The notes below the pieces were generated by a model. The model saw only the letters and a program-made list of their open reading frames with translations. It did no database searches and was not told the origin of the DNA. 64,000 nucleotides of DNA from Cellulomonas wangleii (GTDB taxonomy: Bacteria; Actinomycetota; Actinomycetes; Actinomycetales; Cellulomonadaceae): positions 496,001 to 560,000 of the forward strand of contig NZ_CP074405.1 of NCBI RefSeq assembly GCF_018388445.1, written 5' to 3'. Both the position numbers and the translations under genes were made by a program. Position 1 is the first letter of the stretch. Every line of letters begins with the position of its first letter. Below, piece by piece: positions 1 through 64,000 of this stretch.

Positions 1-261
1 GGCGTCGGCCCCCTGCGCCCGCTGCGGTGGGACGGCACCGCGACGGTCGGCGGCGGGTCGGCCGGCAACGCGTTCGACTCCACCGCCACCGGGTGGGCCC
101 ACCCCAACTCCCTGGGCGTCGACGCCAAGGGGTTCGAGGAGGTCACGTTGCCGACGGGCGTCGGGACGCTGACACCGAGCACCGCGGGTGACCAGTACCT
201 GATCGGGGTCGTCACCGTGCGGACGGCCGCGCCGCCGTCGCTGCAGGCGCCGCAGTCCTGA
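1..261 (+). CDS. C-terminal end of an unknown protein (5' end outside window)
   Basis: Frame 1 is open from the window edge to the TGA at 259-261, giving 86 residues. The piece is rich in Gly, Thr and Val (for example TATVGGGSAGNAFDS) and looks like the beta-rich end of a secreted or surface protein, but I do not recognise a family. The last codons lie in a 14-base direct repeat that runs past the stop. Function cannot be assigned from this fragment. Confidence 0.5.
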   Translation, partial: GVGPLRPLRWDGTATVGGGSAGNAFDSTATGWAHPNSLGVDAKGFEEVTLPTGVGTLTPSTAGDQYLIGVVTVRTAAPPSLQAPQS

Positions 262-290
262 CGCCGCAGTCCTGACGCCGCAGAGTCCTG
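247..290. repeat. 14-bp direct repeat, three copies, spanning a stop codon
   Basis: The unit (A/G)CGCCGCAGTCCTG occurs at 247-260 and 261-274, and again at 275-290 with a 2-base insertion. The first unit contains the end of the upstream coding sequence and its TGA; each further unit would supply another TGA. Slippage here changes only the untranslated tail. Confidence 0.7.
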
Positions 291-479
291 ACGGGACGGG
301 CGGAGGTCGCGGGCCGGGTCGTCGACCGCTCGTCGCAGGGTCTCGGTCGCTCGCGCGCCGGGCGGCCGCCACGGCACCACGTCCACGCGACGCGGCACGC
401 CACCGGTGGCGGCGGGGAAGGGTGCGCTGCCGGGCCGGGCGGGTCCCCCGATCCGGGCCCGGCCCGGCAGCGCGAGTCC

Positions 480-863
480 TCAGCCGGCGTCCCCCGAGCC
501 GGTGAGGACGTCAGGGGTGCCCGGGTCGGTGTCGGGCACCGGCTCGAGCAGGCGCAGGTGCGTGATGCGCTCGCCGAGGCTGCGCACGTCGCCCGCGGTG
601 CCGGGCACCAGCGACAGCGCCGCGAACGTGTCGGCACCGGGCAGCGCCTCCTGCGCGAGCTCGCGCAGCAGGTCGGCGGTCTCCGCGATCTCCGCGGCGC
701 CGGGGCGCGGGGTCGTGCCCGTGTCGGCGCCGTCCTGGGGGAGGCTCACGTAGAGCACGAAGCCGGCGCGAGGGCCGGCGGGCGCGGGCGCCAGGGGGGC
801 GGTCTCACGCGCGAGCGGTGGGTGAGCGCTGCGCGGGCGGCGCAGCCGAGCGGGTGTGGTCAT
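480..863 (-). CDS. small hypothetical protein
   Basis: A 127-residue ORF starting MTTPARLRRP and ending at TGA (480-482). The N-terminal 40 residues are basic and proline-rich; the middle (about 45-110) has the amphipathic pattern of a folded domain, with a conserved-looking stretch AETADLLRELAQEALPGADT. A similar layout is known to me from N-terminal parts of some actinobacterial OmpR-like winged-helix proteins, but the winged helix itself is absent, so this is only a weak resemblance. Codon usage (GC at third positions) supports coding. It is followed, on the same strand upstream, by 266 bases without a gene and then upp. Confidence 0.5.
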   Translation of the reverse strand: MTTPARLRRPRSAHPPLARETAPLAPAPAGPRAGFVLYVSLPQDGADTGTTPRPGAAEIAETADLLRELAQEALPGADTFAALSLVPGTAGDVRSLGERITHLRLLEPVPDTDPGTPDVLTGSGDAG

Positions 864-1129
864 GGGAGGTCTCCGGGTGTGGGCGGCCGGCGGCGGGGCC
901 GGCGAGAGGCTGCGGGCTGGACGGGCGGTCCGGGTGGGAGCGGGTCAGACCCGACACCAGCGCGGATACCACCCGGACGCAGGTACGCAGCAGCCATGAC
1001 GGGCGCACACCAGGGACATCTCGGGACTCACCGGACGATCGTGGCACGGCGGTCCGTGTCACCCCAAGGAGTTATCGGCGTCGTCTCAGGCCGTGGGACC
1101 GGCCGCCCGACGGACGAGCACCTCGCAGG

Positions 1130-1765
1130 TCAGACGATCCCGTACAGCCGGTCGCCCGCGTCGCCCAGGCCCGGGACGATGTACGCGTGCTCGTCGAGCC
1201 GCTCGTCGACGGCGGCGACGACCACCTGGACGTCCGCGCGGTCCCCGACGAACTCCTCGACGACCTTGATGCCCTCGGGCGCCGCGATGAGGCAGACGGC
1301 GGTGACGTCCCGCGCCCCGCGCTGCAGCAGGTAGTCGATCGACGCGACCAGCGTGCCGCCGGTGGCGAGCATCGGGTCGAGCAGGAAGCACTGCCGGCCC
1401 GTGAGGTCGTCGGGCAGGCGGTTGGCGTACGTGATCGCCTCGAGGGTCTCCTCGTCGCGCTGCAGACCCAGGAACCCGACCTCCGCCGTGGGCAGCAGGC
1501 GGGTCATGCCCTCGAGCATGCCCAGACCGGCGCGCAGGATCGGCACGACGATCGGGTTGGGGTGGGCGAGCTTCTTGCCGGTCGTCGCGGCGACGGGCGT
1601 CACCACCTCGACGTCACGCGTCCGGACGTGGCGCGTCGCCTCGTAGGCGAGGAGCGTCACCAGCTCGTCGACGAGCTGACGGAACGTCGGGCTGGGGGTC
1701 TCCGCGTCCCGGAGGACCGCCAGCTTGTGGGCGACGAGCGGGTGGTCGGCGACGTGCAGGCGCAT
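1130..1765 (-). CDS. upp: uracil phosphoribosyltransferase
   Basis: Converts uracil and PRPP to UMP in pyrimidine salvage in the cytosol. The 211-residue length is typical of the family. The start [15 protein letters not shown] is the usual family N-terminus, and the PRPP-binding loop is visible as [10 protein letters not shown], followed by the uracil-binding C-terminal part ending [11 protein letters not shown]. The ATG at 1765 was chosen over longer readings because homologues begin at this motif. It is divergent from tadA with 135 bp between them, so the two probably have separate promoters in that gap. Confidence 0.95.
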
Positions 1766-1900
1766 GGACGTCAGGGTAGTGCGAGGATGCCCCCGTCCGC
1801 CCGGGACGGTGGTCGGGGGCGTGCGGCGCACGTGGGCGCCGGTCGGCCGTGGGCCGCCTGTGCGGCGCGGGCGGTGCGGAACGACGACGGGGGAGGTGCT

Positions 1901-2482
1901 GTGGGGGAGTCGACGCAGGGCGCGCCCGACGCGGGCCGTCCCCGTGCCGTCGACGCCTCCGGTGCCGTGGCGGGCGCGGGCGCAGCGGACGTGCCGCGGG
2001 TCGTGGTCGGTGAGCGCTCCGCCTGGGCGACGCCCGCCGACGAGGCCGCGATGGACCTCGCCCTCGCGGAGGCGCGCGCCGCGCTGGCCGGTGACGACGT
2101 GCCCGTGGGGGCGGTCGTGCTGGGCCCCGACGGCACGGTCGTCGGGCGTGGGCGCAACACGCGCGAGGTCGACGGCGACCCGACGGGCCACGCCGAGATC
2201 GTCGCGATGCGGCAGGCCGCAGCGGCACTGGGCCGGTGGCGGCTCGACGGGTGCACGCTCGTCGTGACCCTGGAGCCCTGCCTGATGTGCGCCGGTGCGG
2301 TGCTGCAGGCGCGGGTGCCGCGCCTGGTGCTGGGGGCGTGGGACGAGAAGGCCGGCGCGTGCGGCTCGCAGTGGGACGTCGTGCGCGACCGCCGCTCGCC
2401 GCACCGCGTCGAGGTGGTCGCCGGGGTGCGGGCCGCGGAGTCCGCCACGCTGCTGCGGGACTTCTTCGCCCCGCACCGCTGA
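1901..2482 (+). CDS. tadA: tRNA adenosine(34) deaminase
   Basis: Zinc deaminase converting A34 to inosine in the wobble position of tRNA-Arg(ACG), the only tRNA with this anticodon; that tRNA itself is encoded at 61483-61555 in this window. Visible are the catalytic HAE motif (zinc His and proton-shuttling Glu) and PCLMCAGA with the two zinc cysteines, plus the VPVGAVV strand typical of the family. The GTG at 1901 is preceded by GGGGGAGGT and gives 193 residues with a variable N-terminal tail of about 50 residues; an in-frame ATG at 2051 would give a 143-residue core. I prefer 1901 because of its ribosome-binding site. Confidence 0.93.
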
Positions 2483-2551
2483 GCAGGCGCTGCCGGGCGG
2501 CTGGGGGCACTGCCGGGCGGCTGAGGGGGCGCTGCGGGCGGCCCCGGGTGC

Positions 2552-3442
2552 TCAGTGCTGCGGCGTCGGCAGGACCTCGGCCAGCTCGGACAGCGTCTCG
2601 CTGGTCCCGGCGTCGAGGGTGACGGTGGCGTACCGGTCACCGCGGGTCGCCCCGCGGTTCACGACGACGACGGGCTTGCCCGCCAGCGCGGCGTGCCGGA
2701 CGAACCGTCGTCCCGACTGCACGGTGAGCGACGACCCCGCCACCAGCAGGGCGTCGGCGGCGTCGACCATGGCGTACGCCCGGTCGACCCGCTCGCGCGG
2801 CACCGTCTCCCCGAAGTACACGATGTCCGGCTTGAGCATGCCGCCGCACTCCTGCGCGGCGTCCTCGAGGTCCGGCTGCCAGCAGTCCTGCACGCGGAAG
2901 TCGGCGGTCTGCTCGACGACGGCGTCCGCGTCGGGCGCGATCTCCACGTCCGCCACCTGCCCCACCCGCTCGACGAACCCCGGGTTGAGCGCCTCCAGCC
3001 GGTCCGCCAGGGCGGCACGCGGCACCACGCGGTGGCACCGCAGGCACACCACCCGGTCGTACCGGCCGTGCAGGTCGATGACGTGGCGGGAGCCCGCGGC
3101 CTCGTGCAGCAGGTCCACGTTCTGCGTGATGACGCCGTGCACGACGCCCCGCTGCTCCATCGCCGCCAGCGCGCGGTGACCCGCGTTGGGCCGCGTCCGG
3201 TGCACGTGCCGCCACCCCACGTGGTTGCGGGCCCAGTAGTGCCGGCGGAACGCCTCGTCGCCCACGAACTGCTGGAACGTCATCGGCGTGCGCGGCGGCG
3301 AGTCCGGTCCGCGGTAGTCGGGGATCCCGGAGTCGGTCGAGACGCCCGCGCCCGTCAGCACCGTCAGCCGGTGGCCCGTGAGCAGCGCGACGACGTCTGC
3401 GAGCGACCCCGAGGTGACGGGGGCTGCCTGCGACGTGCTCAC
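2552..3442 (-). CDS. Sir2-family NAD-dependent protein deacetylase
   Basis: Removes acyl groups from lysines using NAD+, releasing nicotinamide and O-acetyl-ADP-ribose. The 296-residue protein has the NAD-binding motif LTGAGVSTDSGIPDYRG, TQNVD, the catalytic His in DLHGRYDRVVC, one CxxC zinc pair (CLRC) with a second, less regular pair (DCWQ...ECGG), PDIVYFGE and a C-terminal GSSLTVQ nucleotide-binding loop. The GTG at 3442 (VSTSQAAPVT) was chosen because upstream codons lack family character and would run towards the tRNA. It sits tail-to-tail with tadA. The insert between the zinc ribs is long for the family, as in plant-type and actinobacterial class II sirtuins. Confidence 0.92.
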   Translation of the reverse strand: MSTSQAAPVTSGSLADVVALLTGHRLTVLTGAGVSTDSGIPDYRGPDSPPRTPMTFQQFVGDEAFRRHYWARNHVGWRHVHRTRPNAGHRALAAMEQRGVVHGVITQNVDLLHEAAGSRHVIDLHGRYDRVVCLRCHRVVPRAALADRLEALNPGFVERVGQVADVEIAPDADAVVEQTADFRVQDCWQPDLEDAAQECGGMLKPDIVYFGETVPRERVDRAYAMVDAADALLVAGSSLTVQSGRRFVRHAALAGKPVVVVNRGATRGDRYATVTLDAGTSETLSELAEVLPTPQH

Positions 3443-3526
3443 CGGGCCACGGTACGACGGCTCGCTGTGAGCGGCCCGGGCGCGGATTGGGACCGACGGC
3501 GCCGACCGGGTACTGTGACCCCCCGA

Positions 3527-3613
3527 GGTAGCGTGTCCGAGCGGCCTAAGGAGCACGCCTCGAAAGCGTGTGTGGGTGAAAGTCCACCGTGGGTTCAAAT
3601 CCCACCGCTACCG
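3527..3613 (+). tRNA. tRNA-Ser(CGA)
   Basis: An 87-base type II tRNA. The acceptor arms GGTAGCG (3527-3533) and CGCTACC (3606-3612) pair fully, the anticodon loop is CTCGAAA with anticodon CGA, the variable arm is long, and the T arm reads GTGGGTTCAAATCCCAC. Discriminator G is at 3613; CCA is not encoded. The accessory region begins at this 3' end: bases 3611 onward are shared with 8151 onward. Confidence 0.95.
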
Positions 3614-4068
3614 CCGCGGGGTACTGACGGAACTCAGTGCCTTGAAGTGACAGAACCCCTCGCGGGGGCCCGGAAGGGCGCCTCGCGGGGGGTTCAGTCG
3701 TTCCAGCTGGGCTCGTTCGGGCCGTTCGTGGCTGGACGATCGGCGTGCGCCGGAGTTGGCTCGCTCAGGCGACGGTGCCCGGACATGACGGCAGGCCCAC
3801 CGGCCTGGGGCCGTGGGCTTGTCGAGGGTGCGGGGTTGTCGCCGAGGTCAGGCTGCGGTGGGCGGGCTCAGCGCCGCGGGCGGCTCGTCGTCGTCGAGGG
3901 GGATCTCCTCGTACCCGGCGATGGCGCGGTCGCGCGCGAGCAGGATGTCGTCGCTCTGGAACCCGGTGCGCTTGGCCCACGTGCGGACCATGCGCAGGTT
4001 GTAGTGCACGATCGCGAAGGCGGTCATGATCGCGGTGGCGGCCAGCCCGACGAGGCGGATCCAGCCCC
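3611..4068 (-). mobile_element. IS remnant, copy A (transposase C-terminus)
   Basis: About 400 bp here are nearly identical to 8151-8552 and similar to 13540-13990. The minus strand encodes a transposase tail containing IRLVGLAATAIMTAFAIVHY and NLRMVRTWAKRTGFQSDDIL, ending at 3848; the longer copy C shows this is the end of a DDE-type transposase. The outer part (3616-3700) is non-coding and carries a GC-rich hairpin (GAACCCCTCGCGGGGG with a matching arm). No complete transposase remains. The next 284 bases (4069-4352) hold no gene I can support; they should include the promoter of the lipoprotein gene at 4353. Confidence 0.75.
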
Positions 4069-4352
4069 AGGACACGAGCTGCTCCTGGTCGAGCACCTCA
4101 CGTGTCCGGACAGCCGCGTCGCGGCCCAGATCGGACGGTGGTGTCACCACCCCGTCGGCAGCTGTCGAACGGGCATCTGCGGCCGCCCAGCCAGGAACGC
4201 TCCCGGCGTGCGCCTCGCGTACGCGGACACATCCCTACCTCGCGATCGTCGTGTACTGCGCTGTTCGAGTGGTTCAGCCCGAAACGCCAGACCCGGCCCA
4301 CCGGGCCGGCCTACCGTCCAGCGACAGTGCAGCAGCGGAGAAAGGGGGCAGC

Positions 4353-4829
4353 GTGCGGGCAGCAGTCAGCACCGCGCTCGCGATGCTCGTCGTCCTCACC
4401 ATGGCTGCCTGCGGGCCAGCCAACACCGCGGACGCCCCCGACACGCACACACCTGTCGCCGCCCCGAGCGACGACGAAGAGGCGACGTTCGAGGACTACT
4501 GCGCCACCGTCCACCAGGTCAACTGGGTCCATGCCGAGCAGACCCCCGACGGGGTGCTCGTCACCTGGGACTCCTCACAGACGATCGGCGTACCGGAGCC
4601 GTTCGTGGTCTACCGCCGTCCCGCCGGCACCACCGCGTGGCAGCGCGTCGAGCAGGTCGAGCGCCTCGACGACAACTTCACCTACGTCGACACCCAGCCG
4701 GCCGAGCAGCCCGGGGTCGCCTACGAGTACTGGGTGACGTTCGTCGTGCCCGAGTGCGGCGGCGAGAGCGAGCTGTGCCCCACGTTCGTGTGCGACCCGC
4801 CGCCGGCGGCCACACCACGCCAGGACTGA
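4353..4829 (+). CDS. secreted lipoprotein with a fibronectin-III-like domain
   Basis: 158 residues. The GTG at 4353 is 5 bases after AAAGGGGG and gives a classical lipoprotein signal: Arg near the start, hydrophobic core LAMLVVLTM, then AAC with Cys20 as the lipidation site. The mature part (about 45-150) has features of a fibronectin type III fold: GVLVTWDSSQTI, PFVVYRRPAGT, and YEYWVTFVV in the places of the B, C and F/G strands. Cysteines near 48, 131, 138 and 142 could form disulphides. It lies 81 bp before the secreted metalloprotease on the same strand, so the two may be co-expressed; a role as cell-surface partner is inference only. Confidence 0.7.
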   Translation: MRAAVSTALAMLVVLTMAACGPANTADAPDTHTPVAAPSDDEEATFEDYCATVHQVNWVHAEQTPDGVLVTWDSSQTIGVPEPFVVYRRPAGTTAWQRVEQVERLDDNFTYVDTQPAEQPGVAYEYWVTFVVPECGGESELCPTFVCDPPPAATPRQD

Positions 4830-4910
4830 CACCCCACCGGCCAGCCTCACCCGCACCGACCCGACCGGCACCTGCCCGGTGGGTGACGCACGCCCACGAG
4901 AGGAACCAGC

Positions 4911-7676
4911 ATGCCCGCACGACCATGGCTCGCCGTGGCCACCTCGGCCACGCTCGCAGTCCTGCTGTCCGCGCTGCCCGCCGGCGCAGCGACGCTCGAC
5001 CCGGCACCCGCGCCCGGGTACCCGGCACTGCCCGTCAGCGACCCGACACCGCCGCAGGACCAGGCACCGGCCCGCCCGGCACCCGATACCGCGCCGGCCG
5101 GACCCGCCGCACGCGCTGCGGCCGCGGCCGCCCCGTCGGACGACGAGATCGCTGCGGCCCTGGACATCCCGTCGTCGTGGTTCGTCAGCGCGTCCATCGG
5201 GCAGTCCGACCCCCGCGGTGTCGCGGTCAGCGACGGCGTGCCGATCTCGGCGCCGGATCCCGGCCCTGACGGACCGATCGTGCCCATGGGCGCCGGCGAC
5301 CCCGGGGCGCAGGCTGCCGCCGCAGGCGACCCGCTGCCGTTCCCCAGCCGCGGTGAGACGTTCCTCGTGATGTCCACCGGTGACGCCTCGCGCGCGATGC
5401 TGCCGCCGGTACCTAGCGGTGAGAGCACCGTCCTGGACGGGCTCGACAACGAGCAGGGCAACGACAAGGTCCAGCTCGAGCTCGTGCTCCAGGCGCCGCA
5501 GGACGCACGCTGCCTCGCGATGGACGTCGCGTTCCTGTCCGAGGAGTACCCCGACTTCGTGGGCGGCTCGTACAACGACGCGTTCACCGCCCAGTTCGGC
5601 AGCGGCGACATGTGGATCGTCAACGGGGCGGTCGACGCCCCGGGCAACTTCGCACGCGACTCGCAGGGCAACCCGCTGACCGTCAACGCCTCATTCGACC
5701 TGCAGGACTCGACCGCGAGCACCTACGACGGCTCCACCGCCCGGCTGCGGTCGGCGACGCCGGTGCTCGGCGGGCGTGAGGTCAAGGTGTTCCTCACCAT
5801 CCAGGACCTCGGCGACTCCGTGCTGGACTCGGCCGCGTTCATCGACAACGTCTTCTTCTCCGAGGACGCCCTGTGCCGGTTCGGGTCCACCGAGGACTCC
5901 GACGGCGACGGGCTGCTCGACGAATGGGAGGAGAACGGCTTCGCCATGACCGTCGGCGGCGAGCAGTGGTTCGTCGACCTGCCGGCCATGGGCGCCGACC
6001 CGCGCACCAAGGACGTGTTCGTCGAGATCGACTACATGTCCGACGCCACGCACTCCCACGCCCCCGACCCGGCCGAGATCGCCGACATCGTCGACAGCTT
6101 CGCGCGGTCCGGGATCCACCTGCACGTCGACTACGGTCGGTTCGCACCCCTGACCTACGGCCAGCCCGGCGCGGTCTGGGGCTCCCTGAGCCAGGCCGAC
6201 CAGATCCCGCACACCGAGCACTTCGGGTCCAGCGGCTTCCTGACCAACAGCTACAGCTGGCGGGCATTCGACGCCGTCAAGCGGGACAACTTCGACCCGG
6301 CACGCGCCGCGCTCTTCCACTACAACCTGTGGGTCCACCGCATGGAGGAGAAGCCAGCAGGGCAGGGGTACCCCAGCGGCAGGTCCCGCGGGGTGCTCGA
6401 GGGCGGCTCCGACTTCATCGTCAGCCTCGGGAACAACATCTCCCGGGGCTACCAGGCCGGCACGTTCATGCACGAGCTCGGGCACAACCTCGGCCTCGGG
6501 CACGGCGGCAGCGACCACGTCAACGGCAAGCCGAACTACCTGTCGGTCATGAACTACGACCACCAGTTCAAGCTCCCCGTCGGCTACCCGGGCCCGAGGT
6601 TCGACTATTCCTTCGTCCGCCTGGCCGACCTCGACGAGCACGACCTCGACGAGAACGTCGGCATCGGGCTCACCGCAGACCTCGGGCTGCGTCCGAGGTT
6701 CCACTGCAACGGGCAGGGCCAGCCCGTGACGGCGCCGAAGTCCCAGCCGGTCGACTGGGACTGCGACGGCAACCTGGAGTCCAGCGTGTCCACCAGCGTC
6801 AACCGTGACAGCGAGCTCGACGTCTTGCACGGCCACAACGACTGGCGCAACCTCGTCTTCACCGGCGGCGCGATCGGCATGCCGGGCGCCATCGTCGACC
6901 TGCCCGAAGAGACCGTCGACCCCGAGCCCGAGGCCACCTACGAGACGTACCTTGAGGTCGTCGGAGGTGCACCGGAGGTGACCGCGGCACCGACGCTGCC
7001 CACCTCCCCGGTCACCGTGGGCACCGAGGTCGCGGCGTCGGCCACCTTCTCGGTGACCGAGGGCGACGGCGGCAACATGACCGCGCAGTGGTCGTGGGGT
7101 GACGGCGCCGTCAGCGACGGGGTCGTGACCGCAGGGCACGCACCGGCCGTCACCGGCACGCACGTGTACACGACACCCGGCACCTACCAGGTGAGCGTGA
7201 CGGTCGTGGGACCTGACGGCACCGCGACCTCGCCGGCCGGCACCGTGACCGTCCAGGGCGCGACCACCTCACGGGCCAGCGCCACAGCTGCCGGCGTTCT
7301 GCGCACCACCGGCAACCGGACCGCCGACGTCGTGCACGTCGCCGTGGACGCACGGACCGTGCCCGGGCACAGCGGGCCGCTCGGTGCGTCCCTGGTCCGC
7401 GCAACCAACGCGAAGCTCACCGTGGTCGGCGAGCGCATCGAGCGCCTCGACGTCACGGGGGCGACCGCGGTCATCGAGTCCCGCGTCCTGGTCAACGGCC
7501 GCTCGGGCTACCGGCAGCGCATCACGCTCGTCGACGGGTTCCCCGCCCGGACCCGCATCCAGGTGTGGGACCCGGCGAGCGGCGGACCGGACGTCCCGAC
7601 CGCGGTCTTGCTTGACACGACGGGCGGAGCCGCGCCTGCACCCTCGCTGGGCGTCCTCATCGACGTGCGCGACTGA
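4911..7676 (+). CDS. secreted metzincin-type zinc protease with choice-of-anchor L and PKD domains
   Basis: 921 residues, predicted to be exported by an N-terminal signal (1-26, ending PAGAA). Domains in order: Ala/Pro-rich linker (27-110); a choice-of-anchor L domain (about 150-320; motifs STGDAS, LDGLDNEQGN, AFLSEEYPDFVGGSYNDAF); an Asp-rich calcium-binding-type segment DSDGDGLLDEWEENG near 330; a peptidase domain with HELGHNLGLGH (His521, His525, His531 as zinc ligands, Glu522 as base) and a Met-turn at Met547 in SVMNYD; and a PKD-like domain (about 695-775; WSWGDG and HVYTTPGTYQVSV). ATG at 4911 follows GAGAGGAACC. It ends at a strong terminator. Together with the lipoprotein it lies between two direct IS remnants (copies A and B). 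Substrate unknown. Confidence 0.85.
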   Translation: MPARPWLAVATSATLAVLLSALPAGAATLDPAPAPGYPALPVSDPTPPQDQAPARPAPDTAPAGPAARAAAAAAPSDDEIAAALDIPSSWFVSASIGQSDPRGVAVSDGVPISAPDPGPDGPIVPMGAGDPGAQAAAAGDPLPFPSRGETFLVMSTGDASRAMLPPVPSGESTVLDGLDNEQGNDKVQLELVLQAPQDARCLAMDVAFLSEEYPDFVGGSYNDAFTAQFGSGDMWIVNGAVDAPGNFARDSQGNPLTVNASFDLQDSTASTYDGSTARLRSATPVLGGREVKVFLTIQDLGDSVLDSAAFIDNVFFSEDALCRFGSTEDSDGDGLLDEWEENGFAMTVGGEQWFVDLPAMGADPRTKDVFVEIDYMSDATHSHAPDPAEIADIVDSFARSGIHLHVDYGRFAPLTYGQPGAVWGSLSQADQIPHTEHFGSSGFLTNSYSWRAFDAVKRDNFDPARAALFHYNLWVHRMEEKPAGQGYPSGRSRGVLEGGSDFIVSLGNNISRGYQAGTFMHELGHNLGLGHGGSDHVNGKPNYLSVMNYDHQFKLPVGYPGPRFDYSFVRLADLDEHDLDENVGIGLTADLGLRPRFHCNGQGQPVTAPKSQPVDWDCDGNLESSVSTSVNRDSELDVLHGHNDWRNLVFTGGAIGMPGAIVDLPEETVDPEPEATYETYLEVVGGAPEVTAAPTLPTSPVTVGTEVAASATFSVTEGDGGNMTAQWSWGDGAVSDGVVTAGHAPAVTGTHVYTTPGTYQVSVTVVGPDGTATSPAGTVTVQGATTSRASATAAGVLRTTGNRTADVVHVAVDARTVPGHSGPLGASLVRATNAKLTVVGERIERLDVTGATAVIESRVLVNGRSGYRQRITLVDGFPARTRIQVWDPASGGPDVPTAVLLDTTGGAAPAPSLGVLIDVRD

Positions 7677-7682
7677 CAGCAG

Positions 7683-7720
7683 CCCGACGGGACGTGGCAC
7701 CCCCACCACGTCCCGTCGGG
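7683..7720 (+). terminator. intrinsic terminator after the metalloprotease
   Basis: A perfect 15-bp stem CCCGACGGGACGTGG (7683-7697) and its complement (7706-7720) closes an 8-base loop, 6 bases after the stop codon. There is no clear T run, as is common in high-GC actinobacteria. Confidence 0.85.
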
Positions 7721-8150
7721 CGCCCGCAACGTACGCCCCGCAAGCGGCCGCCTCGCCGTCAGGCCGGAGCACCGCCGTAACCTTGCCCACTCGGCGTCGG
7801 GCAGCTCGGCGGGTCGGTACTGCTCGATCGCGTCACGGTCTGCCGGGTCGAGCGAGGCCGGGTCTGGTTCAGGTGCGAGGCGCGGACCTCCCCGTCGTGT
7901 CCACGCGCGGAGCCGCTGCGGAGGGTCTTCGCGCGCCGGGCCACTCAAGCTGCGCGGGGGACCCGACGCCTCGCGTTCCACGACGCAACTGGCGCCATCG
8001 AGCGTATGTCGCGCCCGAAGGTCTGACGGTGCCCCGTAGCAGCGTTTCACCAGGTCAAGGACTCGCCGTGTGGGCACCTCCAGGAGTTCCGTGTGACCGC
8101 GTCGAGACCGCCCCCCTCTTCGCCCAGGTCAGGACAGTTGTGTCACTACC
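7721..8150. other. 430-bp gap without a supported gene
   Basis: No complete gene is visible. On the minus strand around 7780-7900 one frame reads PDPASLDPADRDAIEQYRP, which has coding character and could be a fragment of a lost gene, but it has neither start nor neighbours. Just before the IS remnant, 8123-8144 reads CCCAGGTCAGGACAGTTGTGTC; close copies occur at 13513-13533 and 21497-21516, each directly outside an insertion-sequence remnant. Confidence 0.4.
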
Positions 8151-8600
8151 CCGCCGCGGGGTACTGACGGAACTCAGTGCCTTGAAGTGACAGAACCCCT
8201 CGCGGGGGCCCGGAAGGGCGCCTCGCGGGGGGTTCAGTCGTTCCAGCTGGGCTCGTTCGGGCCGTTCGTGGCTGGACGATCGGCGTGCGCCGGAGTTGGC
8301 TCGCTCAGGCGACGGTGCCCGGACATGACGGCAGGCCCACCGGCCTGGGGCCGTGGGCTTGTCGAGGGTGCGGGGTTGTCGCCGAGGTCAGGCTGCGGTG
8401 GGCGGGCTCAGCGCCGCGGGCGGCTCGTCGTCGTCGAGGGGGATCTCCTCGTACCCGGCGATGGCGCGGTCGCGTGCGAGCAGGATGTCGTCGCTCTGGA
8501 ACCCGATGCGCTTGGCCCACTTGCGGACCATGCGCAGGTTGAAGTGCACGACCGAGGCGGGGAGGACGAGCGTGGGCTGGTTAGCGGCCGGACGGCAACC
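8151..8600 (-). mobile_element. IS remnant, copy B (transposase C-terminus, internally deleted)
   Basis: 8151-8552 repeats 3611-4012 with only a few substitutions, in the same orientation. At 8553 it jumps to sequence that in copy C lies roughly 170 bases further inside the element (GAGGCGGGGAGGACGAGCG), so copy B carries an internal deletion. The transposase tail on the minus strand ends at 8388 (NLRMVRKWAKRIGFQSDDIL). Copies A and B bracket the lipoprotein/metalloprotease pair as direct repeats 4540 bp apart. Confidence 0.75.
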
Positions 8601-8627
8601 TGAGTGGGGCCGCATCGGACCGGCCTC

Positions 8628-8849
8628 ATCGCGGGCGACTGCGGCGTCGGCCTCCTGGGTCTCGACCGTCGCGGTTGCGTCCGACAGGGCGGCGATCGTC
8701 TCCTCGAGGTTCGCGACGCTGTCGGGCTACATCAGGACTGCCGTCCGCTTGCCGTTGCGGGCGGCGGTCACACGCTCGTGCATGTCCCGGATGAGCTCGA
8801 CGAGCTGTTCGAGGTCAGCCCGTGCGCGCCTCAGCGACGTCGTGGGCAT
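8628..8849 (-). pseudogene. decayed Phd/YefM-type antitoxin gene
   Basis: Read from ATG at 8849 the minus strand gives MPTTSLRRARADLEQLVELI, then MHERVTAARNGKRTAVLM, a TAG at 8727-8729, and continues in frame with VANLEETIAALSDATA and [11 protein letters not shown]. It matches the intact antitoxin at 11642-11914 over its whole length ([53 protein letters not shown]). The stop replaces a Ser codon. No toxin follows; the copy ends against IS remnant B. Confidence 0.75.
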
Positions 8850-9044
8850 AAGCCGAAGCCGGGCTGTGGGGCGCTCGACCGCGGAAGGCCGTGGCAAGGA
8901 TGCACCTGATCAGCGTCACCGTGCGTCGGCACCCGAAGCGCGGCCATCGGCCGTGGGGGAGCAGCAGTGGAACGGCCGCGGGGGCCGGCACGGTACTCAA
9001 CGTACGGTGCCGGCCCCCTCGGCGTTGCGCCGGTGAAGGTGGAC

Positions 9045-9158
9045 CTACTTGCGTCCGCTTCCGCCGCGGAGCTTGTTCACCACGAGCACGATGAGAACCG
9101 CGACCACGATGGTGCCAACGCCCAGCAGGATGTTGCCGCTATTGCCAGCAGCGACCAT
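9045..9158 (-). CDS. 37-residue single-pass membrane protein, RHS-associated
   Basis: Starts MVAAGNSGNILLGVGTIVVA and ends in a basic tail KLRGGSGRK: a short N-terminus, one hydrophobic segment of about 19 residues (10-28) and positive charges at the end, so N-out/C-in is likely. A strong GAGGAGGGG lies 8 bases before the ATG, and the TGA of the preceding RHS-tip fragment (9174-9176) lies just before that site, so translation may be coupled. Architecture, size and location after an RHS tip match the three 34-residue proteins at 45857-46475, although the sequence is more diverged. Its role is unknown; immunity peptide, membrane toxin or accessory to the tip are all possible. Confidence 0.6.
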   Translation of the reverse strand: MVAAGNSGNILLGVGTIVVAVLIVLVVNKLRGGSGRK

Positions 9159-9173
9159 GATCAGTGCCCCTCC

Positions 9174-9476
9174 TCATGTCAGCGACCCGCCCCACAGGCC
9201 GATGCCCGCGTAGGCGCCTTCGTACAGTGTCGATGAGAGCTTGCCGGCTCCCAGCAGGTGTCCTGCCACGCCGGTCCGCATCCCGACGACGCCCATCGCA
9301 CCGGCGAACAGCGCTCCGCGCTTGTTGCCCCTGGCGAGGTTCGAGCCAACATCGGCCGCGGTGGCTGCCGCGCCGATCCCCAGCCCGACGGCGAGCGGAG
9401 CTCCCACTCCGGTCGCCACCAGTCCTACCCCTGTCAGCAGGACCGAGGCCGGTGCGGTCGAGCCAGATGCGTACCG
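9174..9476 (-). pseudogene. displaced RHS C-terminal tip fragment
   Basis: The frame is open from a TAG at 9477-9479 to TGA at 9174, with no ATG at its head (first internal GTG at 9419). It begins RYASGSTAPASV, reminiscent of the YAYASGNP core motif of RHS proteins, and continues with Gly/Ala-rich hydrophobic helices (GVGAPLAVGLGIGAAATAAD) and GNKRGALFAGAMG, ending IGLWGGSLT. The ending GG(S/Q)LT-stop followed at once by a strong ribosome-binding site and a tiny membrane gene recurs at 45847. It looks like an orphan tip module cut from an RHS gene. Confidence 0.5.
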
Positions 9477-9493
9477 CTAGCGGTACGCATCTG
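9464..9493. repeat. perfect 30-bp palindrome
   Basis: CAGATGCGTACCGCT followed immediately by its exact reverse complement, with no loop. It falls at the 5' break of the displaced RHS tip. It could be a recombination scar or a dimeric protein site; such a perfect loopless palindrome is a poor transcription terminator. Confidence 0.85.
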
Positions 9494-9571
9494 CCAGACG
9501 GCCCACGAGGGCACATCCGGTGCCGCGGTTGTCACGCCCAGCGATACATCCGCAGCACCGCGAGCGGTCCT

Positions 9572-9621
9572 GGACCACGTCGACCCCGCCCCGGTCTGCC
9601 TGGGCGGGGCCGACGTGGTCC
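9572..9621. terminator. long hairpin, likely terminator
   Basis: Arms 9572-9591 and 9602-9621 pair over 20 bp with a single mismatch (GGACCACGTCG... against ...CGACGTGGTCC) around a 10-base loop. It lies 180 bases downstream of the small membrane gene at 9803-10006 (minus strand). The surrounding 9494-9802 contains no gene I can support. Confidence 0.6.
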
Positions 9622-9802
9622 TTGCCTACCGGACCATCGGCCGTGTGCTGCTGCTCCGGCGCCGCGGGGCACCGAGCTCCGCGGTTGCTGCGGACGGCCC
9701 GGCGAGGGCCGTCAGCGCTGCCCTCGGTCCCGGTGGCGCCGCGAGACCACTCTGACCACCACGACCGCCGCGACCACGACGATCACGCCCACGACGTCCA
9801 CT

Positions 9803-10006
9803 TCAGCGCCTACCCCACGACGTCAGCAGCTTGTACACGACCCCGATGCAGGTCGCCGTGCCGACGATCAAACCGAACAGCACCCGGGCATCCGAGGCAT
9901 GCCCGTTGAAGGCGGCGTACAGCAGGCCTGCGGTGGCCAGAGGCACCAGGACGTACAGAACAACCGCTGTCGCCCCGCGGGGCCGGTCGTCAGTCTGGTT
10001 CGACAT
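9803..10006 (-). CDS. 67-residue two-pass membrane protein directly after an RHS tip
   Basis: Starts MSNQTDDRPRGATAVV at ATG 10006. Two hydrophobic segments are visible (about 13-34, VVLYVLVPLATAGLLYAAF, and 43-60, RVLFGLIVGTATCIGVVY) and the C-terminus SWGRR is basic. Only 11 bases separate it from the stop codon of the RHS fragment at 10018, with GGAGTGGG as ribosome-binding site. In RHS systems the gene right after the variable tip usually encodes the cognate immunity protein; a membrane-embedded immunity protein would fit the hydrophobic tip. That role is inferred from position only. Confidence 0.6.
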   Translation of the reverse strand: MSNQTDDRPRGATAVVLYVLVPLATAGLLYAAFNGHASDARVLFGLIVGTATCIGVVYKLLTSWGRR

Positions 10007-10017
10007 CCCACTCCGTC

Positions 10018-11323
10018 CTACCTGCGCCGCTTGGCTGCGAGCTGCTCGAAACCGAATCCAGCTGCGGCCCCGAGGGTCGCGCACCCACCTGCCGCGAGAA
10101 GCCCGGCACCTCCGGTCGCGGCCGCGGTGAGGCCCGCGCAGACACCGCCGACGACGCCCCCGATGGCCCAGGACGCCACACCTACCGAGCCGTTGTAGGT
10201 GTCACCTCGAGCGTAGGCCCTGACCGTCTGGAACGCCTGGACCGAGTCGTACGCGCCACTGAGCGCGTCAACGCCCTTGGTGAACCACCCCCACCTGATC
10301 TTGGTCCCGGTCGGGTCGGTGAAGTTCGCCGGGTTGCCGGCCGCGTACGCGTACGGGTTGGGCTCCTGGCCGGTCGGGTCGTACTGCGTGAACCGGCCCA
10401 GACCCGGGTCGTAGTAGCGCGCGCCGAGCCGGTACAGGTTGGCCGCCGCATCCCACAGGCCGCTCGCGAAGCGCAACGGGTTGTCCCTGATCACGGGGTT
10501 GTCGGTCGCCGCGCGCAGCTCTCCGTACGGGGAGTAGGAGTACCCGCCGGTGAACCCGCCGGCGGCGTCGAACACCCCGATGACCGAGTCCGTCGCATCC
10601 TGGACGTAGTACAGGCGTTTGCTGCCCTGCTTCGCCGCCAGGACGTTGCCGCGGGTGTCGCGGGTGAACACGTGCGTTGTGGACCCCGACGTCTGGGACA
10701 CCAGCCCGATGGACGCGCTGGTCCAGGACGCGGCGGGGTTCGCCCGGGAGACCGTCTCGGCGTTGCCCTGGTCGAACCCGTCGTACGTGGCCGTGCCGAT
10801 CGACGTGACAGCCATCCGGGAGTCGTAGGTCGCGCGCTGCCCGGTGATGCCGTTCGTCAGCTGGTTGCCCACCGCGTCGTACTGCCACGCGGTGGTGTCC
10901 GCGCTGGATGACGTCAGACGGTGCGTGGTGTCGTACGCGTACGTCGTGGTCCCCGCGGGCAGCCCGGTGTTGGCCGATCGGGTCTGCGACGTGCGGTTGC
11001 CGGCCTTGTCGTACCCATACCCCCACGCCGCGTTCGTGGTCGAGCCCGTGCGTTCGGTGGCGTTGGTGAGCCGACCGAGCGAGTCGTAGGAGTACGACGT
11101 GACCGCGCCGGCCGGGACGCCGACCTCCTTGGTCGAGGTGCGGGTCTGGACCGCGAGGCGGTCCGCGGACGGCCCGGACGCGCCGGCCTTGGTGAAGGAG
11201 TACCCGACCTCCGCCACGACGGCACCGGCCGCGTTCGTGGCACGGATGAGGGTGGGCCGCCCGGACCGGGGGTCGCTCAGGTCGAGGCGGGGCGCAGCAG
11301 CCCGCAGGGGCCCGCTCCGACCA
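10018..11323 (-). pseudogene. RHS/YD-repeat protein, C-terminal part only
   Basis: The reading frame carries YD-type repeats (YSYDSLGRLTNATER, YGYDKAGNRTSQ, YAYDTTHRLTSS, WQYDAVGNQLTN) and the RHS core ending YSPYGELRAAT, LYRLGARYYDPGLGRFTQYD and PNPYAYAAGNPANFTDPTG, followed by a tip of about 96 residues rich in Gly/Ala (GGVVGGVCAGLTAAATGG). RHS proteins are normally well over 1000 residues; here coding sense begins only at RLDLSDPRSGRPTL and fades into a run of nine C at 11324-11332. There is no start codon in context, so this is a 5'-truncated remnant or a silent tip donor. The small membrane gene at 9803 follows the stop by 11 bases. Confidence 0.8.
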
Positions 11324-11378
11324 CCCCCCCCCGAAGTCCATGTGGCTCGGCAATGGCGCTGCGCCCGCTGCTGGGCGG

Positions 11379-11645
11379 CTACGTGCGGTAGGCGTCGCGG
11401 CGATGAGCGATCGTCAGCACGGTCACGGTGACCACACGCGCGTTGATCGTGTAGATGACGCGGTACTCACCACGTCGTGCCGACCACTTGCCCTCGAGCT
11501 CGTTCCGTAGGGGCTTGCCGACGCGGAACGGCGCCTCCGCCAGCGGACCAGAGAGGAACTCGATCACCGCCGCGGCCACCGCCGGAGGCAACCCGCCGGC
11601 CAGGGCGCGCCGCGCCGGAGGAGCGAGCTGGACCTCGTACCTCAC
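11379..11645 (-). CDS. RelE/ParE-type toxin of a toxin-antitoxin pair
   Basis: 88 residues from a GTG at 11645: [20 protein letters not shown], with [20 protein letters not shown] and the typical end [15 protein letters not shown] of the RelE fold (mRNA interferase acting on translating ribosomes). The basic residues K51, R54, R55 and Tyr near 59 sit where RelE-family active-site residues lie. Its GTG overlaps the antitoxin stop as GTGA, so translation is coupled to the antitoxin. A decayed copy of the C-terminus occurs at 27503-27600. Confidence 0.9.
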
Positions 11646-11914
11646 GCGTTCGCAGCGCGGGCACGCAAGACGTCTGCCAGCGGGGTGACGTCACCGCGGG
11701 CGACTGCGGCGTCAGCCTCTCGGACCTCGGCCATGACTGCGGCGTCCGACAGGACGGCGATCGTCTCCTCAAGGGACGCGAGGTCGTCGGGCGACATCAG
11801 GACCGCCGCCGGCTCGCCGTTGCGCGTGATGGTCACGCGCTCGTGCGTGTCGTGGACGGAGTCGACGAAGCGAGACAGGTGTGCCTTCACGTTCGCCAAC
11901 GATGTCGTCGTCAT
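11642..11914 (-). CDS. Phd/YefM-type antitoxin
   Basis: 90 residues, [20 protein letters not shown] with the Phd DNA-binding N-terminal fold ([20 protein letters not shown]) and an acidic C-terminal half that would neutralise the RelE-type partner. A longer start at 11932 exists, but TATGAT, a near-perfect -10 hexamer, lies 8-13 bases before the ATG at 11914 and there is no purine-rich site, which suggests a leaderless transcript starting at or near this ATG. Family members repress their own promoter. Related broken copies lie at 8628-8849 and 27585-27779. Confidence 0.88.
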
Positions 11915-12010
11915 GACCCGAATCATAGTCATGAGGGTTCCGAGTGGGAAGGGGGCAGGGAGGCGCCGGTCGAAGGCGCCCGGCCGAACCGACCCCTCCG
12001 AGCGAACCCC

Positions 12011-12697
12011 CTACGCGGGATCGGCCAGCAGCGCTGGAAGGGTCCCGAGCGCGTCGCGGGCACTCAGTCCGGTGCCGCGCAGCCGCGCGTACGCCGTTGC
12101 TGTCGCGGTGCCCTGGTCGCCGAGCCACGTGTCGTTGGCGGCCAGCAGGTGAGCGGTGTCGATGGTGGTGTGCGAGCGTCCCAGCGGACCGCTGGCCGAC
12201 ATCGCGTGAACCTCGTCCGTGCCCGAGGGCACCATGACGATCGCGAACGGCCCCACGTGAACCAGCGGCGCGCGGCGCATGTCGTCTCGCGGGTCGGCGG
12301 CCAGCTCGTCGAGCTCGGCCAGGCAGCGGGTGGCGCGCTCGGGGTCCCATTCGTGAAGCAGGCGCGCGACCAGGGGACGCCCGGCCAGCACGCTGTGGGT
12401 GCGCGCACCCTCAGCTCGTCGAGGGGCGAGCACCTCGAGCAACTGACGCGCGATGGGCCCGGCGAGCCGGTCCGGTCCGCCCAGTGCTGCATCGAGGTAG
12501 GACGTCAGTGGCTGACCGGGGTCCGGCGCCGGGACGCACCGCACGGCGCCGCCGACGTGCACCGCCAGTGCGCCGTCGAACGTGGTGTGCATGAACCGGT
12601 CCCGCAGCGGATCGTCGTCCGGGGCCGGGCCGTCGTTGGCGGTGGCGACTGCGTCGCGCAAAGCCCGGTCGGCAGCGGCGCGATCGGGGCAATCCAC
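12011..12697 (-). CDS. hypothetical protein (228 aa)
   Basis: Starts [20 protein letters not shown] at GTG 12697 and ends [16 protein letters not shown]. The middle has an alternating beta/alpha pattern ([36 protein letters not shown]). No signal peptide, membrane segment or known catalytic motif is visible and I do not recognise a family. Third-position GC and a clean frame support coding. It lies head-to-head with the GIY-YIG gene, between it and the toxin-antitoxin pair, in the accessory region. Confidence 0.6.
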
Positions 12698-12839
12698 CGA
12701 CGACTACGCCCGGTACGTCGACATTTTGACGGCATGGGGAGCACCGCACGGGCTGAGCGCGTCCGAGGTCGAGGAGCGCATCTTCGGACTCATCCCGCCA
12801 CGACGACGCCGGACGCCGCGCCCTCGCACACCGCAGTGA
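12695..12839 (+). pseudogene. possible C-terminal fragment of a lost gene
   Basis: A plus-strand frame ending in TGA at 12837 reads [20 protein letters not shown] then [11 protein letters not shown] and a basic tail. The amphipathic pattern looks like a real protein end, but the part before 12695 is the start of the gene on the other strand and no start codon with a ribosome-binding site is present. I cannot name a family. Confidence 0.25.
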
Positions 12840-12865
12840 CCACGCGGCTCGACGACAGGGGCGAC

Positions 12866-13387
12866 ATGGTTGAGATCCGCGAGCGGACGCTCCAGGGTTT
12901 GCGCGACGCGGGCCTGGCGGGGTTCGCGCCATTTGCTCGGCTTCCCGATGCGCACGTGCCGACACACCCTGGTGTGTATGTCGTCGTTCGGGACTCGTCG
13001 GAGCCCGCCGTGTTCCTCGAGTCGAGCGTGGCGGGATGGTTCAAGGCCAAGAACCCGTCGGTCGAGCTCAACCGCCTGACTGACGCGTGGGTGGCGAGCG
13101 CGATCGTGCTCTACATCGGCAAGGCCGGCGGCGGGTCGAAGGGGGCGCGAGGGTTGCGGAAGCGGCTCGACGAGTACCGACGCCATGGCGTGGGGCAACC
13201 CGTCGGGCACTGGGGCGGTCGCTACATCTGGCAGCTAGCCGATGCCGACGATCTGCTGGTCGCGTGGTTGCCCACCCCGCAGACGGATCCGGAGGACGTC
13301 GAAGCCGCACTGCTGACTCAGTTCGCGGCGCACTACGGACGCCGCCCCTTCGCGAACCGCAAGATGGGCCGTGCGACGCGTCCGTGA
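12866..13387 (+). CDS. GIY-YIG-like nuclease domain protein
   Basis: 173 residues, start [16 protein letters not shown]. The signature pieces are present in order: GVYVVVRD (in the GIY position), [10 protein letters not shown] (YIG), [13 protein letters not shown] with the conserved Arg, and a later Glu (EDVEAALL) that could be the metal-binding residue. The GIY Tyr is replaced within GVYVV, as in some families of small stand-alone members. Such domains cut or nick nucleic acids; here no other DNA-binding domain is present. ATG at 12866 follows ACAGGGGCG. The neighbours suggest mobile or defence context, but no partner is evident. Confidence 0.7.
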
Positions 13388-13539
13388 TCGCGTCCGATCC
13401 AGCTCGCGGCAGCGTCCACGCGGGATCGCGCGTTCTTGCAGTTCAGCGCGTTGCGGTGTGAGCGTTGAGACCGAAGTCGTGTGACTGCATGTCCCCGCGG
13501 GCTCCCGGACGCGCAGGTCAAGGCAGTTGTGTCACCATC

Positions 13540-14180
13540 CCGCCACGGGGTACTGACGGAACTCAGTGCCTTGAAGTGACAGAACCCCTCGCGAGGGGCC
13601 CGGAAGGGCTTCTCGCGGGGGGTTTCGTCGTTCCCGGGGTGCTCGATCGGGCCGGCGGGCGGTGTTCCGGCGGGCACTTCGCGGGGCGAGGCGCGCAGGT
13701 GGCGGCACCCGGGCACGATGACGAGCCCACCGGCCTGGGGCCGTGGGCTGGTCGAGAGGGCTGGGTTGTCGCCGGGGTCAGGCTGCGGCGGGCGGGCTCA
13801 GCGCCGCGGGCGGCTCGTCGTCGTCGAGGGGGGTCTCCTCGTACCCGGCGATGGCGCGGTCGCGTGCGAGCAGGATGTCGTTGCTCTGGAAGCCGGTGCG
13901 CCTGGCCCACGTGCGGACCATGCGCAGGTTGTGGTGCACGATCGCGCGAAGTCGGTCATGATCGCGGTGGCGGCCAGCCCGACGAGGCGGATCCAGCCGC
14001 GCTGCACCCCTTCGCCGTCGCGTGCCTTCATGTTCCCGAACACCGCCTCGATGGCGGTGCGGCGGCTGTAGTCGGCGATCCACGCGTCGGAGCCCCAGCG
14101 GTGCTCCTGACGCAGCTTGGTGGCCACCGAGGCGGGCAGCACGAGCGTGGGCTGGTTGTAGACCTTCATCCGCCGGCCCC
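13540..14180 (-). mobile_element. IS remnant, copy C (longest, frameshifted transposase)
   Basis: Shares the outer 80 bases and the transposase tail with copies A and B but extends further inward. Read on the minus strand from about 14169: YNQPTLVLPASVATKLRQ, WGSDAWIADYSRRTAIEAVF, GNMKARDGEGVQRGW, IRLVGLAATAIMT, then a one-base change of frame near 13950 and HHNLRMVRTWARRTGFQSND to a stop at 13778. The EAVFGNMKAR stretch is where the last acidic residue of a DDE transposase would lie. The preceding 150 bases (13388-13539) hold no gene. Confidence 0.75.
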
Positions 14181-14253
14181 GGGCTGAGGCGAGGTCACGG
14201 CGGAACTGCGGGACCTTGAACTGACGGCTGCCGTCGTCGCGTGCCCGGCCGTT

Positions 14254-14395
14254 CCTGCTACTGGGGCATCTACCGCAGCGGCACCAACGGCGGCGACATC
14301 ATCGAGAACGACATCGTCCAGGCGGCCACCCGACGGTGACGCTCCAGGAGGGCCAAGACTTCGAGAACGGCTGCGGCGTGTTCGTAAAGCAGTGA
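14254..14395 (+). pseudogene. C-terminal remnant of a secreted protein
   Basis: Frame 1 reads CYWGIYRSGTNGGDIIENDI then VQA and goes out of frame; shifting by one base after 14323 restores PTVTLQEGQDFENGCGVFVKQ and a stop at 14393. This Cys...Cys ending with YRSGTNGGDII and GQDFE is a pattern I know from C-termini of actinobacterial exported proteins. The 5' part was lost at the border of IS remnant C. Confidence 0.55.
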
Positions 14396-14401
14396 CCCAG
14401 T

Positions 14402-14432
14402 GCCCGGCGCGTCGCAGGGGGACGCGCCGGGC
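14402..14432 (+). terminator. intrinsic terminator
   Basis: 12-bp perfect stem GCCCGGCGCGTC (14402-14413) with 14421-14432 and a 7-base loop, 6 bases after the stop of the secreted-protein remnant. Confidence 0.75.
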
Positions 14433-14619
14433 GTCCTGCAGTCCCGGCCGACCCCACGGGCCTTCGGCCTGGCGACCCTGTCGTGGTCGGCCGCGCCCGG
14501 TGACGAGCCGGACGCCCGACTGGTCGAGTGATCTTCTGCCGTCGGCCCGGCGACCGGCACGGTTCACGCCGCCACGCCTGGCACCCTTGCCCCTCAACGC
14601 ACCGCTCGGAAGGACTGCC

Positions 14620-15741
14620 ATGTCGGATCTGCCCGTCGACGACGACACGGACGCACTCGACGACACCGCTCGCGCCGTGGTCGACGAGGAGCGTGCCGCC
14701 GCGCGCAAGTTCGTCCAGGGCTTGAGCGCGGACGAGATCCGGTCCGGGGTGTGGTTCAGCAAGCTCATCGGCGGCGCCCTGAAGACCTACACCGACAAGG
14801 TCGACTGGCAGTACTTCCAGGAGAAGTACGAGGGCGTTCCCGCCGACGTGATCGTCGACCAGCGGATCAAGATGGCGTCCCGGTACGCGGCGCTGGAAGG
14901 TGGCTTGTCGACTGGCGCCTACACCGCGACACTGGCCGCGACCATCGGGACCCTCGGCGGGGCGTCCCCGGCGACCGTCCCCGCCGGCGTCGCGGCGTTC
15001 ATGGTGGACGTCGTCTTCGTGACCCAGCTTCAGTTGCGCCTCGCGTACGACGTCGCGGTCCTGTACCGCGTCCCGCTGGACCTGTCAGACCCGGAGGACG
15101 TGTGGAAGCTCGTCCGGGTCGCGTTCACGATCAAGAGCGGAGAGCTGGCGCGCGAGGGCGTGTCCAAGGCCGTGCCGGCGTTGCTGCGCCCGTTGCTGAA
15201 GAAGTACTACTCCGGGTCCGTGCTGCATGCCGCGAAGGCGTTCCCGGTCGTGGGCAAGTTCCTGCTGCAGCGCAACGTCATCAAGTTCGGGATCCCCCTC
15301 GTCGGCATACCGCTGTCGGTGCTGGTCAACCGCTACACGACCCTGGCCGCCGGCCGCCACGCGCGGGCGGTCTTCCGCAATGAGGCCCGGATCGTGGAGG
15401 TTGCCCAGAGCCTCGCGGCGGCGAGCGAGTCTCCGCGCCTGCTGCTGTGGGTGACGTGGTTGGTAGTCGAGGCGGGCGGGGCGTCGGACGACGAGGCGAT
15501 GCTGCTGCGGAACCTGGTGCGGTACGTGCGGGAGGTGCACGAGGTCGTCGACGAGGAACTCGCCGGAGTGATCGACGTCGACCCGGGGCGCGTATGGCGG
15601 CTGCTGGCGAAGACGACCGGTGACGTCAGCGACGTCATGGCAGCGGCGCACCGCGTGGCCCGGGTGGACGGCGAGCCGTCCGCGCCCCAACGCCGGGTCC
15701 TCGCCGCGCTCGCCGATCAGGTTGCCGCTCGCGCCGCGTGA
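14620..15741 (+). CDS. EcsC-family protein with a TerB-like C-terminal region
   Basis: 373 residues from ATG 14620, which follows GGAAGGAC. Residues about 75-260 look like an EcsC domain: helical, with the Gly/Ala-rich stretch GGLSTGAYTATLAATIGTLGG, VPAGVAAFMVDVVFVTQLQL and a run LVGIPLSVLVNRY. The last 110 residues (from about 260) are helical with acidic residues spaced as in TerB-like domains (WLVVEAGGASDDEAMLL, AHRVARVDGEPSAPQRRVLA). EcsC-domain proteins are of poorly known function and are linked to membrane transport or secretion. It stands alone between IS remnant C and the RNase III-like gene. The domain call is by pattern only. Confidence 0.65.
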   Translation: MSDLPVDDDTDALDDTARAVVDEERAAARKFVQGLSADEIRSGVWFSKLIGGALKTYTDKVDWQYFQEKYEGVPADVIVDQRIKMASRYAALEGGLSTGAYTATLAATIGTLGGASPATVPAGVAAFMVDVVFVTQLQLRLAYDVAVLYRVPLDLSDPEDVWKLVRVAFTIKSGELAREGVSKAVPALLRPLLKKYYSGSVLHAAKAFPVVGKFLLQRNVIKFGIPLVGIPLSVLVNRYTTLAAGRHARAVFRNEARIVEVAQSLAAASESPRLLLWVTWLVVEAGGASDDEAMLLRNLVRYVREVHEVVDEELAGVIDVDPGRVWRLLAKTTGDVSDVMAAAHRVARVDGEPSAPQRRVLAALADQVAARAA

Positions 15742-15819
15742 CGAACGCGTCCGGCCACGCTCTGCCCGCTCCCGCCGGCCGAGGTCGGGCGTCGCGACGG
15801 CGACGCGACGAGGACCCGC

Positions 15820-18630
15820 TCAGCCGGCGGGTCGGGCAGCGGGTTCCCGCACCGGTTCGCGGAGGTGGTCGATCGCGCGCTGAGCACGCGCCTGCCAACC
15901 GTCGTCGTCGCTCTCGGAGTCGCTGTCGAGAAGGCCGCGGAGGTGCTCGACCAGTCCCGCCAGCCACGGGTCGGCGGCGCGGTTGGCGAGCGCGTCGGCC
16001 GCGGCACGGCCCAGAGGGGTCAGCGGGGGCTGGGTCACGGCGGGCGCGACCATCAGCACGGCGCCGTCCTGGGGGGCGACCCTCAACTGGGGTACGAGCA
16101 AGGCAACCACGTCGAGCACGTGTCCCAACGTGGCGGGCAGGTCGGCACCATCGGCGCGGAGGATGACACGTATGTCGCCCTCGGCGGTCTCCACGGCGAC
16201 CTCCAGCTCGGCCTCGACCGCGGAGGCGACCGCGGCGCTCAGCCGCACGAGCATCGCACCCACCCCCGCGGTCCCGGGAGCGCTGCGTGGGTACTCGGCT
16301 CCGAGGCCGTGCGGCGTCGTGCCGACGGCGGCGCACGCATCGCGCACGGCGGCGCCCAGGTCGTCCGTGGGCAGCGAGGTCACTGCCTCGAGCACGGCGA
16401 GGACGGCCTGCGTCCGCGCCTGGGCCTCGGGCGACATCTCGCCGGTGCCGCAGGCGCGGCGAACCGGTGCGAGCGCCTCGCGGAGCGCGTCGCGCAGCGA
16501 GCGTGCCAGCAGCGCGCGGTAGTACCCGGACACCGCGCGGTTGAACGTGTCGAGCGTGCTGCTGCCCGCCAGGACGCGCTCCACACCCGCGGACCACCGG
16601 CCGTGTCTGTCGAGGCTGCCGGAGACGACCAGGTCGACCCCCAGGCGCCGGGCGGTGACGTCCCGGCGCGGCTCCGGCCCACGACGCGCGACGGACACCG
16701 CCTCCGCCCACAGCAGTTGTGCGAGCACGGCGGCCTGGTCCCGGGGCAACGTGTTGGGCAGGTCGCCGGCCGCCAGAGAGAGGATGAGGTCCAGTACCGA
16801 CGACGCCGCGAGCAGCTTCGCCCGTGCCTTGTTCGTCTCCCAGGGGCCGGACCACTGCGTGCGATTGCCATCCCCGAACAGGCACGTGGCCCGGAACGCC
16901 CGCTCGTGGTCGAGGCCCTGCGGCTCCACGATGAGCTCGACAGAGCAATCGATCGACGTGCACAGCGCCACGAGCTGTGACACAGCGTCGAGGTTGTTCC
17001 GCGCCTCGGCGAGCCATGTAGCGACCGCGTCCGGGACGCGCCGGTCGAGCGTCGCGCCTCCGGCCAGCCAGGTGGCCCCGAGGATCGCTTGTCCGACCTC
17101 GGCATGCTGGTTGGTCGCGGGCGTGGTGCCCTTCCCGTAGAGCGCGCCGCCGCCCGGTGCCAGCGTGCGTCCCAGCCGTGCCATGTGCTCGGCCGGCACA
17201 TCGGGGAGTCTCGCCTGCTCAGCGTCCGGCGTGAGCGACCGCTGCAGGGTCGCAGCCGCGAAGTGGTGTGCGGTGAGCGCCGGGGCGATGAACGAACCGA
17301 GTGCTGCCAGTGTTGCGTTGGACCGGACGTCGCTCGCCTCCGCGGCCCGACGGTTCTCGTGCGCCCAGGACCCGTGGACCAGGGCTTCGGTCAGCAGGCC
17401 GTGGGCGGAGGCGGGAAGGTCGAACACTCGCGCGAGCTCGCCCACGGTCGCGACGTGCGCAGCGGGAGCCCCGCGCAGCGGTGACGGGCTATGCGGGCGA
17501 CGGGGCGCGGTCGCGGGTGTGGTCGGGACGACGTCACGTGCGTGCGTGTGGGCGTAAGCGCGGTGGGCATCACGTCGAGCGAGGCGTGTCGAGGTTCCAG
17601 AGCCTGTCGCACTGCGCCCCTGGCGATCGCGCAGGGTCACAGTGAAGCGCCGCGCGTGGTCCGGCCCTTCGGAGGACGTGTGCAGCTCTGGGGCGTACCC
17701 CAGTGAGTTCTGCACGAGCGTCACCCAGTCCGTGCCGGAATCGGCCGCGGGGGTCCAGAACCGCCGGACGGCCGCGACGGCGGGTCGGTGGCTGCCGGTG
17801 GTCAGGCACAGAGCCCCGAGCACCTGCATGGCGATGGCTCGCGATGGCCCGCCGAGCCTTCCTGCGGAATGCTCGCCGCGACTGAGGAGGCCCAACCCGT
17901 GCCCTTGTAGGTATTCGCTCAGCGCGTCGCGGACCTGCGTGTGGGTGCGTGCGACGGAGTGGACCGTGTCGGGGGTGACCAGGTCGCCACTGCGGCGGTG
18001 GTACTCCTGGATGACCGCGAGCTGCAGCCACCGGTGGCCCACTCCTGCGAGCATCTCGAGCGCTAAGTGGCTCACCCCGGGTAGGTGGTTCTCGTGTGCA
18101 TACGACGCGTGCACCGACGCCCACCGCAGCCAGGCCCCGGAGACCGGGTCGAGCGGAGCCACGCCAAGGCAGGCGGCGACCTCCATTCCCCCCGGGGGCA
18201 GGAGGGGCAGCCCCGGCGGCGTGGGCGGAGCGGGCAGCAGTGGCACACGCACGCCGGCGTGCTTCCGGCGCGACGCGCGGGGCGGTCCCGACGGCCCGAG
18301 GGAGGGGCTCGCCGCGCGCTTACGACGCGACTCCTCACGACCCATCACGACGGCCAAGCCTGCGCGGATCGAGCTCTGCAGCCCGATGCGGATGGCGTCC
18401 TCGGTCCGCTCGCACTCGGCCACCAGGGACCAGTCCCCGCGTAGGGCGAACCGGTGCCGCAACCGCGCGAGGAGCGCCACAGCTTCGTCGCGGCTCATGA
18501 CGGCGTCAGCCACGGTGATGGGCCGACGCAGCCGTGCCGCCATCCGGTGCAGCGGCTCCCTGCCGGACGGGTCGGGTTCACGCAGCGCGACGATGCCGAC
18601 CCACCGGTTGCCGAAGCTGTACGCAGTCAT
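15820..18630 (-). CDS. tandem degenerate RNase III / dsRNA-binding domain protein
   Basis: 936 residues. By eye it has two RNase III-dsRBD units. Unit 1: RNase III fold about 150-310 (WASVHASYAHEN, LALEMLAGVGHRWLQLAVIQ, LLSRGEHSAG) and dsRBD about 320-385 (EGPDHARRFTVTL, then GTSTRLARRDAHRAYA). Unit 2: about 425-590 (LLTEALVHGSWAHEN, SNATLAALGSFIAPAL, GQAILGATWLAGG) and dsRBD about 595-665 (PQGLDHERAFRATC, then ETNKARAKLLAASSVL). The catalytic signature NERLEFLGD and the later D..E pair are mostly lost (unit 2: E to A, D to S, final E to Q; unit 1 keeps one Glu), so cleavage is unlikely. A C-terminal region of about 270 residues is unrecognised. The layout recalls Dicer but without helicase. 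It is divergent from the GmrSD-like gene, 289 bp apart, suggesting a two-gene defence locus with dsRNA recognition (inference). Confidence 0.65.
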   Translation of the reverse strand: MTAYSFGNRWVGIVALREPDPSGREPLHRMAARLRRPITVADAVMSRDEAVALLARLRHRFALRGDWSLVAECERTEDAIRIGLQSSIRAGLAVVMGREESRRKRAASPSLGPSGPPRASRRKHAGVRVPLLPAPPTPPGLPLLPPGGMEVAACLGVAPLDPVSGAWLRWASVHASYAHENHLPGVSHLALEMLAGVGHRWLQLAVIQEYHRRSGDLVTPDTVHSVARTHTQVRDALSEYLQGHGLGLLSRGEHSAGRLGGPSRAIAMQVLGALCLTTGSHRPAVAAVRRFWTPAADSGTDWVTLVQNSLGYAPELHTSSEGPDHARRFTVTLRDRQGRSATGSGTSTRLARRDAHRAYAHTHARDVVPTTPATAPRRPHSPSPLRGAPAAHVATVGELARVFDLPASAHGLLTEALVHGSWAHENRRAAEASDVRSNATLAALGSFIAPALTAHHFAAATLQRSLTPDAEQARLPDVPAEHMARLGRTLAPGGGALYGKGTTPATNQHAEVGQAILGATWLAGGATLDRRVPDAVATWLAEARNNLDAVSQLVALCTSIDCSVELIVEPQGLDHERAFRATCLFGDGNRTQWSGPWETNKARAKLLAASSVLDLILSLAAGDLPNTLPRDQAAVLAQLLWAEAVSVARRGPEPRRDVTARRLGVDLVVSGSLDRHGRWSAGVERVLAGSSTLDTFNRAVSGYYRALLARSLRDALREALAPVRRACGTGEMSPEAQARTQAVLAVLEAVTSLPTDDLGAAVRDACAAVGTTPHGLGAEYPRSAPGTAGVGAMLVRLSAAVASAVEAELEVAVETAEGDIRVILRADGADLPATLGHVLDVVALLVPQLRVAPQDGAVLMVAPAVTQPPLTPLGRAAADALANRAADPWLAGLVEHLRGLLDSDSESDDDGWQARAQRAIDHLREPVREPAARPAG

Positions 18631-18919
18631 CGGTTCCGCCGTTTCACGACGCAACGGTGGGTCGTGGCTAGAGACTCGCCCATCCGCGCAGGCTACCGGC
18701 GCTTGCGGGTCCGCTTGTCGGCCGTTCCTGGGTGCAGACGGGGCGAGGCGGGTACCGCGCGGTCGCGCCTGGTCTTGCACCCAGCTGGGCCGCCGGCGAC
18801 GGCCGCGACGCCGAAGAGGGGGTGAGTTCGCGGGAGCCGTCGGCGTTAGTGAGCACCCGCGCGCGAACGTCGGACTAGGTTGCAGGGGTCCGCGCCGCGT
18901 CAGCCCGAATGAGGAGCCG

Positions 18920-21382
18920 ATGGACACGAAGGTCCGCACCCCGCTCGAGATCTTCAACCTGCCGCAGCACCTCGTGGTCCCGCTGTTCCAGCGCCCGTAC
19001 GTGTGGGACGAGGAAGAGCAGTGGCAGCCGCTGTGGCAGGACATCGAGCGCACCGCGAACCTTCGCCTGCGTGACCCGTATGCGACCGGCACTCACTTCC
19101 TCGGGGCCGTCGTTCTCCAGGCGCATGAGGGCGCCACCGGTGTCGTTCAGGCGGCGAACGTCATCGACGGGCAGCAGCGTCTGACGACTCTGCAGATCAT
19201 CCTCGACGCGACGGCCGCCGTGTACGAGGAACGGGGCTTCGACCGGCTGGCGAAGCAGCTGACCTCCATGACGCACAACGGCGCCGACTTCGTCCCCGAT
19301 CCCGCCGACCAGCTCAAGCTGAGGCACACCAACGACGACCGGGCCGCGTACGACGAGGTCATGAACGCCGAGCCTCCGATCGAGTACGGCGCCCTGCGAC
19401 ACGGGGCGTCGAAGATCGCGCGCGCACACGCTTTCTTCGTCGGGCAGGTCCAGGGGTGGCTCCTCGCCGAGAGTGACCGCAGCACCGTCGAGGAGCGCGC
19501 CGAGACTCTCGCGACCGTCCTCAAGCAGGGCCTGCAGCTCGTGGTCATCGACCTGCGCGCATCCGAGGACTCGCAGGAGATCTTCGAGACCCTCAACGCG
19601 CGCGGGACCCCGCTCACCGCCGCTGACCTGGTCAAGAACTTCGTGTTCCAGCGCCTCGACGCCGAGGGTGCCGACACCGAGAAGGTGTACAAGGAGGTCT
19701 GGCCGTTCCGCACAAGGTTCTGGGACGCTGAGGTCCCTGTCGGTCGAGAGTCGATGACCCGCAGCTCGGTGTTCCTCAACCAGTGGCTCGTGTCGCGGAC
19801 CGCTGAGCCCGTCTCGACGAAGCAGACGTTCACGCTCTTCAAGCACTACGCGGAGCACCTCGCGACCCAGAAGATGAGCGAGCTCCTTGCGACCATCAAG
19901 GCCCAGGCGGACCTGTACGAGCGGTGGACGCTTGCCGCGGACGATCCTGACCGCCAGCTCACGGTCGTCGAGATGTGCGTGTACCGCCTCAGGGCCATGG
20001 GCACGGAGGTGCTCAAGCCCATCCTGATCTGGCTGCATGAGCCGGGTCGGGACCTTCCCCAGAGCGTGATCGACGACGTCGTGACCGCCATGGAGAGCTG
20101 GCTCGTGCGTCGGATGCTGCTGCGGCTGCCGCTCGCCGGCGCGAGCCGCCTCATCGCGGACGTTATCCGCGTGCACCGGTCCACGCCGGCCGACGAGCTC
20201 GCTGCGAGTGTGTCCGCGTACCTGTCGCGGCTGCGGGTCCTCAGCACGTACTGGCCTGGCGACGTCGAGGTGCGTCGGAGCTTGCAGACGGAGCCCGCCT
20301 ACAAGCGCTTCTCACGATCCCGACTCCGGATGGTCCTCGAGGCTGTGGAGGACGACCTCCGCTCCACGCACGACGTCGGCTGCGTGCCGCGCCGCGGCTA
20401 CCCGCTCGAGCACCTCCTGCCTCAGTCGTGGAAGTCGCACTGGCCGGTCGACGGCCTCGCCGCCGAGATCGAGCGCAACGAGCACGTGCACCGACTGGGC
20501 AACCTCACGCTCCTGACGGCTTCCCTCAACTCAGCCGTCTCGAACGGCCCCTGGCTCGGCTCCGCTGGCAAGAGGGAGAAGCTCGCCACGTACGACGTCC
20601 TGCTTCTCAACAGGGACGTGCGTTCTGCCGGCGCCGACGGGTGGGACGAGAAGCACATCGACGAGCGCACCGAACGGCTCGTCGACGCGATCGTGCGCAT
20701 CTGGCCGGTGCCGGCAGGCCACGTCGGCGAGGTCGACGACGCGAGGCCCGAAGAGGAAGCCTGGGTGGAGGTTCGGCACCTCATCGCCGCCGGTCTCCTG
20801 CGCCCGGGCACCGTCCTGGCGGGCCGCCCCGGCAAGTACGGCAGCGCGTCCGCGACGATCACGGACGACGGCTCCGTCGTCGTCGACGACGACATGACCT
20901 TCGAGTCACTCTCCGCCGCGGCCCGCCACGTCCGAGGCGGCATGACGAACGGCTGGATGTTCTGGCACCTGTCCGACGGTCGACGCGTCGCGGACGTGCG
21001 CGAGACGTACCGCGGACACGCCACGTCGCCCGGTGCTTCGACGCTGCGGCCGTGGAGCCCCGAGACGGATGCTGACGATGCGACGGACTTCTGGAACGGG
21101 CTCACGACGGAGGCGCAGGCCCTCTTCGGGCACCTCATCGACAGCTCTCCCGCGCCCGTCTCGGCGCCTGAGCTGGCGGCTCTCCTCGGGGTGGATGTCC
21201 GCGCGGTGGCAGGCCTCCTTGCGTGGCCCGGGAGGACGGCGCGGAGCATGGGCCGCCAGCTCCCGTCCCGCTGGATCGACGGCGTCCCGTCCCGGTACTG
21301 GATGGACGAGTCGACGGCTGAGCTCTTCTCCTCCGTGCGAAGTTCTGTCGACGGGTATGGGGCATCCATCGACCTGACGTGA
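18920..21382 (+). CDS. GmrSD-like nuclease: DUF262 + DUF1524 HNH + RAMA domain
   Basis: 820 residues. DUF262 at the N-terminus (LVVPLFQRPYVWDEEEQW, IDGQQRLTTLQIILDA near 85, ETLNARGTPLTAADLVKNF near 225) is the NTP-dependent GmrS-type part; DUF1524 follows with an HNH-type site (LEHLLPQSW near 495, HRLGNLTLLTASLN near 525), the GmrD-type nuclease. After it come a RAMA-like domain (about 620-700; LIAAGLLRPGTVLAG, ATITDDGSVVVDDDMTF, MTNGWMFWHL) and a C-terminal winged-helix-like piece (about 715-815). GmrSD enzymes are type IV restriction systems cutting modified phage DNA; the RAMA domain is usually found with restriction and modification genes and may read modified DNA. ATG 18920 follows GAGGAG. 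Divergent partner: the RNase III-like gene. Confidence 0.88.
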   Translation: MDTKVRTPLEIFNLPQHLVVPLFQRPYVWDEEEQWQPLWQDIERTANLRLRDPYATGTHFLGAVVLQAHEGATGVVQAANVIDGQQRLTTLQIILDATAAVYEERGFDRLAKQLTSMTHNGADFVPDPADQLKLRHTNDDRAAYDEVMNAEPPIEYGALRHGASKIARAHAFFVGQVQGWLLAESDRSTVEERAETLATVLKQGLQLVVIDLRASEDSQEIFETLNARGTPLTAADLVKNFVFQRLDAEGADTEKVYKEVWPFRTRFWDAEVPVGRESMTRSSVFLNQWLVSRTAEPVSTKQTFTLFKHYAEHLATQKMSELLATIKAQADLYERWTLAADDPDRQLTVVEMCVYRLRAMGTEVLKPILIWLHEPGRDLPQSVIDDVVTAMESWLVRRMLLRLPLAGASRLIADVIRVHRSTPADELAASVSAYLSRLRVLSTYWPGDVEVRRSLQTEPAYKRFSRSRLRMVLEAVEDDLRSTHDVGCVPRRGYPLEHLLPQSWKSHWPVDGLAAEIERNEHVHRLGNLTLLTASLNSAVSNGPWLGSAGKREKLATYDVLLLNRDVRSAGADGWDEKHIDERTERLVDAIVRIWPVPAGHVGEVDDARPEEEAWVEVRHLIAAGLLRPGTVLAGRPGKYGSASATITDDGSVVVDDDMTFESLSAAARHVRGGMTNGWMFWHLSDGRRVADVRETYRGHATSPGASTLRPWSPETDADDATDFWNGLTTEAQALFGHLIDSSPAPVSAPELAALLGVDVRAVAGLLAWPGRTARSMGRQLPSRWIDGVPSRYWMDESTAELFSSVRSSVDGYGASIDLT

Positions 21383-21501
21383 CGTGACGTGGACAGCCTG
21401 TGGTTGGCCGCGTGGTGTTTGCCCAGGTCAGGCAGTCGCGGTGTGAACACTTCACCTCGGATCCTGTGAAGGTCCTGTGGGCAGCCGGGTCGCGGCCCAG
21501 G

Positions 21502-22330
21502 TCAGGCAGTTGTGTCAACACCCCGCCATGTGATGTCGCAGGACATCAGCAACAGGCCGGACCCGCAGGGTCCGGCCTGTTGGCGTTTCTGGGGTTGGTA
21601 GTCGCGGGTGGTGTAGATGGTCAGCTCGCGTAGGAGTTTGCCGGTGATGGCGTGCACGATGCGGACGTCGAGGTCGGCGACGAGCGTGATCACGGGGGTT
21701 CGGGCGTGGGGTCGTCCGATGCCGATGGGGTGCACGCCCGGCGATGCGCAGGGTGAGTTTGCCGTTGGTGTCGATGCCGTCGTGGCGGATGCGTTCGTGG
21801 GTGCCGGCGCCGCCGTGGGGGTATGCCTTGGCTGTCGCGGTGTAGGCGGCGGCGGGGGTGCGTCGGTGCAGGGAGGTGTGTGGGCGGGCGGTGTCGTAGT
21901 GCTTGCGCCACTGGTCGAGCTGGGTCTGCGGCTCGGTCAGGTTCGTGGCGGGGGTCGTGTGGCGAGCCACTTCTTGAGGGTCTGCTGGACGCGTTCGACC
22001 TTCCCGCAGGTGGTGGGGTGGTTGGGGCGGAAGGTGCGTTGCTCGACGTGCAGTCGGGCCAGCTCGGACTGGAACGCGTTGCGCCCGCCGCGGCCGCCGG
22101 CCAGGCGCGTGGTGAACACCATGCCGTTGTCCGACAGGACCGCGGCTGGCACGCCGTTGTCGCTGATCGCGGCGCGGAAGGTAGCCACGACGTCGGGGCC
22201 GCGGCCCCGGTGGTGGGCGGCGCAGGCCAGCACGAACCGGGAGTGGTCGTCGAAGAACATCAGGACCTCGGTGTCGGTGCCGTCGGTCAGGGGCATGTGG
22301 GCGAAGTCGGTCGCAAGTCGCCGTGTCGAG
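21502..22330 (-). pseudogene. IS481-type transposase remnant with two frameshifts
   Basis: Minus-strand frames join as DDE transposase: TDFAHMPLTDGTDTEVLMFF with the first Asp region, VPAAVLSDNGMVFTTRL with the second Asp, and RTFRPNHPTTCGKVERVQQT with the Glu; then a frameshift near 21957, QLDQWRKHYDTARPHTSLHR, another near 21745, and HPIGIGRPHARTPVITLV to the end. The N-terminal helix-turn-helix part is missing, so the copy is 5'-truncated. Its outer end at 21497-21530 contains the repeat CAGGTCAGGCAGTTGTGTCA, also found outside the IS remnants at 8124 and 13514. Confidence 0.8.
21550..21582. terminator. 15-bp perfect hairpin
   Basis: CAACAGGCCGGACCC, loop GCA, then the exact complement. 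It lies inside the end of the IS481-type remnant and could stop transcription coming from either side (GmrSD-like gene on the plus strand, transposase on the minus strand). Confidence 0.7.
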
Positions 22331-22401
22331 CCACGATCCGACCCTCCTTGGTCCTCCCGAGAGCACGGCGCAGTCACCAAGAACACACCAGCGTCTTCCA
22401 T

Positions 22402-22417
22402 TCGAACATGTGTTCGA
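22402..22417. promoter_or_regulatory. SOS box (LexA-binding site)
   Basis: TCGAACATGTGTTCGA matches the actinobacterial LexA consensus TCGAAC-N4-GTTCGA at every defined position. It stands upstream of the unknown gene and the methyltransferase gene, which suggests that this operon is repressed by LexA and induced by DNA damage. Confidence 0.8.
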
Positions 22418-22482
22418 CTACCGTTGGAGTGGTGGGCGAACCGGTGAGTGCGGCACGAACCAAACCAGGGCACCATGGTGTC

Positions 22483-22812
22483 GTGCCAAACGAGCCGTAC
22501 AGCAGAAGCCTCAGGTGGCTCGGCATCAGCCTCGAGAAGGGGACCCCAGCCGTCCCAGATGACGGCCGGTACTACGTCCTCAACGGGACTGACGTCTACT
22601 ACTCGAGCGCCAGCGTCAACCTTGCTCAGGCTCACTACGAGCTGCTGGAGGAGGAGATGAGGGCTGCACACCCGGAGCTGAGCGACCCGAGGGACGTCAT
22701 CGCTAAGGAGCAGGCGTTCCACGACATCCTCAGCGCCCGTGGTGAGGCTCGGCAGCGAGCCCGCACCCAACATGAAGCCAAGGGCGGGAAGGGCGGTCGC
22801 AGCGGCGTATGA
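22483..22812 (+). CDS. unknown 109-residue protein upstream of the methyltransferase
   Basis: From GTG 22483: VPNEPYSRSLRWLGISLEKG, GRYYVLNGTDVYYSSASVNL and an amphipathic helix AQAHYELLEEEMRAAHPELS, ending in a basic Gly-rich tail (HEAKGGKGGRSGV). No known family seen. The start is uncertain: GTG codons near 22430 and 22453 are in frame and closer to the SOS box, and none has a strong ribosome-binding site. Its TGA overlaps the methyltransferase ATG by 4 bases (ATGA), so the two are translationally coupled. A control or specificity role for the restriction-modification cluster is possible but unproven. Confidence 0.6.
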   Translation: MPNEPYSRSLRWLGISLEKGTPAVPDDGRYYVLNGTDVYYSSASVNLAQAHYELLEEEMRAAHPELSDPRDVIAKEQAFHDILSARGEARQRARTQHEAKGGKGGRSGV

Positions 22813-23693
22813 GCACGGCCATGAGCCAACAGCAGAAGCTGTGGGAGGAGAGCATCATCGACAAGACACCGTTGCCGAGCGGACGTAAGCGACCGGCCGG
22901 CGAGTCGACCACGAACGTCGTCCTGAGCTCGCACCTCGGTGACAACGCACCGGTTTTTAAGGACATCCTGAAACTGTATGTCCCCGAAGGGTCCACGATC
23001 GCTGACGTCACCTGGGGCAAGGGCGCCTTCTGGAAGTTCGTCGAGGAGGGCACGTACAAGACGCTCTTCACCGACATCCAGTCGGGTGTCGACTGCCGAG
23101 ACCTCCCCTACGAGGACGGCTCGCTTGATGCTCTCGTACTCGACCCGCCGTACATGGAGGGCCTGTTCCGACAGACGACCGGCGAGATGGCTGGCGGCGG
23201 CTCCCACGCTGCCTTCCGTGAGAACTACAGCGACGGCAAGGCCACCGAGCACGTCGAGGGTGCGCCGAAGTACCACGACGCTGTCCTGGACCTCTACCTG
23301 AAGGCAGGGGAGGAGGCGTGGCGGACCCTGCGGAACTACGGGGTTTTCATCGTCAAGTGCCAGGACGAGGTCTCAGCCAACCGGCAACGCCTCACGCATG
23401 TTGAGCTCATCAACGCCTGGGAGGAGCGGTTCTACTGCAAGGACCTCTTCGTGGTCACGAGAGTGAACCGGCCAGGCATCGTGCGGCTCGTGAAGCAGGA
23501 GCACGCCAGGAAGAACCACTCGTACTTCTTGGTATTCGTGAAGCGGAACCCCGAGTTCCCTAAGCGGATCCGGCCGACCGCCACTGAGGCGAAGGCGATG
23601 GGGCTCGTTGCTGAGAAGGGCGTCCTGACGAACGGTGTCGAGGAGCCGGTCATCGACCCCCCGAAGGCCGGCAGCGCGACCGAAGCTTCGTAG
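22809..23693 (+). CDS. DNA methyltransferase (DPPY motif)
   Basis: 294 residues. The catalytic motif IV is LDPPY at 111-115, in the context DALVLDPPYMEGLF, indicating methylation of an exocyclic amino group (N6-adenine or N4-cytosine). A degenerate motif I, IADVTWGKGAFW (64-75), precedes it, followed by TDIQ as the acidic residue contacting AdoMet ribose; GVFIVKCQDEV and SYFLVFVKRN are core strands. The target-recognition part is probably the segment around 120-160 and the C-terminus. It overlaps the upstream gene and faces a PD-(D/E)XK gene tail-to-tail across a shared terminator. The nearby SOS box implies damage-inducible expression. Codon choice is less GC-extreme than in the flanking chromosome, consistent with transfer. 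Confidence 0.88.
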   Translation: MSTAMSQQQKLWEESIIDKTPLPSGRKRPAGESTTNVVLSSHLGDNAPVFKDILKLYVPEGSTIADVTWGKGAFWKFVEEGTYKTLFTDIQSGVDCRDLPYEDGSLDALVLDPPYMEGLFRQTTGEMAGGGSHAAFRENYSDGKATEHVEGAPKYHDAVLDLYLKAGEEAWRTLRNYGVFIVKCQDEVSANRQRLTHVELINAWEERFYCKDLFVVTRVNRPGIVRLVKQEHARKNHSYFLVFVKRNPEFPKRIRPTATEAKAMGLVAEKGVLTNGVEEPVIDPPKAGSATEAS

Positions 23694-23709
23694 CGCTATA
23701 GCCAGCGCC

Positions 23710-23756
23710 GACTGCATGACCGAGCCCCCTCGTCCGGGGCTCTCGGTCATGCAGTC
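23710..23756. terminator. bidirectional terminator
   Basis: Arms GACTGCATGACCGAG (23710-23724) and CTCGGTCATGCAGTC (about 23742-23756) pair around a GC-rich inner part. It separates the convergent methyltransferase and PD-(D/E)XK genes. Confidence 0.85.
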
Positions 23757-23765
23757 CCGCTGACG

Positions 23766-24449
23766 TCAGTCGCTGTCGATGACGAGGACTTCGCCACCGT
23801 CGTCCTCGGTGACAACCCGCACCGGTGCGGGACCGAGGCCCCTCTCACGCTCCTCTACGAGCTCGTCGAGGAGATTCCAAGGGTCCGCCTCATACGGAGA
23901 CCCCGGCGGGTCAGTCATCGGCATCGAAGTAGCGAGGAGCCCGTCGAGTTGCGTCTGCGTGTAGAATCTCGACGCACCACGCCTTCCGCTGACACGGGGC
24001 AGGTCCTCGTTCTTAGCGAAGGCGAAGTGCCACTTGCCGTAGAACCCGTGCAAATTGACGGCGAGGAGATCGAACTCGCCGACCAGAAGACATGTGGTGT
24101 CAACGGTCGATCCGTCGGGGAAGACCACGGGACGCTTGTCGCTGGCATCGCACTGGAAGTTGGCGACCCTGTCCCCGGCCCTATTGTACTTGATGCTGTT
24201 CGTCTGCAGCGACTTCACCTCGACTGTGAACGTGTGACCTCGGTAGTCGAAAGCAATGTCACCTTTTTTCGTCCGGTCGTGGTCGTCGTACTTCGTAACG
24301 TTGGATACCCGAGGGTCACTCTCGAACCAGAGTCGGCGACACTTCATTTCGGCGGCGTATCCGGAGACGAAGCTGCGAAGGCTCGGGTTGTCGGTGAGTA
24401 GCTCGTTGATCTCTTCGTACGTCAGATCCCAGTCATCCAGGTAACCCAT
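23766..24449 (-). CDS. PD-(D/E)XK restriction-endonuclease-like protein 1
   Basis: 227 residues. The nuclease core is visible as KKGDIAFDYRGHTFTVEVKS: Asp64, then Glu77 and Lys79 in EVK, the usual spacing of a PD-(D/E)XK site. Flanking segments shared with the second protein at 25085 are MxYLDxW at the start, FESDPR, FQCxxSDKR, GEFDLLAVNLHGFYGKWHFA with AKNEDL, and WNLLDELVEERERG near the end. It lies convergent with the DNA methyltransferase, which together look like a type II-style restriction-modification system. Specificity unknown. ATG 24449 was chosen as the alignable start; the ribosome-binding site is weak (ATGGGACG region). Confidence 0.78.
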   Translation of the reverse strand: MGYLDDWDLTYEEINELLTDNPSLRSFVSGYAAEMKCRRLWFESDPRVSNVTKYDDHDRTKKGDIAFDYRGHTFTVEVKSLQTNSIKYNRAGDRVANFQCDASDKRPVVFPDGSTVDTTCLLVGEFDLLAVNLHGFYGKWHFAFAKNEDLPRVSGRRGASRFYTQTQLDGLLATSMPMTDPPGSPYEADPWNLLDELVEERERGLGPAPVRVVTEDDGGEVLVIDSD

Positions 24450-24503
24450 GTGTTCGTCCCATACCGTCGGCGGTTCTCGTCGGAAAACCCTCCCACGGTT
24501 CGG

Positions 24504-24992
24504 CTAGGTCCCGGACAGTTCGACACGGGTGAACCGACGAGAGCCCTGGATCCTGCCAGTGCTCTCGACGCTGACTTGGTTGCTTGTGAGCGGCCTGGGA
24601 CCGCTCCTGGATGTCGGAGGGGATGCTCCTCGAGCATTCAGCACGATGCCCTGCGAGGCTGCCCACGCCCGGGTCGCCTTCGGGTCGCTGCTCTTCGGGG
24701 CGACCGAGCCCGCTCGCCGGCGCTGGCCACTCTTCCCCGTGTCCCGCCGTCCAGCGTCGGTGTATGGCTTGAGACTCTCCTCGAACGCTGCCGTGTGCTC
24801 GGCGTAGACGTCGACCTCGCGGCCGCGTCCATCTACGGTGAAGCGGCGAGTGTCGGTCGCTTCCGCGCGGCAGATGTCGCAGTGGAAGGTCGTCGTGACA
24901 CGTGTAGCCGTTCGGTGTCCTCCAGGCGGCGGTGTGGGCTTAGCGGCGGCTGCTTGCCCCAGTTCGCTCGTGCGGATGGGGGCGATGTTCAC
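24504..24992 (-). pseudogene. Lsr2-like protein gene with a frameshift in the DNA-binding domain
   Basis: From GTG 24992 the frame reads VNIAPIRTSELGQAAAA, then the zinc-finger/dimer-like FHCDICRAEATDTRRFTVDG and EVDVYAEHTAAFEESLKPYT, and the Lsr2 C-terminal helix ATRAWAASQGIVLNARG. At about 24625 the expected motif continues only after a one-base shift: SIPSDIQERSQAAHKQPSQ. In the annotated frame the rest is out-of-frame sequence to TAG at 24504. Lsr2 is the AT-rich-DNA silencer of actinobacteria; small Lsr2-like genes are common in mobile regions. The RGR minor-groove hook is RG-S here. The gene is probably inactive. Its GTG overlaps a TGA in frame with the upstream nuclease gene. Confidence 0.6.
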
Positions 24993-25084
24993 CTCTTGTC
25001 GCCGGGGGTGAGCGGCTTGCGCAGGGGCACGCCGACGACTAGGTCGACGCCAGCTTCCTCGACCTCGATTTCGACGAGCAGGTT

Positions 25085-25780
25085 CTATTTCCTGTCGAGC
25101 TCGCCGTGCTCGTCGAGGGACTCGGCTGCCTCCTGGTCCATGGTCTGCTCGGGAGCAACGCCCCGTGCTCGCTCCTCGATGATTTCGTCGAGGAGGCTCC
25201 ACGGTTCGGACCGGAACGGCCATTCGAGCGGCTCGCAGATCTTCTGCGACGAGGCGATGAGTGCCCTCTGCTGCGCTGGCGTGTACCTGTGCCAGGTGCT
25301 ACCGGTCAGGTCGGAGTTCTTGGCGAACGCGTAGTGCCAGTGCTCTCCGAAGCCGAAGAGGCTCACTGCCACCAGGTCGAACTGGCCGAACAGCAGCAGG
25401 TTCGTCTCGAGCGTCGTGCCGTCGTCGAACTCGATCTCCCGCTTATCGGAACCGTTGCACTGGAAGGTGCCCCCCCACCGACCGTCTCCTCGGTCGATGC
25501 AGCTGGCGGTGTCAAGGCTCTTGGTCTCCACCTTGAACTGCTGGTTCCGGTACGTGAAGTTCAGGTCGCCCTTCATCCGCTTCGTCTTGTCCCGGTGGTT
25601 GACTCGGTTAGAGTCGGCGGGCTTCACGAGGTTGATGATCCGGGGGTCGCTCTCGAAGACGTCGGTCCGGAGCTTGAACTCCGCCACGAAGCCGTACACC
25701 ATGCCTCGTAGGACGCTGCTCTCTGCGACGAGAGCGTCGAGCTCGTCGAGGCTAATGCCCCACTTGTCCAGGTAGACCAT
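25085..25780 (-). CDS. PD-(D/E)XK restriction-endonuclease-like protein 2 (paralogue)
   Basis: 231 residues, clearly paralogous to the product of 23766-24449: MVYLDKWGIS, FESDPRIINL, core MKGDLNFTYRNQQFKVETKS (Asp72, Glu85, Lys87), FQCNGSDKR, GQFDLVAVSLFGFGEHWHYA with AKNSDL, and WSLLDEIIEERARG. Both copies keep the catalytic triad, so a two-subunit nuclease cutting an asymmetric site, or two independent enzymes, are both plausible. After TAG (25085-25087) the same frame stays open for 31 codons (LLVEIEVEEAGVDLVVGVPL...) to a TGA at 24989 that overlaps the next gene's GTG; this looks like a premature stop or read-through. ATG at 25780. The 256 bases upstream to the IS3 element contain no other gene. 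Confidence 0.78.
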   Translation of the reverse strand: MVYLDKWGISLDELDALVAESSVLRGMVYGFVAEFKLRTDVFESDPRIINLVKPADSNRVNHRDKTKRMKGDLNFTYRNQQFKVETKSLDTASCIDRGDGRWGGTFQCNGSDKREIEFDDGTTLETNLLLFGQFDLVAVSLFGFGEHWHYAFAKNSDLTGSTWHRYTPAQQRALIASSQKICEPLEWPFRSEPWSLLDEIIEERARGVAPEQTMDQEAAESLDEHGELDRK

Positions 25781-26063
25781 TCCGATCCCGTCCGGTGCGT
25801 TGGATGCTGTGTGTCACACAGGGTCGCACCTTCCACCGGGCGAATTGGGCACCTCGCCAAGATCTGTCGGCGGAAGTTCCGGGTGCTCCTGCTTACCGCG
25901 ACCGGCACGGCTGCTTGTACGCCATGAGGGCAGGGCTCGGCCGGCGTGGTCTCCGCGAGCACCAATCTGGAGCGGCCTGCAGCGGGAGAAGTTGGACACC
26001 ATCGCTCATCACAGACCTGTGAATAGCGGTCGGGGCTGATGCACGAGTAGGTGACAGTCGGTC

Positions 26064-26954
26064 TCAGGCGGCGAGTGCGACCTGAGCGGTCATGATGGTC
26101 TCGAACTCGATGGGTGTCAGCCGTCCGAGCCGGGCTTGGCGTCGGCGGCGGCGGTGGTAGGTACCCTCGATCCAGGTGATGATCGCCAGAGGGAGTTCGT
26201 CGCGGGTGGTCGAGCGTCGTCGGTTCAGGACGTTGTCCTGCAGCAGGGAGAAGAAGCTCACCATCGCGGCGTTGTCGCCGGCGGAGGCTACCTGGCCCAT
26301 GGAGCCGACCAGGTCGTGACGGGTCAGGACGCGGGCGACCTTCCGGCTTCGGAACTGGCTGCCCCTGTCCGAATGCACCACGCACCCGGCGACGGCCCGA
26401 CGCCGTTGGACGGCGCTGACCAGAGCGTTCACTGCGATCTGGGACGTCATGCGGTCGCTGATGGAGTAGCCGACGATCCGGTTGGAGAACACGTCCTTGA
26501 TCGCGCAGAGGTAGACCTTGCCCTCGCTGGTGGGGTGTTCGGTGATGTCCCACAGCCACAACCGGTTCGGTGCGTCGGCGCGGAATCGGCGCAGCACGAG
26601 GTCGTCGTGAGCTGGCGGCCCGCCCTTCTTGCCGCCCTTCGTGCGCTTCTTGCCGAACGCCGACCACCAGCCGTTGCCCGAGCAGATCCGCCACACGCGC
26701 CGGTCACACGCCCGGTGCCCGGCCCGGGTGGCTTCGTCGGCCAGGAGCCGGTAGCCGAACTCCGGGTCGTCGCGGCGGGCGTCGAACAGGGCGTTGGACA
26801 GGTGCGCCTCGTCGAGTTCGCGGGCACCTACCGGGGCGGCGAGCCAGCGGTAGTAGGGCTGCCTGGCGAGCTTGAGGACCCGGCACGTCACCGCGACGGG
26901 AATCCCGTCGGCGGCGAGTCCGCTCACGAGCGGGTAGAGCCTTTCCCGGCAGGT
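26064..26954 (-). pseudogene. IS3 orfB transposase, catalytic Glu replaced by Val
   Basis: The frame reads ERLYPLVSGLAADGIPVAVT, RQPYYRWL, FGYRLLADEATRAGHRACD, then the DDE core: NRLWLWDITEHPTSEGKVYL (first Asp), GCVVHSDRGSQFRSRKV (second Asp) and GDNAAMVSFFSLLQDNVL, where the family has ESFF, so the third catalytic residue is Val (GTG instead of GAG). It ends with TPIEFETIMTAQVALAA at 26064. OrfB of this family is normally made by -1 frameshifting from orfA. Apart from the Glu it appears complete, so the loss of function may be recent. Confidence 0.85.
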
Positions 26955-27235
26955 GCGCCAGGGACAGGTACGCCGCGGCGCGGCGGAGGATCTCGTTCTC
27001 CTGCTCCAGCAAGCGGATCCGCCGGTGGGCTTCACGCAGCTCGGCCGAGTCCGTGCGGGTCACCCCCGGCCGGTTGCCGTCTTCGATGTCAGCGTCACAC
27101 AGCCGGTTGCGCAGGCACGACTCGGCGATGTCGAAGTCCGCTGCGCCCTGCTTGATCGGAGCGTCCCCGCGGCGAGCCAACGGCCACGACGTCGTCGCGG
27201 AACTCCATCGGATAGGGCCTGGGCACGGTGCACAT
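26950..27235 (-). pseudogene. IS3 orfA, frameshifted near its start
   Basis: From ATG 27235: MCTVPRPYPMEFRDDVVAV, then one extra base puts the continuation ARRGDAPIKQGAADFDIAES in another frame; it goes on with CLRNRLCDADIEDGNRPGVT (helix-turn-helix) and the leucine-zipper-like AHRRIRLLEQENEILRRAAA, ending near AHLPGK. OrfA binds the element ends and regulates transposition. Confidence 0.8.
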
Positions 27236-27502
27236 CCTTCCAGCGGCGCCTACGGCGCCACAGATGGGTGTCACCTACTCGTGCAGCAGCCCCCACTCGA
27301 GCTGATGCGTAGAGTGCCCGCGCCGCCCTGGTGCGCGCGGCGAATCATCGCGCTCAGCTGCGCGCCTGACCCGTGGTTCGCGCGCCACGAGGCAGTCGGT
27401 GTCGAGCAGTTCCGTGGGACCGCGCCGCAAAAGGCCCCGGTCTGCGCCCGGGCGGACATCCCTGTCGCCATCCCATCGCCTCCGGGGAGCAGTGTTAGTG
27501 CG

Positions 27503-27779
27503 TCCGGTAGGCATCGCGGTGGTGGTCGATCGTCAGGACGAGACCGTCCGCGTCGCGTCGTCGATGAGGTGAGGCACCCGGAACTCACCGCGACAGGAGT
27601 GCCGGAGGCAGCGCGTCGCGCCCGACTCCGAGGCCGACGTCCACGTCTCCGTTCGCCTGGGCCATCTCGTTGCGCAGCCGCCCGCCCGACAGGATGTCGA
27701 GGGTCTCCTCGAGCGCGTCGAGGTCCTCGGCGGCGACCAGCACGAGCTCACGGCGACCGGTCCAGTCCGTGGGCCCTTC
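27503..27779 (-). pseudogene. remnants of a second Phd/RelE-type toxin-antitoxin pair
   Basis: Reading the minus strand: 27779-27585 gives TDWTGRRELVLVAAEDLDAL, EETLDILSGGRLRNEMAQAN, an antitoxin C-terminal part without its N-terminus; 27600-27503 gives RGEFRVPHLIDDATRTV and, one base shifted, VLTIDHHRDAYRTH, the end of a RelE/ParE toxin. The middle of the toxin is deleted. The order antitoxin-toxin and the motifs match the intact pair at 11379-11914. The stretch 27289-27502 between this and the IS3 element contains nothing I can support. Confidence 0.65.
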
Positions 27780-27816
27780 AGCGGTTCGGTACCTCCGCTC
27801 GGTGGACTCCACCTGT

Positions 27817-28548
27817 TCAGCTCGGAGCCCGTTCGTCCTGCGCGACGTCCGCCGGCGCCGCCTGCTGCTCCGGCGCACGACGCTCGACAGCGTCGCGGCG
27901 CAGCACCGCCGCGGCGAGCAGGCCTTGCCCCACGGTGTACGTCAGCATCACCCAGAACCCCTGACCCGCCAGGTCCCACGACGGGACGAACGCCTCGAGC
28001 GCGATGAGCGCGTCGCTCAGCAGGAAGATCGCCCCGCCCAGCGCTGCGAGGCGTCCCAGCCCGGTCGCCAGCACGGCCATGGCCGTGAGCATCCCGCCGT
28101 AGACGCACACCGGCACGAGCAGGCTGCCCGCGTGCGGTGCGCACAGGGCCACCAGCGTCCCGAGCGCCGCGACGTACGGCAGCAGCAGGAGCCGACGCCG
28201 GTGCACGACGGAGCTGCGCACGAAGGGCGCGAACGCGACGACGTACGCCACCTGGGCCAGCAGGAAGAACCCGACCATCACCAGGAAGGACATGTCGTCG
28301 TCGACCAGCGACGGCACGAGGTCGCCGAGCCACGAGAACCCCAGCGCGACGAGCACCCAGGTCACCAGCCGGCTGCGCGGCCTGCGCGTGGCGGTCAGGA
28401 CGACTGCGGCGAGCGCGGGCATCAGGGTCCACTGGCTCACGGTCGACAGGTCCTGCGCGCCCGTCGCCTCGGCGGTGAGGTGGACGAGCAGGAGCACGAC
28501 GGCGACTGCGGCCCAGGTGCGTGCGGCTGTGGACAGCGTGCGTCCCAC
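27817..28548 (-). CDS. YhhN-family lysoplasmalogenase-like membrane protein
   Basis: 243 residues with about eight hydrophobic segments, the topology of the YhhN/TMEM86 family, whose characterised members hydrolyse the vinyl ether bond of lysoplasmalogens. Family-type features are the acidic residues in membrane context FSWLGDLVPSLVDDDMSFLV, FFLLAQVAYVVAF and IFLLSDALIALEAF. GTG 28548 (VGRTLSTAARTW) is preceded by GAGGAGGTC at good spacing. The last 25 residues (RRDAVERRAPEQQAAPADV) are a cytosolic tail. It stands alone; the 234 bases to the divergent gene at 28783 contain the promoters. It marks the return to ordinary chromosome after the accessory region. Confidence 0.85.
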   Translation of the reverse strand: MGRTLSTAARTWAAVAVVLLLVHLTAEATGAQDLSTVSQWTLMPALAAVVLTATRRPRSRLVTWVLVALGFSWLGDLVPSLVDDDMSFLVMVGFFLLAQVAYVVAFAPFVRSSVVHRRRLLLLPYVAALGTLVALCAPHAGSLLVPVCVYGGMLTAMAVLATGLGRLAALGGAIFLLSDALIALEAFVPSWDLAGQGFWVMLTYTVGQGLLAAAVLRRDAVERRAPEQQAAPADVAQDERAPS

Positions 28549-28782
28549 GACGACCTCCTCGCCGCCGAGGTGAGTCCCGGCGGCCGACAGTGCGGGACCC
28601 CGTCGTCCCGGAGCGCCGATGCTAGCGGCGCGAACCGCCCGCAGATGCTGCGCTGCCGCCCTGGTCGTCACCGCGTTCGTCCTGGTCAACCCGGTCCGCC
28701 TGCCTCCGATGTCACTTTCTCGGCTCTCCGTGGCACAGGGGAGGGGTCGCTCCGCTGCGGCTCCCGGATCGAAGGAGGAGCC

Positions 28783-29235
28783 ATGAAGAACCCCACGGAC
28801 GCGCTCGAGGCCGTCGCCGACGCCGCCGCAGTCCTCACCTACGCCGTCAGCGTCCTGCCACCGTCGGCCACGATCGGGATGCTCGCCGGGCAGCTGGACC
28901 GCCTGTCGCGGGCCGTCGCCCGGGCGCAGGTCATCGCGACGGTCGACCCCGAGGCGATGCTCGACGAGCCCGTGCCCGGCCGCTTCGCACCCGAGGACGC
29001 CACCGAGCACGCGGACGACCTCGCGACCCTCGCGGCGATCGCGGCCATGCCGACGGGGCCCGTCATGGTCGCGGTCCGCGTCCGGTCCCTCGACGACGAC
29101 TCGATCGAGGACGCGCTGCGGGTGTGGCTCAACGGACAGCACTTCGTGGCCGCGCCCGCCGGCGAGCGGTACGAGATCGACGGCAACCGACTCGCCAGCG
29201 CCATCGCCGATCGATTCCTGCCGGTGGAGCTGTGA
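28783..29235 (+). CDS. hypothetical protein (150 aa)
   Basis: From ATG 28783, three bases after GAAGGAGGAG: MKNPTDALEAVADAAAVLTY, then a helical N-terminal half (ATIGMLAGQLDRLSRAVARA) and a mixed C-terminal half (GPVMVAVRVRSLDDDSIEDA, ERYEIDGNRLASAIADRFL). Acidic overall, no signal peptide or membrane segment. I recognise no family. It precedes the FUSC gene on the same strand with a 107-bp gap, so it may have its own or a shared promoter. Confidence 0.75.
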   Translation: MKNPTDALEAVADAAAVLTYAVSVLPPSATIGMLAGQLDRLSRAVARAQVIATVDPEAMLDEPVPGRFAPEDATEHADDLATLAAIAAMPTGPVMVAVRVRSLDDDSIEDALRVWLNGQHFVAAPAGERYEIDGNRLASAIADRFLPVEL

Positions 29236-29342
29236 TCCTGGGCTCGGCGGCGCGCGGACGGGCCGCGACCCGGCCTGTGGCGGCTCCCTCCCTCCCGCCC
29301 TAGCGTGAGGACCGAGCGTGGCCGAACCTCCGAGGGGGCACC

Positions 29343-31199
29343 GTGGGGGGCACTGGGAGCACCGAGGCGCGTACGCGCCCCAAGGGCAGCCCGATGCTGA
29401 TCGTGCTGATGATCATCGTGGTCCTGCCGTCAGTCCTGCTGGCCGACGCCTGGGGCGCGGGTGCGGCCGGGATCATCGGCGGGCTGACGGGCATGTTCGC
29501 GCTGGTGGCGCTGATCGGGGGTCCGCTGCGGGCGGACCTGCGCGTCGCCGCGGTGATGGGACCGCTGCTCGTCGTCGCGGCGGCGGTGCCGCGCCTGGTG
29601 GCGGAGACGTCGCGCCCGTGGGCGATGGTGCTGGTCGTGCTGCTCACCGCGGTGGCGGCGCTGCTCCCGCTGGTCGGGCCGCGCTTCGGCACGGCGGGCC
29701 TGGGCCTGGGGATGACGACGATGTTCGGCTACGGCTACGCGCCGGAGGGCGGGGCCGACCACCGGCAGGTGATCGCGGCGGCGGTCGCGGGCGTCGTCGT
29801 GGCCGTCGTGCTGCGCGTCCTCATGGGGATCTCCGACCCGTCGAAGCCGACGCGGGAGCAGGTCGCCGCGGTGCTCGTCGCCGACGACCCGACCACGGCC
29901 ACCGCGACCGCGTTCGGCACCTGGCTGACCGACGGCCGCCAGCGGTGGCTCGCGCAGGCGCTCGAGGGTGCGTCGAGCTACCGGCTGGCCCTGCGGACCG
30001 CCGAGCTGGCGGACGGCGCCGGCCCGGGTGACGTCCCTGCGCTGCAGGACCGGGCCCAGGGGCTGGCCGCGCGGCTGCGGGCCAAGCCGGGACGCGAGAG
30101 GCACGCGACGACGTCCGTGTCACGGACGTCGTCACCGACGCCGCCGGCGGCAGCGGGCCCGTCGTCCGCGCCGGGCGTCGTCGAGGTCCCCGACGCCCCG
30201 GGCGCCGCGCTCGACGTCGTCGAGCAGGCCCTGCTGACGCGCGACACCAGCGCCGTCCGGCTCGAGCGCGACCGGCGCCAGCAGCTGCAGGACGCCGTGC
30301 TGCACCCCTCCGCCCGCCTGCGGTCCGTGCAGGTGCGGCACGCGCTGCGCACCGCGCTCGCGGTGCTGATCATGCTGCTGATCACCTCGCGCCTGCAGCG
30401 CGGCGACCCGCTGGTCTCCACCGCGCTGCTCGCGACCTTCGGCATCATGCAGGCCACCTGGAGCGACACCGCGGTCAAGACGCGGAACAAGGTCGTCGGG
30501 GTGGTCGCCGGTGCGCTCACGGTCGCGGTGGTGCTGCTGGTCGTGCCGGAGCGGTTCCTGGTCCTCGTCGCCGCCGTCTGCCTGTGCCTGGGGCTCTGGT
30601 ACATCGTCACGCTGCCGGCGCTGGGCAACGCGTTCATGGTGGTCGTCAGCGTCGGCTTCAACGCCGTGAGCCGCGACCTGGACCCGGTCACGCTGCTGAC
30701 GCAGTACGTCGGGCTCATCGCCTGCGCGGTGCTGCTCGGCGTGGTCCTCGGGTTCGTCGTCGTCCCGGGCTTCCGGCCGCCACCGCTGCGTGAACGCGTC
30801 CGGACCGCCGCGCAGGCCACCGCGACGGCGTTGCAGGCGTCCAGTGGCCCGGGGTCGCACCAGCCGGACCAGATCGCCCTGCTCCGCGACGCCGTGCGCC
30901 TGCAGGACGACCTGGTGCCGGACCGCGACCGGCTCGACGACAGGCAGCTCGCCGAGCTGGACTCGCTGCGCAACGGGCTGCGCGACCTGACCGTGCTGGC
31001 CCAGGCGGTGCCGCTGGCCCCCGCGGAGCTCGACCACGTCGTGCAGACGCTGGACCCCGACGGGCGGGCCGGGTCGGACCTGCAGGACGGTGCTGCCGCC
31101 GAGGCGTCCGGTGCCGGGTCGTCGACGCTGTGGGACCTGGCCCAGCAGGCCGGGGAGTCGGAGCGGTACCTGCTGCGGACGCTCCCCGCCGGGGCCTGA
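29343..31199 (+). CDS. FUSC-family membrane protein
   Basis: 618 residues with two blocks of hydrophobic segments: about 18-165 (MLIVLMIIVVLPSVLLADAW onward) and about 345-480 (LRTALAVLIMLLITSRL, FLVLVAAVCLCLGLWYIV, LIACAVLLGVVLGFVVV), separated by a soluble region of about 170 residues, plus a soluble C-terminal tail. This duplicated arrangement is that of the fusaric acid resistance / aromatic acid exporter group, which exports small organic acids. GTG 29343 follows GAGGGGGCACC. No membrane-fusion or outer-membrane partner is expected in this type of cell, and none is seen. Substrate unknown. Confidence 0.8.
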   Translation: MGGTGSTEARTRPKGSPMLIVLMIIVVLPSVLLADAWGAGAAGIIGGLTGMFALVALIGGPLRADLRVAAVMGPLLVVAAAVPRLVAETSRPWAMVLVVLLTAVAALLPLVGPRFGTAGLGLGMTTMFGYGYAPEGGADHRQVIAAAVAGVVVAVVLRVLMGISDPSKPTREQVAAVLVADDPTTATATAFGTWLTDGRQRWLAQALEGASSYRLALRTAELADGAGPGDVPALQDRAQGLAARLRAKPGRERHATTSVSRTSSPTPPAAAGPSSAPGVVEVPDAPGAALDVVEQALLTRDTSAVRLERDRRQQLQDAVLHPSARLRSVQVRHALRTALAVLIMLLITSRLQRGDPLVSTALLATFGIMQATWSDTAVKTRNKVVGVVAGALTVAVVLLVVPERFLVLVAAVCLCLGLWYIVTLPALGNAFMVVVSVGFNAVSRDLDPVTLLTQYVGLIACAVLLGVVLGFVVVPGFRPPPLRERVRTAAQATATALQASSGPGSHQPDQIALLRDAVRLQDDLVPDRDRLDDRQLAELDSLRNGLRDLTVLAQAVPLAPAELDHVVQTLDPDGRAGSDLQDGAAAEASGAGSSTLWDLAQQAGESERYLLRTLPAGA

Positions 31200-31239
31200 G
31201 CCGGTCCGCTCCGTCCCGCCCGGTCAGCGCCGACGTGCC

Positions 31240-31665
31240 TCAGGCGCGCGACGCCGGGCTCGGGTCGAGCGGTCGCGCCGAGGGCGTCGCGGGGACCTCG
31301 ACGACGTCGCCGCCCGCCGACCCGCGTGTGCTGCCCCGCAGCACGCCCGCGACGACCAGCGCACCGCACGCCGGCTCCGTCGGTGACGTGCGCTCGCGCA
31401 GCAGCAGCCACGAGGCGCCGGTGCCGACCACGGGGACGAGCATCGAGAACGGCGCGACCGTGCTGGACGGGTGCCGGCCCATCAACGTGGTCCACAGCCC
31501 GGTCCCGACGAGTGTCGCCACCACGACGGTGAACGCCAGCCCGCCGAGCGCGAGGAGTCCCTGCGTGCTGCCGAGCCCGTCGAACGACCCGGCGATCCGC
31601 GCGGGCCCCTCGACGACGAGCGACAGTGCCAGCAGCGGAAGCGGGTTCCCGGTGGCGGAGGTGCT
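31240..31665 (-). pseudogene. EamA-type transporter, C-terminal half only
   Basis: The minus strand encodes GNPLPLLALSLVVEGPARIA, LLALGGLAFTVVVATLVGTG, HPSSTVAPFSMLVPVVGTGA and PACGALVVAGVLRGS: membrane helices 6-10 of a drug/metabolite transporter, normally about 300 residues. The N-terminal half is missing; before GNPLP the frame changes to sequence belonging to the LysR fragment on the other strand. Confidence 0.75.
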
Positions 31666-31945
31666 CGCGGCGGTCGGTGCACGGTCGGGTGCGGTGCCGC
31701 GGATCGTGCACCGGGTCAACGACTTCCACGTGGTCGAGGCGCTCGTCGAGGCCGGTCACGGGGTGTCGCTGCTGCCCCGGTACGCGTTCGGCGGCGGCGC
31801 GCGGGTGCGCCTCGTCCCGCTCGCCGGGGTGCGGGCGGGTCGCCGGATCGACGCACTGGTGCGGCGGGACCGCGCCGAGCGGCTCGTGGTCCGCCGCGTC
31901 CTCGACGAGCTGCGCGCGCTCGCCGCCGACCTCGGGTCCGGCTGA
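31655..31945 (+). pseudogene. LysR-type regulator, C-terminal fragment
   Basis: The plus strand reads VAEVLAAVGARSGAVPRIVH, RVNDFHVVEALVEAGHGVSL, LPRYAFGGGARVRLVPLAGV and ends with helices LVVRRVLDELRALAADLGSG. This is the end of the effector-binding domain of a LysR protein; the helix-turn-helix and first effector subdomain are missing. LysR/EamA genes are often divergent neighbours, so one deletion removing both 5' halves and the shared promoter explains the present state. Confidence 0.7.
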
Positions 31946-32022
31946 TCGACCGGCGGCCTCGTGCGTCGCGCCGCGGGCAATGTCGTCGCAGGTCAGCGGA
32001 TCGGAACCCTAGGGTGGCCGCC

Positions 32023-32571
32023 ATGACGGTCTCCTTCCACCGCCTCGACCCCGTGGGCGCCGATCGCACCGCTCTCGTGGACTTCATGACGCGGAACGTC
32101 TTCCCGTTCCACGTCCGGCCCCGCCTGACGGCGCAGGACGTCGAGGAGCAGGTCGCCGACGGCGCCTACCGCGACGAGGACAACGACACGTACTGGGTGG
32201 AGCACACCGACCTCGGCCGGATCGGGGTGCTGCGCCTGGAGGACCTCACGGAGTCGGCGCCGCTGTTCGACCTGCGCCTGGACGGGCCGGTGCGCGGCCG
32301 GGGCCTCGGGGTCGAGGTCCTGCGTGCGGCCACCGACCACGTGTTCGGCACGATGCCGGACGTGCACCGCTTCGAGGGGCAGACGCGCGAGGACAACATC
32401 GCGATGCGCAAGACCTTCCTGCGGTGCGGCTGGCTCAAGGAGGCGCACTACCGGGAGGGCTGGCCGGTCGAGGGTGCCGCGCCCGTCGCCTCCGTGGCCT
32501 ACGCGGTCCTGCGGCGCGACTGGCAGAGCGGGACCACGACGACGTTCGTCTGGGAGGACCTCACGGTCTGA
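32023..32571 (+). CDS. GNAT-family N-acetyltransferase
   Basis: 182 residues from ATG 32023. The acetyl-CoA binding motif A is RLDGPVRGRGLGVEVLRAAT, followed by HRFEGQTREDNIAMRKTFLR with the typical Asn and the alpha4 helix, then CGWLKEAHYREGWPV, as in RimJ/RimL-like acetyltransferases acting on amino groups of proteins or small molecules. The N-terminus FHRLDPVGADRTALVDFMTR is typical for small-molecule GNATs of actinobacteria. Stand-alone gene between the LysR fragment and the PQQ-type protein. Substrate cannot be read from sequence. Confidence 0.85.
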   Translation: MTVSFHRLDPVGADRTALVDFMTRNVFPFHVRPRLTAQDVEEQVADGAYRDEDNDTYWVEHTDLGRIGVLRLEDLTESAPLFDLRLDGPVRGRGLGVEVLRAATDHVFGTMPDVHRFEGQTREDNIAMRKTFLRCGWLKEAHYREGWPVEGAAPVASVAYAVLRRDWQSGTTTTFVWEDLTV

Positions 32572-32687
32572 CCCGGCCGGCAGCGCCGCCGCCCTCCCGG
32601 GCACCACGCTCGCGCGGCCGTCGCCCGGTCTCGTGACTGTGCACCCGAACGGGCCCGGCCGGCCGGCCCGGCCGCTAGCCTCCGACG

Positions 32688-34217
32688 ATGGCGCGCCGCG
32701 GTCACCTGCACGAGGTCGAGGTGGTCGACGACGTCGATCCCGGTGGTGCGACCCCCGACCCCTCGCCCCCCGGCGGTGCGGCGGCCGGCGACGGGGATCC
32801 CGCGGCGGGGTCCGGTCGACGACGCGTCGCGCTGCTCGTCGGCGCCGGGCTCGTCGTGGCCCTGGTCGTGGCCGGCGTCGTGGGGCAGGTGGTGGTGGAC
32901 CGGCGCGAGCGCGCCCTGATCGCCGCCGTGGCCGCGCTGCCGTACAGCGTCGACCTGCTGACGCGGCCACCCGAGCCGGCGTGGGAGACGACCACGCGGT
33001 ACCGGCTGCAGATCGCGGACGTGCGCACGCCGGACGGCCTGCTGGTCTCGGTACCGGCCGCCACCCAGGGGCCGGTGGCGGTGACGGCCGTGGACGCCGC
33101 CACGGGGAGCGAGGTGTGGCGGACGGAGGTCCTCGACGGCTCGACGCACGTCGACCCCCGGACCGGCGCGCGGGCGTTGTCGTTCCCCGGCCGGTGCGAG
33201 CAGGCCGGCAGCCGCGCGGACCTCGTGACGTGCTGGGTGGACGACGGCGTCGAGGTGCTCACCGCCGACGGGTCGGCCGAGATCCCGCCGACGGTGACGC
33301 GTGTGCTCACGCTCGACGCACGCGACGGCTCGGTCGTCACCGACGTCACCGGGGCGCTGGGTGCGGGGGTCATGGACGCATCGTTCGCCGCGGTCGCGGA
33401 CGTCGTCGTCGTCGCGCTCCCGACCGAGGGCGGGGCCGACGTCGTCGCGGTGGGACCGGACGGTGCGGAACGGTGGCGGACCACGGTCGCCCTGCCCGAG
33501 GGCGCGGACGAGCAGTGGTTCTCCGTGCGGACCGTCGGTGACCTCGTCTCGGTCAGCTCGCCGACCGCTCTGCGCCTCCTCGACGCGCACGGGCGCACGG
33601 TGCGCTCCTGGGGGCGGGACGCCGACTCGCCGTACATCGCCGCCGAGCTCGTCGCCGGCCGCGTCCACGTCGTCGCGTACCCGCAGGAAGGGTCCGACGC
33701 CACGGACCCGGACGACGACGTGCGCACCACGGTGCTGCTCCCCGAGGGCGACGTCGAGCTGGCCGGCTATCCCCTGGTCGCGCTCGACGACGGCAGCGTG
33801 CCGGGCCTGCTCCTGACGATGCGCGAGGACGGGGTCACCGCCTGGGACGTCGCGGGTGAGGAGCTGTGGACCCGCGACGGGTGGGTGGCGGGGAACGCCG
33901 TCCTCATCGGCGGCCGTCTCCACCTCGCCGGCGAGTCCGCCGTGGTGACGCTCGACGCGCGCACCGGCGAGGTGATGTGGGAGTCGACGGCGATGAAGGG
34001 CACGATCGTGCCCGACGGCCGGCACCTGCTCGGGCTCGCGCGTGCGCCGAGCACGGCCGGGGAGCCCGAGCTGGTGGCCCTGGACCCCGCGGACGGCACC
34101 GAGATGTGGCGGTCCCCCCTGCCTGAGGGCACCGAGGACGTGACGGTCTCCGGACGCATGCTCGTCGCGGTCGACTCGACCGTCGGCGACGACCTGACCC
34201 TCACCGTCCTGCGCTGA
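32688..34217 (+). CDS. membrane-anchored PQQ-type beta-propeller protein, paralogue 1
   Basis: 509 residues: an acidic, Pro/Gly-rich cytosolic start (1-50), one membrane helix (about 51-72, VALLVGAGLVVALVVAGVVG) and an extracytoplasmic part with repeated propeller motifs such as VTAVDAATGSEVWRT, VLTLDARDGSVVTDV, VVTLDARTGEVMWEST and LVALDPADGTEMWRSPL. These are the AxDxxTGxxxW repeats of PQQ-like or BamB-like domains; no quinone-binding enzyme residues were identified. Strongly similar to the protein encoded at 37946-39514. Its stop overlaps the end of the broken acyltransferase gene on the other strand by 17 bp. Confidence 0.8.
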   Translation: MARRGHLHEVEVVDDVDPGGATPDPSPPGGAAAGDGDPAAGSGRRRVALLVGAGLVVALVVAGVVGQVVVDRRERALIAAVAALPYSVDLLTRPPEPAWETTTRYRLQIADVRTPDGLLVSVPAATQGPVAVTAVDAATGSEVWRTEVLDGSTHVDPRTGARALSFPGRCEQAGSRADLVTCWVDDGVEVLTADGSAEIPPTVTRVLTLDARDGSVVTDVTGALGAGVMDASFAAVADVVVVALPTEGGADVVAVGPDGAERWRTTVALPEGADEQWFSVRTVGDLVSVSSPTALRLLDAHGRTVRSWGRDADSPYIAAELVAGRVHVVAYPQEGSDATDPDDDVRTTVLLPEGDVELAGYPLVALDDGSVPGLLLTMREDGVTAWDVAGEELWTRDGWVAGNAVLIGGRLHLAGESAVVTLDARTGEVMWESTAMKGTIVPDGRHLLGLARAPSTAGEPELVALDPADGTEMWRSPLPEGTEDVTVSGRMLVAVDSTVGDDLTLTVLR

Positions 34218-34846
34218 CGCCCGCCGCGACCCGGGGGCGTCGGCCCGCCCGCTGCACGGGCCGCTCCACCAGCCACCAGCTCACGGCGGCCGCGAGCAGC
34301 GTCGCGGGCACGGCGACCAGGCCGGTGGCGTCGTCGAGCGTCGGGCGCAGCCACAGCGTCAGCGGGTAGCTCCACAGGTAGGCGGCGTACGACACGGTGC
34401 CGAGCGCGACCAGCGGGCGCCACACCGGCCGCAGGGTGACGTGCCGGCGGCCGGCCTGCACCAGCACGACGGTCGCGACGGCGACCGCGGGCCCGGCGAG
34501 CAGGTAGGTCGCGGCGTGGCCGCGCAGGTCGACGACGCTCAGCCCGGCGAGCAGCGCGACGGCCACGGCCACCGCCGCCGGGCCCGTCGCGGCGCGGGGC
34601 CACCGGCCTGCTGGTAGATCGCCGGGCTGACACCCACGAGGCCGACGTACGGCACGTTGGCCGTGTACGTCAGCGACACCGCGACGCTCCGCCCGAGCGT
34701 GTCGACGTCGCCCAGCGGGTCGAGCGTCAGGGTGACGACGCCGACGACCCTGCACCCGGGAACACGTCGGGTCAGGCGTGCCGCAGCATCACCAGCGCGA
34801 TGGCGGCGCCGCGCAGGGCGTCCCACGCGCCGACGCGTGCCGTCAC
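34201..34846 (-). pseudogene. acyltransferase-3 family membrane protein, broken
   Basis: From GTG 34846: VTARVGAWDALRGAAIALVM LRHA then TGA, where intact proteins read LRHAxPDVFPGAG; the following PDVFPGAG is present but then shifts frame to VVGVVTLTLDPLGDVDTLGR, SVAVSLTYTANVPYVGLVGV, and after another shift LLAGLSVVDLRGHAATYLLA, RPLVALGTVSYAAYLWSYPL and SWWLVERPVQ. So the N-terminal and C-terminal motifs of an acyltransferase-3 protein remain, with a nonsense codon, frameshifts and a large internal deletion. The GTG overlaps the stop of the racemase-ligase gene, so it was the third gene of that operon. In VanT racemases an acyltransferase-3-like membrane domain is fused to the racemase, which may explain the association. 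Confidence 0.75.
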
Positions 34847-37095
34847 GGAGTGCCCGCGGCGTGCCGCACCCGGGCCTGTGCGACGAGCTCGGCGACCAGC
34901 TCCGCGTACGGCAGGCCCGCCGCCGCGAACATCCGCGGCACCTGCGAGTGCGGCGTCATGCCGGGCATCGTGTTGACCTCGTTCATCAGCGGCCCGTCGG
35001 ACGTGAGGAAGAAGTCGGCGCGCGCGACCCCCTGGCACCCCAGCGCGTCGACGACCGCCAGCGCGGCGGCGGCCAGGCGGTCCGCGTCGGCCGGGTCCAG
35101 CTCGGCCGGCACGACGAACCGTGCGCTGCCGTCGTACTTGGTCGCCGTGTCGAAGACGGCTCCGGCGTGGCCGATCTCCAACGGCGGCGACGTGACGGTG
35201 GTGCCGTCGGCGCGGCGCAGCACGGCGACGTCGATCTCGCGGCCCGTCACGAGCCCCTCGACCAGCACCCGGTCGTCCAGCTCCAGCGCAGCGGCGACCG
35301 CCGCTGCGAGCTCGCCGACGGTGTCGACACGGCGCACCCCGTGGCTGGACCCGTTCGCCACCGGCTTGACCACGGCCGGCAGACGCGGCTCGCGGCAGGC
35401 CTCGGCGGCGCTGCGCACGACGTGCCCGTCGGCCACGGCGACGCCCACCGCGGCGGCGACCAGCTTGGTGACCCACTTGTCCATCCCGACGGCCCCGGCC
35501 CGCACCCCGGACCCGACGCAGGCGACGCCTGCGAGGTCGGCCAGCGCGGCCAGGGTGCCGTCCTCGCCGTGCGGGCCGTGGACCGCGGGCAGCAGGACGT
35601 CGCACGTCGCGATCAGGGCGACCGCCTCCGGGAACGTCAGCGCGACGCCGTCGGTCGACCACGTGCCGTCGCGGGCGATGGTCAGGGCGACGACGTCATG
35701 CGTGGGGGCGAGGGCGTCATGCGTGGGGGCGAGGGCGTCGCGGACGGCCGCGGCGCTCGCGAGCGACACGTCGTGCTCGGCGTTGGCGCCGCCGCCCACG
35801 ACCGCGACGCGGCACCCCGGTGTCGGCGGGGTGGGCAGGGGCCGGTGCTGCAGGGGGGAGGAGGTCACGGGTGCTCCAGGTGGGAAGGGGGGACGTGTGG
35901 GGGTGAGGTGGGCGTCGGCGGGTGCGGTGCGGCGTACGAGCCGCCGCCCCAGCCCGGTCAGCAGCTCGTGCGGGAGGGTGCCCGCCCAGCCCGCCCACTC
36001 GGCGAGCGTGGGGGCGGGGTCGCTGGTGGCGCCGCCGGTCACGACGTCGTCGCCGGTGCCGATGACCGTCACGACGTCGCCCAGCCGCACGGGCAGGTCG
36101 CCCACGTCCACGACGACCTGGTCCATCGACACGCGCCCGACGAGCGGGCGCCGCCGGCCGTGCACCAGGACCTCGGCGCGACCGGACGCCGCCACGGGCA
36201 GACCGTCGGCGTAACCGAGCGGCAGCAGCGCGAGCCGTGTGGGGGCGGCCGTGCGGTGGGTGTGGTCGTAGCCCACGCCGACCCCGGCACCGACGTCACG
36301 GACCTGCACCACCGGTGCCGTCACCTGGGCGGCCCCGCGCAGCACCGGGTACCGGCCCGTCGGGTCGATGCCGACCAGGCCCGCCCCGACGCGTGAGAGG
36401 TCGAACGCCGTGCCGGGCAGGCCCAGCACGGCGGCCGTCGCGCCCAGGTGCCGCAGCCGGGGCCGCAGCCCGACCGCGCGCGCCTGCCGCACGCCGCGCA
36501 CGAACCGGGCCCTGGCCGCCGCGTTGCCGACCGGGTCGAGGCTCGCCGCGCAGGGCAGGTGCCCCATGACGCCGACGACCCGCACCGTCCCGTCGAGCTC
36601 CGCACGACGGGCCGCAGCGCACAGCCCGGGCCACAGCTCCGGCGGGCAGCCGTCGCGGGCCGCGCCGCAGTCGAGGTACAGGTGGACGCGCACGACCCGC
36701 CCCAGCCGCCGTGCCGCCGACACCGCGGCCTGCAGGTGCGTGACACCCGGCACGGCCACGTCGACGCCGTGCAGCGCGGCGTCGGACAGGTCGTCGCCCG
36801 GGGCCGTCAGCCAGGCCAGCAGCGGCGCCGTCAGGCCGGCGAGGCGCAGCTCGGCGGCCTCGGCGAGCGTCGCCACACCGAGCGCGGACGCCCCGTGCCC
36901 GAGCGCCGTGCGCGCGACGTCCTCGGCGCCCAGCCCGAACCCGTCGGCCTTCACGACGGCCATCAGCCGCCGCGCGGACCCGGCCAGGACGCGGGTGTTG
37001 TGCGCGACCGCGTCGAGCCGCACCGTGAGCACCGGGTGGGTCCGGGCCACGGCGGCGTCCGGGCCCGGGTCCGTCGGGCAGAGGGTCGCGCTCAC
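34843..37095 (-). CDS. fused alanine/serine racemase and D-Ala-D-X ligase-like protein
   Basis: 750 residues in one uninterrupted frame. Residues about 1-395 are an Alr/VanT-type PLP racemase: AVVKADGFG with Lys49 for PLP, HLYLDCGAARDGCPPELW, VGYDHTHRTAAPTRLALLPL with the GYADGLP motif, and GRVSMDQVVVDVG. A proline-rich linker of about 40 residues (TPTRPPFPPGAPVTSSPLQH) follows. Residues about 440-750 are an ATP-grasp ligase of the D-Ala-D-Ala ligase family: VAVVGGGANAEHDVSLASA, VHGPHGEDGTLAALADLAGV, MDKWVTKLVAAA, LPAVVKPVANGSSHGVRRV, EIDVAVLRR, FDTATKYDG and MNEVNTMPGMTPHSQVPRM. GTG 37095 overlaps the dipeptidase stop. An internal GTG at the linker with TGGAG before it could also give a free ligase. 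Context (VanX-like gene, acyltransferase) suggests D-Ala-D-Ser-type glycopeptide resistance; ligase specificity is not readable by eye. A 7-codon duplication (DALAPTH twice) lies in the ligase. Confidence 0.85.
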   Translation of the reverse strand: MSATLCPTDPGPDAAVARTHPVLTVRLDAVAHNTRVLAGSARRLMAVVKADGFGLGAEDVARTALGHGASALGVATLAEAAELRLAGLTAPLLAWLTAPGDDLSDAALHGVDVAVPGVTHLQAAVSAARRLGRVVRVHLYLDCGAARDGCPPELWPGLCAAARRAELDGTVRVVGVMGHLPCAASLDPVGNAAARARFVRGVRQARAVGLRPRLRHLGATAAVLGLPGTAFDLSRVGAGLVGIDPTGRYPVLRGAAQVTAPVVQVRDVGAGVGVGYDHTHRTAAPTRLALLPLGYADGLPVAASGRAEVLVHGRRRPLVGRVSMDQVVVDVGDLPVRLGDVVTVIGTGDDVVTGGATSDPAPTLAEWAGWAGTLPHELLTGLGRRLVRRTAPADAHLTPTRPPFPPGAPVTSSPLQHRPLPTPPTPGCRVAVVGGGANAEHDVSLASAAAVRDALAPTHDALAPTHDVVALTIARDGTWSTDGVALTFPEAVALIATCDVLLPAVHGPHGEDGTLAALADLAGVACVGSGVRAGAVGMDKWVTKLVAAAVGVAVADGHVVRSAAEACREPRLPAVVKPVANGSSHGVRRVDTVGELAAAVAAALELDDRVLVEGLVTGREIDVAVLRRADGTTVTSPPLEIGHAGAVFDTATKYDGSARFVVPAELDPADADRLAAAALAVVDALGCQGVARADFFLTSDGPLMNEVNTMPGMTPHSQVPRMFAAAGLPYAELVAELVAQARVRHAAGTP

Positions 37096-37733
37096 GCCGC
37101 CACCGGCCCGTGCAGGGCGGCCGGGCTGCCCGTCAGCAGCGCCCAGTAGCGGTCGCCGAAGCTCCAGTGCCACCACTCCGTCGGGTAGTTCACGAACCCG
37201 GCGGCGCGCATCGCGTCCGACAGCGCCGTGCGCAGCGCCCGAGCGGCCGGTGGGACGGGCGCGTCGGTGAAGCAGCGGCCGTCGCTCTCCTCCGGGGTGG
37301 CGTCGAGCGGGCACCCCAGGTCGAGCTCCGTGCCCGCGTCGTCGACGAGGGTGACGTCGACGGCCGCGCCGGCGACGTGCGGCGCCACGTCCACCGGTGC
37401 CACGTACCGGCTGGTGAGGCGGTCCACCTCGGCGTCGGACGCGGCGGGGTGGTCCGCGCGCACGCGGGCGCGGTACCCGGCGACGATCGCGGCCTGCTCG
37501 GCCGGGCTGCGCCACCCCTGCGCCAGGGCCAGGTGCAGGCCCGGCGGCAGTGCGGCCCGGGCGAGCGCGAGGCGCCGGGCCACCGGTGCCCGGACGCGTG
37601 CGCCGAGCGGGTCGGCAGTGGCGTGCAGGCGGGGCAGCCGGGCGTCGACGAGGGGATCGCCGCTCTCGAGGACCGGGACGGCTGCCACACGGGGGTCGTG
37701 CAGCAGGACGACGTCGTCACAGGTCAGGGGCAT
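37092..37733 (-). CDS. VanX-like D-Ala-D-Ala dipeptidase (peptidase M15D)
   Basis: 213 residues. Zinc ligands and catalytic residues of the M15D family can be placed: His119 and Asp126 in APHVAGAAVDVTL, Glu186 and His189 in TEWWHWSFGDRYW, and the conserved Arg74 in QGWRSPAEQ. The length is close to VanX (about 200). No signal peptide is seen, so it acts in the cytosol, where VanX hydrolyses D-Ala-D-Ala made by the host ligase. The stop codon overlaps the racemase-ligase GTG by 4 bases, indicating an operon. ATG 37733 (MPLTCDDVVLL). No two-component VanRS genes are nearby; the 212 bases upstream hold no gene and should contain the promoter. Confidence 0.85.
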   Translation of the reverse strand: MPLTCDDVVLLHDPRVAAVPVLESGDPLVDARLPRLHATADPLGARVRAPVARRLALARAALPPGLHLALAQGWRSPAEQAAIVAGYRARVRADHPAASDAEVDRLTSRYVAPVDVAPHVAGAAVDVTLVDDAGTELDLGCPLDATPEESDGRCFTDAPVPPAARALRTALSDAMRAAGFVNYPTEWWHWSFGDRYWALLTGSPAALHGPVAA

Positions 37734-37945
37734 ATCAGTGACGCTATGCGGGACGCCGCGCCCGCCGATTCCCCCTGCGGGCTCGACGTGCGGCCCACCA
37801 CGGGGGCACACGGTCGTGGGTCCCGTCCGTCCGTGGGTGGGAAGGCGTCGGACCCGTCCCAACCCCGGGATGACGTGCCGGTCGTACGGACGAGCAGGGC
37901 GGGGTCGCCGCACCGTGCGGGGCGCGCGTCGGCTGCCGGACCGGA

Positions 37946-39514
37946 TCACCCCAGTGCGGTGACGACCACCTGGTCCAGTCCGTCGTGCTCCCACCGTTGG
38001 CCCAGGAGGACGCCGCCCACCGGCCACAGGCTGTCGACGTCGACCGGCGTGGGTGCGCGCCACACCTCCGAGCCGTCCTTGCGGTCGAGCGCGACGAGGC
38101 GGGTTCCGCCGTCCTCGCCCAGCGTCGGCCCGGCGGTGACGACCAGGACGTTGCCGTCGGTCATCAGGGGGGTGTCCGACCGCAGGGCTGTCATCCGCCA
38201 CACCTCGGCACCCGTGCCCGCGTCGAGCGTCAGCAGCCCGGTGCCGTCCGCGAGGTGGACGAGGCCGTCCAGGGCGACGGCCTCGCGCGGCAGCCGGACG
38301 TCGGCGGTCCACAACGGTGCGTCATCGCTGTCCCAGGCGTGCAGGCCGTCGGCGTCCCACGTGAGCGCCGTGAACGGCGCGGTGCCGTCGTCGACGCCCA
38401 GCCACACCCACTCCCCGGGCCGGGTGACGGCGCCGTCCGGACGGATGAACGTCGACGACGCGGGGGCCTGCGGCGGGTCGCCCGGAGGCGCGTACGCGCC
38501 GCCGGTCCCCAGGACGACCGTGCCGTCGGTGGAGCCCGTGGCCCAGGCGTCCGCGGCGCGGGGCGTGCGGCGGACCGTCGCGCCCGTCGCGCCGAGGAGG
38601 TGCACGGCATCGGGGGTGACGAGGGCGGCGTGGTCGCCGGCCCCGATCAGCTGCAGCTGCTCGGGCGACCCTCCGGGCTCGGGCTCCGCGGGCGGCGGGG
38701 CGGGCACGGTGGTGCGCCACGCGACGGACCCGTCGCGTCGGACGGCCCGGACCTGGGCACCGTCGGACGTGCGGCCCGCCAGCAGCACCAGGTCGCCGAG
38801 GGTGGTGGACGACTCCGCGACCGGCGCCGCAGCGGCCTCGTCCGTGAGGTCGGTGACGACCGTGCCGTCCCGTGCGTCGAGCAGGACCAGGCGGGAGACG
38901 GTCGCGGCGATCTTGCGCATCGTCCCGTCCTCCTCGACCCAGACGGCGTTCTCGGCGGTGCACAGCATCACGTCCGACGTGCGGTTGTCGGGGGCGCCGG
39001 GCCAGCAGTACGCGGAGCCGCGCATGACCGGGACCACCCCCGCCGGCAGCTCCATGCCGTCGGCCACGGTGAGCAGGTCGACCTCCCACGCCGTCCTGCC
39101 CGTCGCCAGGTCGACCGCCCGCGCGACGACCCGGCCGTCCGGGTGTTCCACGGCCCCGGCCGCGTGGCCGGCGGAGGTCACCACCTGGAACGGGATGTCC
39201 TCGTCGCTGGTCCACAGGACCTGCGGCGGCCCGTCGAGCGGTGCGAGGACGCCCCGGAGCGCGGCGACGGCCGCGAGCCGGTCCCGCTCGCGGGCGGTGA
39301 CGACGCCCTGCCCGATGACGCCGACGAGCACGAGGACCGCGAGCAGACCCGCCCCGAGCGTGGTGGCCCTGCGCCGGCGTGCGCGTGCGGCGTCGGTGCC
39401 GGACGGGGCGCCGTCCCCGGGTGCGTCACCGTCCGGCGGGTCGGCCGACGCGCCGTCGCCGGCCCCGTCCTCCTCGACGAGGTCGACCTCCTGCTTCGGG
39501 CCACGGCGTCCCAT
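37946..39514 (-). CDS. membrane-anchored PQQ-type beta-propeller protein, paralogue 2
   Basis: 522 residues with the same plan as the protein at 32688-34217: MGRRGPKQEVDLVEEDGAGD, an acidic Pro/Gly-rich stretch, a membrane helix (about 58-80, LGAGLLAVLVLVGVIGQGVV), the same juxtamembrane motif TARERDRLAAVAALR, and propeller repeats ARAVDLATGRTAWEVDL, LVLLDARDGTVVTDL, LLTLDAGTGAEVWRM and LVALDRKDGSEVWRAPT. The two are inverted relative to each other and flank the Van-like operon, which may mean that operon was inserted between, or simply a duplication. Function unknown; extracellular sensing or scaffolding is a guess. Confidence 0.8.
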   Translation of the reverse strand: MGRRGPKQEVDLVEEDGAGDGASADPPDGDAPGDGAPSGTDAARARRRRATTLGAGLLAVLVLVGVIGQGVVTARERDRLAAVAALRGVLAPLDGPPQVLWTSDEDIPFQVVTSAGHAAGAVEHPDGRVVARAVDLATGRTAWEVDLLTVADGMELPAGVVPVMRGSAYCWPGAPDNRTSDVMLCTAENAVWVEEDGTMRKIAATVSRLVLLDARDGTVVTDLTDEAAAAPVAESSTTLGDLVLLAGRTSDGAQVRAVRRDGSVAWRTTVPAPPPAEPEPGGSPEQLQLIGAGDHAALVTPDAVHLLGATGATVRRTPRAADAWATGSTDGTVVLGTGGAYAPPGDPPQAPASSTFIRPDGAVTRPGEWVWLGVDDGTAPFTALTWDADGLHAWDSDDAPLWTADVRLPREAVALDGLVHLADGTGLLTLDAGTGAEVWRMTALRSDTPLMTDGNVLVVTAGPTLGEDGGTRLVALDRKDGSEVWRAPTPVDVDSLWPVGGVLLGQRWEHDGLDQVVVTALG

Positions 39515-39611
39515 CGGCGCAGGGTAACCGGACACACGTCGCGGACGGGCCGATCTCATCCCATCTCACCCGCGGCACCCGACGGCGTCGCCACGTCGGG
39601 CGTCGTGCCCC

Positions 39612-39980
39612 TCACGCCGGGTCCGACCGGGTGGCCCGTAGGGGGCGCCCGGTCGACGCCACGAGCCACGCCGGCGCGGCGCTGACGACCGCGCCGACCA
39701 CCCACCACGCGACGTCGTCCGCGACAGCCCCGGTGAGCGCGACGAGGGTGGCCGTCACGGCCGCGAGAGGCGCCAGGGCGAACCACCACCGGCCCGGTGC
39801 CCGCTCACGGGAGACGCCCACGACGAGGCCGAGCGCGAACACCGGGAGCAGCGTCAGCAGGGGCGGGACCGGCCACGACGTCAGGTTCGCCAGCACCACC
39901 GCGGCCTGGACCGCGGCGAGCGACCTCACGCCGAGGCGCCACCGCGCGGTCTCCTGCTCGTCGACCCGGATCTCGGTCAC
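39612..39980 (-). CDS. small integral membrane protein (122 aa)
   Basis: From GTG 39980 (VTEIRVDEQETARWRLGV), preceded by GAGGGGGGACC. Four hydrophobic segments alternate with short charged loops (SLAAVQAAVVLANL, LLTLLPVFALGLVVGV, WWFALAPLAAVTATLVAL, WWVVGAVVSAAPAWLVAS). No known family recognised. A longer start (ATG near 40050) would add about 23 residues without family character. It follows the propeller paralogue's start with a 97-bp gap on the same strand. Confidence 0.65.
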   Translation of the reverse strand: MTEIRVDEQETARWRLGVRSLAAVQAAVVLANLTSWPVPPLLTLLPVFALGLVVGVSRERAPGRWWFALAPLAAVTATLVALTGAVADDVAWWVVGAVVSAAPAWLVASTGRPLRATRSDPA

Positions 39981-40062
39981 CGCCGGTCCCCCCTCGTCCC
40001 TGCCCGGCCCACGGTTCGGCGGACCGCGCACCTGGAGGGATCCTGACATACCGGACCGCGCT

Positions 40063-40124
40063 GCGGGGCTGCACTGCGGGCCTGCACTGCGGGGCTGCAC
40101 TGCAGGGTTGCTCAGCGGGGTTGC
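40063..40124. repeat. 13-bp tandem repeat, nearly five copies
   Basis: Units GCGGGGCTGCACT at 40063, GCGGGCCTGCACT at 40076, GCGGGGCTGCACT at 40089, GCAGGGTTGCTCA at 40102 and a partial unit to 40124. It lies between the end of the sugar ABC operon and the small membrane gene, in non-coding DNA. Confidence 0.85.
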
Positions 40125-40185
40125 CGCAGGCCGGTCCCCTCCACCGGTCCGCGACGTGGTGGTCAGGTGCGCGCACCCCCGCCGC

Positions 40186-41025
40186 TCACTTCACCGCCCC
40201 CGCGGTCAGCCCCGCCACGAACTGCCGCTGCAGCAGCAGGAACCCGATGACCACCGGGATCGAGACCACGAGCGACGCCGCCATGATCTCGTTCCAGTAG
40301 ACGTTGGTCTGCGTCGAGTACTGCCGGATCCCCACCGCGAGCGTGCGGTTCGCCTCCGTCGTCATGACCGACGCGAAGAGCACCTCTCCCCATGCCGTCA
40401 TGAAGGCGTAGATCGCCACCGCGATCACGCCGGGTCGTGCCGCCGGCAGCACGACGCGGAACAGCGCGCCGATGGGGGAGCAGCCGTCCACCCGAGCGGC
40501 CTCGTCGAGCTCCTGCGGGATGTTGTCGAGGTACCCCGACAGCATCCAGATGGAGAACGGCAGCGAGAACGTCAGGTACGTGATGATCAGCCCGATGCGG
40601 GTGCCGACGAACTGGAAGCCCGTCTGCTGCTCGATGTTGACGAAGATGATGAACAGCGGCAGCAGGAACAGCACGCCGGGGAACATCTGCGTCGACAGCA
40701 CCGTGGTGGTGAATGCCGTCCGGCCGCGGAACCGGTACCGGGACACCGCGTAGGACGCGAAGATCGCGATCGCCAGGCTCGCCAGCGTCGCGGCGCTCGA
40801 CACGATCAGGCTGTTCACGAAGTACCGGGCCAGCGGCACCGTGGTCCACATGTCGACGAACGGCTGGAACGTCCACGTGGTGGGCCACCACGAGAACGCC
40901 CCGCGCACGTCCTGCAGCGGCTTGAGCGACGACGTGATCATGACGTAGAGCGGCAGGGCCGTGACCGCCGCGAGCACGACGACCACGACCGTGCGGAAGG
41001 TCTTGAACGCCCGGGTCTCATGCAC
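40186..41025 (-). CDS. carbohydrate ABC transporter permease (MalG type)
   Basis: 279 residues, six membrane helices, and the conserved cytoplasmic loop YLDNIPQELDEAARVDGCSPIGALFRVVLPAARPG (the EAA motif contacting the ATPase). Starts MHETRAFKTFRTVVVVV. Third gene of the operon: its ATG lies 8 bp inside the end of the MalF-type gene. It forms a heterodimeric channel with that protein. No ATPase gene is present here, as usual for this class in actinobacteria, where one MsiK-like ATPase encoded elsewhere serves several transporters. Confidence 0.93.
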   Translation of the reverse strand: MHETRAFKTFRTVVVVVLAAVTALPLYVMITSSLKPLQDVRGAFSWWPTTWTFQPFVDMWTTVPLARYFVNSLIVSSAATLASLAIAIFASYAVSRYRFRGRTAFTTTVLSTQMFPGVLFLLPLFIIFVNIEQQTGFQFVGTRIGLIITYLTFSLPFSIWMLSGYLDNIPQELDEAARVDGCSPIGALFRVVLPAARPGVIAVAIYAFMTAWGEVLFASVMTTEANRTLAVGIRQYSTQTNVYWNEIMAASLVVSIPVVIGFLLLQRQFVAGLTAGAVK

Positions 41026-41986
41026 GGCGCGACCTCCGGTTCAGGGTGATCAGGTAGATGCCGGTGACGAGCAGCAGGAACAGCAGCAGCAGCACCGACA
41101 TCGCCGCACCGGCGCCGAAGTTCCACGTGAGGAACGAGGCGTTGTAGATGTGGAACGAGATGAGGTCGCCCGCGGGTGGTTGCGACGTGCCGAACAGCAC
41201 GTACGGGGTGTTGAAGTCGTTGAACACCCACAGGAACATCACGAGCACCAGCACCAGGTTCACCGGGCGCAGCATCGGCAGCGTGATGGACCACCAGGAC
41301 CGGAACGCGTGCGCACCGTCCATCGCCGCGGCCTCGTACAGGTCGTCGGGCACGGACTGCAGGCCGGCCGTCAGCATGAGGAACGCGAACGGCCACAGCC
41401 GCCACGTCGCGACGATGACGATCGACGCGAACGCGTGCCCGCCGATGAGCCAGAACGGCCGCTCGTCCAGCACCCCCAGGTCCTCGACGAGCAGCTGGTT
41501 GATGACCCCGGTGTCCCGCTGGAGCATGAAGTTCCACGTGACGATGCCCGCGTACACGGGCAGCGCGTACGGCACGAGGAACAGCGTGCGGAACGCCGCG
41601 CGACCCCGGAACGGCCGCTGCAGCGCCACGGCGGCGGCCATGCCCAGCACCCACGCCGTGCCCACCACGAGCACGGTGTACGCGCAGGTGATCGCGAAGG
41701 AGCTGAGCAGCGCGCGGCCCACCGCACCGTCGAAGTCCAGGGCGACCTGGTAGTTGCGCAGCCCCACGAACGGGGCCGACGTCCAGTCGCGGATGAAGAA
41801 CCGTGTGAGCTGCGTGAAGCTGATCCAGATGCCCGTGAGCATGGGAACCAGGTGGATGACCACCTCGAGCAGCACCGCCGGTACCAGCAGCGCGTACGGC
41901 AGCCACCACCCGCTCCTGCGGCGGCGACGCCCGGGCACGGTGCGCGCTGCGGGCACCGGCGGGGCGGTGGACGTGGTCGTGGCCAC
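41018..41986 (-). CDS. carbohydrate ABC transporter permease (MalF type)
   Basis: 322 residues, six membrane helices after an Ala/Pro-rich and then basic N-terminus (VPGRRRRRSGWWLPYALL). The EAA loop reads SVPDDLYEAAAMDGAHAF followed by WWSITLPMLRP. GTG 41986 follows CGAGGAGGACGCC at ideal spacing. It overlaps the MalG-type gene by 8 bp and starts 29 bp after the binding-protein gene, so all three form one operon for uptake of an oligosaccharide or sugar derivative, which the sequence does not identify. Confidence 0.93.
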   Translation of the reverse strand: MATTTSTAPPVPAARTVPGRRRRRSGWWLPYALLVPAVLLEVVIHLVPMLTGIWISFTQLTRFFIRDWTSAPFVGLRNYQVALDFDGAVGRALLSSFAITCAYTVLVVGTAWVLGMAAAVALQRPFRGRAAFRTLFLVPYALPVYAGIVTWNFMLQRDTGVINQLLVEDLGVLDERPFWLIGGHAFASIVIVATWRLWPFAFLMLTAGLQSVPDDLYEAAAMDGAHAFRSWWSITLPMLRPVNLVLVLVMFLWVFNDFNTPYVLFGTSQPPAGDLISFHIYNASFLTWNFGAGAAMSVLLLLFLLLVTGIYLITLNRRSRRA

Positions 41987-42015
41987 GGCGTCCTCCTCGG
42001 TGCGGTCCGCGGCGG

Positions 42016-43329
42016 TCAGCCGACCGACGCCTGGACCTGGTCCTGGGCCGTCTGCATGGCCTCGCGCACGTCGTCCTCGGTGACCGTGCCACCGGTCGCG
42101 ATCGTGGCGAACATGCGGTTCATCGCCTGCCCGACGGTCGTCTCGAACTGGTCCTCCGCCGGCACCAGCGGCAGCGGGGCGGACCGCTCGTTGTAGATCT
42201 GCGTGAACGTCTCGGCCAGCTCGGGGTCGTCGGTGAAGGCGGCCTTCGCGTCCTTCAGCACGGGCAGCGAGGAGAAGGGCTTGCCGAGGGTCGTCTGCAC
42301 GTCCTCGCTGGTCATGTACTCGACGAGCTGCAGGGCCTCGTCGGGGTGCTCGGTGTTGCCGAAGATCGAGATGTTGATGCCGGCGACGTGGCTGGCCACG
42401 TCGCTCTCGGAGTCCGCCGGTGCGGGGAAGGGCACCACGCCGTACGCGTCGGCCGCCATGCCGTTGGACTCGATCGTCGCGTTGGCGTTGTTCTGGTTGA
42501 GGATCATCGCCGCCTTGCCGGTGGCGAAGTCGGCCACGGCGAGCGACGCGTTGTCGTACTGCGCGTTGGCCGGGTTGACCACGTCCTCGGCCTGCATCAG
42601 GTCGAGGTAGCGCACGATGCCGTCGACGACGCCGTCCTCGGTGAACGTCGGGTTGCCGTCGGCGTCGAACAGCTCGGCGCCGTTCTGCGTCGCGTTGATG
42701 AACGCGAAGTGGTTGTTCTCCGTGTAGCTGCCCGCCGCCAGCGCCATGCCGTGGACGCCGGTCGCCGGGTCGGTGAGCGCCTGGGCGGCCGAGACCATCT
42801 CCTCCCACGTCGTCGGGGGCTGCAGGCCGGCCTCCTCGAACATCGCCTTGTTGTAGTAGAGCCCGTAGGCCAGCCCGTACAGCGGCACGGACGTGGGGTC
42901 GGTGTCCGGGGCGCCGCCGGTCTCCAGCGCGGTCTCGACGAACTTGTCCGCGCCGCCGATCGCGTCCATCGCGGCGTCGTCGAGCGGCAGGAACGCGCCC
43001 GTGGCCTGCAGCGACACGGCCCACGTGTTGCCGATGTTGACGACGTCGGGCGCCTGGCCGGACGTGACGGCCGTCTGGATCCGCGTCTGCAGGTCGCTCC
43101 AGCCAATGACCTCCAGGTCCACGCCGATCCCCGTGTCCTGCGTGAACTGCTCGAGCACGGGCGTGAGGACCTCCTTGTCGTTGTCCAGGCTCGTGCCCTG
43201 GTTGCTGGCCCAGTAGGTGAGGGTGACGTCGCCGTCACCGGAGGCGGAGTCGTCACCACCTCCCCCGCCGGAGCAGGCCGCGAGGAGCAGGACGGGGACG
43301 GACGCTGCGGCGAGGTGGCGAAGCTTCAC
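42016..43329 (-). CDS. sugar-binding lipoprotein of an ABC transporter
   Basis: 437 residues, family 1 solute-binding protein. Lipoprotein signal MKLRHLAAASVPVLLLAAC with Cys19 as the anchor, then a Gly/Ser/Asp-rich linker. Family patterns include VTLTYWASNQGTSLDN, VLEQFTQDTGIGVDLEVIGW, TAVTSGQAPDVVNIGNTWA and KAAMILNQNNANATIESNG. First gene of the operon with the two permeases; a LacI-type operator and a LacI regulator lie directly upstream, so expression is probably induced by the transported sugar. Confidence 0.92.
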   Translation of the reverse strand: MKLRHLAAASVPVLLLAACSGGGGGDDSASGDGDVTLTYWASNQGTSLDNDKEVLTPVLEQFTQDTGIGVDLEVIGWSDLQTRIQTAVTSGQAPDVVNIGNTWAVSLQATGAFLPLDDAAMDAIGGADKFVETALETGGAPDTDPTSVPLYGLAYGLYYNKAMFEEAGLQPPTTWEEMVSAAQALTDPATGVHGMALAAGSYTENNHFAFINATQNGAELFDADGNPTFTEDGVVDGIVRYLDLMQAEDVVNPANAQYDNASLAVADFATGKAAMILNQNNANATIESNGMAADAYGVVPFPAPADSESDVASHVAGINISIFGNTEHPDEALQLVEYMTSEDVQTTLGKPFSSLPVLKDAKAAFTDDPELAETFTQIYNERSAPLPLVPAEDQFETTVGQAMNRMFATIATGGTVTEDDVREAMQTAQDQVQASVG

Positions 43330-43362
43330 GGGGACTCCCTTGTCGAGTGCCGGGGTACTGCC

Positions 43363-43372
43363 TAACCGGTTC
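43363..43372. promoter_or_regulatory. putative LacI-family operator
   Basis: TAACCGGTTC contains the perfect palindrome AACCGGTT with a central CG step, typical for LacI-family sites. It lies 34 bases before the start codon of the sugar-binding protein gene and 120 bases after the end of the LacI regulator gene, in the right place to block transcription of the transport operon. Confidence 0.65.
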
Positions 43373-43494
43373 AGTTCGCGGGGACAACGTATCCACCGTT
43401 AGGCCGAACGGGAACCCCTCGTGACGGATTCGTGACAGGAGTCAGCGGCCGCGTCCACTCGCCGGGGTCTCGGCGTTGCGGTGCGGGGGACCGG

Positions 43495-44514
43495 TCAGGC
43501 GGGGGCGGGTCCCGTGCTCGCGCGCACCCGCAGCTCGCTCGGGCGCGGCCCGGTGTCCTCGTCGGGGGTGCCGGCGATCACCGCGAGCAGCGCCTGCGCG
43601 CAGCGGCGGCCGAAGTCGCGCGGGTGGCGGTCGAGCGCCGTGATCGGCGGCGCCCCGATCTCGCACAGCAGCGAGTCGTCCCAGCTCACCACCGACATCC
43701 GGCCGGGCACGTCCATGCCCGCGCGCGCCGCGGCCCGAACCACGCCCAGCGCCATGACGTCGTTGGACGCGACCCAGGCGGTCGGCCCGGGCCCGTGCTG
43801 CAGGCGCTCGGTCGTCAGCCGCTCCGCCGTCCCCATCGTGTAGTCGCCCTCGACCGTCTCGACGACGATGCCCGTGCGGTCCGCGGCCGCGCGCACCAGC
43901 TGGTCACGGCGCTGCTCGTGCAGCAGCCCCGACGGGCCCGCCAGGTGGACGATCCGCCGGTGGCCCAGGTCGCGCAGGTGCTCGACGACCCGGTCCGCGT
44001 CACCGTGCTCGTCGGGCACGACGGCGGGCAGCGCGGCCCCCGGCTCCGCGGCGCCGTTGAGCACCGCCGGCAGGCCCAGGTGCCGGACCAGGGGGATGCG
44101 CGGGTCGTCGCGACGCTGGTCGAAGAGCATGACGCCGTCGACCCGCCGCTCACCCGCCCACCGCTCGTACACGGCCAGGTCACGGCCGGGCTCCGTGCCG
44201 ACCATGCGCAGCAGCAGCCCGTACTCGGCCTCGATGAGCGCCGACTCGATGCCCGACAGGACGAGCATGTAGTACGGCTCGGTGCCCAGCAGGTCGGGGT
44301 CCCGGGACAGCACGAGCCCGACGACGCCGGTCCGCGCGCCCGACAGGGTCCGCGCCGACGAGCTGGGGTACCACTGCAGCTCACGGGCCAGCGCCAGCAC
44401 CCGCGCCCGCGTCTCCGCGCTCACGCCGGGCCGCCCGTTGAGCGCGTACGACACCGACGCCTTGGACAGTCCCAGGCGCTGCGCGAGATCGCCGATGGTC
44501 ACGCGCTCGGCCAT
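43495..44514 (-). CDS. LacI-family transcriptional regulator
   Basis: 339 residues. The N-terminal helix-turn-helix and hinge are clear: VTIGDLAQRLGLSKASVSYA, LNGRPGVSAETRARVLALA, ELQWYPSSSARTLSGARTG. The rest is a periplasmic-binding-protein-like effector domain (VVGLVLSRDPDLL, VDGVMLFDQRRDD, HLRDLGHRRIVHLAGP, AWVASNDVMALGVVRAA, MSVVSWDDSLLCE). It is encoded on the same strand, 165 bp upstream of the sugar ABC operon, and probably represses it through the AACCGGTT site. Start at ATG 44514. Confidence 0.93.
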   Translation of the reverse strand: MAERVTIGDLAQRLGLSKASVSYALNGRPGVSAETRARVLALARELQWYPSSSARTLSGARTGVVGLVLSRDPDLLGTEPYYMLVLSGIESALIEAEYGLLLRMVGTEPGRDLAVYERWAGERRVDGVMLFDQRRDDPRIPLVRHLGLPAVLNGAAEPGAALPAVVPDEHGDADRVVEHLRDLGHRRIVHLAGPSGLLHEQRRDQLVRAAADRTGIVVETVEGDYTMGTAERLTTERLQHGPGPTAWVASNDVMALGVVRAAARAGMDVPGRMSVVSWDDSLLCEIGAPPITALDRHPRDFGRRCAQALLAVIAGTPDEDTGPRPSELRVRASTGPAPA

Positions 44515-44607
44515 GGGGCGATGCTACCGGGGGCCGAGCAGCGGCCCGGGCGTGGTCCCCGGGCTCGGCCCCTCGCCGTGGCGCCCGGCCCGCGGCAGAC
44601 TCCTCGC

Positions 44608-44916
44608 ATGACGCAGCGGACCACTCCGGCGCGGCTGACCCGCGCGTTCGCCGCCGGCGCGCTCGCGGCCAACGCCGTCCCGCACGGCGTCGCCGGGTTG
44701 TCGGGCCGGCGGTTCACGTCGCCGTTCGCGCGGCCGCCGGGGCGGGGCGACTCCCCGGCGCCCGTCAACGTGGCGTGGAGCGCCGTCAACGCGGGAGGCG
44801 CCGCACTCCTCGCCCGAGGCGCGCTGGTGGACGGCCGCGGTGCGGCGGCGTTCGGCGGGGGAGCCGTCGCGGCCGGGCTGCTGCTGTCGTGGTACTTCGA
44901 GCGGGTGCGGGGCTGA
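44608..44916 (+). CDS. small membrane protein (102 aa)
   Basis: Starts MTQRTTPARLTRAFAAGALA. Three weakly hydrophobic segments: about 12-30, 50-68 and 78-95 (AAAFGGGAVAAGLLLSWYF), ending FERVRG. The motif ANAVPHGVAGLSGRRFTSPF with PPGRGDSPAPVNVAWSAVN resembles a small actinobacterial membrane protein family that I cannot name with certainty. Its stop is 1 base before the start of the next membrane protein gene, so the two are an operon. Confidence 0.7.
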   Translation: MTQRTTPARLTRAFAAGALAANAVPHGVAGLSGRRFTSPFARPPGRGDSPAPVNVAWSAVNAGGAALLARGALVDGRGAAAFGGGAVAAGLLLSWYFERVRG

Positions 44917-44917
44917 G

Positions 44918-45565
44918 GTGCGCGATGCCGGGCGCGGGACGACGTCCCGCTCCGTCGCGAGCGTCCGCGTCGTGGTCGGGTCGGCGGTGCTCGTGGTGCT
45001 CGCCCTGTCGTACGCCGAGCAGCGGGCGGCCGGACGCGGGGACCTCGTCGACTTCCTCGGGTACTTCACCAACCTGACGAGCCTGTCGACGGGGGTGCTC
45101 CTGGTCGTGACGGGCGTCCTCGCGCTCACCGGCCGGCGCGTCCCGGGGTGGCTGACCGTCGCGCGGGCCGTGGCGACGGCGTGCCTGCTCGTCGTCGCGC
45201 TGGTGTCCAACGTGCTCGCGACGGGTGCGGGTGGGGCGCCGCCGTGGGTGACCGCCGTCCTGCACGTCGTGTTCCCGTGCCTCGTCGTGCTCGACTGGCT
45301 CGTCGTCGCCGACCGCCCGTCGTTGCCGTGGCGCCGGCTGTGGCTCGTGCTGCCGTACCCCGTGCTGTGGCTGGGCGTCGTGCTGACCCGCGGCCGCACG
45401 GACGGCTGGGTGCCGTACGGGTTCCTGCTGCCCGAGCGCGGGCTCGGCTCGCTCGTGCTGCACGTCACGGGGCTGCTGATCGGCCTGCTCGGTGCCGGGG
45501 CGCTGGTGTGGGCGGTCAGCGGGACGCGAGGGCTGTGGCCGCGGCGTCCGCCCGCGACGACCTGA
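44918..45565 (+). CDS. Pr6Pr-like integral membrane protein
   Basis: 215 residues with six hydrophobic segments and the family-type sequence DFLGYFTNLTSLSTGVLLVV, TAVLHVVFPCLVVLDWLVV, WLVLPYPVLWLGVVLTRG and WVPYGFLLPERG. Pr6Pr proteins (FAR-17a/AIG1-like fold) have no established function in bacteria. GTG 44918 directly follows the upstream stop with GGGCTGAG as weak ribosome-binding site, indicating coupling. Immediately after its stop the RHS-tip remnant begins. Confidence 0.75.
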   Translation: MRDAGRGTTSRSVASVRVVVGSAVLVVLALSYAEQRAAGRGDLVDFLGYFTNLTSLSTGVLLVVTGVLALTGRRVPGWLTVARAVATACLLVVALVSNVLATGAGGAPPWVTAVLHVVFPCLVVLDWLVVADRPSLPWRRLWLVLPYPVLWLGVVLTRGRTDGWVPYGFLLPERGLGSLVLHVTGLLIGLLGAGALVWAVSGTRGLWPRRPPATT

Positions 45566-45568
45566 CGG

Positions 45569-45847
45569 GGCTCTCACGGCTCGGGCGCTTCACGCAGTAC
45601 GACCCCACGCGGCAGGAGTCCGACCCGTACGCGTACGCGTCGGGCAACCCTGTCAGCTACCTCGACCCCCCCCGGGACCAGCCGCAAGGGCTGGGCGAAG
45701 GGACTGGCTATTGCCGGCGACGTCCTGACGGCTGCGGGCCTCGGCGCCACGGGTTTCGACCCCCCGCTCGGCGCCGGCAGAGGCGCATCGCCGGCGGTCG
45801 CGGGGGCATCTGCCACCCTGGGGGTGGTCGGAGGTCAGCTCACGTGA
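45569..45847 (+). pseudogene. RHS core end and tip remnant with a frameshift at a C run
   Basis: The plus strand reads LSRLGRFTQYDPTRQESDPY, AYASGNPVSYLDP, the hallmark end of an RHS core, then a run of eight C (45667-45674). One base shift after it restores a coherent tip: GTSRKGWAKGLAIAGDVLTA, AGLGATGFDPPLGAGRG, AVAGASATLGVVGGQLT and TGA at 45845. The stop lies inside the ribosome-binding site of the 34-residue membrane protein that follows. It parallels the RHS fragment at 10018-11323 and the displaced tip at 9174-9476. No RHS N-terminal part exists here. Confidence 0.7.
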
Positions 45848-45856
45848 GGAGGAGTC

Positions 45857-45961
45857 GTGGTCTCGATAGGACGCGAGTTCCCGCTGTGGGTCGGTCTGAG
45901 CATCGTGGCCTTCGGGCTCGTCGTCGGCTTCATCGCCATGAAGATCCGGAACCGGAGATGA
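45857..45961 (+). CDS. 34-residue single-pass membrane protein 1
   Basis: Starts VVSIGREFPLWVGLSIVAFG and ends with a basic tail (MKIRNRR). It has a short polar N-terminus with the motif SIGxxxPxWVG, one membrane helix (about 10-27) and a positive C-terminus. GTG 45857 follows GAGGAGGAGTC, and the TGA of the RHS tip overlaps that site. It is paralogous to the next two genes, all exactly 34 codons; conservation of start, length, motif and ribosome-binding site argues for real genes. Function unknown. Confidence 0.75.
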   Translation: MVSIGREFPLWVGLSIVAFGLVVGFIAMKIRNRR

Positions 45962-46058
45962 GCTCCCGGTGGACCACGAGCCTCAGGCTCCGCACGGTCG
46001 TGGTCGCCGAGCACCGTGACCGAGCGACGGCGAGCACGCTCGGGCGTGAGGAGGGGCC

Positions 46059-46163
46059 ATGTTCTCCGTAGGACAGGAGTTTCCCTGGTGGGTCGGGTCC
46101 AGCCTTCTGGTGCTGGCGGTCGTCATCGTCGTCATCGTCAACACGATCCGCGGCCGTAAGTGA
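46059..46163 (+). CDS. 34-residue single-pass membrane protein 2
   Basis: Starts MFSVGQEFPWWVGSSLLVLA and ends VNTIRGRK. Same architecture as its neighbours: (I/V)GxxxPWWVG motif, one hydrophobic helix, basic tail. ATG 46059 follows GTGAGGAGGGGCC. The 97 bases before it hold no further ORF of note; they may be the relic of another tip. Confidence 0.75.
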   Translation: MFSVGQEFPWWVGSSLLVLAVVIVVIVNTIRGRK

Positions 46164-46370
46164 CCTTCAGGTGCGCGCCGGCTGCGGCAGGAGCGCACCG
46201 TGGTGGCGGGCAGACCTGCCGTGCCGGGCTCGACGACCCGGGTCGTCGTCGTGCAGCGTGGGTGGTGGCGGGGCCGTCGCCGGGATGACGGGCGACCACG
46301 AGCCGCTGCCGACGGGGTTCGGGCCTGGTGCGGTGGGATGGTTCGGCGGTCAGCTCGCCAAGGAGGAGTC

Positions 46371-46475
46371 ATGGTCTCGATCGGCATGAACCAACCCTGG
46401 TGGGTCGGTCTCGGCGTCCTGGTGGCGGGGTTCGTCCTCGGCCTCATCATCCAGAAGGTCCGTCGCGGCAAGTGA
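46371..46475 (+). CDS. 34-residue single-pass membrane protein 3
   Basis: Starts MVSIGMNQPWWVGLGVLVAG and ends IIQKVRRGK. ATG 46371 follows AAGGAGGAGTC. The sequence just upstream encodes AVGWFGGQLAKEES in another frame, matching the GGQLT ending of the RHS tip at 45847, so this copy also descends from a tip-plus-microprotein unit. The 207 bases between the second and third copies hold otherwise nothing I can support. Confidence 0.75.
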   Translation: MVSIGMNQPWWVGLGVLVAGFVLGLIIQKVRRGK

Positions 46476-46691
46476 GCTGCTCGTGCGCGGGGCAGTGCTG
46501 GTCAGCGCGCTGCTCGCCGCGGCCACCGCCGTGCTGGGCGGCGGCGAGGCGTCGGCCCTGACTCGGGTCTCGCTGCCGGCGCTGCCGCTGGCCGGCACGG
46601 TCGTTCTTCGTCACGGAGTGTCGCCGGACCGCGGGCGCCCGGCCGCCCCACGACGCCTGACGGCACGGGCCCCGGCCGCTACGGTCACCGG

Positions 46692-47468
46692 ATGGGACTG
46701 CGACAGCTCGCGTGGCGTGCGTGCTACGAGCTGCTGGGTGCGCGCGTGCGGCAGCCGGCGTGGACGTTCATGAACTACGGGTTCGCACCCCTCGACCCCA
46801 CGGCGGCGCCGCTCGCGCTCGACCCGGCCGACGAGCCCGACCGCTACGGCGTGCAGCTCTACGCGCACGTCCTCGACGGACTCGACCTGACGGGCGCCGA
46901 CGTGCTGGAGGTCGGGTCCGGGCGCGGTGGGGGAGCGTCCTGGGTCGCCCGGGCGCTGGCGCCCGCGACGACGACGGGTGTGGACCTGGCCGCGTCGGCG
47001 GTGCGGCTCAGCCGGCGGCAGCGGCGCGGCCCGGGGCTGCGGTTCATGCAGGGCGACGCGCTCGCCCTGCCGTTCGACGACGCGTCGTTCGACGTCGTCC
47101 TCAACGTCGAGTCGTCGCACTGCTACCCCTCGACCGAGCGGTTCGTCGCCGAGGTGCACCGCGTGCTGCGCCCCGGCGGGACGTTCGCCTGGGCGGACTT
47201 CCGGCCCGCCGGCGAGGTTGCGGTGACGCGGGCGCAGCTGCGCTCGAGCGGGCTCGTTCCGGTCCGTGAGGACGACGTCACCGCCGAGGTCGTGCACGCG
47301 CTGGGCCTGGACGGTGCGCGCCGCGCGGAGCTGGTGCGGACGTGGATCCCGCGCGTGGCGCAGCGGGCGTTCCGCCCGTTCGCGGCCCTCGACGGGACGG
47401 GCCCGCACGAGCGCTTCGCCACGGGCGCGACGCGGTACCTCTCGGCGCAGCTCGTGCGGGAGGCATGA
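46692..47468 (+). CDS. class I SAM-dependent methyltransferase
   Basis: 258 residues. AdoMet-binding motif I is DVLEVGSGRGGGASWVARAL, then TTGVDLAASAVRLSRRQ (motif II acid), FMQGDALALPFDDASFDVVL (motif IV) and HRVLRPGGTFAWADFRP. The N-terminus ELLGARVRQPAWTFMNYGFA with DPADEPDRYGVQLYAHVLDG is typical for the phthiotriolone/lipid O-methyltransferase group of actinobacteria. Cytosolic; substrate likely a lipid or polyketide, but not determined. Monocistronic by position. Confidence 0.88.
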   Translation: MGLRQLAWRACYELLGARVRQPAWTFMNYGFAPLDPTAAPLALDPADEPDRYGVQLYAHVLDGLDLTGADVLEVGSGRGGGASWVARALAPATTTGVDLAASAVRLSRRQRRGPGLRFMQGDALALPFDDASFDVVLNVESSHCYPSTERFVAEVHRVLRPGGTFAWADFRPAGEVAVTRAQLRSSGLVPVREDDVTAEVVHALGLDGARRAELVRTWIPRVAQRAFRPFAALDGTGPHERFATGATRYLSAQLVREA

Positions 47469-47570
47469 GCCCCCGACGGCACCGCCGGTCCGGGCTGCCT
47501 CACGCTGCCGCGGAGCCTGCGCGGCCGACCCGGTACGCGCCCGCCACCCGTGAGAGCAGCGACCCTTGGC

Positions 47571-48467
47571 TCACCGCCGCACGTCGACCGGGCGGTCGAG
47601 CCGGCCCAGCTTGTCGGGGTTCACGATCGTGTGGGCGTGGGTGACGAGCCCGCCGTCGACGGTGACGCTCGCCACGGCGGCCACCCGGCCGTCGAGCTCC
47701 ATCCGCACGGCCGGCCGGCCGTTGACGTACGTGGCGCTCGCGCGCAGGGCACCGGCGCTCCGCGCCATTCCCCCCATGAGGTACCGGGCCAGGCGGAGGG
47801 CGCCCACGACCGGCCCTCGGGACGCGCCCCGGACCTTGCCTCCGCTGTCGGTCACCGAGACGACGTCGGGGGCGAGCAGGGCCACGAGGCCGTCGAGGTC
47901 GCCCGTGTTGAGCGCACGCACGAGCCGCTCGACGACCTGCTCGTGCTCGGAGCGTGCGACGGCGACCCGCGGCCGTCGGGCGGCGACGTGGTCCCGGGCG
48001 CGGTGCGCGATCTGTCGCACGGCCGCGGGGGTGCGCCCGACGGCCCGCGCGACCTCGTCGTACGGCACGTCGAACACCTCGTGCAGCACGAAGACGGCGC
48101 GCTCGGCCGGTCCCAGCGTCTGCAGCACCGTGAGCATCGCGATCGACAGGCTCTCCGCGAGCTCCACGTCCTCGGCGACGTCGGGCGCGGTCAGCAGCGG
48201 CTCGGGGAGCCACTCGCCGACGTACTCCTCGCGCCGGCGCGCCGCCGTGCGCACGTGGTTGAGCGCCTGGCGGGTGACGACCTGCACGAGGTACGCGCGC
48301 GGCGCCAGCACCCGCGCCCGGTCGACGGCCTCCCACCGCAGCCACGACTCCTGCAGCACGTCCTCGGCGTCGGCGGCCGAGCCCAGGATCTCGTAGGCGA
48401 CGGTGAACAGCAGGCCCCGGTGCACGACGAACGGGTCGTCGCCCACGACACGTGCCGCACCGGTCAC
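47571..48467 (-). CDS. ECF41-type RNA polymerase sigma factor
   Basis: 298 residues. Sigma region 2 is DDPFVVHRGLLFTVAYEILG with AEDVLQESWLRWEAV, region 4 is VLQTLGPAERAVFVLHEVFD with YDEVARAVGRTPAAVRQIAH, and about 110 C-terminal residues form a SnoaL-like domain (LVRALNTGDLDGLVALLAPD, MELDGRVAAVASVTVDGGLV), which in ECF41 replaces a classical anti-sigma factor. The GTG 48467 (VTGAARVVGDDPF) fits the family start; a GTG at 48488 overlapping the upstream gene is the alternative. The upstream carboxymuconolactone decarboxylase-like gene ends 11 bases away: ECF41 genes are typically paired with such a gene, which is usually their target. Confidence 0.92.
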   Translation of the reverse strand: MTGAARVVGDDPFVVHRGLLFTVAYEILGSAADAEDVLQESWLRWEAVDRARVLAPRAYLVQVVTRQALNHVRTAARRREEYVGEWLPEPLLTAPDVAEDVELAESLSIAMLTVLQTLGPAERAVFVLHEVFDVPYDEVARAVGRTPAAVRQIAHRARDHVAARRPRVAVARSEHEQVVERLVRALNTGDLDGLVALLAPDVVSVTDSGGKVRGASRGPVVGALRLARYLMGGMARSAGALRASATYVNGRPAVRMELDGRVAAVASVTVDGGLVTHAHTIVNPDKLGRLDRPVDVRR

Positions 48468-48477
48468 CTTCGTCAAC

Positions 48478-49068
48478 CTACTGCGCACCCGCGCGCGCCG
48501 TCGGCGCGGGCAGCGGCGCCAGGCCGCAGGCCGCCGCGAAGTGCTCGGAGCGGATGCCGAGGGCGACGTTCATGCGCGCCGTCATGTTCGTGAACCCGAC
48601 GCGCGCGGCGAGCTCGACGAGCCCGGCGGGTCCCAGCTCGGCCAGCAGCGCGTCCGACAGCTCGTCGGTCACCGCGGGCGGGGTGAGGCTCGCCGCCTCT
48701 GCGTACTCCATCACCCGGCGCTCCAGCGCGCTGAAGACCGTCGACCCGCGCCAGCGGGGGACCTCGCGGGCCTTCGCCTCGTCGAGCCCGTGGTCGTGCG
48801 CGAGGAAGTACTGGAAGTCCAGGCAGAACTCGCAGCCGACGGTCGCGGCCGTCGCCATCGCCGCGTACGACGCGAGCCGGGGGTCGAGCGCGTGCCAGCC
48901 CTCGACCTTGCGGCCGGCACCCATCGAGGCCGTCATGACGCCCCGGTGGTGCCACAGCACGCCCAGCGAGGCGGGTACGCGGCCGAGCCGCCTGCGGGCG
49001 ACGAACCTGACCAGTGCACCGGCCACGCCGTCGACCTCGGCCGGTGGGACCCGTGTGGTGTCGGTCAT
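48478..49068 (-). CDS. carboxymuconolactone decarboxylase / AhpD-like protein
   Basis: 196 residues. The AhpD-type redox motif is CEFC in ATAATVGCEFCLDFQYFLAH, with the usual His two turns later; the surrounding helices (WRGSTVFSALERRVMEYAEA, LVELAARVGFTNMTARMNVA) are typical of this all-helical fold. Such proteins act as peroxidase partners or decarboxylases. ATG 49068 follows CGAGGAGCAGTC. It is transcribed together with the ECF41 sigma factor gene and is the expected target of that sigma factor. Confidence 0.88.
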   Translation of the reverse strand: MTDTTRVPPAEVDGVAGALVRFVARRRLGRVPASLGVLWHHRGVMTASMGAGRKVEGWHALDPRLASYAAMATAATVGCEFCLDFQYFLAHDHGLDEAKAREVPRWRGSTVFSALERRVMEYAEAASLTPPAVTDELSDALLAELGPAGLVELAARVGFTNMTARMNVALGIRSEHFAAACGLAPLPAPTARAGAQ

Positions 49069-49146
49069 GACTGCTCCTCGTGCGTCGTGGGGACGTCCTT
49101 GACGACACGGAGACACCGGCGAGCGGCCGGGTGTGACAGCCCGCCC

Positions 49147-50976
49147 TCAGGGCGTGAGGAGCCGGCGCACCGGCCCCAGGTCGATCACGCCGCTGCCGGC
49201 GGCGCGCTCGTCGGCCGCCGGGCGCAGCACCGTGGCGGCGCGCGCGCCGACCGCCGGCTCGTCGAGCTCACGGGCGACGGTGGCCAGCAGGACCCACGTG
49301 GCCTCGAGCAGCAGGTCGTGCGGCGGTTCCGGCGCGGTCGCCAGCGCGCGTCGTGCCTCGTCGCGGTACCCGCTGCGGGCGAGCAGCAGGGGCCGGGCCC
49401 ACGGCGCGTACGGCCCGAGGTCGCCGTCGGGCAGGTCGGCCCCGGCGCGCACCGCGCGCGTCAGACGGCTCAGCGCGACGATCCCGCGCGAGAAGCCGGG
49501 CATCTCCGCGGGCGCCGCTGGCTCGGGGGCGTCCGCGAACCCGTGCCGGAACCAGTCCGTGAAGGTCGAGGCGAGCGGCCGCTCCGCGGCCGCGGCGAGG
49601 GCGTCGACCGCGTCGGCCTCGGCGGCTGCCTCGTCCAGCCGGTCCAGTGCGCACAGCGCCTGCAGCCGCACGATGCGCCCGCAGATCTCGAAGGTGGTCG
49701 ACTCCGCGCGCCGCGCAGCCGCGACCAGCTCGGCCCCGATGCGCTCGCGGTCGCCCGCCAGCCCGGCCCGCCCGAACCGCTGCATGGACCGGCCGCTCAG
49801 GGCCAGGCACAGCAGCCGGTCGTCGCCCAGCCCGCGGGCCAGCGCCTCCGCCTCCTGCGCCTGCGGCTCGCGTGCCGCCGTCCCGCGGTCCTCCAGCGCG
49901 ATGGTCGCCAGCAGCCGGGCCGTGGCGTGCGGGCTGCCGGCCACGCGCGGCAGCGTGCGGACCGCGGCCGCGACGACCGCCCGCGCGAGGTCCTCGTCGT
50001 CGGACCGCGTCCACACCCCCGGTGCCTCCAGCCCGCCGATGACGCGCGCGGACAGCAGGGGGTCGTCGAGCTGCTCGGCCGCGGCGACGGCCGCCAGGCG
50101 CTGGGCCCGGACCGTGGTCAGGTCGCCCGAGACCGCCAGGCTGGACAGGACGGCGGGCGACGCCTCGAGCCGGGCGCGGGCGCCGCGGCGGTCGAGGGCG
50201 GACAGGCCGGCGTCGCTCCAGGTGTGCTCACGGCGGTCGAGGATCTCCTGCTCCAGCGCGACCAGCGCCGGCCCCGGGTCCAGGCCGAGGTCGTCGGCGA
50301 ACGTCCGCCGGCCGCGCCGCAGCACGTCGAGGGCGTCCGCGGGCCGGTGCGCGCGGTGCAGCGCGGTGGCGAGCAGCCGCCACCCGTCCTCGCGCCAGGG
50401 GTGCGCGGCCACGTGCGGGTCGAGCAGGGTCACGGCCTCTGCTGCCCGGCCGGTCGCCAGCAGCGCGTCGGCGAGGCGCTCGGTCAGGTCGGCGCGCAGG
50501 GCGGCGAGCCGGACACGCTCCGCGTGCGCCCACGGGCGGTCCGCGAACTCCTCGTAGGCGTCACCGCGCCACTGGGCCAGGGCGTCGGTGAGCAGGGCCG
50601 CCGCCGCGGTGGGGGACGCGGCGCGCGCGGCGGCGGCCGCGGCGCCCACGCGCCAGGCGTCGACCGCGTGCTCGGGCAGGTGCAGCGCGTACCCCGTCGG
50701 TGTGGTGACGACGAGCTGCGACGGCGTGCGGGGCGCACGCTGCGGCTCCAGCGCGCGGCGCAGCTCCCCGACGAACGTGCGGACCGCGCCGACGGCGCCG
50801 GCCGGCGCCGCACCGTCCCACAGGTCCTCGACCAGCGCGCCGGTGGTGACCGTGCGCCCGTGCCCGGCCACGAGGAGGCCGAGGACCTCGCGCAGCCGCG
50901 GCTTGCGCAGCGGACGGTCCACGTCATCGGCCGTCGCGGCGACCGGGCCCAGCACCCGGACCTCCACCGCCGTCAC
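49147..50976 (-). CDS. BTAD/SARP-type transcriptional regulator
   Basis: 609 residues. N-terminal OmpR/SARP-like winged helix (about 1-95: VEVRVLGPVAATADDVDRPL, LREVLGLLVAGHGRTVTTGA, TPTGYALHLPEHAVDA) and bacterial transcriptional activation domain (about 100-250: DAYEEFADRPWAHAERVRLA, ATGRAAEAVTLLDPHVAAHP, LDVLRRGRRTFADDLGLDPG). The C-terminal 350 residues are helical repeats of TPR type without an ATPase motif. GTG 50976 was chosen because the winged helix starts right there. Adjacent target genes are not obvious; the divergent hydrolase at 51058 is the nearest candidate. Confidence 0.85.
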   Translation of the reverse strand: MTAVEVRVLGPVAATADDVDRPLRKPRLREVLGLLVAGHGRTVTTGALVEDLWDGAAPAGAVGAVRTFVGELRRALEPQRAPRTPSQLVVTTPTGYALHLPEHAVDAWRVGAAAAAARAASPTAAAALLTDALAQWRGDAYEEFADRPWAHAERVRLAALRADLTERLADALLATGRAAEAVTLLDPHVAAHPWREDGWRLLATALHRAHRPADALDVLRRGRRTFADDLGLDPGPALVALEQEILDRREHTWSDAGLSALDRRGARARLEASPAVLSSLAVSGDLTTVRAQRLAAVAAAEQLDDPLLSARVIGGLEAPGVWTRSDDEDLARAVVAAAVRTLPRVAGSPHATARLLATIALEDRGTAAREPQAQEAEALARGLGDDRLLCLALSGRSMQRFGRAGLAGDRERIGAELVAAARRAESTTFEICGRIVRLQALCALDRLDEAAAEADAVDALAAAAERPLASTFTDWFRHGFADAPEPAAPAEMPGFSRGIVALSRLTRAVRAGADLPDGDLGPYAPWARPLLLARSGYRDEARRALATAPEPPHDLLLEATWVLLATVARELDEPAVGARAATVLRPAADERAAGSGVIDLGPVRRLLTP

Positions 50977-51057
50977 CCCGGCAGGGTAGCCCGCTGATCG
51001 GGCGCTGATCCGACGTGGGCAGGGTGGTGCTCGTCCCCACCTGCAAGGAGCGCACCG

Positions 51058-51936
51058 ATGTCCCTGACCATCCCCGGCTTCACGTCCCAGCGCGTCGAGA
51101 CGGCCGCCGGCGTGCACCTGCACGCCGCCGTCGCCGGCAGCGGCCCGGCGGTCGTCCTGCTGCACGGCTTCCCGCAGACGCACGTCATGTGGCGGCACGT
51201 CGCCGCGGACCTGGCGAGGGACCACACCGTCATCTGCCCCGACCTGCGCGGGTACGGCGCGAGCGACAAGCCCGCCGAGGCCGACGAGCACACCTACGCC
51301 AAGCGGACGATGGCCGCGGACGTGGTCGCGCTGGTTCGTGCGCTGGGCCACGAGCGGTTCGCCCTCGCCGGGCACGACAGGGGTGCGCTCGTCGCCGTCC
51401 GCGCCGGCCTGGACCACCCGGAGGCTGTCACGCACCTGCTCGTGCTCGACGTGCTGCCGACCCTCGACATGTGGGACGTCCTGCACGGCGCCGACGCCAA
51501 GGTCGCGTGGCACCTGTACCTCATGGCCCAGCCCGTCGGCGTGCCCGAGCCGATGATCGAGGCCGTCGCCGACACGTTCTTCGCCTCGTTCCTCGACGGG
51601 TGGGTCGCCGACCCTGCCGCGATCGACGCCGAGCACCGCGCCGAGTACCTGCGGGCGAGCCGCGAGGCCGTCCCCTCCATCGTGGCGGACTACCGCGCGT
51701 CCGCCGGGATCGACGTGGTCCACGACCGCGAGGACCGGGCGCGGGGCCGGGTGCTGGCCATGCCGGTCACGGTGGTCCAGCAGGACTGGGGCGCCGCGCT
51801 GGGCTACGACGCCGCCGGCCTGTGGTCCGCCTGGGCGCCCGACCTCGACCACCGCACCACGCGCGCCGGGCACTTCCTGGCCGAGGAGGCGCCGGGGGAG
51901 GTCGTGGCGACGCTGCGCGAGCTGCTCGCGCGCTGA
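51058..51936 (+). CDS. alpha/beta hydrolase, haloacetate dehalogenase/epoxide hydrolase type
   Basis: 292 residues. Oxyanion motif LLHGFPQTHVMWRHV, PDLRGYGASDKP, and the nucleophile elbow AGHDRGA with Asp107 instead of Ser, which indicates a dehalogenase or epoxide hydrolase type of reaction through an aspartyl ester. The catalytic His is His272 in RAGHFLAEEAP; the acid is likely in the DIDAEHR/IDVVHDRED region. Closest by pattern to fluoroacetate dehalogenase-like proteins. ATG 51058 follows CAAGGAGCGCACCG. Divergent from the BTAD regulator with an 81-bp gap, so it may be its target. Confidence 0.88.
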   Translation: MSLTIPGFTSQRVETAAGVHLHAAVAGSGPAVVLLHGFPQTHVMWRHVAADLARDHTVICPDLRGYGASDKPAEADEHTYAKRTMAADVVALVRALGHERFALAGHDRGALVAVRAGLDHPEAVTHLLVLDVLPTLDMWDVLHGADAKVAWHLYLMAQPVGVPEPMIEAVADTFFASFLDGWVADPAAIDAEHRAEYLRASREAVPSIVADYRASAGIDVVHDREDRARGRVLAMPVTVVQQDWGAALGYDAAGLWSAWAPDLDHRTTRAGHFLAEEAPGEVVATLRELLAR

Positions 51937-51937
51937 C

Positions 51938-52162
51938 TCACCGCAGGGTGAGCAGGCCCAGCACCCCGACCGCGGTGCCCAGCGCCAGCGAGACGGCGAC
52001 GAGCACCAGGTGGACGGTGAAGAAGCGGGTGGCGCGGCCGTCGGCGTCGCGCGCCCGCGGGTCGGCCGACACGCGCTGCCAGAAGCGGGGCCACACGACG
52101 AGGTTCCACACCCCGGCGGTGATCAGGACGACGGACCAGAGGACGGGGAGCTCCACGGCCAC
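51938..52162 (-). CDS. SCO4848-like two-helix membrane protein
   Basis: 74 residues from GTG 52162: VAVELPVLWSVVLITAGVWN, LVVWPRFWQRVSADPRARDA, RFFTVHLVLVAVSLALGTAV. The N-terminal helix with VWNLVVWPRFW and the second helix with FFTVHLVLV are the pattern of the SCO4848 family of conserved actinobacterial membrane proteins of unknown function. It is tail-to-tail with the hydrolase gene (stop codons 1 base apart). Confidence 0.85.
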   Translation of the reverse strand: MAVELPVLWSVVLITAGVWNLVVWPRFWQRVSADPRARDADGRATRFFTVHLVLVAVSLALGTAVGVLGLLTLR

Positions 52163-52228
52163 GATCGTGGCACAGGGGGCTCGGTGGCCGGGACCGGCGC
52201 CCGGCTCCGGTCGCGCGGACGGCGCCGC

Positions 52229-53218
52229 TCAGCGCTCGCGGGCCCGCAGCCGCACGTTCGGCAGCTCGGGTGCGGGCAGCGCGGGGCCGCCGTACCCCTG
52301 CACCTCGCCGAACCGGCCGAGCCCGGCGCGGTCCCCGGCGATCGCGGCCTGCCACTGGGCGCGGGCATCGACGACCTCCTCGTGCGTGCGGCCGACGAAG
52401 TTCCACCACATGAGCACGGGCTCGGTGAACGGCGTCCCGCCCATGAGCACCGCGCGCACGGGGGCGTCGCCGGCCTCCAGGACGAGGGCGTCACGGCCCG
52501 GTGGGGCGTACGCGAGCCACGCGGGGGCGACGTCGTGCCCCTCGACGCGCAGGTCCCCGGTGTCGACGAGCACGCCGTGCTCGAACGTCGCGTCGACCGG
52601 GAGCGTCAGCCGGGCGCCCGCGGGCAGGTCGACCTGCGCGGCGACCAGCGGCGTGTACGCCCGCGCGGGCGACGCGACCCCGCCCAGCGCGCCCATGAAC
52701 ACCTGGAGCACGGCACCGTCGAGCGTGACGGTCGGGACGTCGAGCACGTGCTCGAACGCCCGGTCGCCGTGCCGCGCGGAGTCCGGCAGCACCGTCCAGA
52801 GCTGCACGCCGTGCAGCACCGGACGGTCGGGGAAGCGGGCCGGCGTCGCCTCCTCGCTGTGGCAGATGCCGCGCCCGGCCGTCATGAGGTTGAGCTGCCC
52901 GGGGACCACCACCTGCTCCGAGCCCAGCGCGTCGCGGTGCAGCACCGCACCCTCGAACAGCCACGTCACGGTCTGCAGCCCGGTGTGCGGGTGCGGCGGC
53001 ACGTCCATGCCGCCGGTCGCCGCGACGTCGTCAGGCCCGTAGTGGTCCGCGAAGCAGAACGGACCCACCAGCGAGCGCGCCCGCGACGGCAGCGTGCGAC
53101 GCACCGTCATCGCCCGCGGCCCGCCCAGCGGCACGTCGCGGGGCTCGACGAGCTCGACGTCGGCGGCCGGGCCGGCGACGCACACCTGCTCGTCGGGGTG
53201 CGGGTCGAGGTTGGTCAC
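52229..53218 (-). CDS. pirin-family protein
   Basis: 329 residues, bicupin fold. The metal-binding residues of the N-terminal cupin are in MDVPPHPHTGLQTVTWLFEG (two His) and AGRGICHSE (His and Glu); GPFCFADHYGPDD is also typical. Pirins are iron proteins, some of which act as quercetinase or as transcription cofactors. Unusually, the second cupin begins VFMGALGGVASPARAYTPLV as in the YhhW-like subgroup. GTG 53218 (VTNLDPHPDEQVCVAG). Stand-alone gene, divergent from the gene at 53349. Confidence 0.88.
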   Translation of the reverse strand: MTNLDPHPDEQVCVAGPAADVELVEPRDVPLGGPRAMTVRRTLPSRARSLVGPFCFADHYGPDDVAATGGMDVPPHPHTGLQTVTWLFEGAVLHRDALGSEQVVVPGQLNLMTAGRGICHSEEATPARFPDRPVLHGVQLWTVLPDSARHGDRAFEHVLDVPTVTLDGAVLQVFMGALGGVASPARAYTPLVAAQVDLPAGARLTLPVDATFEHGVLVDTGDLRVEGHDVAPAWLAYAPPGRDALVLEAGDAPVRAVLMGGTPFTEPVLMWWNFVGRTHEEVVDARAQWQAAIAGDRAGLGRFGEVQGYGGPALPAPELPNVRLRARER

Positions 53219-53348
53219 CGGGTCAGGCTACGGGCGGGGAGGGTGGCGCACAGCGGGTCCTGACCTCGGCTCGGCCGGGCCCGCCCGCCGGCCGTCCGGC
53301 GCGGAGACCGCGTGCCGCGAGCCGCCGCCCGCCGGTACGGTCGCGGGC

Positions 53349-54050
53349 ATGTCCGGGTCCGAGGTGCTGCGTCGCGCCGGTGCGCGCTGGGACGACGGCC
53401 CGGGCGCCGGGGAGTGGATCGTGCCCCTGTTGGGCGAGTTCGGCCCGAGCGTCGGGCACGCCGTGCCGCTCGGGTACGAGGCGTACGCGGTGGTGCCGCT
53501 GTTCCCCCATGCCGTGGACCTCGGCGACGAGCCCGTGGACGGGTACGTGGCGCTCGACCGGCTGCTCGACCTGCTCGCGCCGGTCACCGGTGACCAGCCC
53601 GTGCACTGCGGGCTGTGGGAGGGTTTCGGCTTCCTGTTCGACCACGGTGCCGACCCCCGCTACGCGCCCGGCATGGGCGTCGGCGTGGGGTGGGACCCGG
53701 CCGGTCCCGTACCGGACGCCGCCGAGATCGCCCGTGCCCGGGCCGAGGCCGAGGACGCCCTGGCCGCACGCCGCCTCGAGCGCCCCGCCGCCGACCCGCT
53801 GCACCTGCCCCACCGGGCGTACCACCTGTGGACGGGGCCGCTGCGCGCCGCACTCGCGCTGCGGGACCTGCCGGGCGACGCGCCGTCGCTGATCTGGCCG
53901 GAGGACCGGTCGTGGTTCGTCGGTGTGCCGATCTACACGCGCGAGGTCGCGGTGGGCGCGTCGGCGGCGGTCGTCGACGCGCTGCTGGCGGACCCGGGGC
54001 TCGCCGCGCGTCGCGTCGAACCCGGCGACGTGCTCGACATCGACGACTGA
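53349..54050 (+). CDS. hypothetical protein (233 aa)
   Basis: From ATG 53349: MSGSEVLRRAGARWDDGPGA, GYEAYAVVPLFPHAVDLGDE, CGLWEGFGFLFDHGADPRYA, HRAYHLWTGPLRAALALRDL and PSLIWPEDRSWFVGVPIYTR. The YHLWTGP and WPEDRSW motifs are shared by a conserved actinobacterial family of unknown function known to me only as hypothetical; no catalytic motif is evident. Cytosolic, acidic. It is 100 bp upstream of the reductase-like gene on the same strand, and an operon is possible. Confidence 0.75.
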   Translation: MSGSEVLRRAGARWDDGPGAGEWIVPLLGEFGPSVGHAVPLGYEAYAVVPLFPHAVDLGDEPVDGYVALDRLLDLLAPVTGDQPVHCGLWEGFGFLFDHGADPRYAPGMGVGVGWDPAGPVPDAAEIARARAEAEDALAARRLERPAADPLHLPHRAYHLWTGPLRAALALRDLPGDAPSLIWPEDRSWFVGVPIYTREVAVGASAAVVDALLADPGLAARRVEPGDVLDIDD

Positions 54051-54150
54051 CCGGGACCCCGACGCGGCCGCACCCGCACGCCCGACCCCGATGAGTCCGG
54101 CCCGTCGCGCCGGTCAGCCCCGGGACCGCACCCCGACCGGAGGTACCCCC

Positions 54151-54759
54151 ATGGCGACCGTCGTCTCGACCCTGTTCATCTCGCTCGACGGCGTGGCGGA
54201 GATCGACCCCGAGTGGCACTTCCCCTACTTCGACGAGCAGATGGGCGCCGCCGTCGGGGAGGACTACGAGGACGTCGACGTCCTGGTCCTGGGCCGCGTC
54301 ACGTACGACTCGTTCGCCGGGGCCTGGCCGGACCGCGAGGCCGCCGGGGGTGAGGACGCGGCTTTCGCCAAGGACCTCGGCGACGTGCGCAAGCTCGTCG
54401 CGACCCGCGGCGAGCAGGACCTCGGGTGGCGCAACGTCGAGCGCACCGCTGACGTGGTCGGTGCCGTCCGGGCGCTGAAGGAGGACGCGTCGACGGGCAA
54501 GGTGCTGGTCGCCGGGTCGATCTCGGTGGTCCGCCAGCTGCTCGACGCGGGCCTGCTCGACGAGCTGCGGCTGTTCGTGCACCCCGTCGCCGCCCGCGCG
54601 GGCGAGCGGCTGTTCGCCGAGGCCGACACGTACCAGCCGTTCGCGCTGCTGCGCTGCGAGCCGCTGCCGCGCGGGGTGCTGCGGGTGGTCTACGCGCCCG
54701 CCGCGCTGCCGGGCGAGGCCACGTACGACGACGCCAAGGAGCACCTGCGCACGGCGTGA
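54151..54759 (+). CDS. dihydrofolate reductase-like (RibD C-terminal family) protein
   Basis: 202 residues. The fold shows in STLFISLDGVAEIDPEWHFP, DVLVLGRVTYDSFAGAWP, KLVATRGEQDLGWRNVERT, VLVAGSISVVRQLLDAGLLD and ELRLFVHPVAARAGERLF, the order of the RibD-C/DHFR-like NADPH-binding domain. Members of this group are usually annotated as dihydrofolate reductase family proteins, and a specific substrate is not known. ATG 54151 follows CCGGAGGTACCCCC. The length is a little above the common 180-190 residues. Confidence 0.88.
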   Translation: MATVVSTLFISLDGVAEIDPEWHFPYFDEQMGAAVGEDYEDVDVLVLGRVTYDSFAGAWPDREAAGGEDAAFAKDLGDVRKLVATRGEQDLGWRNVERTADVVGAVRALKEDASTGKVLVAGSISVVRQLLDAGLLDELRLFVHPVAARAGERLFAEADTYQPFALLRCEPLPRGVLRVVYAPAALPGEATYDDAKEHLRTA

Positions 54760-54870
54760 GCGCTGCGGACGAGGCGTCCGGCGAGCGACCACGACGTCCT
54801 CCGCAGCGACGGCCACGCCGGCGGCTGCCGGGTCTGGTGCGGTTCGCCCGCCACCGCGCAGGATGGGCGG

Positions 54871-56355
54871 ATGGGTGCACAGGGCGTGCGGGACGTCGTG
54901 GTCGTGGGCGCGAGCGTCGCCGGGCTGCTGGCCGCCGCCGCGCTCGCGCGCGACGGGCGTGCGGTGACGCTGCTCGACCGCGACGACCTGACGGACGCGG
55001 ACCGTGCCGACGCGGACCGTGCCGACGCGGACCCCACCCACGCCGTTCCCGCCCCGGCGCCGCGTCCCGGGGTGCCGCAGGGCCGGCAGCCGCACATGCT
55101 GCTGCACCGCGGCCTGGCGAGCATCGACGAGCTGCTGCCCGGCCTCAGCGACGACCTGCGCGCGGCAGGTGCCGTCCCGGTGGACACCGGGAGGCTCGCG
55201 TGGCTCGGCACGGGAGGGTGGGCGCCGCCGTCACGCCAGCCCGAGGTGCTGCTCGCGTCCCGGCCGCTGATCGAGCACCTGGTGCGGCGGCGGGTGCGTG
55301 CGCTGCCCGGTGTGCGGGTCGTCGGGGGGCAGCGGGTCACCGGGCTGCGACGCGGGCGGCCCGGGGAGCCGCGGTGGTGGGTCGACGCCGTCCCGGCGGG
55401 GTGGTCCGACGTGCCGGTCGGTCCGGCGGGCGCGGCGCCGGGCCGTCGCGCACGGCCCGCCGACCTCGTCGTCGACGCGTCCGGGCGGGCGTCACGCCTG
55501 CCGGTGTGGCTCGACGCGATCGGCGTCCGGCCCGGAGCCGTCGAGGAGGTCGACGCGCAGGTCGGGTACGCGACCGTGCGGGTGCGGCTGCCCGCCGGGC
55601 GCCTGCTGGCCCCGGGCGTCGTCGTGCTGCCGCAGCCGGGGCGCGGCGGCGGCCTCGCCGTCCCCGCCGAGGGTGGCTGGTGGACCGTCTCCGGGACCGG
55701 CGCCGGGGCGCACCGTCCACCCCGGGACCTCGCCGGGCTGCAGGAGTTCCTCACGAGCCTGCCCGACGACTCGCTCGCACGGGTCCTCGCGGCGGGGCAG
55801 GTCGAGGGTGACGTCGCCACGCACCGCCAGACCGCGAACCGCCGCCACCGGTACGACACCGTCGTCGGGTGGCCCGACGGGCTGCTCGTCGTCGGCGACG
55901 CCCTGTGCGCGTTCAACCCCGTGTACGGGCAGGGCATGACCGTCGCCGCGCTCGACGCGCTCGCCCTGCGCCGGGCCGACGCCGACGGCCGCCTCGACGG
56001 GCCGGGCGCGGCCGCGCGCCTCGTCCGCGAGTGCGTGCGCATCGGCGAGCTGCCGTGGCAGACGGCCACCGGTGCCGACACGGCCCTGGCCGGGCTGCCC
56101 GCGTCACGCGACCTCGTGTCGGTGCTGGTGGGGCGCTGGATCGGCGCGCTCGACGAGATGAGCACGCACGGCGACGTGGCGGCGCAGGTCGCGCTGTCGC
56201 GGATCTACCAGCTCGCCGCCGGCCCGACGAGCCTGCTGCACCCGCGGCTCGTCGCCCGCTGGCTGCGCACGCGTGTGCGGGGCCTCGGGCCGCCGGTCCC
56301 GCGCCCGACCGTGCTGTCCGACGACGTCCCGGAGGCGGTCGGCGGCGGGCGGTAG
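54871..56355 (+). CDS. FAD-dependent oxidoreductase (monooxygenase type)
   Basis: 494 residues. FAD-binding GxGxxG-type motif VVVVGASVAGLLAAAALARD at the N-terminus, QPHMLLHRGLASIDELLPG, LVVDASGRASRLPVWLDAIG and VVGDALCAFNPVYGQGMTVA, which is the GD motif of aromatic hydroxylase-like flavoproteins. The first 60 residues contain a 5-codon repeat (DADRA three times with variations) in a loop, a likely slippage product. Related actinobacterial proteins occur in lipid or pigment pathways; substrate unknown. The Nudix gene starts 11 bases after its stop, so these genes and the next form an operon. Confidence 0.85.
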   Translation: MGAQGVRDVVVVGASVAGLLAAAALARDGRAVTLLDRDDLTDADRADADRADADPTHAVPAPAPRPGVPQGRQPHMLLHRGLASIDELLPGLSDDLRAAGAVPVDTGRLAWLGTGGWAPPSRQPEVLLASRPLIEHLVRRRVRALPGVRVVGGQRVTGLRRGRPGEPRWWVDAVPAGWSDVPVGPAGAAPGRRARPADLVVDASGRASRLPVWLDAIGVRPGAVEEVDAQVGYATVRVRLPAGRLLAPGVVVLPQPGRGGGLAVPAEGGWWTVSGTGAGAHRPPRDLAGLQEFLTSLPDDSLARVLAAGQVEGDVATHRQTANRRHRYDTVVGWPDGLLVVGDALCAFNPVYGQGMTVAALDALALRRADADGRLDGPGAAARLVRECVRIGELPWQTATGADTALAGLPASRDLVSVLVGRWIGALDEMSTHGDVAAQVALSRIYQLAAGPTSLLHPRLVARWLRTRVRGLGPPVPRPTVLSDDVPEAVGGGR

Positions 56356-56366
56356 CGTCGTCGCCC

Positions 56367-56795
56367 GTGGACACCCGGGTCGCTGCGTACGCCGTCGTCG
56401 TCGACGAGGGGCGGATGCTGCTCGTGCACTGGTCCGCGGGCGCGCTGCAGGGGTGGTCCCTCCCCGGGGGCGGCCTGGAGCCCGGCGAGCACCCCGAGGC
56501 CGCGGTCGTCCGGGAGGTCCGTGAGGAGACGGGGTACGAGGCCGTGCTCGACGGGCTGATCGGTGTCGAGTCGGTCGTCTACCCCTCGGCCGAGCGGGCC
56601 CGCCCGGACCTGCCGGACCTGCACGCGCTGGGCATCCTGTACCGCGCGCACGTCGTCGGCGGCGCGCTGACGCACGAGGTCGACGGCTCCACCGACGAGG
56701 CGGTCTGGGTGCCGCTGGCCGAGGTCGACGACCTGGACCGGGTGCCCCTGGTCGACGCCGCGCGCCGGGCAGCCGGGCTGCCCGTGCGGGACTGA
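56367..56795 (+). CDS. Nudix hydrolase
   Basis: 142 residues. The Nudix box is complete: GGGLEPGEHPEAAVVREVREETGYEA (G-x5-E-x7-REVREETG), binding the metal ions that hydrolyse a nucleoside diphosphate linked to another moiety. The rest is a compact beta-rich fold beginning TRVAAYAVVVDEGRMLLVHW. GTG 56367 is 11 bases after the oxidoreductase stop. The substrate is not readable from sequence. The following small gene starts 1 base after the stop. Confidence 0.92.
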   Translation: MDTRVAAYAVVVDEGRMLLVHWSAGALQGWSLPGGGLEPGEHPEAAVVREVREETGYEAVLDGLIGVESVVYPSAERARPDLPDLHALGILYRAHVVGGALTHEVDGSTDEAVWVPLAEVDDLDRVPLVDAARRAAGLPVRD

Positions 56796-56796
56796 C

Positions 56797-57105
56797 GTGC
56801 CGTCCTACCGCGTCACCGCGTCCGTCGGGCTGCTACGGCCCGGCACGTCCGCGCCCGACGTGCTGCCCGAGGCCGTCGCCGCCGCCCGCGCGCTGGCCAC
56901 GGTCGAGGCGTTCGACGTCGGCGTGGTGCGCGGCGCCGCACGCGTGACCGTGCGGTTCGAGGCCGACCACGACACCGCGGCCCGCCGGGTCGGCCGGGCC
57001 GTGCTCGAACGGCTCGACGACCTCGCGGAGGTCTCCGACGGGCAGCTCATGCGCCGCTACGGCAACCGCTGGTACCCGCCGCGCAAGCCCGGCCACCGCG
57101 ACTGA
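56797..57105 (+). CDS. small hypothetical protein (102 aa)
   Basis: From GTG 56797, one base after the Nudix stop: VPSYRVTASVGLLRPGTSAP, a helix LPEAVAAARALATVEAFDVG, strands VVRGAARVTVRFEADHDTAA and a basic end QLMRRYGNRWYPPRKPGHRD. The alternation suggests a small ferredoxin-like alpha/beta fold, possibly nucleic-acid binding given the basic tail; this is speculation. No family recognised. Tight spacing implies co-translation with the Nudix gene. Confidence 0.75.
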   Translation: MPSYRVTASVGLLRPGTSAPDVLPEAVAAARALATVEAFDVGVVRGAARVTVRFEADHDTAARRVGRAVLERLDDLAEVSDGQLMRRYGNRWYPPRKPGHRD

Positions 57106-57203
57106 CGCCCTGATCTGCGGTGCGCCGGCGGTCCGGCCCGTCGGTCGGGTGAGAGGACGGGGTGGCGGTGGTCCTGCCCGGGGTGGGCGGGCAGGCTGGG
57201 GGC

Positions 57204-58385
57204 GTGGCCTCCCTGGACGACGTCGTCGACGACCTGTACGGCGGCACGCTCGACGACTTCGTCGCGCGCCGTGACGCCGCCGTCCGCGGGGCGAAGGCGG
57301 CCAAGGACAAGGACACCGCCGCGCGGATCGCGTCGCTGCGCAAGCCGACGGTGGCCGCGTGGGCGGTGAACCTGCTGGTCCGGGACGACCCGTCGCTCGC
57401 CGACGCGCTGCGCGACCTGGGCGAGGGCATGCGCGACGCCGAGCGCTCGCTGGACGGGCCGGCCCTGCGGGAGCTGGGCACGCAGCGGCGGGCGCTCGTC
57501 TCCGGGCTCGTGGCCCGTGCGCGTCGGCTCGCCGCCGCCGGGGGGCAGAAGCTCTCGACGGCCGCCTCGCAGGAGGTCGAGCAGACGCTGACCGCGGCGC
57601 TCGCGGACCCGCGCGTGGCCGACGCGGTGGCGGCCGGCACGCTCACGCACGGCACCGAGCACGTCGGCTTCGGCTCGGCGGCCGCGGCCCCCGACGACGA
57701 CCGTGAGGCGCTGATGCCGGAAGCCGGCAGCAGTGCCTCACGATCCCGGTCCGGGGGTGCGGGTGAGGCGGGAGGCGACGGGCCGCGTCAGGGCGGACGG
57801 CCCGGTGCCGCGGCGTCGTCGAGGGCGAGGGCAGGCCGCGGGGACGACGCTTCCGACTCCTCCGACGACTCCTCCGACGGCCACTCCTCCGACGACGCCG
57901 CCGGCTCGTCGGGTGCACGTCGGACGCGCTCGTCCTCGTCCGGGACGTCCGCCCGGGCCGCTGCCGAGGAGCGGGAGCGCGCGCGCCGCGCCCAGGAGGC
58001 GGAGCGGCTGCGGCACCGTCACGAGCAGGCGGTCGCGGCGCGCGTGGCCGCCGAGGCGGACCTGGACCGGGCGCGGACCCGGCACGAGGACGTCGCCACG
58101 GCGGAGCGGGCGGCGGTCGCGACGCTGGAGGACGTGGAGCGCGAGCAGCAGGACGCGTACGCCGCCGAGGAGGAGCTCGTCCAGGCCCTCGCGGACGTGC
58201 GCCGTCGCCTGGCCGAGGCCCGCGCCGCACTGCCGCGTGCCGACGAGGCGCTCGTCGCGGCCCGCACGCGGGCGCGTGACCAGGAGAAGGCCGTCCGGGC
58301 GGCGACGCGTGAGCTCGACCGGGCCACGAAGGCGGCCGAGCGCGCCCGCCACCAGGAGCAGCGGGCGGTCGACGCCCTGCCCTGA
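57204..58385 (+). CDS. Ala/Arg-rich coiled-coil protein
   Basis: 393 residues from GTG 57204 (VASLDDVVDDLYGGTLDDFV); a GTG at 57162 is possible but adds no family sequence. N-terminal folded part (1-165, RDAAVRGAKAAKDKDTAARI, LRKPTVAAWAVNLLVRDD), a Ser/Asp-rich disordered stretch (about 170-255, SDSSDDSSDGHSSDDAAG) and a long coiled coil (about 260-393, EERERARRAQEAERLRHRHE to the end). This layout is common in a conserved actinobacterial family of unknown function (hypothetical, with LRKPTVAAWAVN as hallmark). Cytosolic. Monocistronic. Confidence 0.8.
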   Translation: MASLDDVVDDLYGGTLDDFVARRDAAVRGAKAAKDKDTAARIASLRKPTVAAWAVNLLVRDDPSLADALRDLGEGMRDAERSLDGPALRELGTQRRALVSGLVARARRLAAAGGQKLSTAASQEVEQTLTAALADPRVADAVAAGTLTHGTEHVGFGSAAAAPDDDREALMPEAGSSASRSRSGGAGEAGGDGPRQGGRPGAAASSRARAGRGDDASDSSDDSSDGHSSDDAAGSSGARRTRSSSSGTSARAAAEERERARRAQEAERLRHRHEQAVAARVAAEADLDRARTRHEDVATAERAAVATLEDVEREQQDAYAAEEELVQALADVRRRLAEARAALPRADEALVAARTRARDQEKAVRAATRELDRATKAAERARHQEQRAVDALP

Positions 58386-58547
58386 CCCCGCCCGCCGCGA
58401 GGTGCGCGCACGCCCCACGCCCCGTCCCTGCCCCCTGCACGCGGCCCTGCACCGTGCCCGCCACCGCGTTCTCCTACGCCCCCGTCCTGCCGTGTCTGCG
58501 GGGCGGACGTCCTGCCGCCGGGCGGCGCTTGCGACGATGATGGCACC

Positions 58548-59816
58548 GTGCCCACCGAACCGGACGACGACGAGCTCGAGCTGATCCGCCGCTCGGGGGC
58601 CGTGCTGCGCGTGGGGCGGCTCAGCCTCGCGTCGGGCACGGGCTCGTACCGCGTGAAGGCGTCGATGGCGCGCGTGGCGGGCGCGCTGGGCATCGACCGG
58701 CACCACGCGCACGTCACGCTCACCGAGATCACGACGACGTCGCACCGCGGGCGGTCGTTCCGCACCGAGGTCACCGAGGTCCGCACGGTCGGCGTCAACA
58801 CCGACCGCCTGGCCGAGCTCGAGCTGATGGCCCAGCGCGTCGAGGCGAGCGCACCCGTCACGGTCGAGCACCTGACGGAGCAGATCGAGCGGATCGCGCA
58901 CAAGCCGCCGCTGTACCCGGTGGTGCTCAACGCCCTGTGGGCGGCCGTGGCGTGTGCGGCGTTCGCGTTCCTCAACAACGGCGGCGCCGTCGAGGTCGCC
59001 GGTGCGTTCGTCGGCGCCGGCCTGGGGCAGGGGCTGCGGCGCGTCATGCTGCACCGCGGGTTCAACCAGTTCGGCGTCACGATGCTCGCGGCGACGCTGG
59101 CGAGCCTGTCGTACCTCGGGTTCGTGCAGGCCCTGCACGTGCTGGGCGTCACGGGTGGCGTGCACGAGGCGGGGTACGTGGCCGCCGCCCTGTTCCTGGT
59201 GCCCGGGTTCCCGCTGGTCACCGGCGCGCTGGACCTGGCCAAGCTCGACTTCTCGGCGGGTGTCGCCCGGCTGACGTGGGCGCTGATGATCTTCGTCTCG
59301 GCCGCGTTCGCGGTGTGGGCGGTGTCGATCGTGGTCGGGCTGAGCCCGGACCCGCCGCGCGAGCTCGCGCTGGACCCGGCCCTCATGACTCTGCTGCGCC
59401 TGCTCGCGTCGTTCGTCGGCGTGCTCGGCTTCGCGCTGATGTTCAACAGCCCGTGGCGCATGGCGCTGGTCGCGGCGGGCGTCGCCGCCCTGCCCAACCT
59501 GCTGCGCATCGAGGCCGTCGTGCTGCTGGACTGGCCGCCGCAGGCCGCCGCCGCCGTCGCCGCGTTCCTCGTCGGCCTGCTCGCCGCGTGGATCGCCCCC
59601 CGGCTGAACATCCCGCGCATCACCGTGTACGTGCCGGCCGTGACGATCATGGTCCCCGGCGTCCCGGCGTACCGGGCCGTGTACTACCTGAGCAACGGGG
59701 ACGTGGCGCAGGCGCTGACGTACGGGGTCTCCGCGGCCCTGGTGGTCACCGCGCTCGCGGTCGGCCTGGCGGTCGCGCGCATGGTCACGGACCGCGAGTG
59801 GGGCTTCGAGCGCTGA
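58548..59816 (+). CDS. threonine/serine exporter-like protein (ThrE family)
   Basis: 422 residues. N-terminal cytosolic domain (about 1-125: LIRRSGAVLRVGRLSLASGT, SYRVKASMARVAGALGIDRH, HVTLTEITTTSHRGRSFRTE) followed by ten hydrophobic segments (VVLNALWAAVACAAFAFLNN, YVAAALFLVPGFPLVTGALD, VYVPAVTIMVPGVPAYRAVY). This is the ThrE layout, in which both five-helix domains are in one chain (in many bacteria split into two genes). It exports L-threonine and L-serine or related small compounds. GTG 58548. Monocistronic, followed by tRNA-Ser(GCT). Confidence 0.88.
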   Translation: MPTEPDDDELELIRRSGAVLRVGRLSLASGTGSYRVKASMARVAGALGIDRHHAHVTLTEITTTSHRGRSFRTEVTEVRTVGVNTDRLAELELMAQRVEASAPVTVEHLTEQIERIAHKPPLYPVVLNALWAAVACAAFAFLNNGGAVEVAGAFVGAGLGQGLRRVMLHRGFNQFGVTMLAATLASLSYLGFVQALHVLGVTGGVHEAGYVAAALFLVPGFPLVTGALDLAKLDFSAGVARLTWALMIFVSAAFAVWAVSIVVGLSPDPPRELALDPALMTLLRLLASFVGVLGFALMFNSPWRMALVAAGVAALPNLLRIEAVVLLDWPPQAAAAVAAFLVGLLAAWIAPRLNIPRITVYVPAVTIMVPGVPAYRAVYYLSNGDVAQALTYGVSAALVVTALAVGLAVARMVTDREWGFER

Positions 59817-59896
59817 CCCGTCCGGGTCCGCCGCGCGAGCGCGCCACGCACTCGCTTTGGTCGCAGGACGAGCGACCGGTAACGTGTGCTCGTCTT

Positions 59897-59986
59897 GGAG
59901 ACGTCGCATAGCCAGGTCTAGTGCGCGGCCCTGCTAAGGCCGTGAAGGGGTCAACCCTTCCGTGGGTTCAAATCCCACCGTCTCCG
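59897..59986 (+). tRNA. tRNA-Ser(GCT)
   Basis: 90 bases. Acceptor arms GGAGACG (59897-59903) and CGTCTCC (59979-59985), anticodon loop CTGCTAA with anticodon GCT, long variable arm GAAGGGGTCAACCCTTC, T arm with GTGGGTTCAAATCCCAC. The T arm is identical to that of tRNA-Ser(CGA). A strong terminator follows. Confidence 0.95.
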
Positions 59987-60007
59987 CGTTCGACGTCGAC
60001 AGGCGTC

Positions 60008-60045
60008 GGGAAGAAGCCCGGGCCCCAGGGTCCGGGCTTCTTCCC
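60008..60045 (+). terminator. terminator of tRNA-Ser(GCT)
   Basis: 14-bp stem GGGAAGAAGCCCGG (60008-60021) and 60032-60045 around a 10-base loop, 21 bases after the tRNA. Confidence 0.9.
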
Positions 60046-60068
60046 GTTCCGGAGCACGTCACCGACCG

Positions 60069-60464
60069 TCACAGCCGCAGCAGGCCGGCCTGCGTCGGCG
60101 TGAACCCGCACGCGCGGTAGAACCCGTCGAGGTGCGGCTCGAAGTCCACGTGCAGCCACGTGCACCCGGCGGCACGGACCTCCGCGACGAGCCGCTCCAC
60201 CAGGCGTCGCCCCGTGCCCCGGCGCCGGTGCGCCGGGTCGACCACCGTGTCGAGCACGAACGCGTGAGCCCCGCCGTCCCCGCAGGCGTGCACGAACCCG
60301 ACGAGCTCGTCTCCGTCGAACGCCCCCACCCACGTGACCGCGTACCGGTCGAGGCGGGCCGCCCACGGCTGCACGTCGCCCGCGCCACCGAACGCCGCGG
60401 TGTGCAGCCGGCTCAGGGCGACGTCGTCGACGGGGAACCGGACGCGCAGCACGGGATCGCTCAT
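60069..60464 (-). CDS. GNAT-family N-acetyltransferase (small)
   Basis: 131 residues. Acetyl-CoA motif A is LDTVVDPAHRRRGTGRRLVE followed by RLVAEVRAAGCTWLHVDFEP; motif B is LDGFYRACGFTPTQAGLLRL at the C-terminal end. Starts MSDPVLRVRFPVDDVALSRL. Typical minimal GNAT of the small-molecule type; substrate unknown. Convergent with the tRNA-Ser(GCT) terminator. Confidence 0.9.
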   Translation of the reverse strand: MSDPVLRVRFPVDDVALSRLHTAAFGGAGDVQPWAARLDRYAVTWVGAFDGDELVGFVHACGDGGAHAFVLDTVVDPAHRRRGTGRRLVERLVAEVRAAGCTWLHVDFEPHLDGFYRACGFTPTQAGLLRL

Positions 60465-60526
60465 GTGCCGAGCGTGGCGCACGGGCCGCCCGGGCGCGCA
60501 CACCTTTCCCGTGGGCCACGTCGGCG

Positions 60527-61117
60527 TCAGGTCAGGTCCGTACGGGGCGCGTGCGCGCTCTGCGTGAGGTGCGTGAGGTCGACGTCCCACGTGCCGTCGC
60601 GCGCGATGCGCCAGGTGCCGGTGTCGAGCATGTCGTGCCAGCGCGCGATCCGCTGCGGCAGCGTCGAGTGCGCCACCACCAGCGGGCTGCTCTGCGGGTC
60701 GTGCCGGAACGAGTCGGGCCCGGGGGACGCGCCGTCCAGGACCAGCGGCAGGGCGTGCCCGTGCACGGCCACGACCCAGTGCGGCTGCCACGGCACCGTG
60801 AGGGGCGCCCCCGCGCGGGCCTCCGCCCGCGACGCCTCCAGGTACTCCCGCGAGCGGCGCAGGCTCTCGTCGAGCGAGCCGAACTCCTGCCCCGGCGCCA
60901 GGTGCGCCGGAGCCCGCCCTGGGTGCGCTCCCACGCCGTCGCGCCACGTCCACAGCGCCGCGACCTCCTCCGTCAGCAGGTAGCCGTGCCGCGCGGCGAC
61001 CTCGTCGGCCTCGGCAGGCGTCAGGCCGGGACGCAGCCGGGTCACCACGACGGCACCCAGCCGCACGAGCCGCGCCGCCCAGCCGTCCAGCGCGGTGGTC
61101 ACCTCGGTGGCGCTCAC
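60527..61117 (-). CDS. SMI1/KNR4 (SUKH)-like protein
   Basis: 196 residues from GTG 61117 (VSATEVTTALDGWAARLVRL). SUKH-type features: RPGLTPAEADEVAARHGYLL, LTEEVAALWTWRDGVGA, PHWVVAVHGHALPLVLDG, and an ending typical for the actinobacterial subgroup (RIARWHDMLDTGTWRIARDG, WDVDLTHLT). SUKH proteins are often immunity proteins of polymorphic toxin systems, but many stand-alone versions in actinobacteria have no toxin partner; none is seen next to this gene. The 313 bases upstream of it to the tRNA-Arg promoter contain no gene. Confidence 0.8.
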   Translation of the reverse strand: MSATEVTTALDGWAARLVRLGAVVVTRLRPGLTPAEADEVAARHGYLLTEEVAALWTWRDGVGAHPGRAPAHLAPGQEFGSLDESLRRSREYLEASRAEARAGAPLTVPWQPHWVVAVHGHALPLVLDGASPGPDSFRHDPQSSPLVVAHSTLPQRIARWHDMLDTGTWRIARDGTWDVDLTHLTQSAHAPRTDLT

Positions 61118-61430
61118 CGCAGCGCGTCCGGGCCCGGCAGTGCGGTCGGGGGCGTCGGTCGCGCCCCGCCGCGGTCTCGACGACCGGTCACGGTGATCCC
61201 CTCTCGTGGTGCGCGGTGCGCGGGGACGTCGTCGGGCCCGCAGCGGGCCGTCACCGTGACACAGGTGTGCACTGGCGCGCGCCCGCACCGTGACGGGCCA
61301 CCCGGTCGGCGCAGCGTGCAGGGGTGACGCCCGGCCCGAACGGCCGCCTACCGACCGGTACGTCCCGCACCTACCGGGGTCCGCCCCGGGCGCCGGCAGC
61401 CGGTGTGTCCCACGCCGCAGCGGATCGAGT

Positions 61431-61459
61431 TTGGGGCTGGCCCTCCGTGCCTGTATCGT
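61431..61459 (+). promoter_or_regulatory. promoter of tRNA-Arg(ACG)
   Basis: TTGGGG (61431-61436) and TATCGT (61454-61459) are separated by 17 bases, the optimal spacing for the housekeeping sigma factor; transcription would start near 61466, 17 bases before the tRNA. Confidence 0.75.
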
Positions 61460-61482
61460 TCTGGTCGGCCCGCGAGGGCAGT

Positions 61483-61555
61483 GCGCCCGTAGCTCAATGG
61501 ATAGAGCATCTGACTACGGATCAGAAGGTTGGGGGTTCGAGTCCCTTCGGGCGCG
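61483..61555 (+). tRNA. tRNA-Arg(ACG)
   Basis: 73 bases. Acceptor arms GCGCCCG (61483-61489) and CGGGCGC (61548-61554), anticodon loop CTACGGA with anticodon ACG, T loop TTCGAGT, CCA not encoded. A34 of this tRNA is the substrate of the TadA deaminase encoded at 1901-2482. Confidence 0.95.
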
Positions 61556-61560
61556 CAGGT

Positions 61561-61593
61561 CGAAGGCCCGGCACCGGTGGTGCCGGGCCTTCG
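61561..61593 (+). terminator. terminator of tRNA-Arg(ACG)
   Basis: Perfect 15-bp stem CGAAGGCCCGGCACC (61561-61575) and 61579-61593 with a GGT loop, 6 bases after the tRNA. The following 275 bases up to the next gene hold no ORF I can support. Confidence 0.92.
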
Positions 61594-61868
61594 TCGTTCC
61601 TGCCCGTCCCGGTGGCCGGTGCGCGGTGTCGCCACGGTCGTCGCAGGGGATCCGACGGGACGAAACGGGTGACACCGCCCGTTCCCGGGCGCAGACTGTT
61701 GGCCGTCGAGACCGTCCTGCCACACGGCTCCCGCACTCGCGCCGCCGCTCGCCCACCCCGCCGACTGGCGCTCGCGGCTGCACCGATGACGACACCGCGG
61801 TCGAGGACGGGACCCGACCGCTGCCCGACCCGACCCGGGTGAGGAGCGACCGACACGAGGAGAGCCCC

Positions 61869-62255
61869 ATGCTGCGTGGACTGAGCAACGTGTCGTACTA
61901 CGCCGACGACCTGGAGGCCGCGGCCGCCTGGTACACCGACGTCCTGGGCGTCGAGCCGTACTACTCGCGGACCGGCTACCGGGAGTGGCGCATCGGCGAC
62001 GACCAGGACGAGCTGGGCCTCATCGACGCGGCGTACGCGCCTCCGGGTGCCGCCGACGCGCAGGGTCGGCAGGTCGTGTCCTGGCACGTCGACGACGTGG
62101 CGGCCGCGGTGGACCGCCTCGTGGCCCTGGGCGCGACGCTGCGGGACCCCGTGACGGAGCGCGGCGAGGGGTTCCGCACCGCGGTCCTCACCGACCCGTT
62201 CGGCAACGCCGTCGGGATCATGGAGAACCCGCACTGGCGCGCACGCCACGACTGA
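61869..62255 (+). CDS. VOC-family (glyoxalase/bleomycin-resistance-like) protein
   Basis: 128 residues, two beta-alpha-beta-beta-beta modules: LSNVSYYADDLEAAAAWYTD, VLGVEPYYSRTGYREWRIGD and QVVSWHVDDVAAAVDRLVAL, VTERGEGFRTAVLTDPFGNA, ending VGIMENPHW. The positions of the metal ligands in this fold are partly kept (Glu in the last strand). Function not determined; related small VOC proteins are often dioxygenase- or resistance-like. ATG 61869 follows GAGGAGAGCCCC. Confidence 0.9.
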   Translation: MLRGLSNVSYYADDLEAAAAWYTDVLGVEPYYSRTGYREWRIGDDQDELGLIDAAYAPPGAADAQGRQVVSWHVDDVAAAVDRLVALGATLRDPVTERGEGFRTAVLTDPFGNAVGIMENPHWRARHD

Positions 62256-62355
62256 CGGGACGGCTCTCGGCACGGCTCCCGGCGCCTGGTCCCGGCACCG
62301 CGTGCGGTGACGTGGCACCCGGGCGCAGACTGGCGAGGAGCCCGAAGGAGTGCCC

Positions 62356-62703
62356 ATGAGCGCCGCCGAGATCGACCCGACCGTCCCACCGAGCGGCCCC
62401 GGCTGCGTCGAGTGCGAGCAGCAGGAGGGGTGGTGGGTGGCGCTGCGGCGCTGCGCCGCCTGCGGCCACGTCGGCTGCTGCGACAGCTCGCCCGGGCAGC
62501 ACGCCAGCGCGCACTGGCGCGCCACCGGCCACCCCGTGATGCGCACGTACGAGCCCGGGCAGGACTGGTGGTGGGACTACTCCCAGGGCGACTACACGCT
62601 GGGTCCGGACCTCGCGCCGCCCGTGTCCCATCCCGAGGACCAGCCGACCCCGGGGCCGGAGGGCCGGGTGCCACCGGACTGGCGCGCGCGGCTGCACGCG
62701 TGA
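62356..62703 (+). CDS. UBP-type zinc finger protein
   Basis: 115 residues. The Zn-finger UBP pattern is visible: GCVECEQQEGWWVALRRCAA, CGHVGCCDSSPGQHASAHWR, TGHPVMRTYEPGQDWWWDYS, with Cys and His residues in the order of that domain. In eukaryotes it binds ubiquitin; in actinobacteria small stand-alone versions of unknown role are common, often followed or preceded by oxidoreductases. ATG 62356 follows CGAAGGAGTGCCC. The next gene starts 38 bases later. Confidence 0.92.
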   Translation: MSAAEIDPTVPPSGPGCVECEQQEGWWVALRRCAACGHVGCCDSSPGQHASAHWRATGHPVMRTYEPGQDWWWDYSQGDYTLGPDLAPPVSHPEDQPTPGPEGRVPPDWRARLHA

Positions 62704-62741
62704 CCGGGCGTCCGCCCGTTCCCCCGGCATAGCCTGCAGCG

Positions 62742-63866
62742 GTGTCCACGTTCGTCACGGCCGGCCGCATCGTCCTCGGTGCCGGGGTCGCGGAGCAGGT
62801 CCCGGACCTCGTCGCGGGTCTGGGGCGGCGCGTCCTGGTGGTCGCCGGGCGGTCGGCCGACGTCGCCGCGCTGCCCGCCGCGGCGGTCCACCGGCACCGG
62901 GGGGAGCCCGACGTCGAGGCCGTGCGTGCCGTGGTCGCCCTGGCGCGCGAGGTGCGTCCCGACGTCGTCGTCGGGTGGGGCGGCGGGTCGGTGCTGGACC
63001 TCGCGAAGTGCGTGGCCGTCCTGGCACCGGGGGACGGCGACGTGCTCGACCACCTCGAGGTCGTCGGCCGCGGGCTGCCGCTGCCGGACGGTGCGCTGCC
63101 CGTCGTCGCCGTCCCGACGACGGCCGGCACGGGCGCCGAGGTGACCGCGAACGCCCCGGTGCGCGTCCCGGAGCGAGGGGTCAAGGCCAGCCTGCGGGGC
63201 CGCGCGATGCTGCCGTCCGTCGCCGTGGTCGACCCGCTGCTCACGCTCGGCTGCCCGCCGGCGCTCACGGCGGCGTCGGGCGTCGACGCGCTCACGCAGT
63301 GCCTCGAGGCGTTCACCACCCCGCACGCGACGCCCCTGACCGACCCGCTGGCCCGCGACGGGCTCGTACGGGCGGGGCGCAGCCTGAGGCGGGTCGTCGA
63401 GCACGGGGACGACGTCGACGCGCGCACGGACCTGAGCGTCGCCGCGTTGCAGTCGGGGATGGCGCTCGCGAACGCGAAGCTGGGTGCCGTGCACGGTCTC
63501 GCCGCCGCGCTCGGCGGGCGGCTCGGGGCGCCGCACGGGCAGGTGTGCGCCGCGGTGCTCGCGGCGACCACGGCCGCGAACGTCGCCGCCCTGCGCCGAA
63601 CGGCCCCCGACGGGCCGGGCCTGGCCCGGTACGACGACGCGGCCGTCGCCCTCACCGGCCGTCCGGGCGCGCGCGCCGACGACGCCGTCGCCTGGCTGGC
63701 GGACCTGGTCGCCGCTCTGGCCGTGCCCGGGCTGGGTGCCCTGGGGCTGGCGCGCGACGACGTCCCGGACGTCGTGGCCGACGCGCTGGCCGCGTCCAGC
63801 ACGCGCGGCAACCCCGTCACGCTGACCCCCGCCGAGCTGACGGACGTCGTCGCCGCGTCCTGGTGA
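62742..63866 (+). CDS. iron-containing alcohol dehydrogenase family protein (maleylacetate reductase-like)
   Basis: 374 residues. NAD(P)-binding GGGSVLD in VVVGWGGGSVLDLAKCVAVL, substrate-side motif VPTTAGTGAEVTANAPVRVP and the metal-site helix GALHGLAAALGG-like AVHGLAAALGGRLGAPHGQV with the His ligands, as in group III (iron-activated) alcohol dehydrogenases. By length and the early motif LGAGVAEQVPDLVAGLGRRV it is nearest to maleylacetate reductase/iron-ADH proteins; reaction is NAD(P)H-dependent reduction of a carbonyl. GTG 62742. Physiological substrate unknown. Confidence 0.88.
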   Translation: MSTFVTAGRIVLGAGVAEQVPDLVAGLGRRVLVVAGRSADVAALPAAAVHRHRGEPDVEAVRAVVALAREVRPDVVVGWGGGSVLDLAKCVAVLAPGDGDVLDHLEVVGRGLPLPDGALPVVAVPTTAGTGAEVTANAPVRVPERGVKASLRGRAMLPSVAVVDPLLTLGCPPALTAASGVDALTQCLEAFTTPHATPLTDPLARDGLVRAGRSLRRVVEHGDDVDARTDLSVAALQSGMALANAKLGAVHGLAAALGGRLGAPHGQVCAAVLAATTAANVAALRRTAPDGPGLARYDDAAVALTGRPGARADDAVAWLADLVAALAVPGLGALGLARDDVPDVVADALAASSTRGNPVTLTPAELTDVVAASW

Positions 63867-63884
63867 GCGCCGGGGCGCCTGCCG

Positions 63885-64000
63885 TCAGCCCCGGTGCGCC
63901 GGTTCGTCCGCGGTGCCGGGGACGGCGTCGTCGGTCGCGACCGCACCGGACCCGCCGTCCGCCCGCGGAGCAGGGTCGCCACCCGCCTCCGCGATGGCGC
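63885..64000 (-). CDS. C-terminal end of an unknown protein (5' end outside window)
   Basis: The minus strand is open from the window edge to TGA (63885-63887), giving about 38 residues: AIAEAGGDPAPRADGGSGAV, ATDDAVPGTADEPAHRG. Low-complexity, acidic tail; no family can be named. Confidence 0.4.
   Translation of the reverse strand, partial: AIAEAGGDPAPRADGGSGAVATDDAVPGTADEPAHRG

Follow-up and report, generated by a model that had tools for sequence, protein, structure and literature searches.

Tandem, apparently inactive RNase III-dsRBD units in a Cellulomonas protein suggest a bacterial alarm for double-stranded RNA

Introduction

Why would a bacterium keep a protein that carries two RNase III-dsRBD units and, by all appearances, a working active site in neither? 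The question is raised by a minus-strand gene in a 64,000-nucleotide stretch of the Cellulomonas wangleii genome (hereafter the window; C1:496001-560000 of a single-contig genome of 4.08 Mb), in which the GC content ranges from 63 to 78% in 2-kb steps. The initial annotation of this gene had described two RNase III-dsRBD units with mostly replaced acidic catalytic residues, and had proposed a scaffold or sensor, not a processing enzyme, that might guard against RNA of phages or mobile elements. Close relatives in which the same body is joined to a signalling kinase and a probable RNA-cutting partner now hint that such proteins raise an alarm in bacteria upon meeting double-stranded RNA (dsRNA).

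Results

The gene is real. Its reading frame (15820..18630, minus strand) runs from an ATG at 18630 to a stop at 15820 and encodes a 936-aa tandem RNase III-dsRBD protein, apparently catalytically dead, with a kinase-like C-terminus. The frame stays open upstream as far as 19092, where an earlier start is possible; the start at 18630 was also picked by a codon-usage gene caller, the codon usage is coding-like, and the MTAYSFGNRWVG start is common to most relatives, which begin at or near this motif. The gene is single-copy in its genome, and the ordinary RNase III is encoded elsewhere (C1:2522271-2522945). As a whole, the protein has no model in Pfam, NCBIfam or PADLOC, and its search against PDB sequences returned weak dsRBD matches only (best E 0.03). 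Members of the family bear public names such as 'putative dsRNA-binding protein', 'double-stranded RNA binding motif domain-containing protein', 'ATP-binding protein' and 'dsRNA-specific ribonuclease'.

Pfam dsrm matches the protein in two stretches (E 3.8e-6, above the cut-off), Ribonucleas_3_3 in one (E 5.9e-4, under its cut-off) and TIGR02191 (RNaseIII) in two (2e-6, far under the equivalog cut-off). When compared by HHalign with 19 actinobacterial RNase III (rnc) proteins, the family profiles of units 1 and 2 gave E-values of 1.6e-27 and 2.3e-21, respectively, and 1.6e-16 against each other; by these profiles, the homology of unit to rnc and of unit to unit is far beyond chance. That the family profile also matches ordinary RNase III, over a single unit at a time, independently indicates an RNase III origin of each unit. 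An RNase III fold followed by a dsRBD is present in both units according to Pfam, HHalign, the AF2 model and Foldseek. On the minus strand, with AF2 borders, RNase III-like domain 1 (residues 146-296, 17743..18195) is followed by dsRBD 1 with its GPDH loop kept (residues 302-365, 17536..17727). RNase III-like domain 2 (residues 390-546, 16993..17463), in which Glu117 is replaced by Gln, is followed by dsRBD 2 with a GLDH loop (residues 549-621 in the model, 16768..16986; best Pfam dsrm stretch 568-614); both RNase III-like domains appear to have lost their active site. The two units, the order of the four domains and both loop signatures had been recognised in the initial annotation and are borne out, structure prediction included, while its ranges for the later domains were off by some 20-45 residues relative to AF2. 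Across the family, the first dsRBD has GP in 25/25 rows and His in 24/25, and the second has Gly in 24/25 and His in 23/25. The first dsRBD of the window protein carries Thr-Arg where RNase III has Lys-Lys, which counts against the receptor reading given in the Discussion.

Six acidic positions of the active site, named here by what we take to be the E. coli RNase III numbering (E38, E41, D45, E65, D114 and E117), were counted in 25 family rows (one without the start of unit 1) and in 19 rnc proteins. D45 and E117 are key metal ligands of RNase III. All six residues are present in 19/19 rnc proteins. In the window protein, units 1 and 2 have, respectively, Glu and Ala at E38, Ala and Ala at E41, His and Ser at D45, Thr and Thr at E65, Ala and Glu at D114, and Met and Gln at E117. 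Asp at D45 occurs in 0/24 first units (those that have a residue at this position) and in 0/25 second units. Glu at E117 is likewise missing from all 25 first and all 25 second units; every second unit has Gln instead, and Q269, a Gln neighbouring that position in the first unit, is invariant in the alignments. E65 is kept in no family row, and E41 is Glu in 7/24 first units and in none of the second. The description 'mostly replaced' was thus correct. An unusual RNase III that still cuts with rearranged metal ligands could draw on D114, which is Asp in 16/25 second units (0/25 first units) and Glu in that of the window protein, and on E38, which is Glu or Asp in 14/24 first units; the disappearance of D45 and E117 from both units in every row nevertheless makes such an enzyme highly improbable. 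On these residue counts, the two units are almost certainly catalytically dead.

The AF2 model of the protein (pTM 0.65, domain placement moderately certain) finds its best fold matches in Drosha and Dicer, which have both RNase III domains within one chain, and RNase III domains 1 and 2 are predicted to pack together in a similar manner. Together with the family-wide residue loss, this predicted Drosha/Dicer-like arrangement fits the earlier reading as a scaffold or sensor. No helicase or PAZ domain was matched by Pfam at E up to 5.

Relatives of the protein fall into two branches. On the Streptomyces plasmids L031 and L034, the same body is extended by a C-terminal histidine kinase (HATPase_c, 2.7e-16 and 1.4e-15), and the kinase gene is followed by a 402-aa response regulator gene with which its end overlaps. 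A response regulator also adjoins the kinase-branch gene in each of three further loci (L043, L044 and L045). Searching with the regulator led to the same 3/121 Streptomyces genomes and to 2/394 genomes of the class, in both of which a tandem RNase III kinase lies directly upstream; the regulator therefore adjoins a kinase-branch gene in 7/7 loci read, five reached via the kinase and two via the regulator. By motif pattern, the H, N, G1 and G2 boxes occur in 11, 10, 10 and 8 of 12 kinase-branch proteins, a set that includes P0017 and P0018, which end out of frame. PADLOC has no model for P0009, the kinase relative of the window protein.

The second half of the regulator points to a HEPN RNase. 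Among its 126 relatives at E 1e-20, 54 were aligned from 120 listed: five columns do not vary (D58, K110, R245, N246 and H250), D14 and D15 hardly vary, and 52 of the 54 contain a contiguous RN-x3-H and thus the Rx4-6H motif of HEPN RNases. HEPN_RiboL-PSP matches 17/54 at E up to 0.1 (best 1.7e-4), and PADLOC RTasHEPN matches two of three regulators submitted (~2e-4). The regulator model is well defined (pLDDT 93.9); its fold searches against the PDB were filled by receiver domains and gave no confirmation of the HEPN fold, and the best 60 of 260 matches of its profile to PDB sequences all lie over the receiver part. Two viral-contig loci likewise match the regulator family over the receiver part only. 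We consider the sister-branch regulator, with moderate confidence, to be a putative REC-HEPN protein. No kinase or regulator gene was found near the window gene, and a search of its genome for the HEPN half, run without a positive control, returned no relative at E 0.1.

The two ends of the window protein, both overlooked by the initial annotation along with the sister branch, set the kinase-less branch apart. At the N-terminus, a conserved motif (MTAYSFGNRWVG...EPLHRMA, residues 1-31, 18538..18630, minus strand, from the alignment) has the invariant residues N8, W10, G12, L16, P26, H28 and A31 in a 12-row alignment, and AF2 gives it a pLDDT below 50 at residues 1-25 and 30-32. It occurs in 2/396 genomes of the phylum, both copies in family members, and in no protein outside the family in those 396 genomes. 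By alignment, the YSFGNRWVG motif is a conserved trait of the kinase-less branch, the window gene included. A small, mostly helical region with L54 conserved family-wide (residues 27-107, 18310..18552, minus strand) is delimited by AF2 secondary structure, as is the helical linker (residues 630-770, 16321..16743, minus strand) after the second unit. Residues 628-930 are homologous to the pre-kinase region of the sister branch (hhalign E 5e-7). Within them, residues 751-866 (16033..16380, minus strand) are predicted by fold comparison to adopt a histidine-kinase-ATPase-like structure devoid of ATP-binding and other kinase motifs; the modelled C-terminal helices (residues 872-923, 15862..16017, minus strand) stand where, by alignment, the active kinase of the sister branch starts. 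Pfam HATPase does not match this C-terminus, and profile comparison did not link it to the active kinase of the sister branch either.

The family is rare. It was met as seven relatives, window protein included, among 5.8 billion clustered proteins (word-limited search), as seven loci in 84,980 species genomes (pattern-limited scan) and in seven plasmid records by tblastn. Its profile matches 174/396 phylum genomes at E 1e-5, with full-family strength only in G000 and G182 (E 0 and 1e-107; next 1.9e-20). The remaining listed matches span one unit, mostly model positions ~187-420 and some ~410-670, like ordinary RNase III, and 19 of the single-unit loci, that of the own genome included, have an rnc-type NERLEFLGD-like motif. 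In Streptomyces, a kinase-branch query hit six of 121 genomes, of which three hold the kinase branch (L043, L044 and L045) and three the kinase-less one. No phage-borne copy was found in 50,697 phage records, and none of 28 pattern matches in viral contigs was confirmed as family. A housekeeping RNA scaffold resembling the mitochondrial ribosomal protein mL44, which has an inactive RNase III-dsRBD core and whose chains were retrieved by Foldseek (4v1a_h, E 1.8e-4), would hardly be so patchy (2/396 phylum genomes at full-family strength, 6/121 Streptomyces with both branches), nor would it be expected on islands and plasmids; we regard this role as quite improbable.

A tree of 69 rows (unit 1, unit 2 and rnc), for which the program warns of long branches, recovered unit 1, unit 2 and rnc as one group each (SH-aLRT 98, 97 and 95). 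In the unit 2 subtree, 17 kinase-less rows (95) stand apart from seven kinase-branch rows (92), with P0020 outside; in the unit 1 subtree, 15 kinase-less rows (99) are separated from seven kinase-branch rows (97), with P0011, P0012 and P0020 apart. Since the branches separate within both units, the doubling looks older than the split between kinase and kinase-less proteins. The motif patterns of the H, N, G1 and G2 boxes occur in 0/19 kinase-less members, which, together with the absence of a regulator nearby, could also mark the window protein as a functionless relic of the kinase branch, decaying after the loss of kinase and regulator. Yet its 936-codon frame is intact with coding-like codon usage, the N-terminal motif and the invariant residues are kept across distant members, and the kinase-less branch forms a diverse group in the tree instead of scattered losses, so that decay seems very improbable.

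The window gene sits in a variable island. In 19.9 kb of the congener G868, conservation is confined to flanking DNA (88% over window 27856-28632 and 77% over 29259-31201) and to a ~300-400-base repeat common to both. Window positions 14101-27855, with the gene inside, gave no BLASTN match at 1e-20. The right-flank gene was found in 2/19 relatives searched, namely the own genome and G868. No Rfam family reached its gathering score in window positions 13000-29000. Divergently from the gene lies a GmrSD/DUF262-type gene with RAMA and DUF6416 domains (18920..21382, plus strand), matched by Pfam GmrSD_N (4.1e-35) and GmrSD_C (7.8e-23) and by PADLOC Orf5 (2.1e-79) and HEC-06 (6.7e-59). We do not count this gene as a partner and treat it as part of the setting, since no neighbour is conserved across related loci: an all-against-all BLASTP of the called genes of the window, L002-L008 and L029 recovered, apart from the protein itself, mainly transposon genes as shared genes (the L006 and L007 loci being near-identical), along with one regulator-like pair (L004, L007) and one antitoxin-like pair (window, L029).

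A search for homologues and their neighbours, as the initial annotation had advised, uncovered relatives beside BREX, Hma, Zac, prokaryotic Argonaute and GmrSD-type genes. Defence or restriction genes lie nearby at 8/15 kinase-less loci (window, L002-L008, L029, L032, L033, L035, L036, L046 and L047), a count for which the other seven loci were partly or not scanned and which has no background rate. The neighbours comprise the GmrSD-type gene (window), HmaB, HmaC and a DpdE-like helicase (L002), ZacA, ZacB and ZacC (L008), an Argonaute with REase (L046), an Argonaute with REase, pPIWI-RE and TmtA (L047) and, by annotation, BrxC with DUF1819 and DUF1788 (L035), a methyltransferase, a helicase and DUF262 (L036) and a type ISP enzyme at the locus edge (L033). 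Among 20 hand-picked neighbours, one of them from a kinase-branch locus, 13 match a PADLOC model at 1e-10. Together with the variable island, these surroundings lend context to the earlier suggestion of a possible guard against phage or mobile-element RNA. The same setting could suit a passive cover for dsRNA that serves its mobile element, either by keeping structured RNAs away from the RNase III of the host or by adjusting antisense control, and that takes no part in signalling or immunity: the family occurs on plasmids and near transposase genes, its putative dsRNA-binding body appears catalytically dead, and no partner gene is conserved. However, in the sister branch this body comes with a histidine kinase and an adjoining response regulator, several relatives lie amid defence genes, and the N-terminal motif is conserved beyond what a cover needs. 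We therefore consider a passive cover unlikely.

Discussion

We favour, with modest confidence, a non-catalytic dsRNA receptor belonging to an actinobacterial defence-island family. The separate parts of this reading differ in strength. Going by its domains, the window protein quite probably binds dsRNA, its dsRBDs and dead RNase III pair gripping duplex RNA without cutting it. A defence role of the gene is reasonably likely, and so, to a similar degree, is a dsRNA-triggered REC-HEPN system in the kinase branch. There, the likeliest course would be that dsRNA binding induces autophosphorylation of the kinase and phosphotransfer to the regulator, which would switch on its HEPN RNase and stop the growth of the infected cell. 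In the window branch, the YSFGNRWVG...EPLH segment may be a docking or effector segment exposed upon dsRNA binding, with the kinase-like part serving assembly; that the output passes through this motif is a tentative proposal.

How does the protein relate to known systems? Each unit is homologous over its full length (RNase III domain and dsRBD) to bacterial RNase III (rnc, TIGR02191), whereas the window protein is doubled in one chain, has N- and C-terminal additions and has seemingly lost the acidic metal site of the active enzyme (E41, D45, D114 and E117), D45 and E117 being absent throughout. Like Drosha and Dicer, it carries a second RNase III domain on the same chain as the first, their internal pair being a prediction here, but it differs by a dsRBD after each RNase III domain and by the loss of the catalytic residues. 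It shares the RNase III-dsRBD fold with mL44, which is itself a single-unit ribosomal protein without a kinase-like part. In the defensive two-component system Detocs, DtcA is the kinase, DtcB the buffer and DtcC the regulator. The layout of Detocs is one of three genes, DtcA/DtcB/DtcC (PMC11728103). The sister branch, which pairs a histidine kinase with a regulator whose second half is effector-like, would operate in a similar way, although it senses with an apparently dead, doubled RNase III and one regulator gene is seen; the window gene, for its part, has neither kinase nor regulator.

Among the literature looked at, the nearest printed idea is a cyanobacterial HEPN-RNase III-dsRBD fusion, described as one protein, a proposed dsRNA cleaver in a predicted defence setting (PMC3710099). 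Both this fusion and the sister branch would join HEPN with RNase III-dsRBD, but here the RNase III occurs twice and is apparently dead, and the sister branch has its HEPN-like half on a separate regulator. An incomplete literature search found no published description of a protein like that of the window. We rate it as a new kind of protein, all of whose pieces are known, because active RNase III, Dicer/Drosha, histidine kinases and Detocs each have a defining feature that was looked for in the window gene or beside it and not found.

To conclude, the family may consist of actinobacterial innate dsRNA receptors built on a Drosha-like dead double RNase III, with the kinase branch signalling to a REC-HEPN RNase and the window branch acting as a phosphorelay-free, one-protein defence through its N-terminal motif; taken as a whole, we put this forward as a possibility that falls somewhat short of even. 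In animals, the sensing of dsRNA by non-cutting receptors is a hallmark of immunity to viruses. If true, a bacterial counterpart based on dead RNase III would mean that one ligand and one core fold had been taken up independently for this purpose, and the kinase branch would amount to a two-component system that takes an RNA as its signal.

Surroundings of the double RNase III-dsRBD gene

The gene encoding the two dead RNase III-dsRBD units faces a convergent neighbor (14620-15741, plus strand), for which the matches to EcsC (0.053) and to PADLOC PDC-S29 (0.024) are both weak. On the minus strand, an ORF at 10018-11217 resembles by eye the end of an RHS/YD-repeat protein, and a small antitoxin-like ORF (11642-11914) shows a 42% match to an ORF (18488-18766) at L029, the locus of a kinase-less relative in another genome of the phylum. 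A methylase-like ORF (22809-23693) adjoins two minus-strand ORFs of 227 aa (23766-24449) and 231 aa (25085-25780) that resemble each other by eye, and searches of this look-alike pair in Pfam, NCBIfam and PADLOC returned zero matches at the limits used.

Three places in the window (3611-3898, 8043-8438 and 13513-13828) all align, with 79-88% identity, to a single stretch of a congener genome (L059 8887-9285), and short transposase-like ORFs adjoin them. These three places are the remnant of a repeated mobile element.

Relatives of the kinase-less and kinase branches

The kinase-less gene at L029 (9583-12502) lies in two frames, split near the N-terminal region. The C-terminal ends of three relatives (P0017, P0018 and P0020) appear out of frame, perhaps as a result of assembly errors or decay.

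In the kinase branch, the locus L031 on a Streptomyces europaeiscabiei plasmid carries a CHAT-domain gene (1673-5704) ∼1.7 kb upstream of the kinase-regulator pair. The REC-HEPN-like regulator family comprises 126 members (E 1e-20), whereas the kinase has 8 matches (1e-5); among the regulator matches listed (P0022-P0141), one member has an Anaerolineae MAG as its named source.
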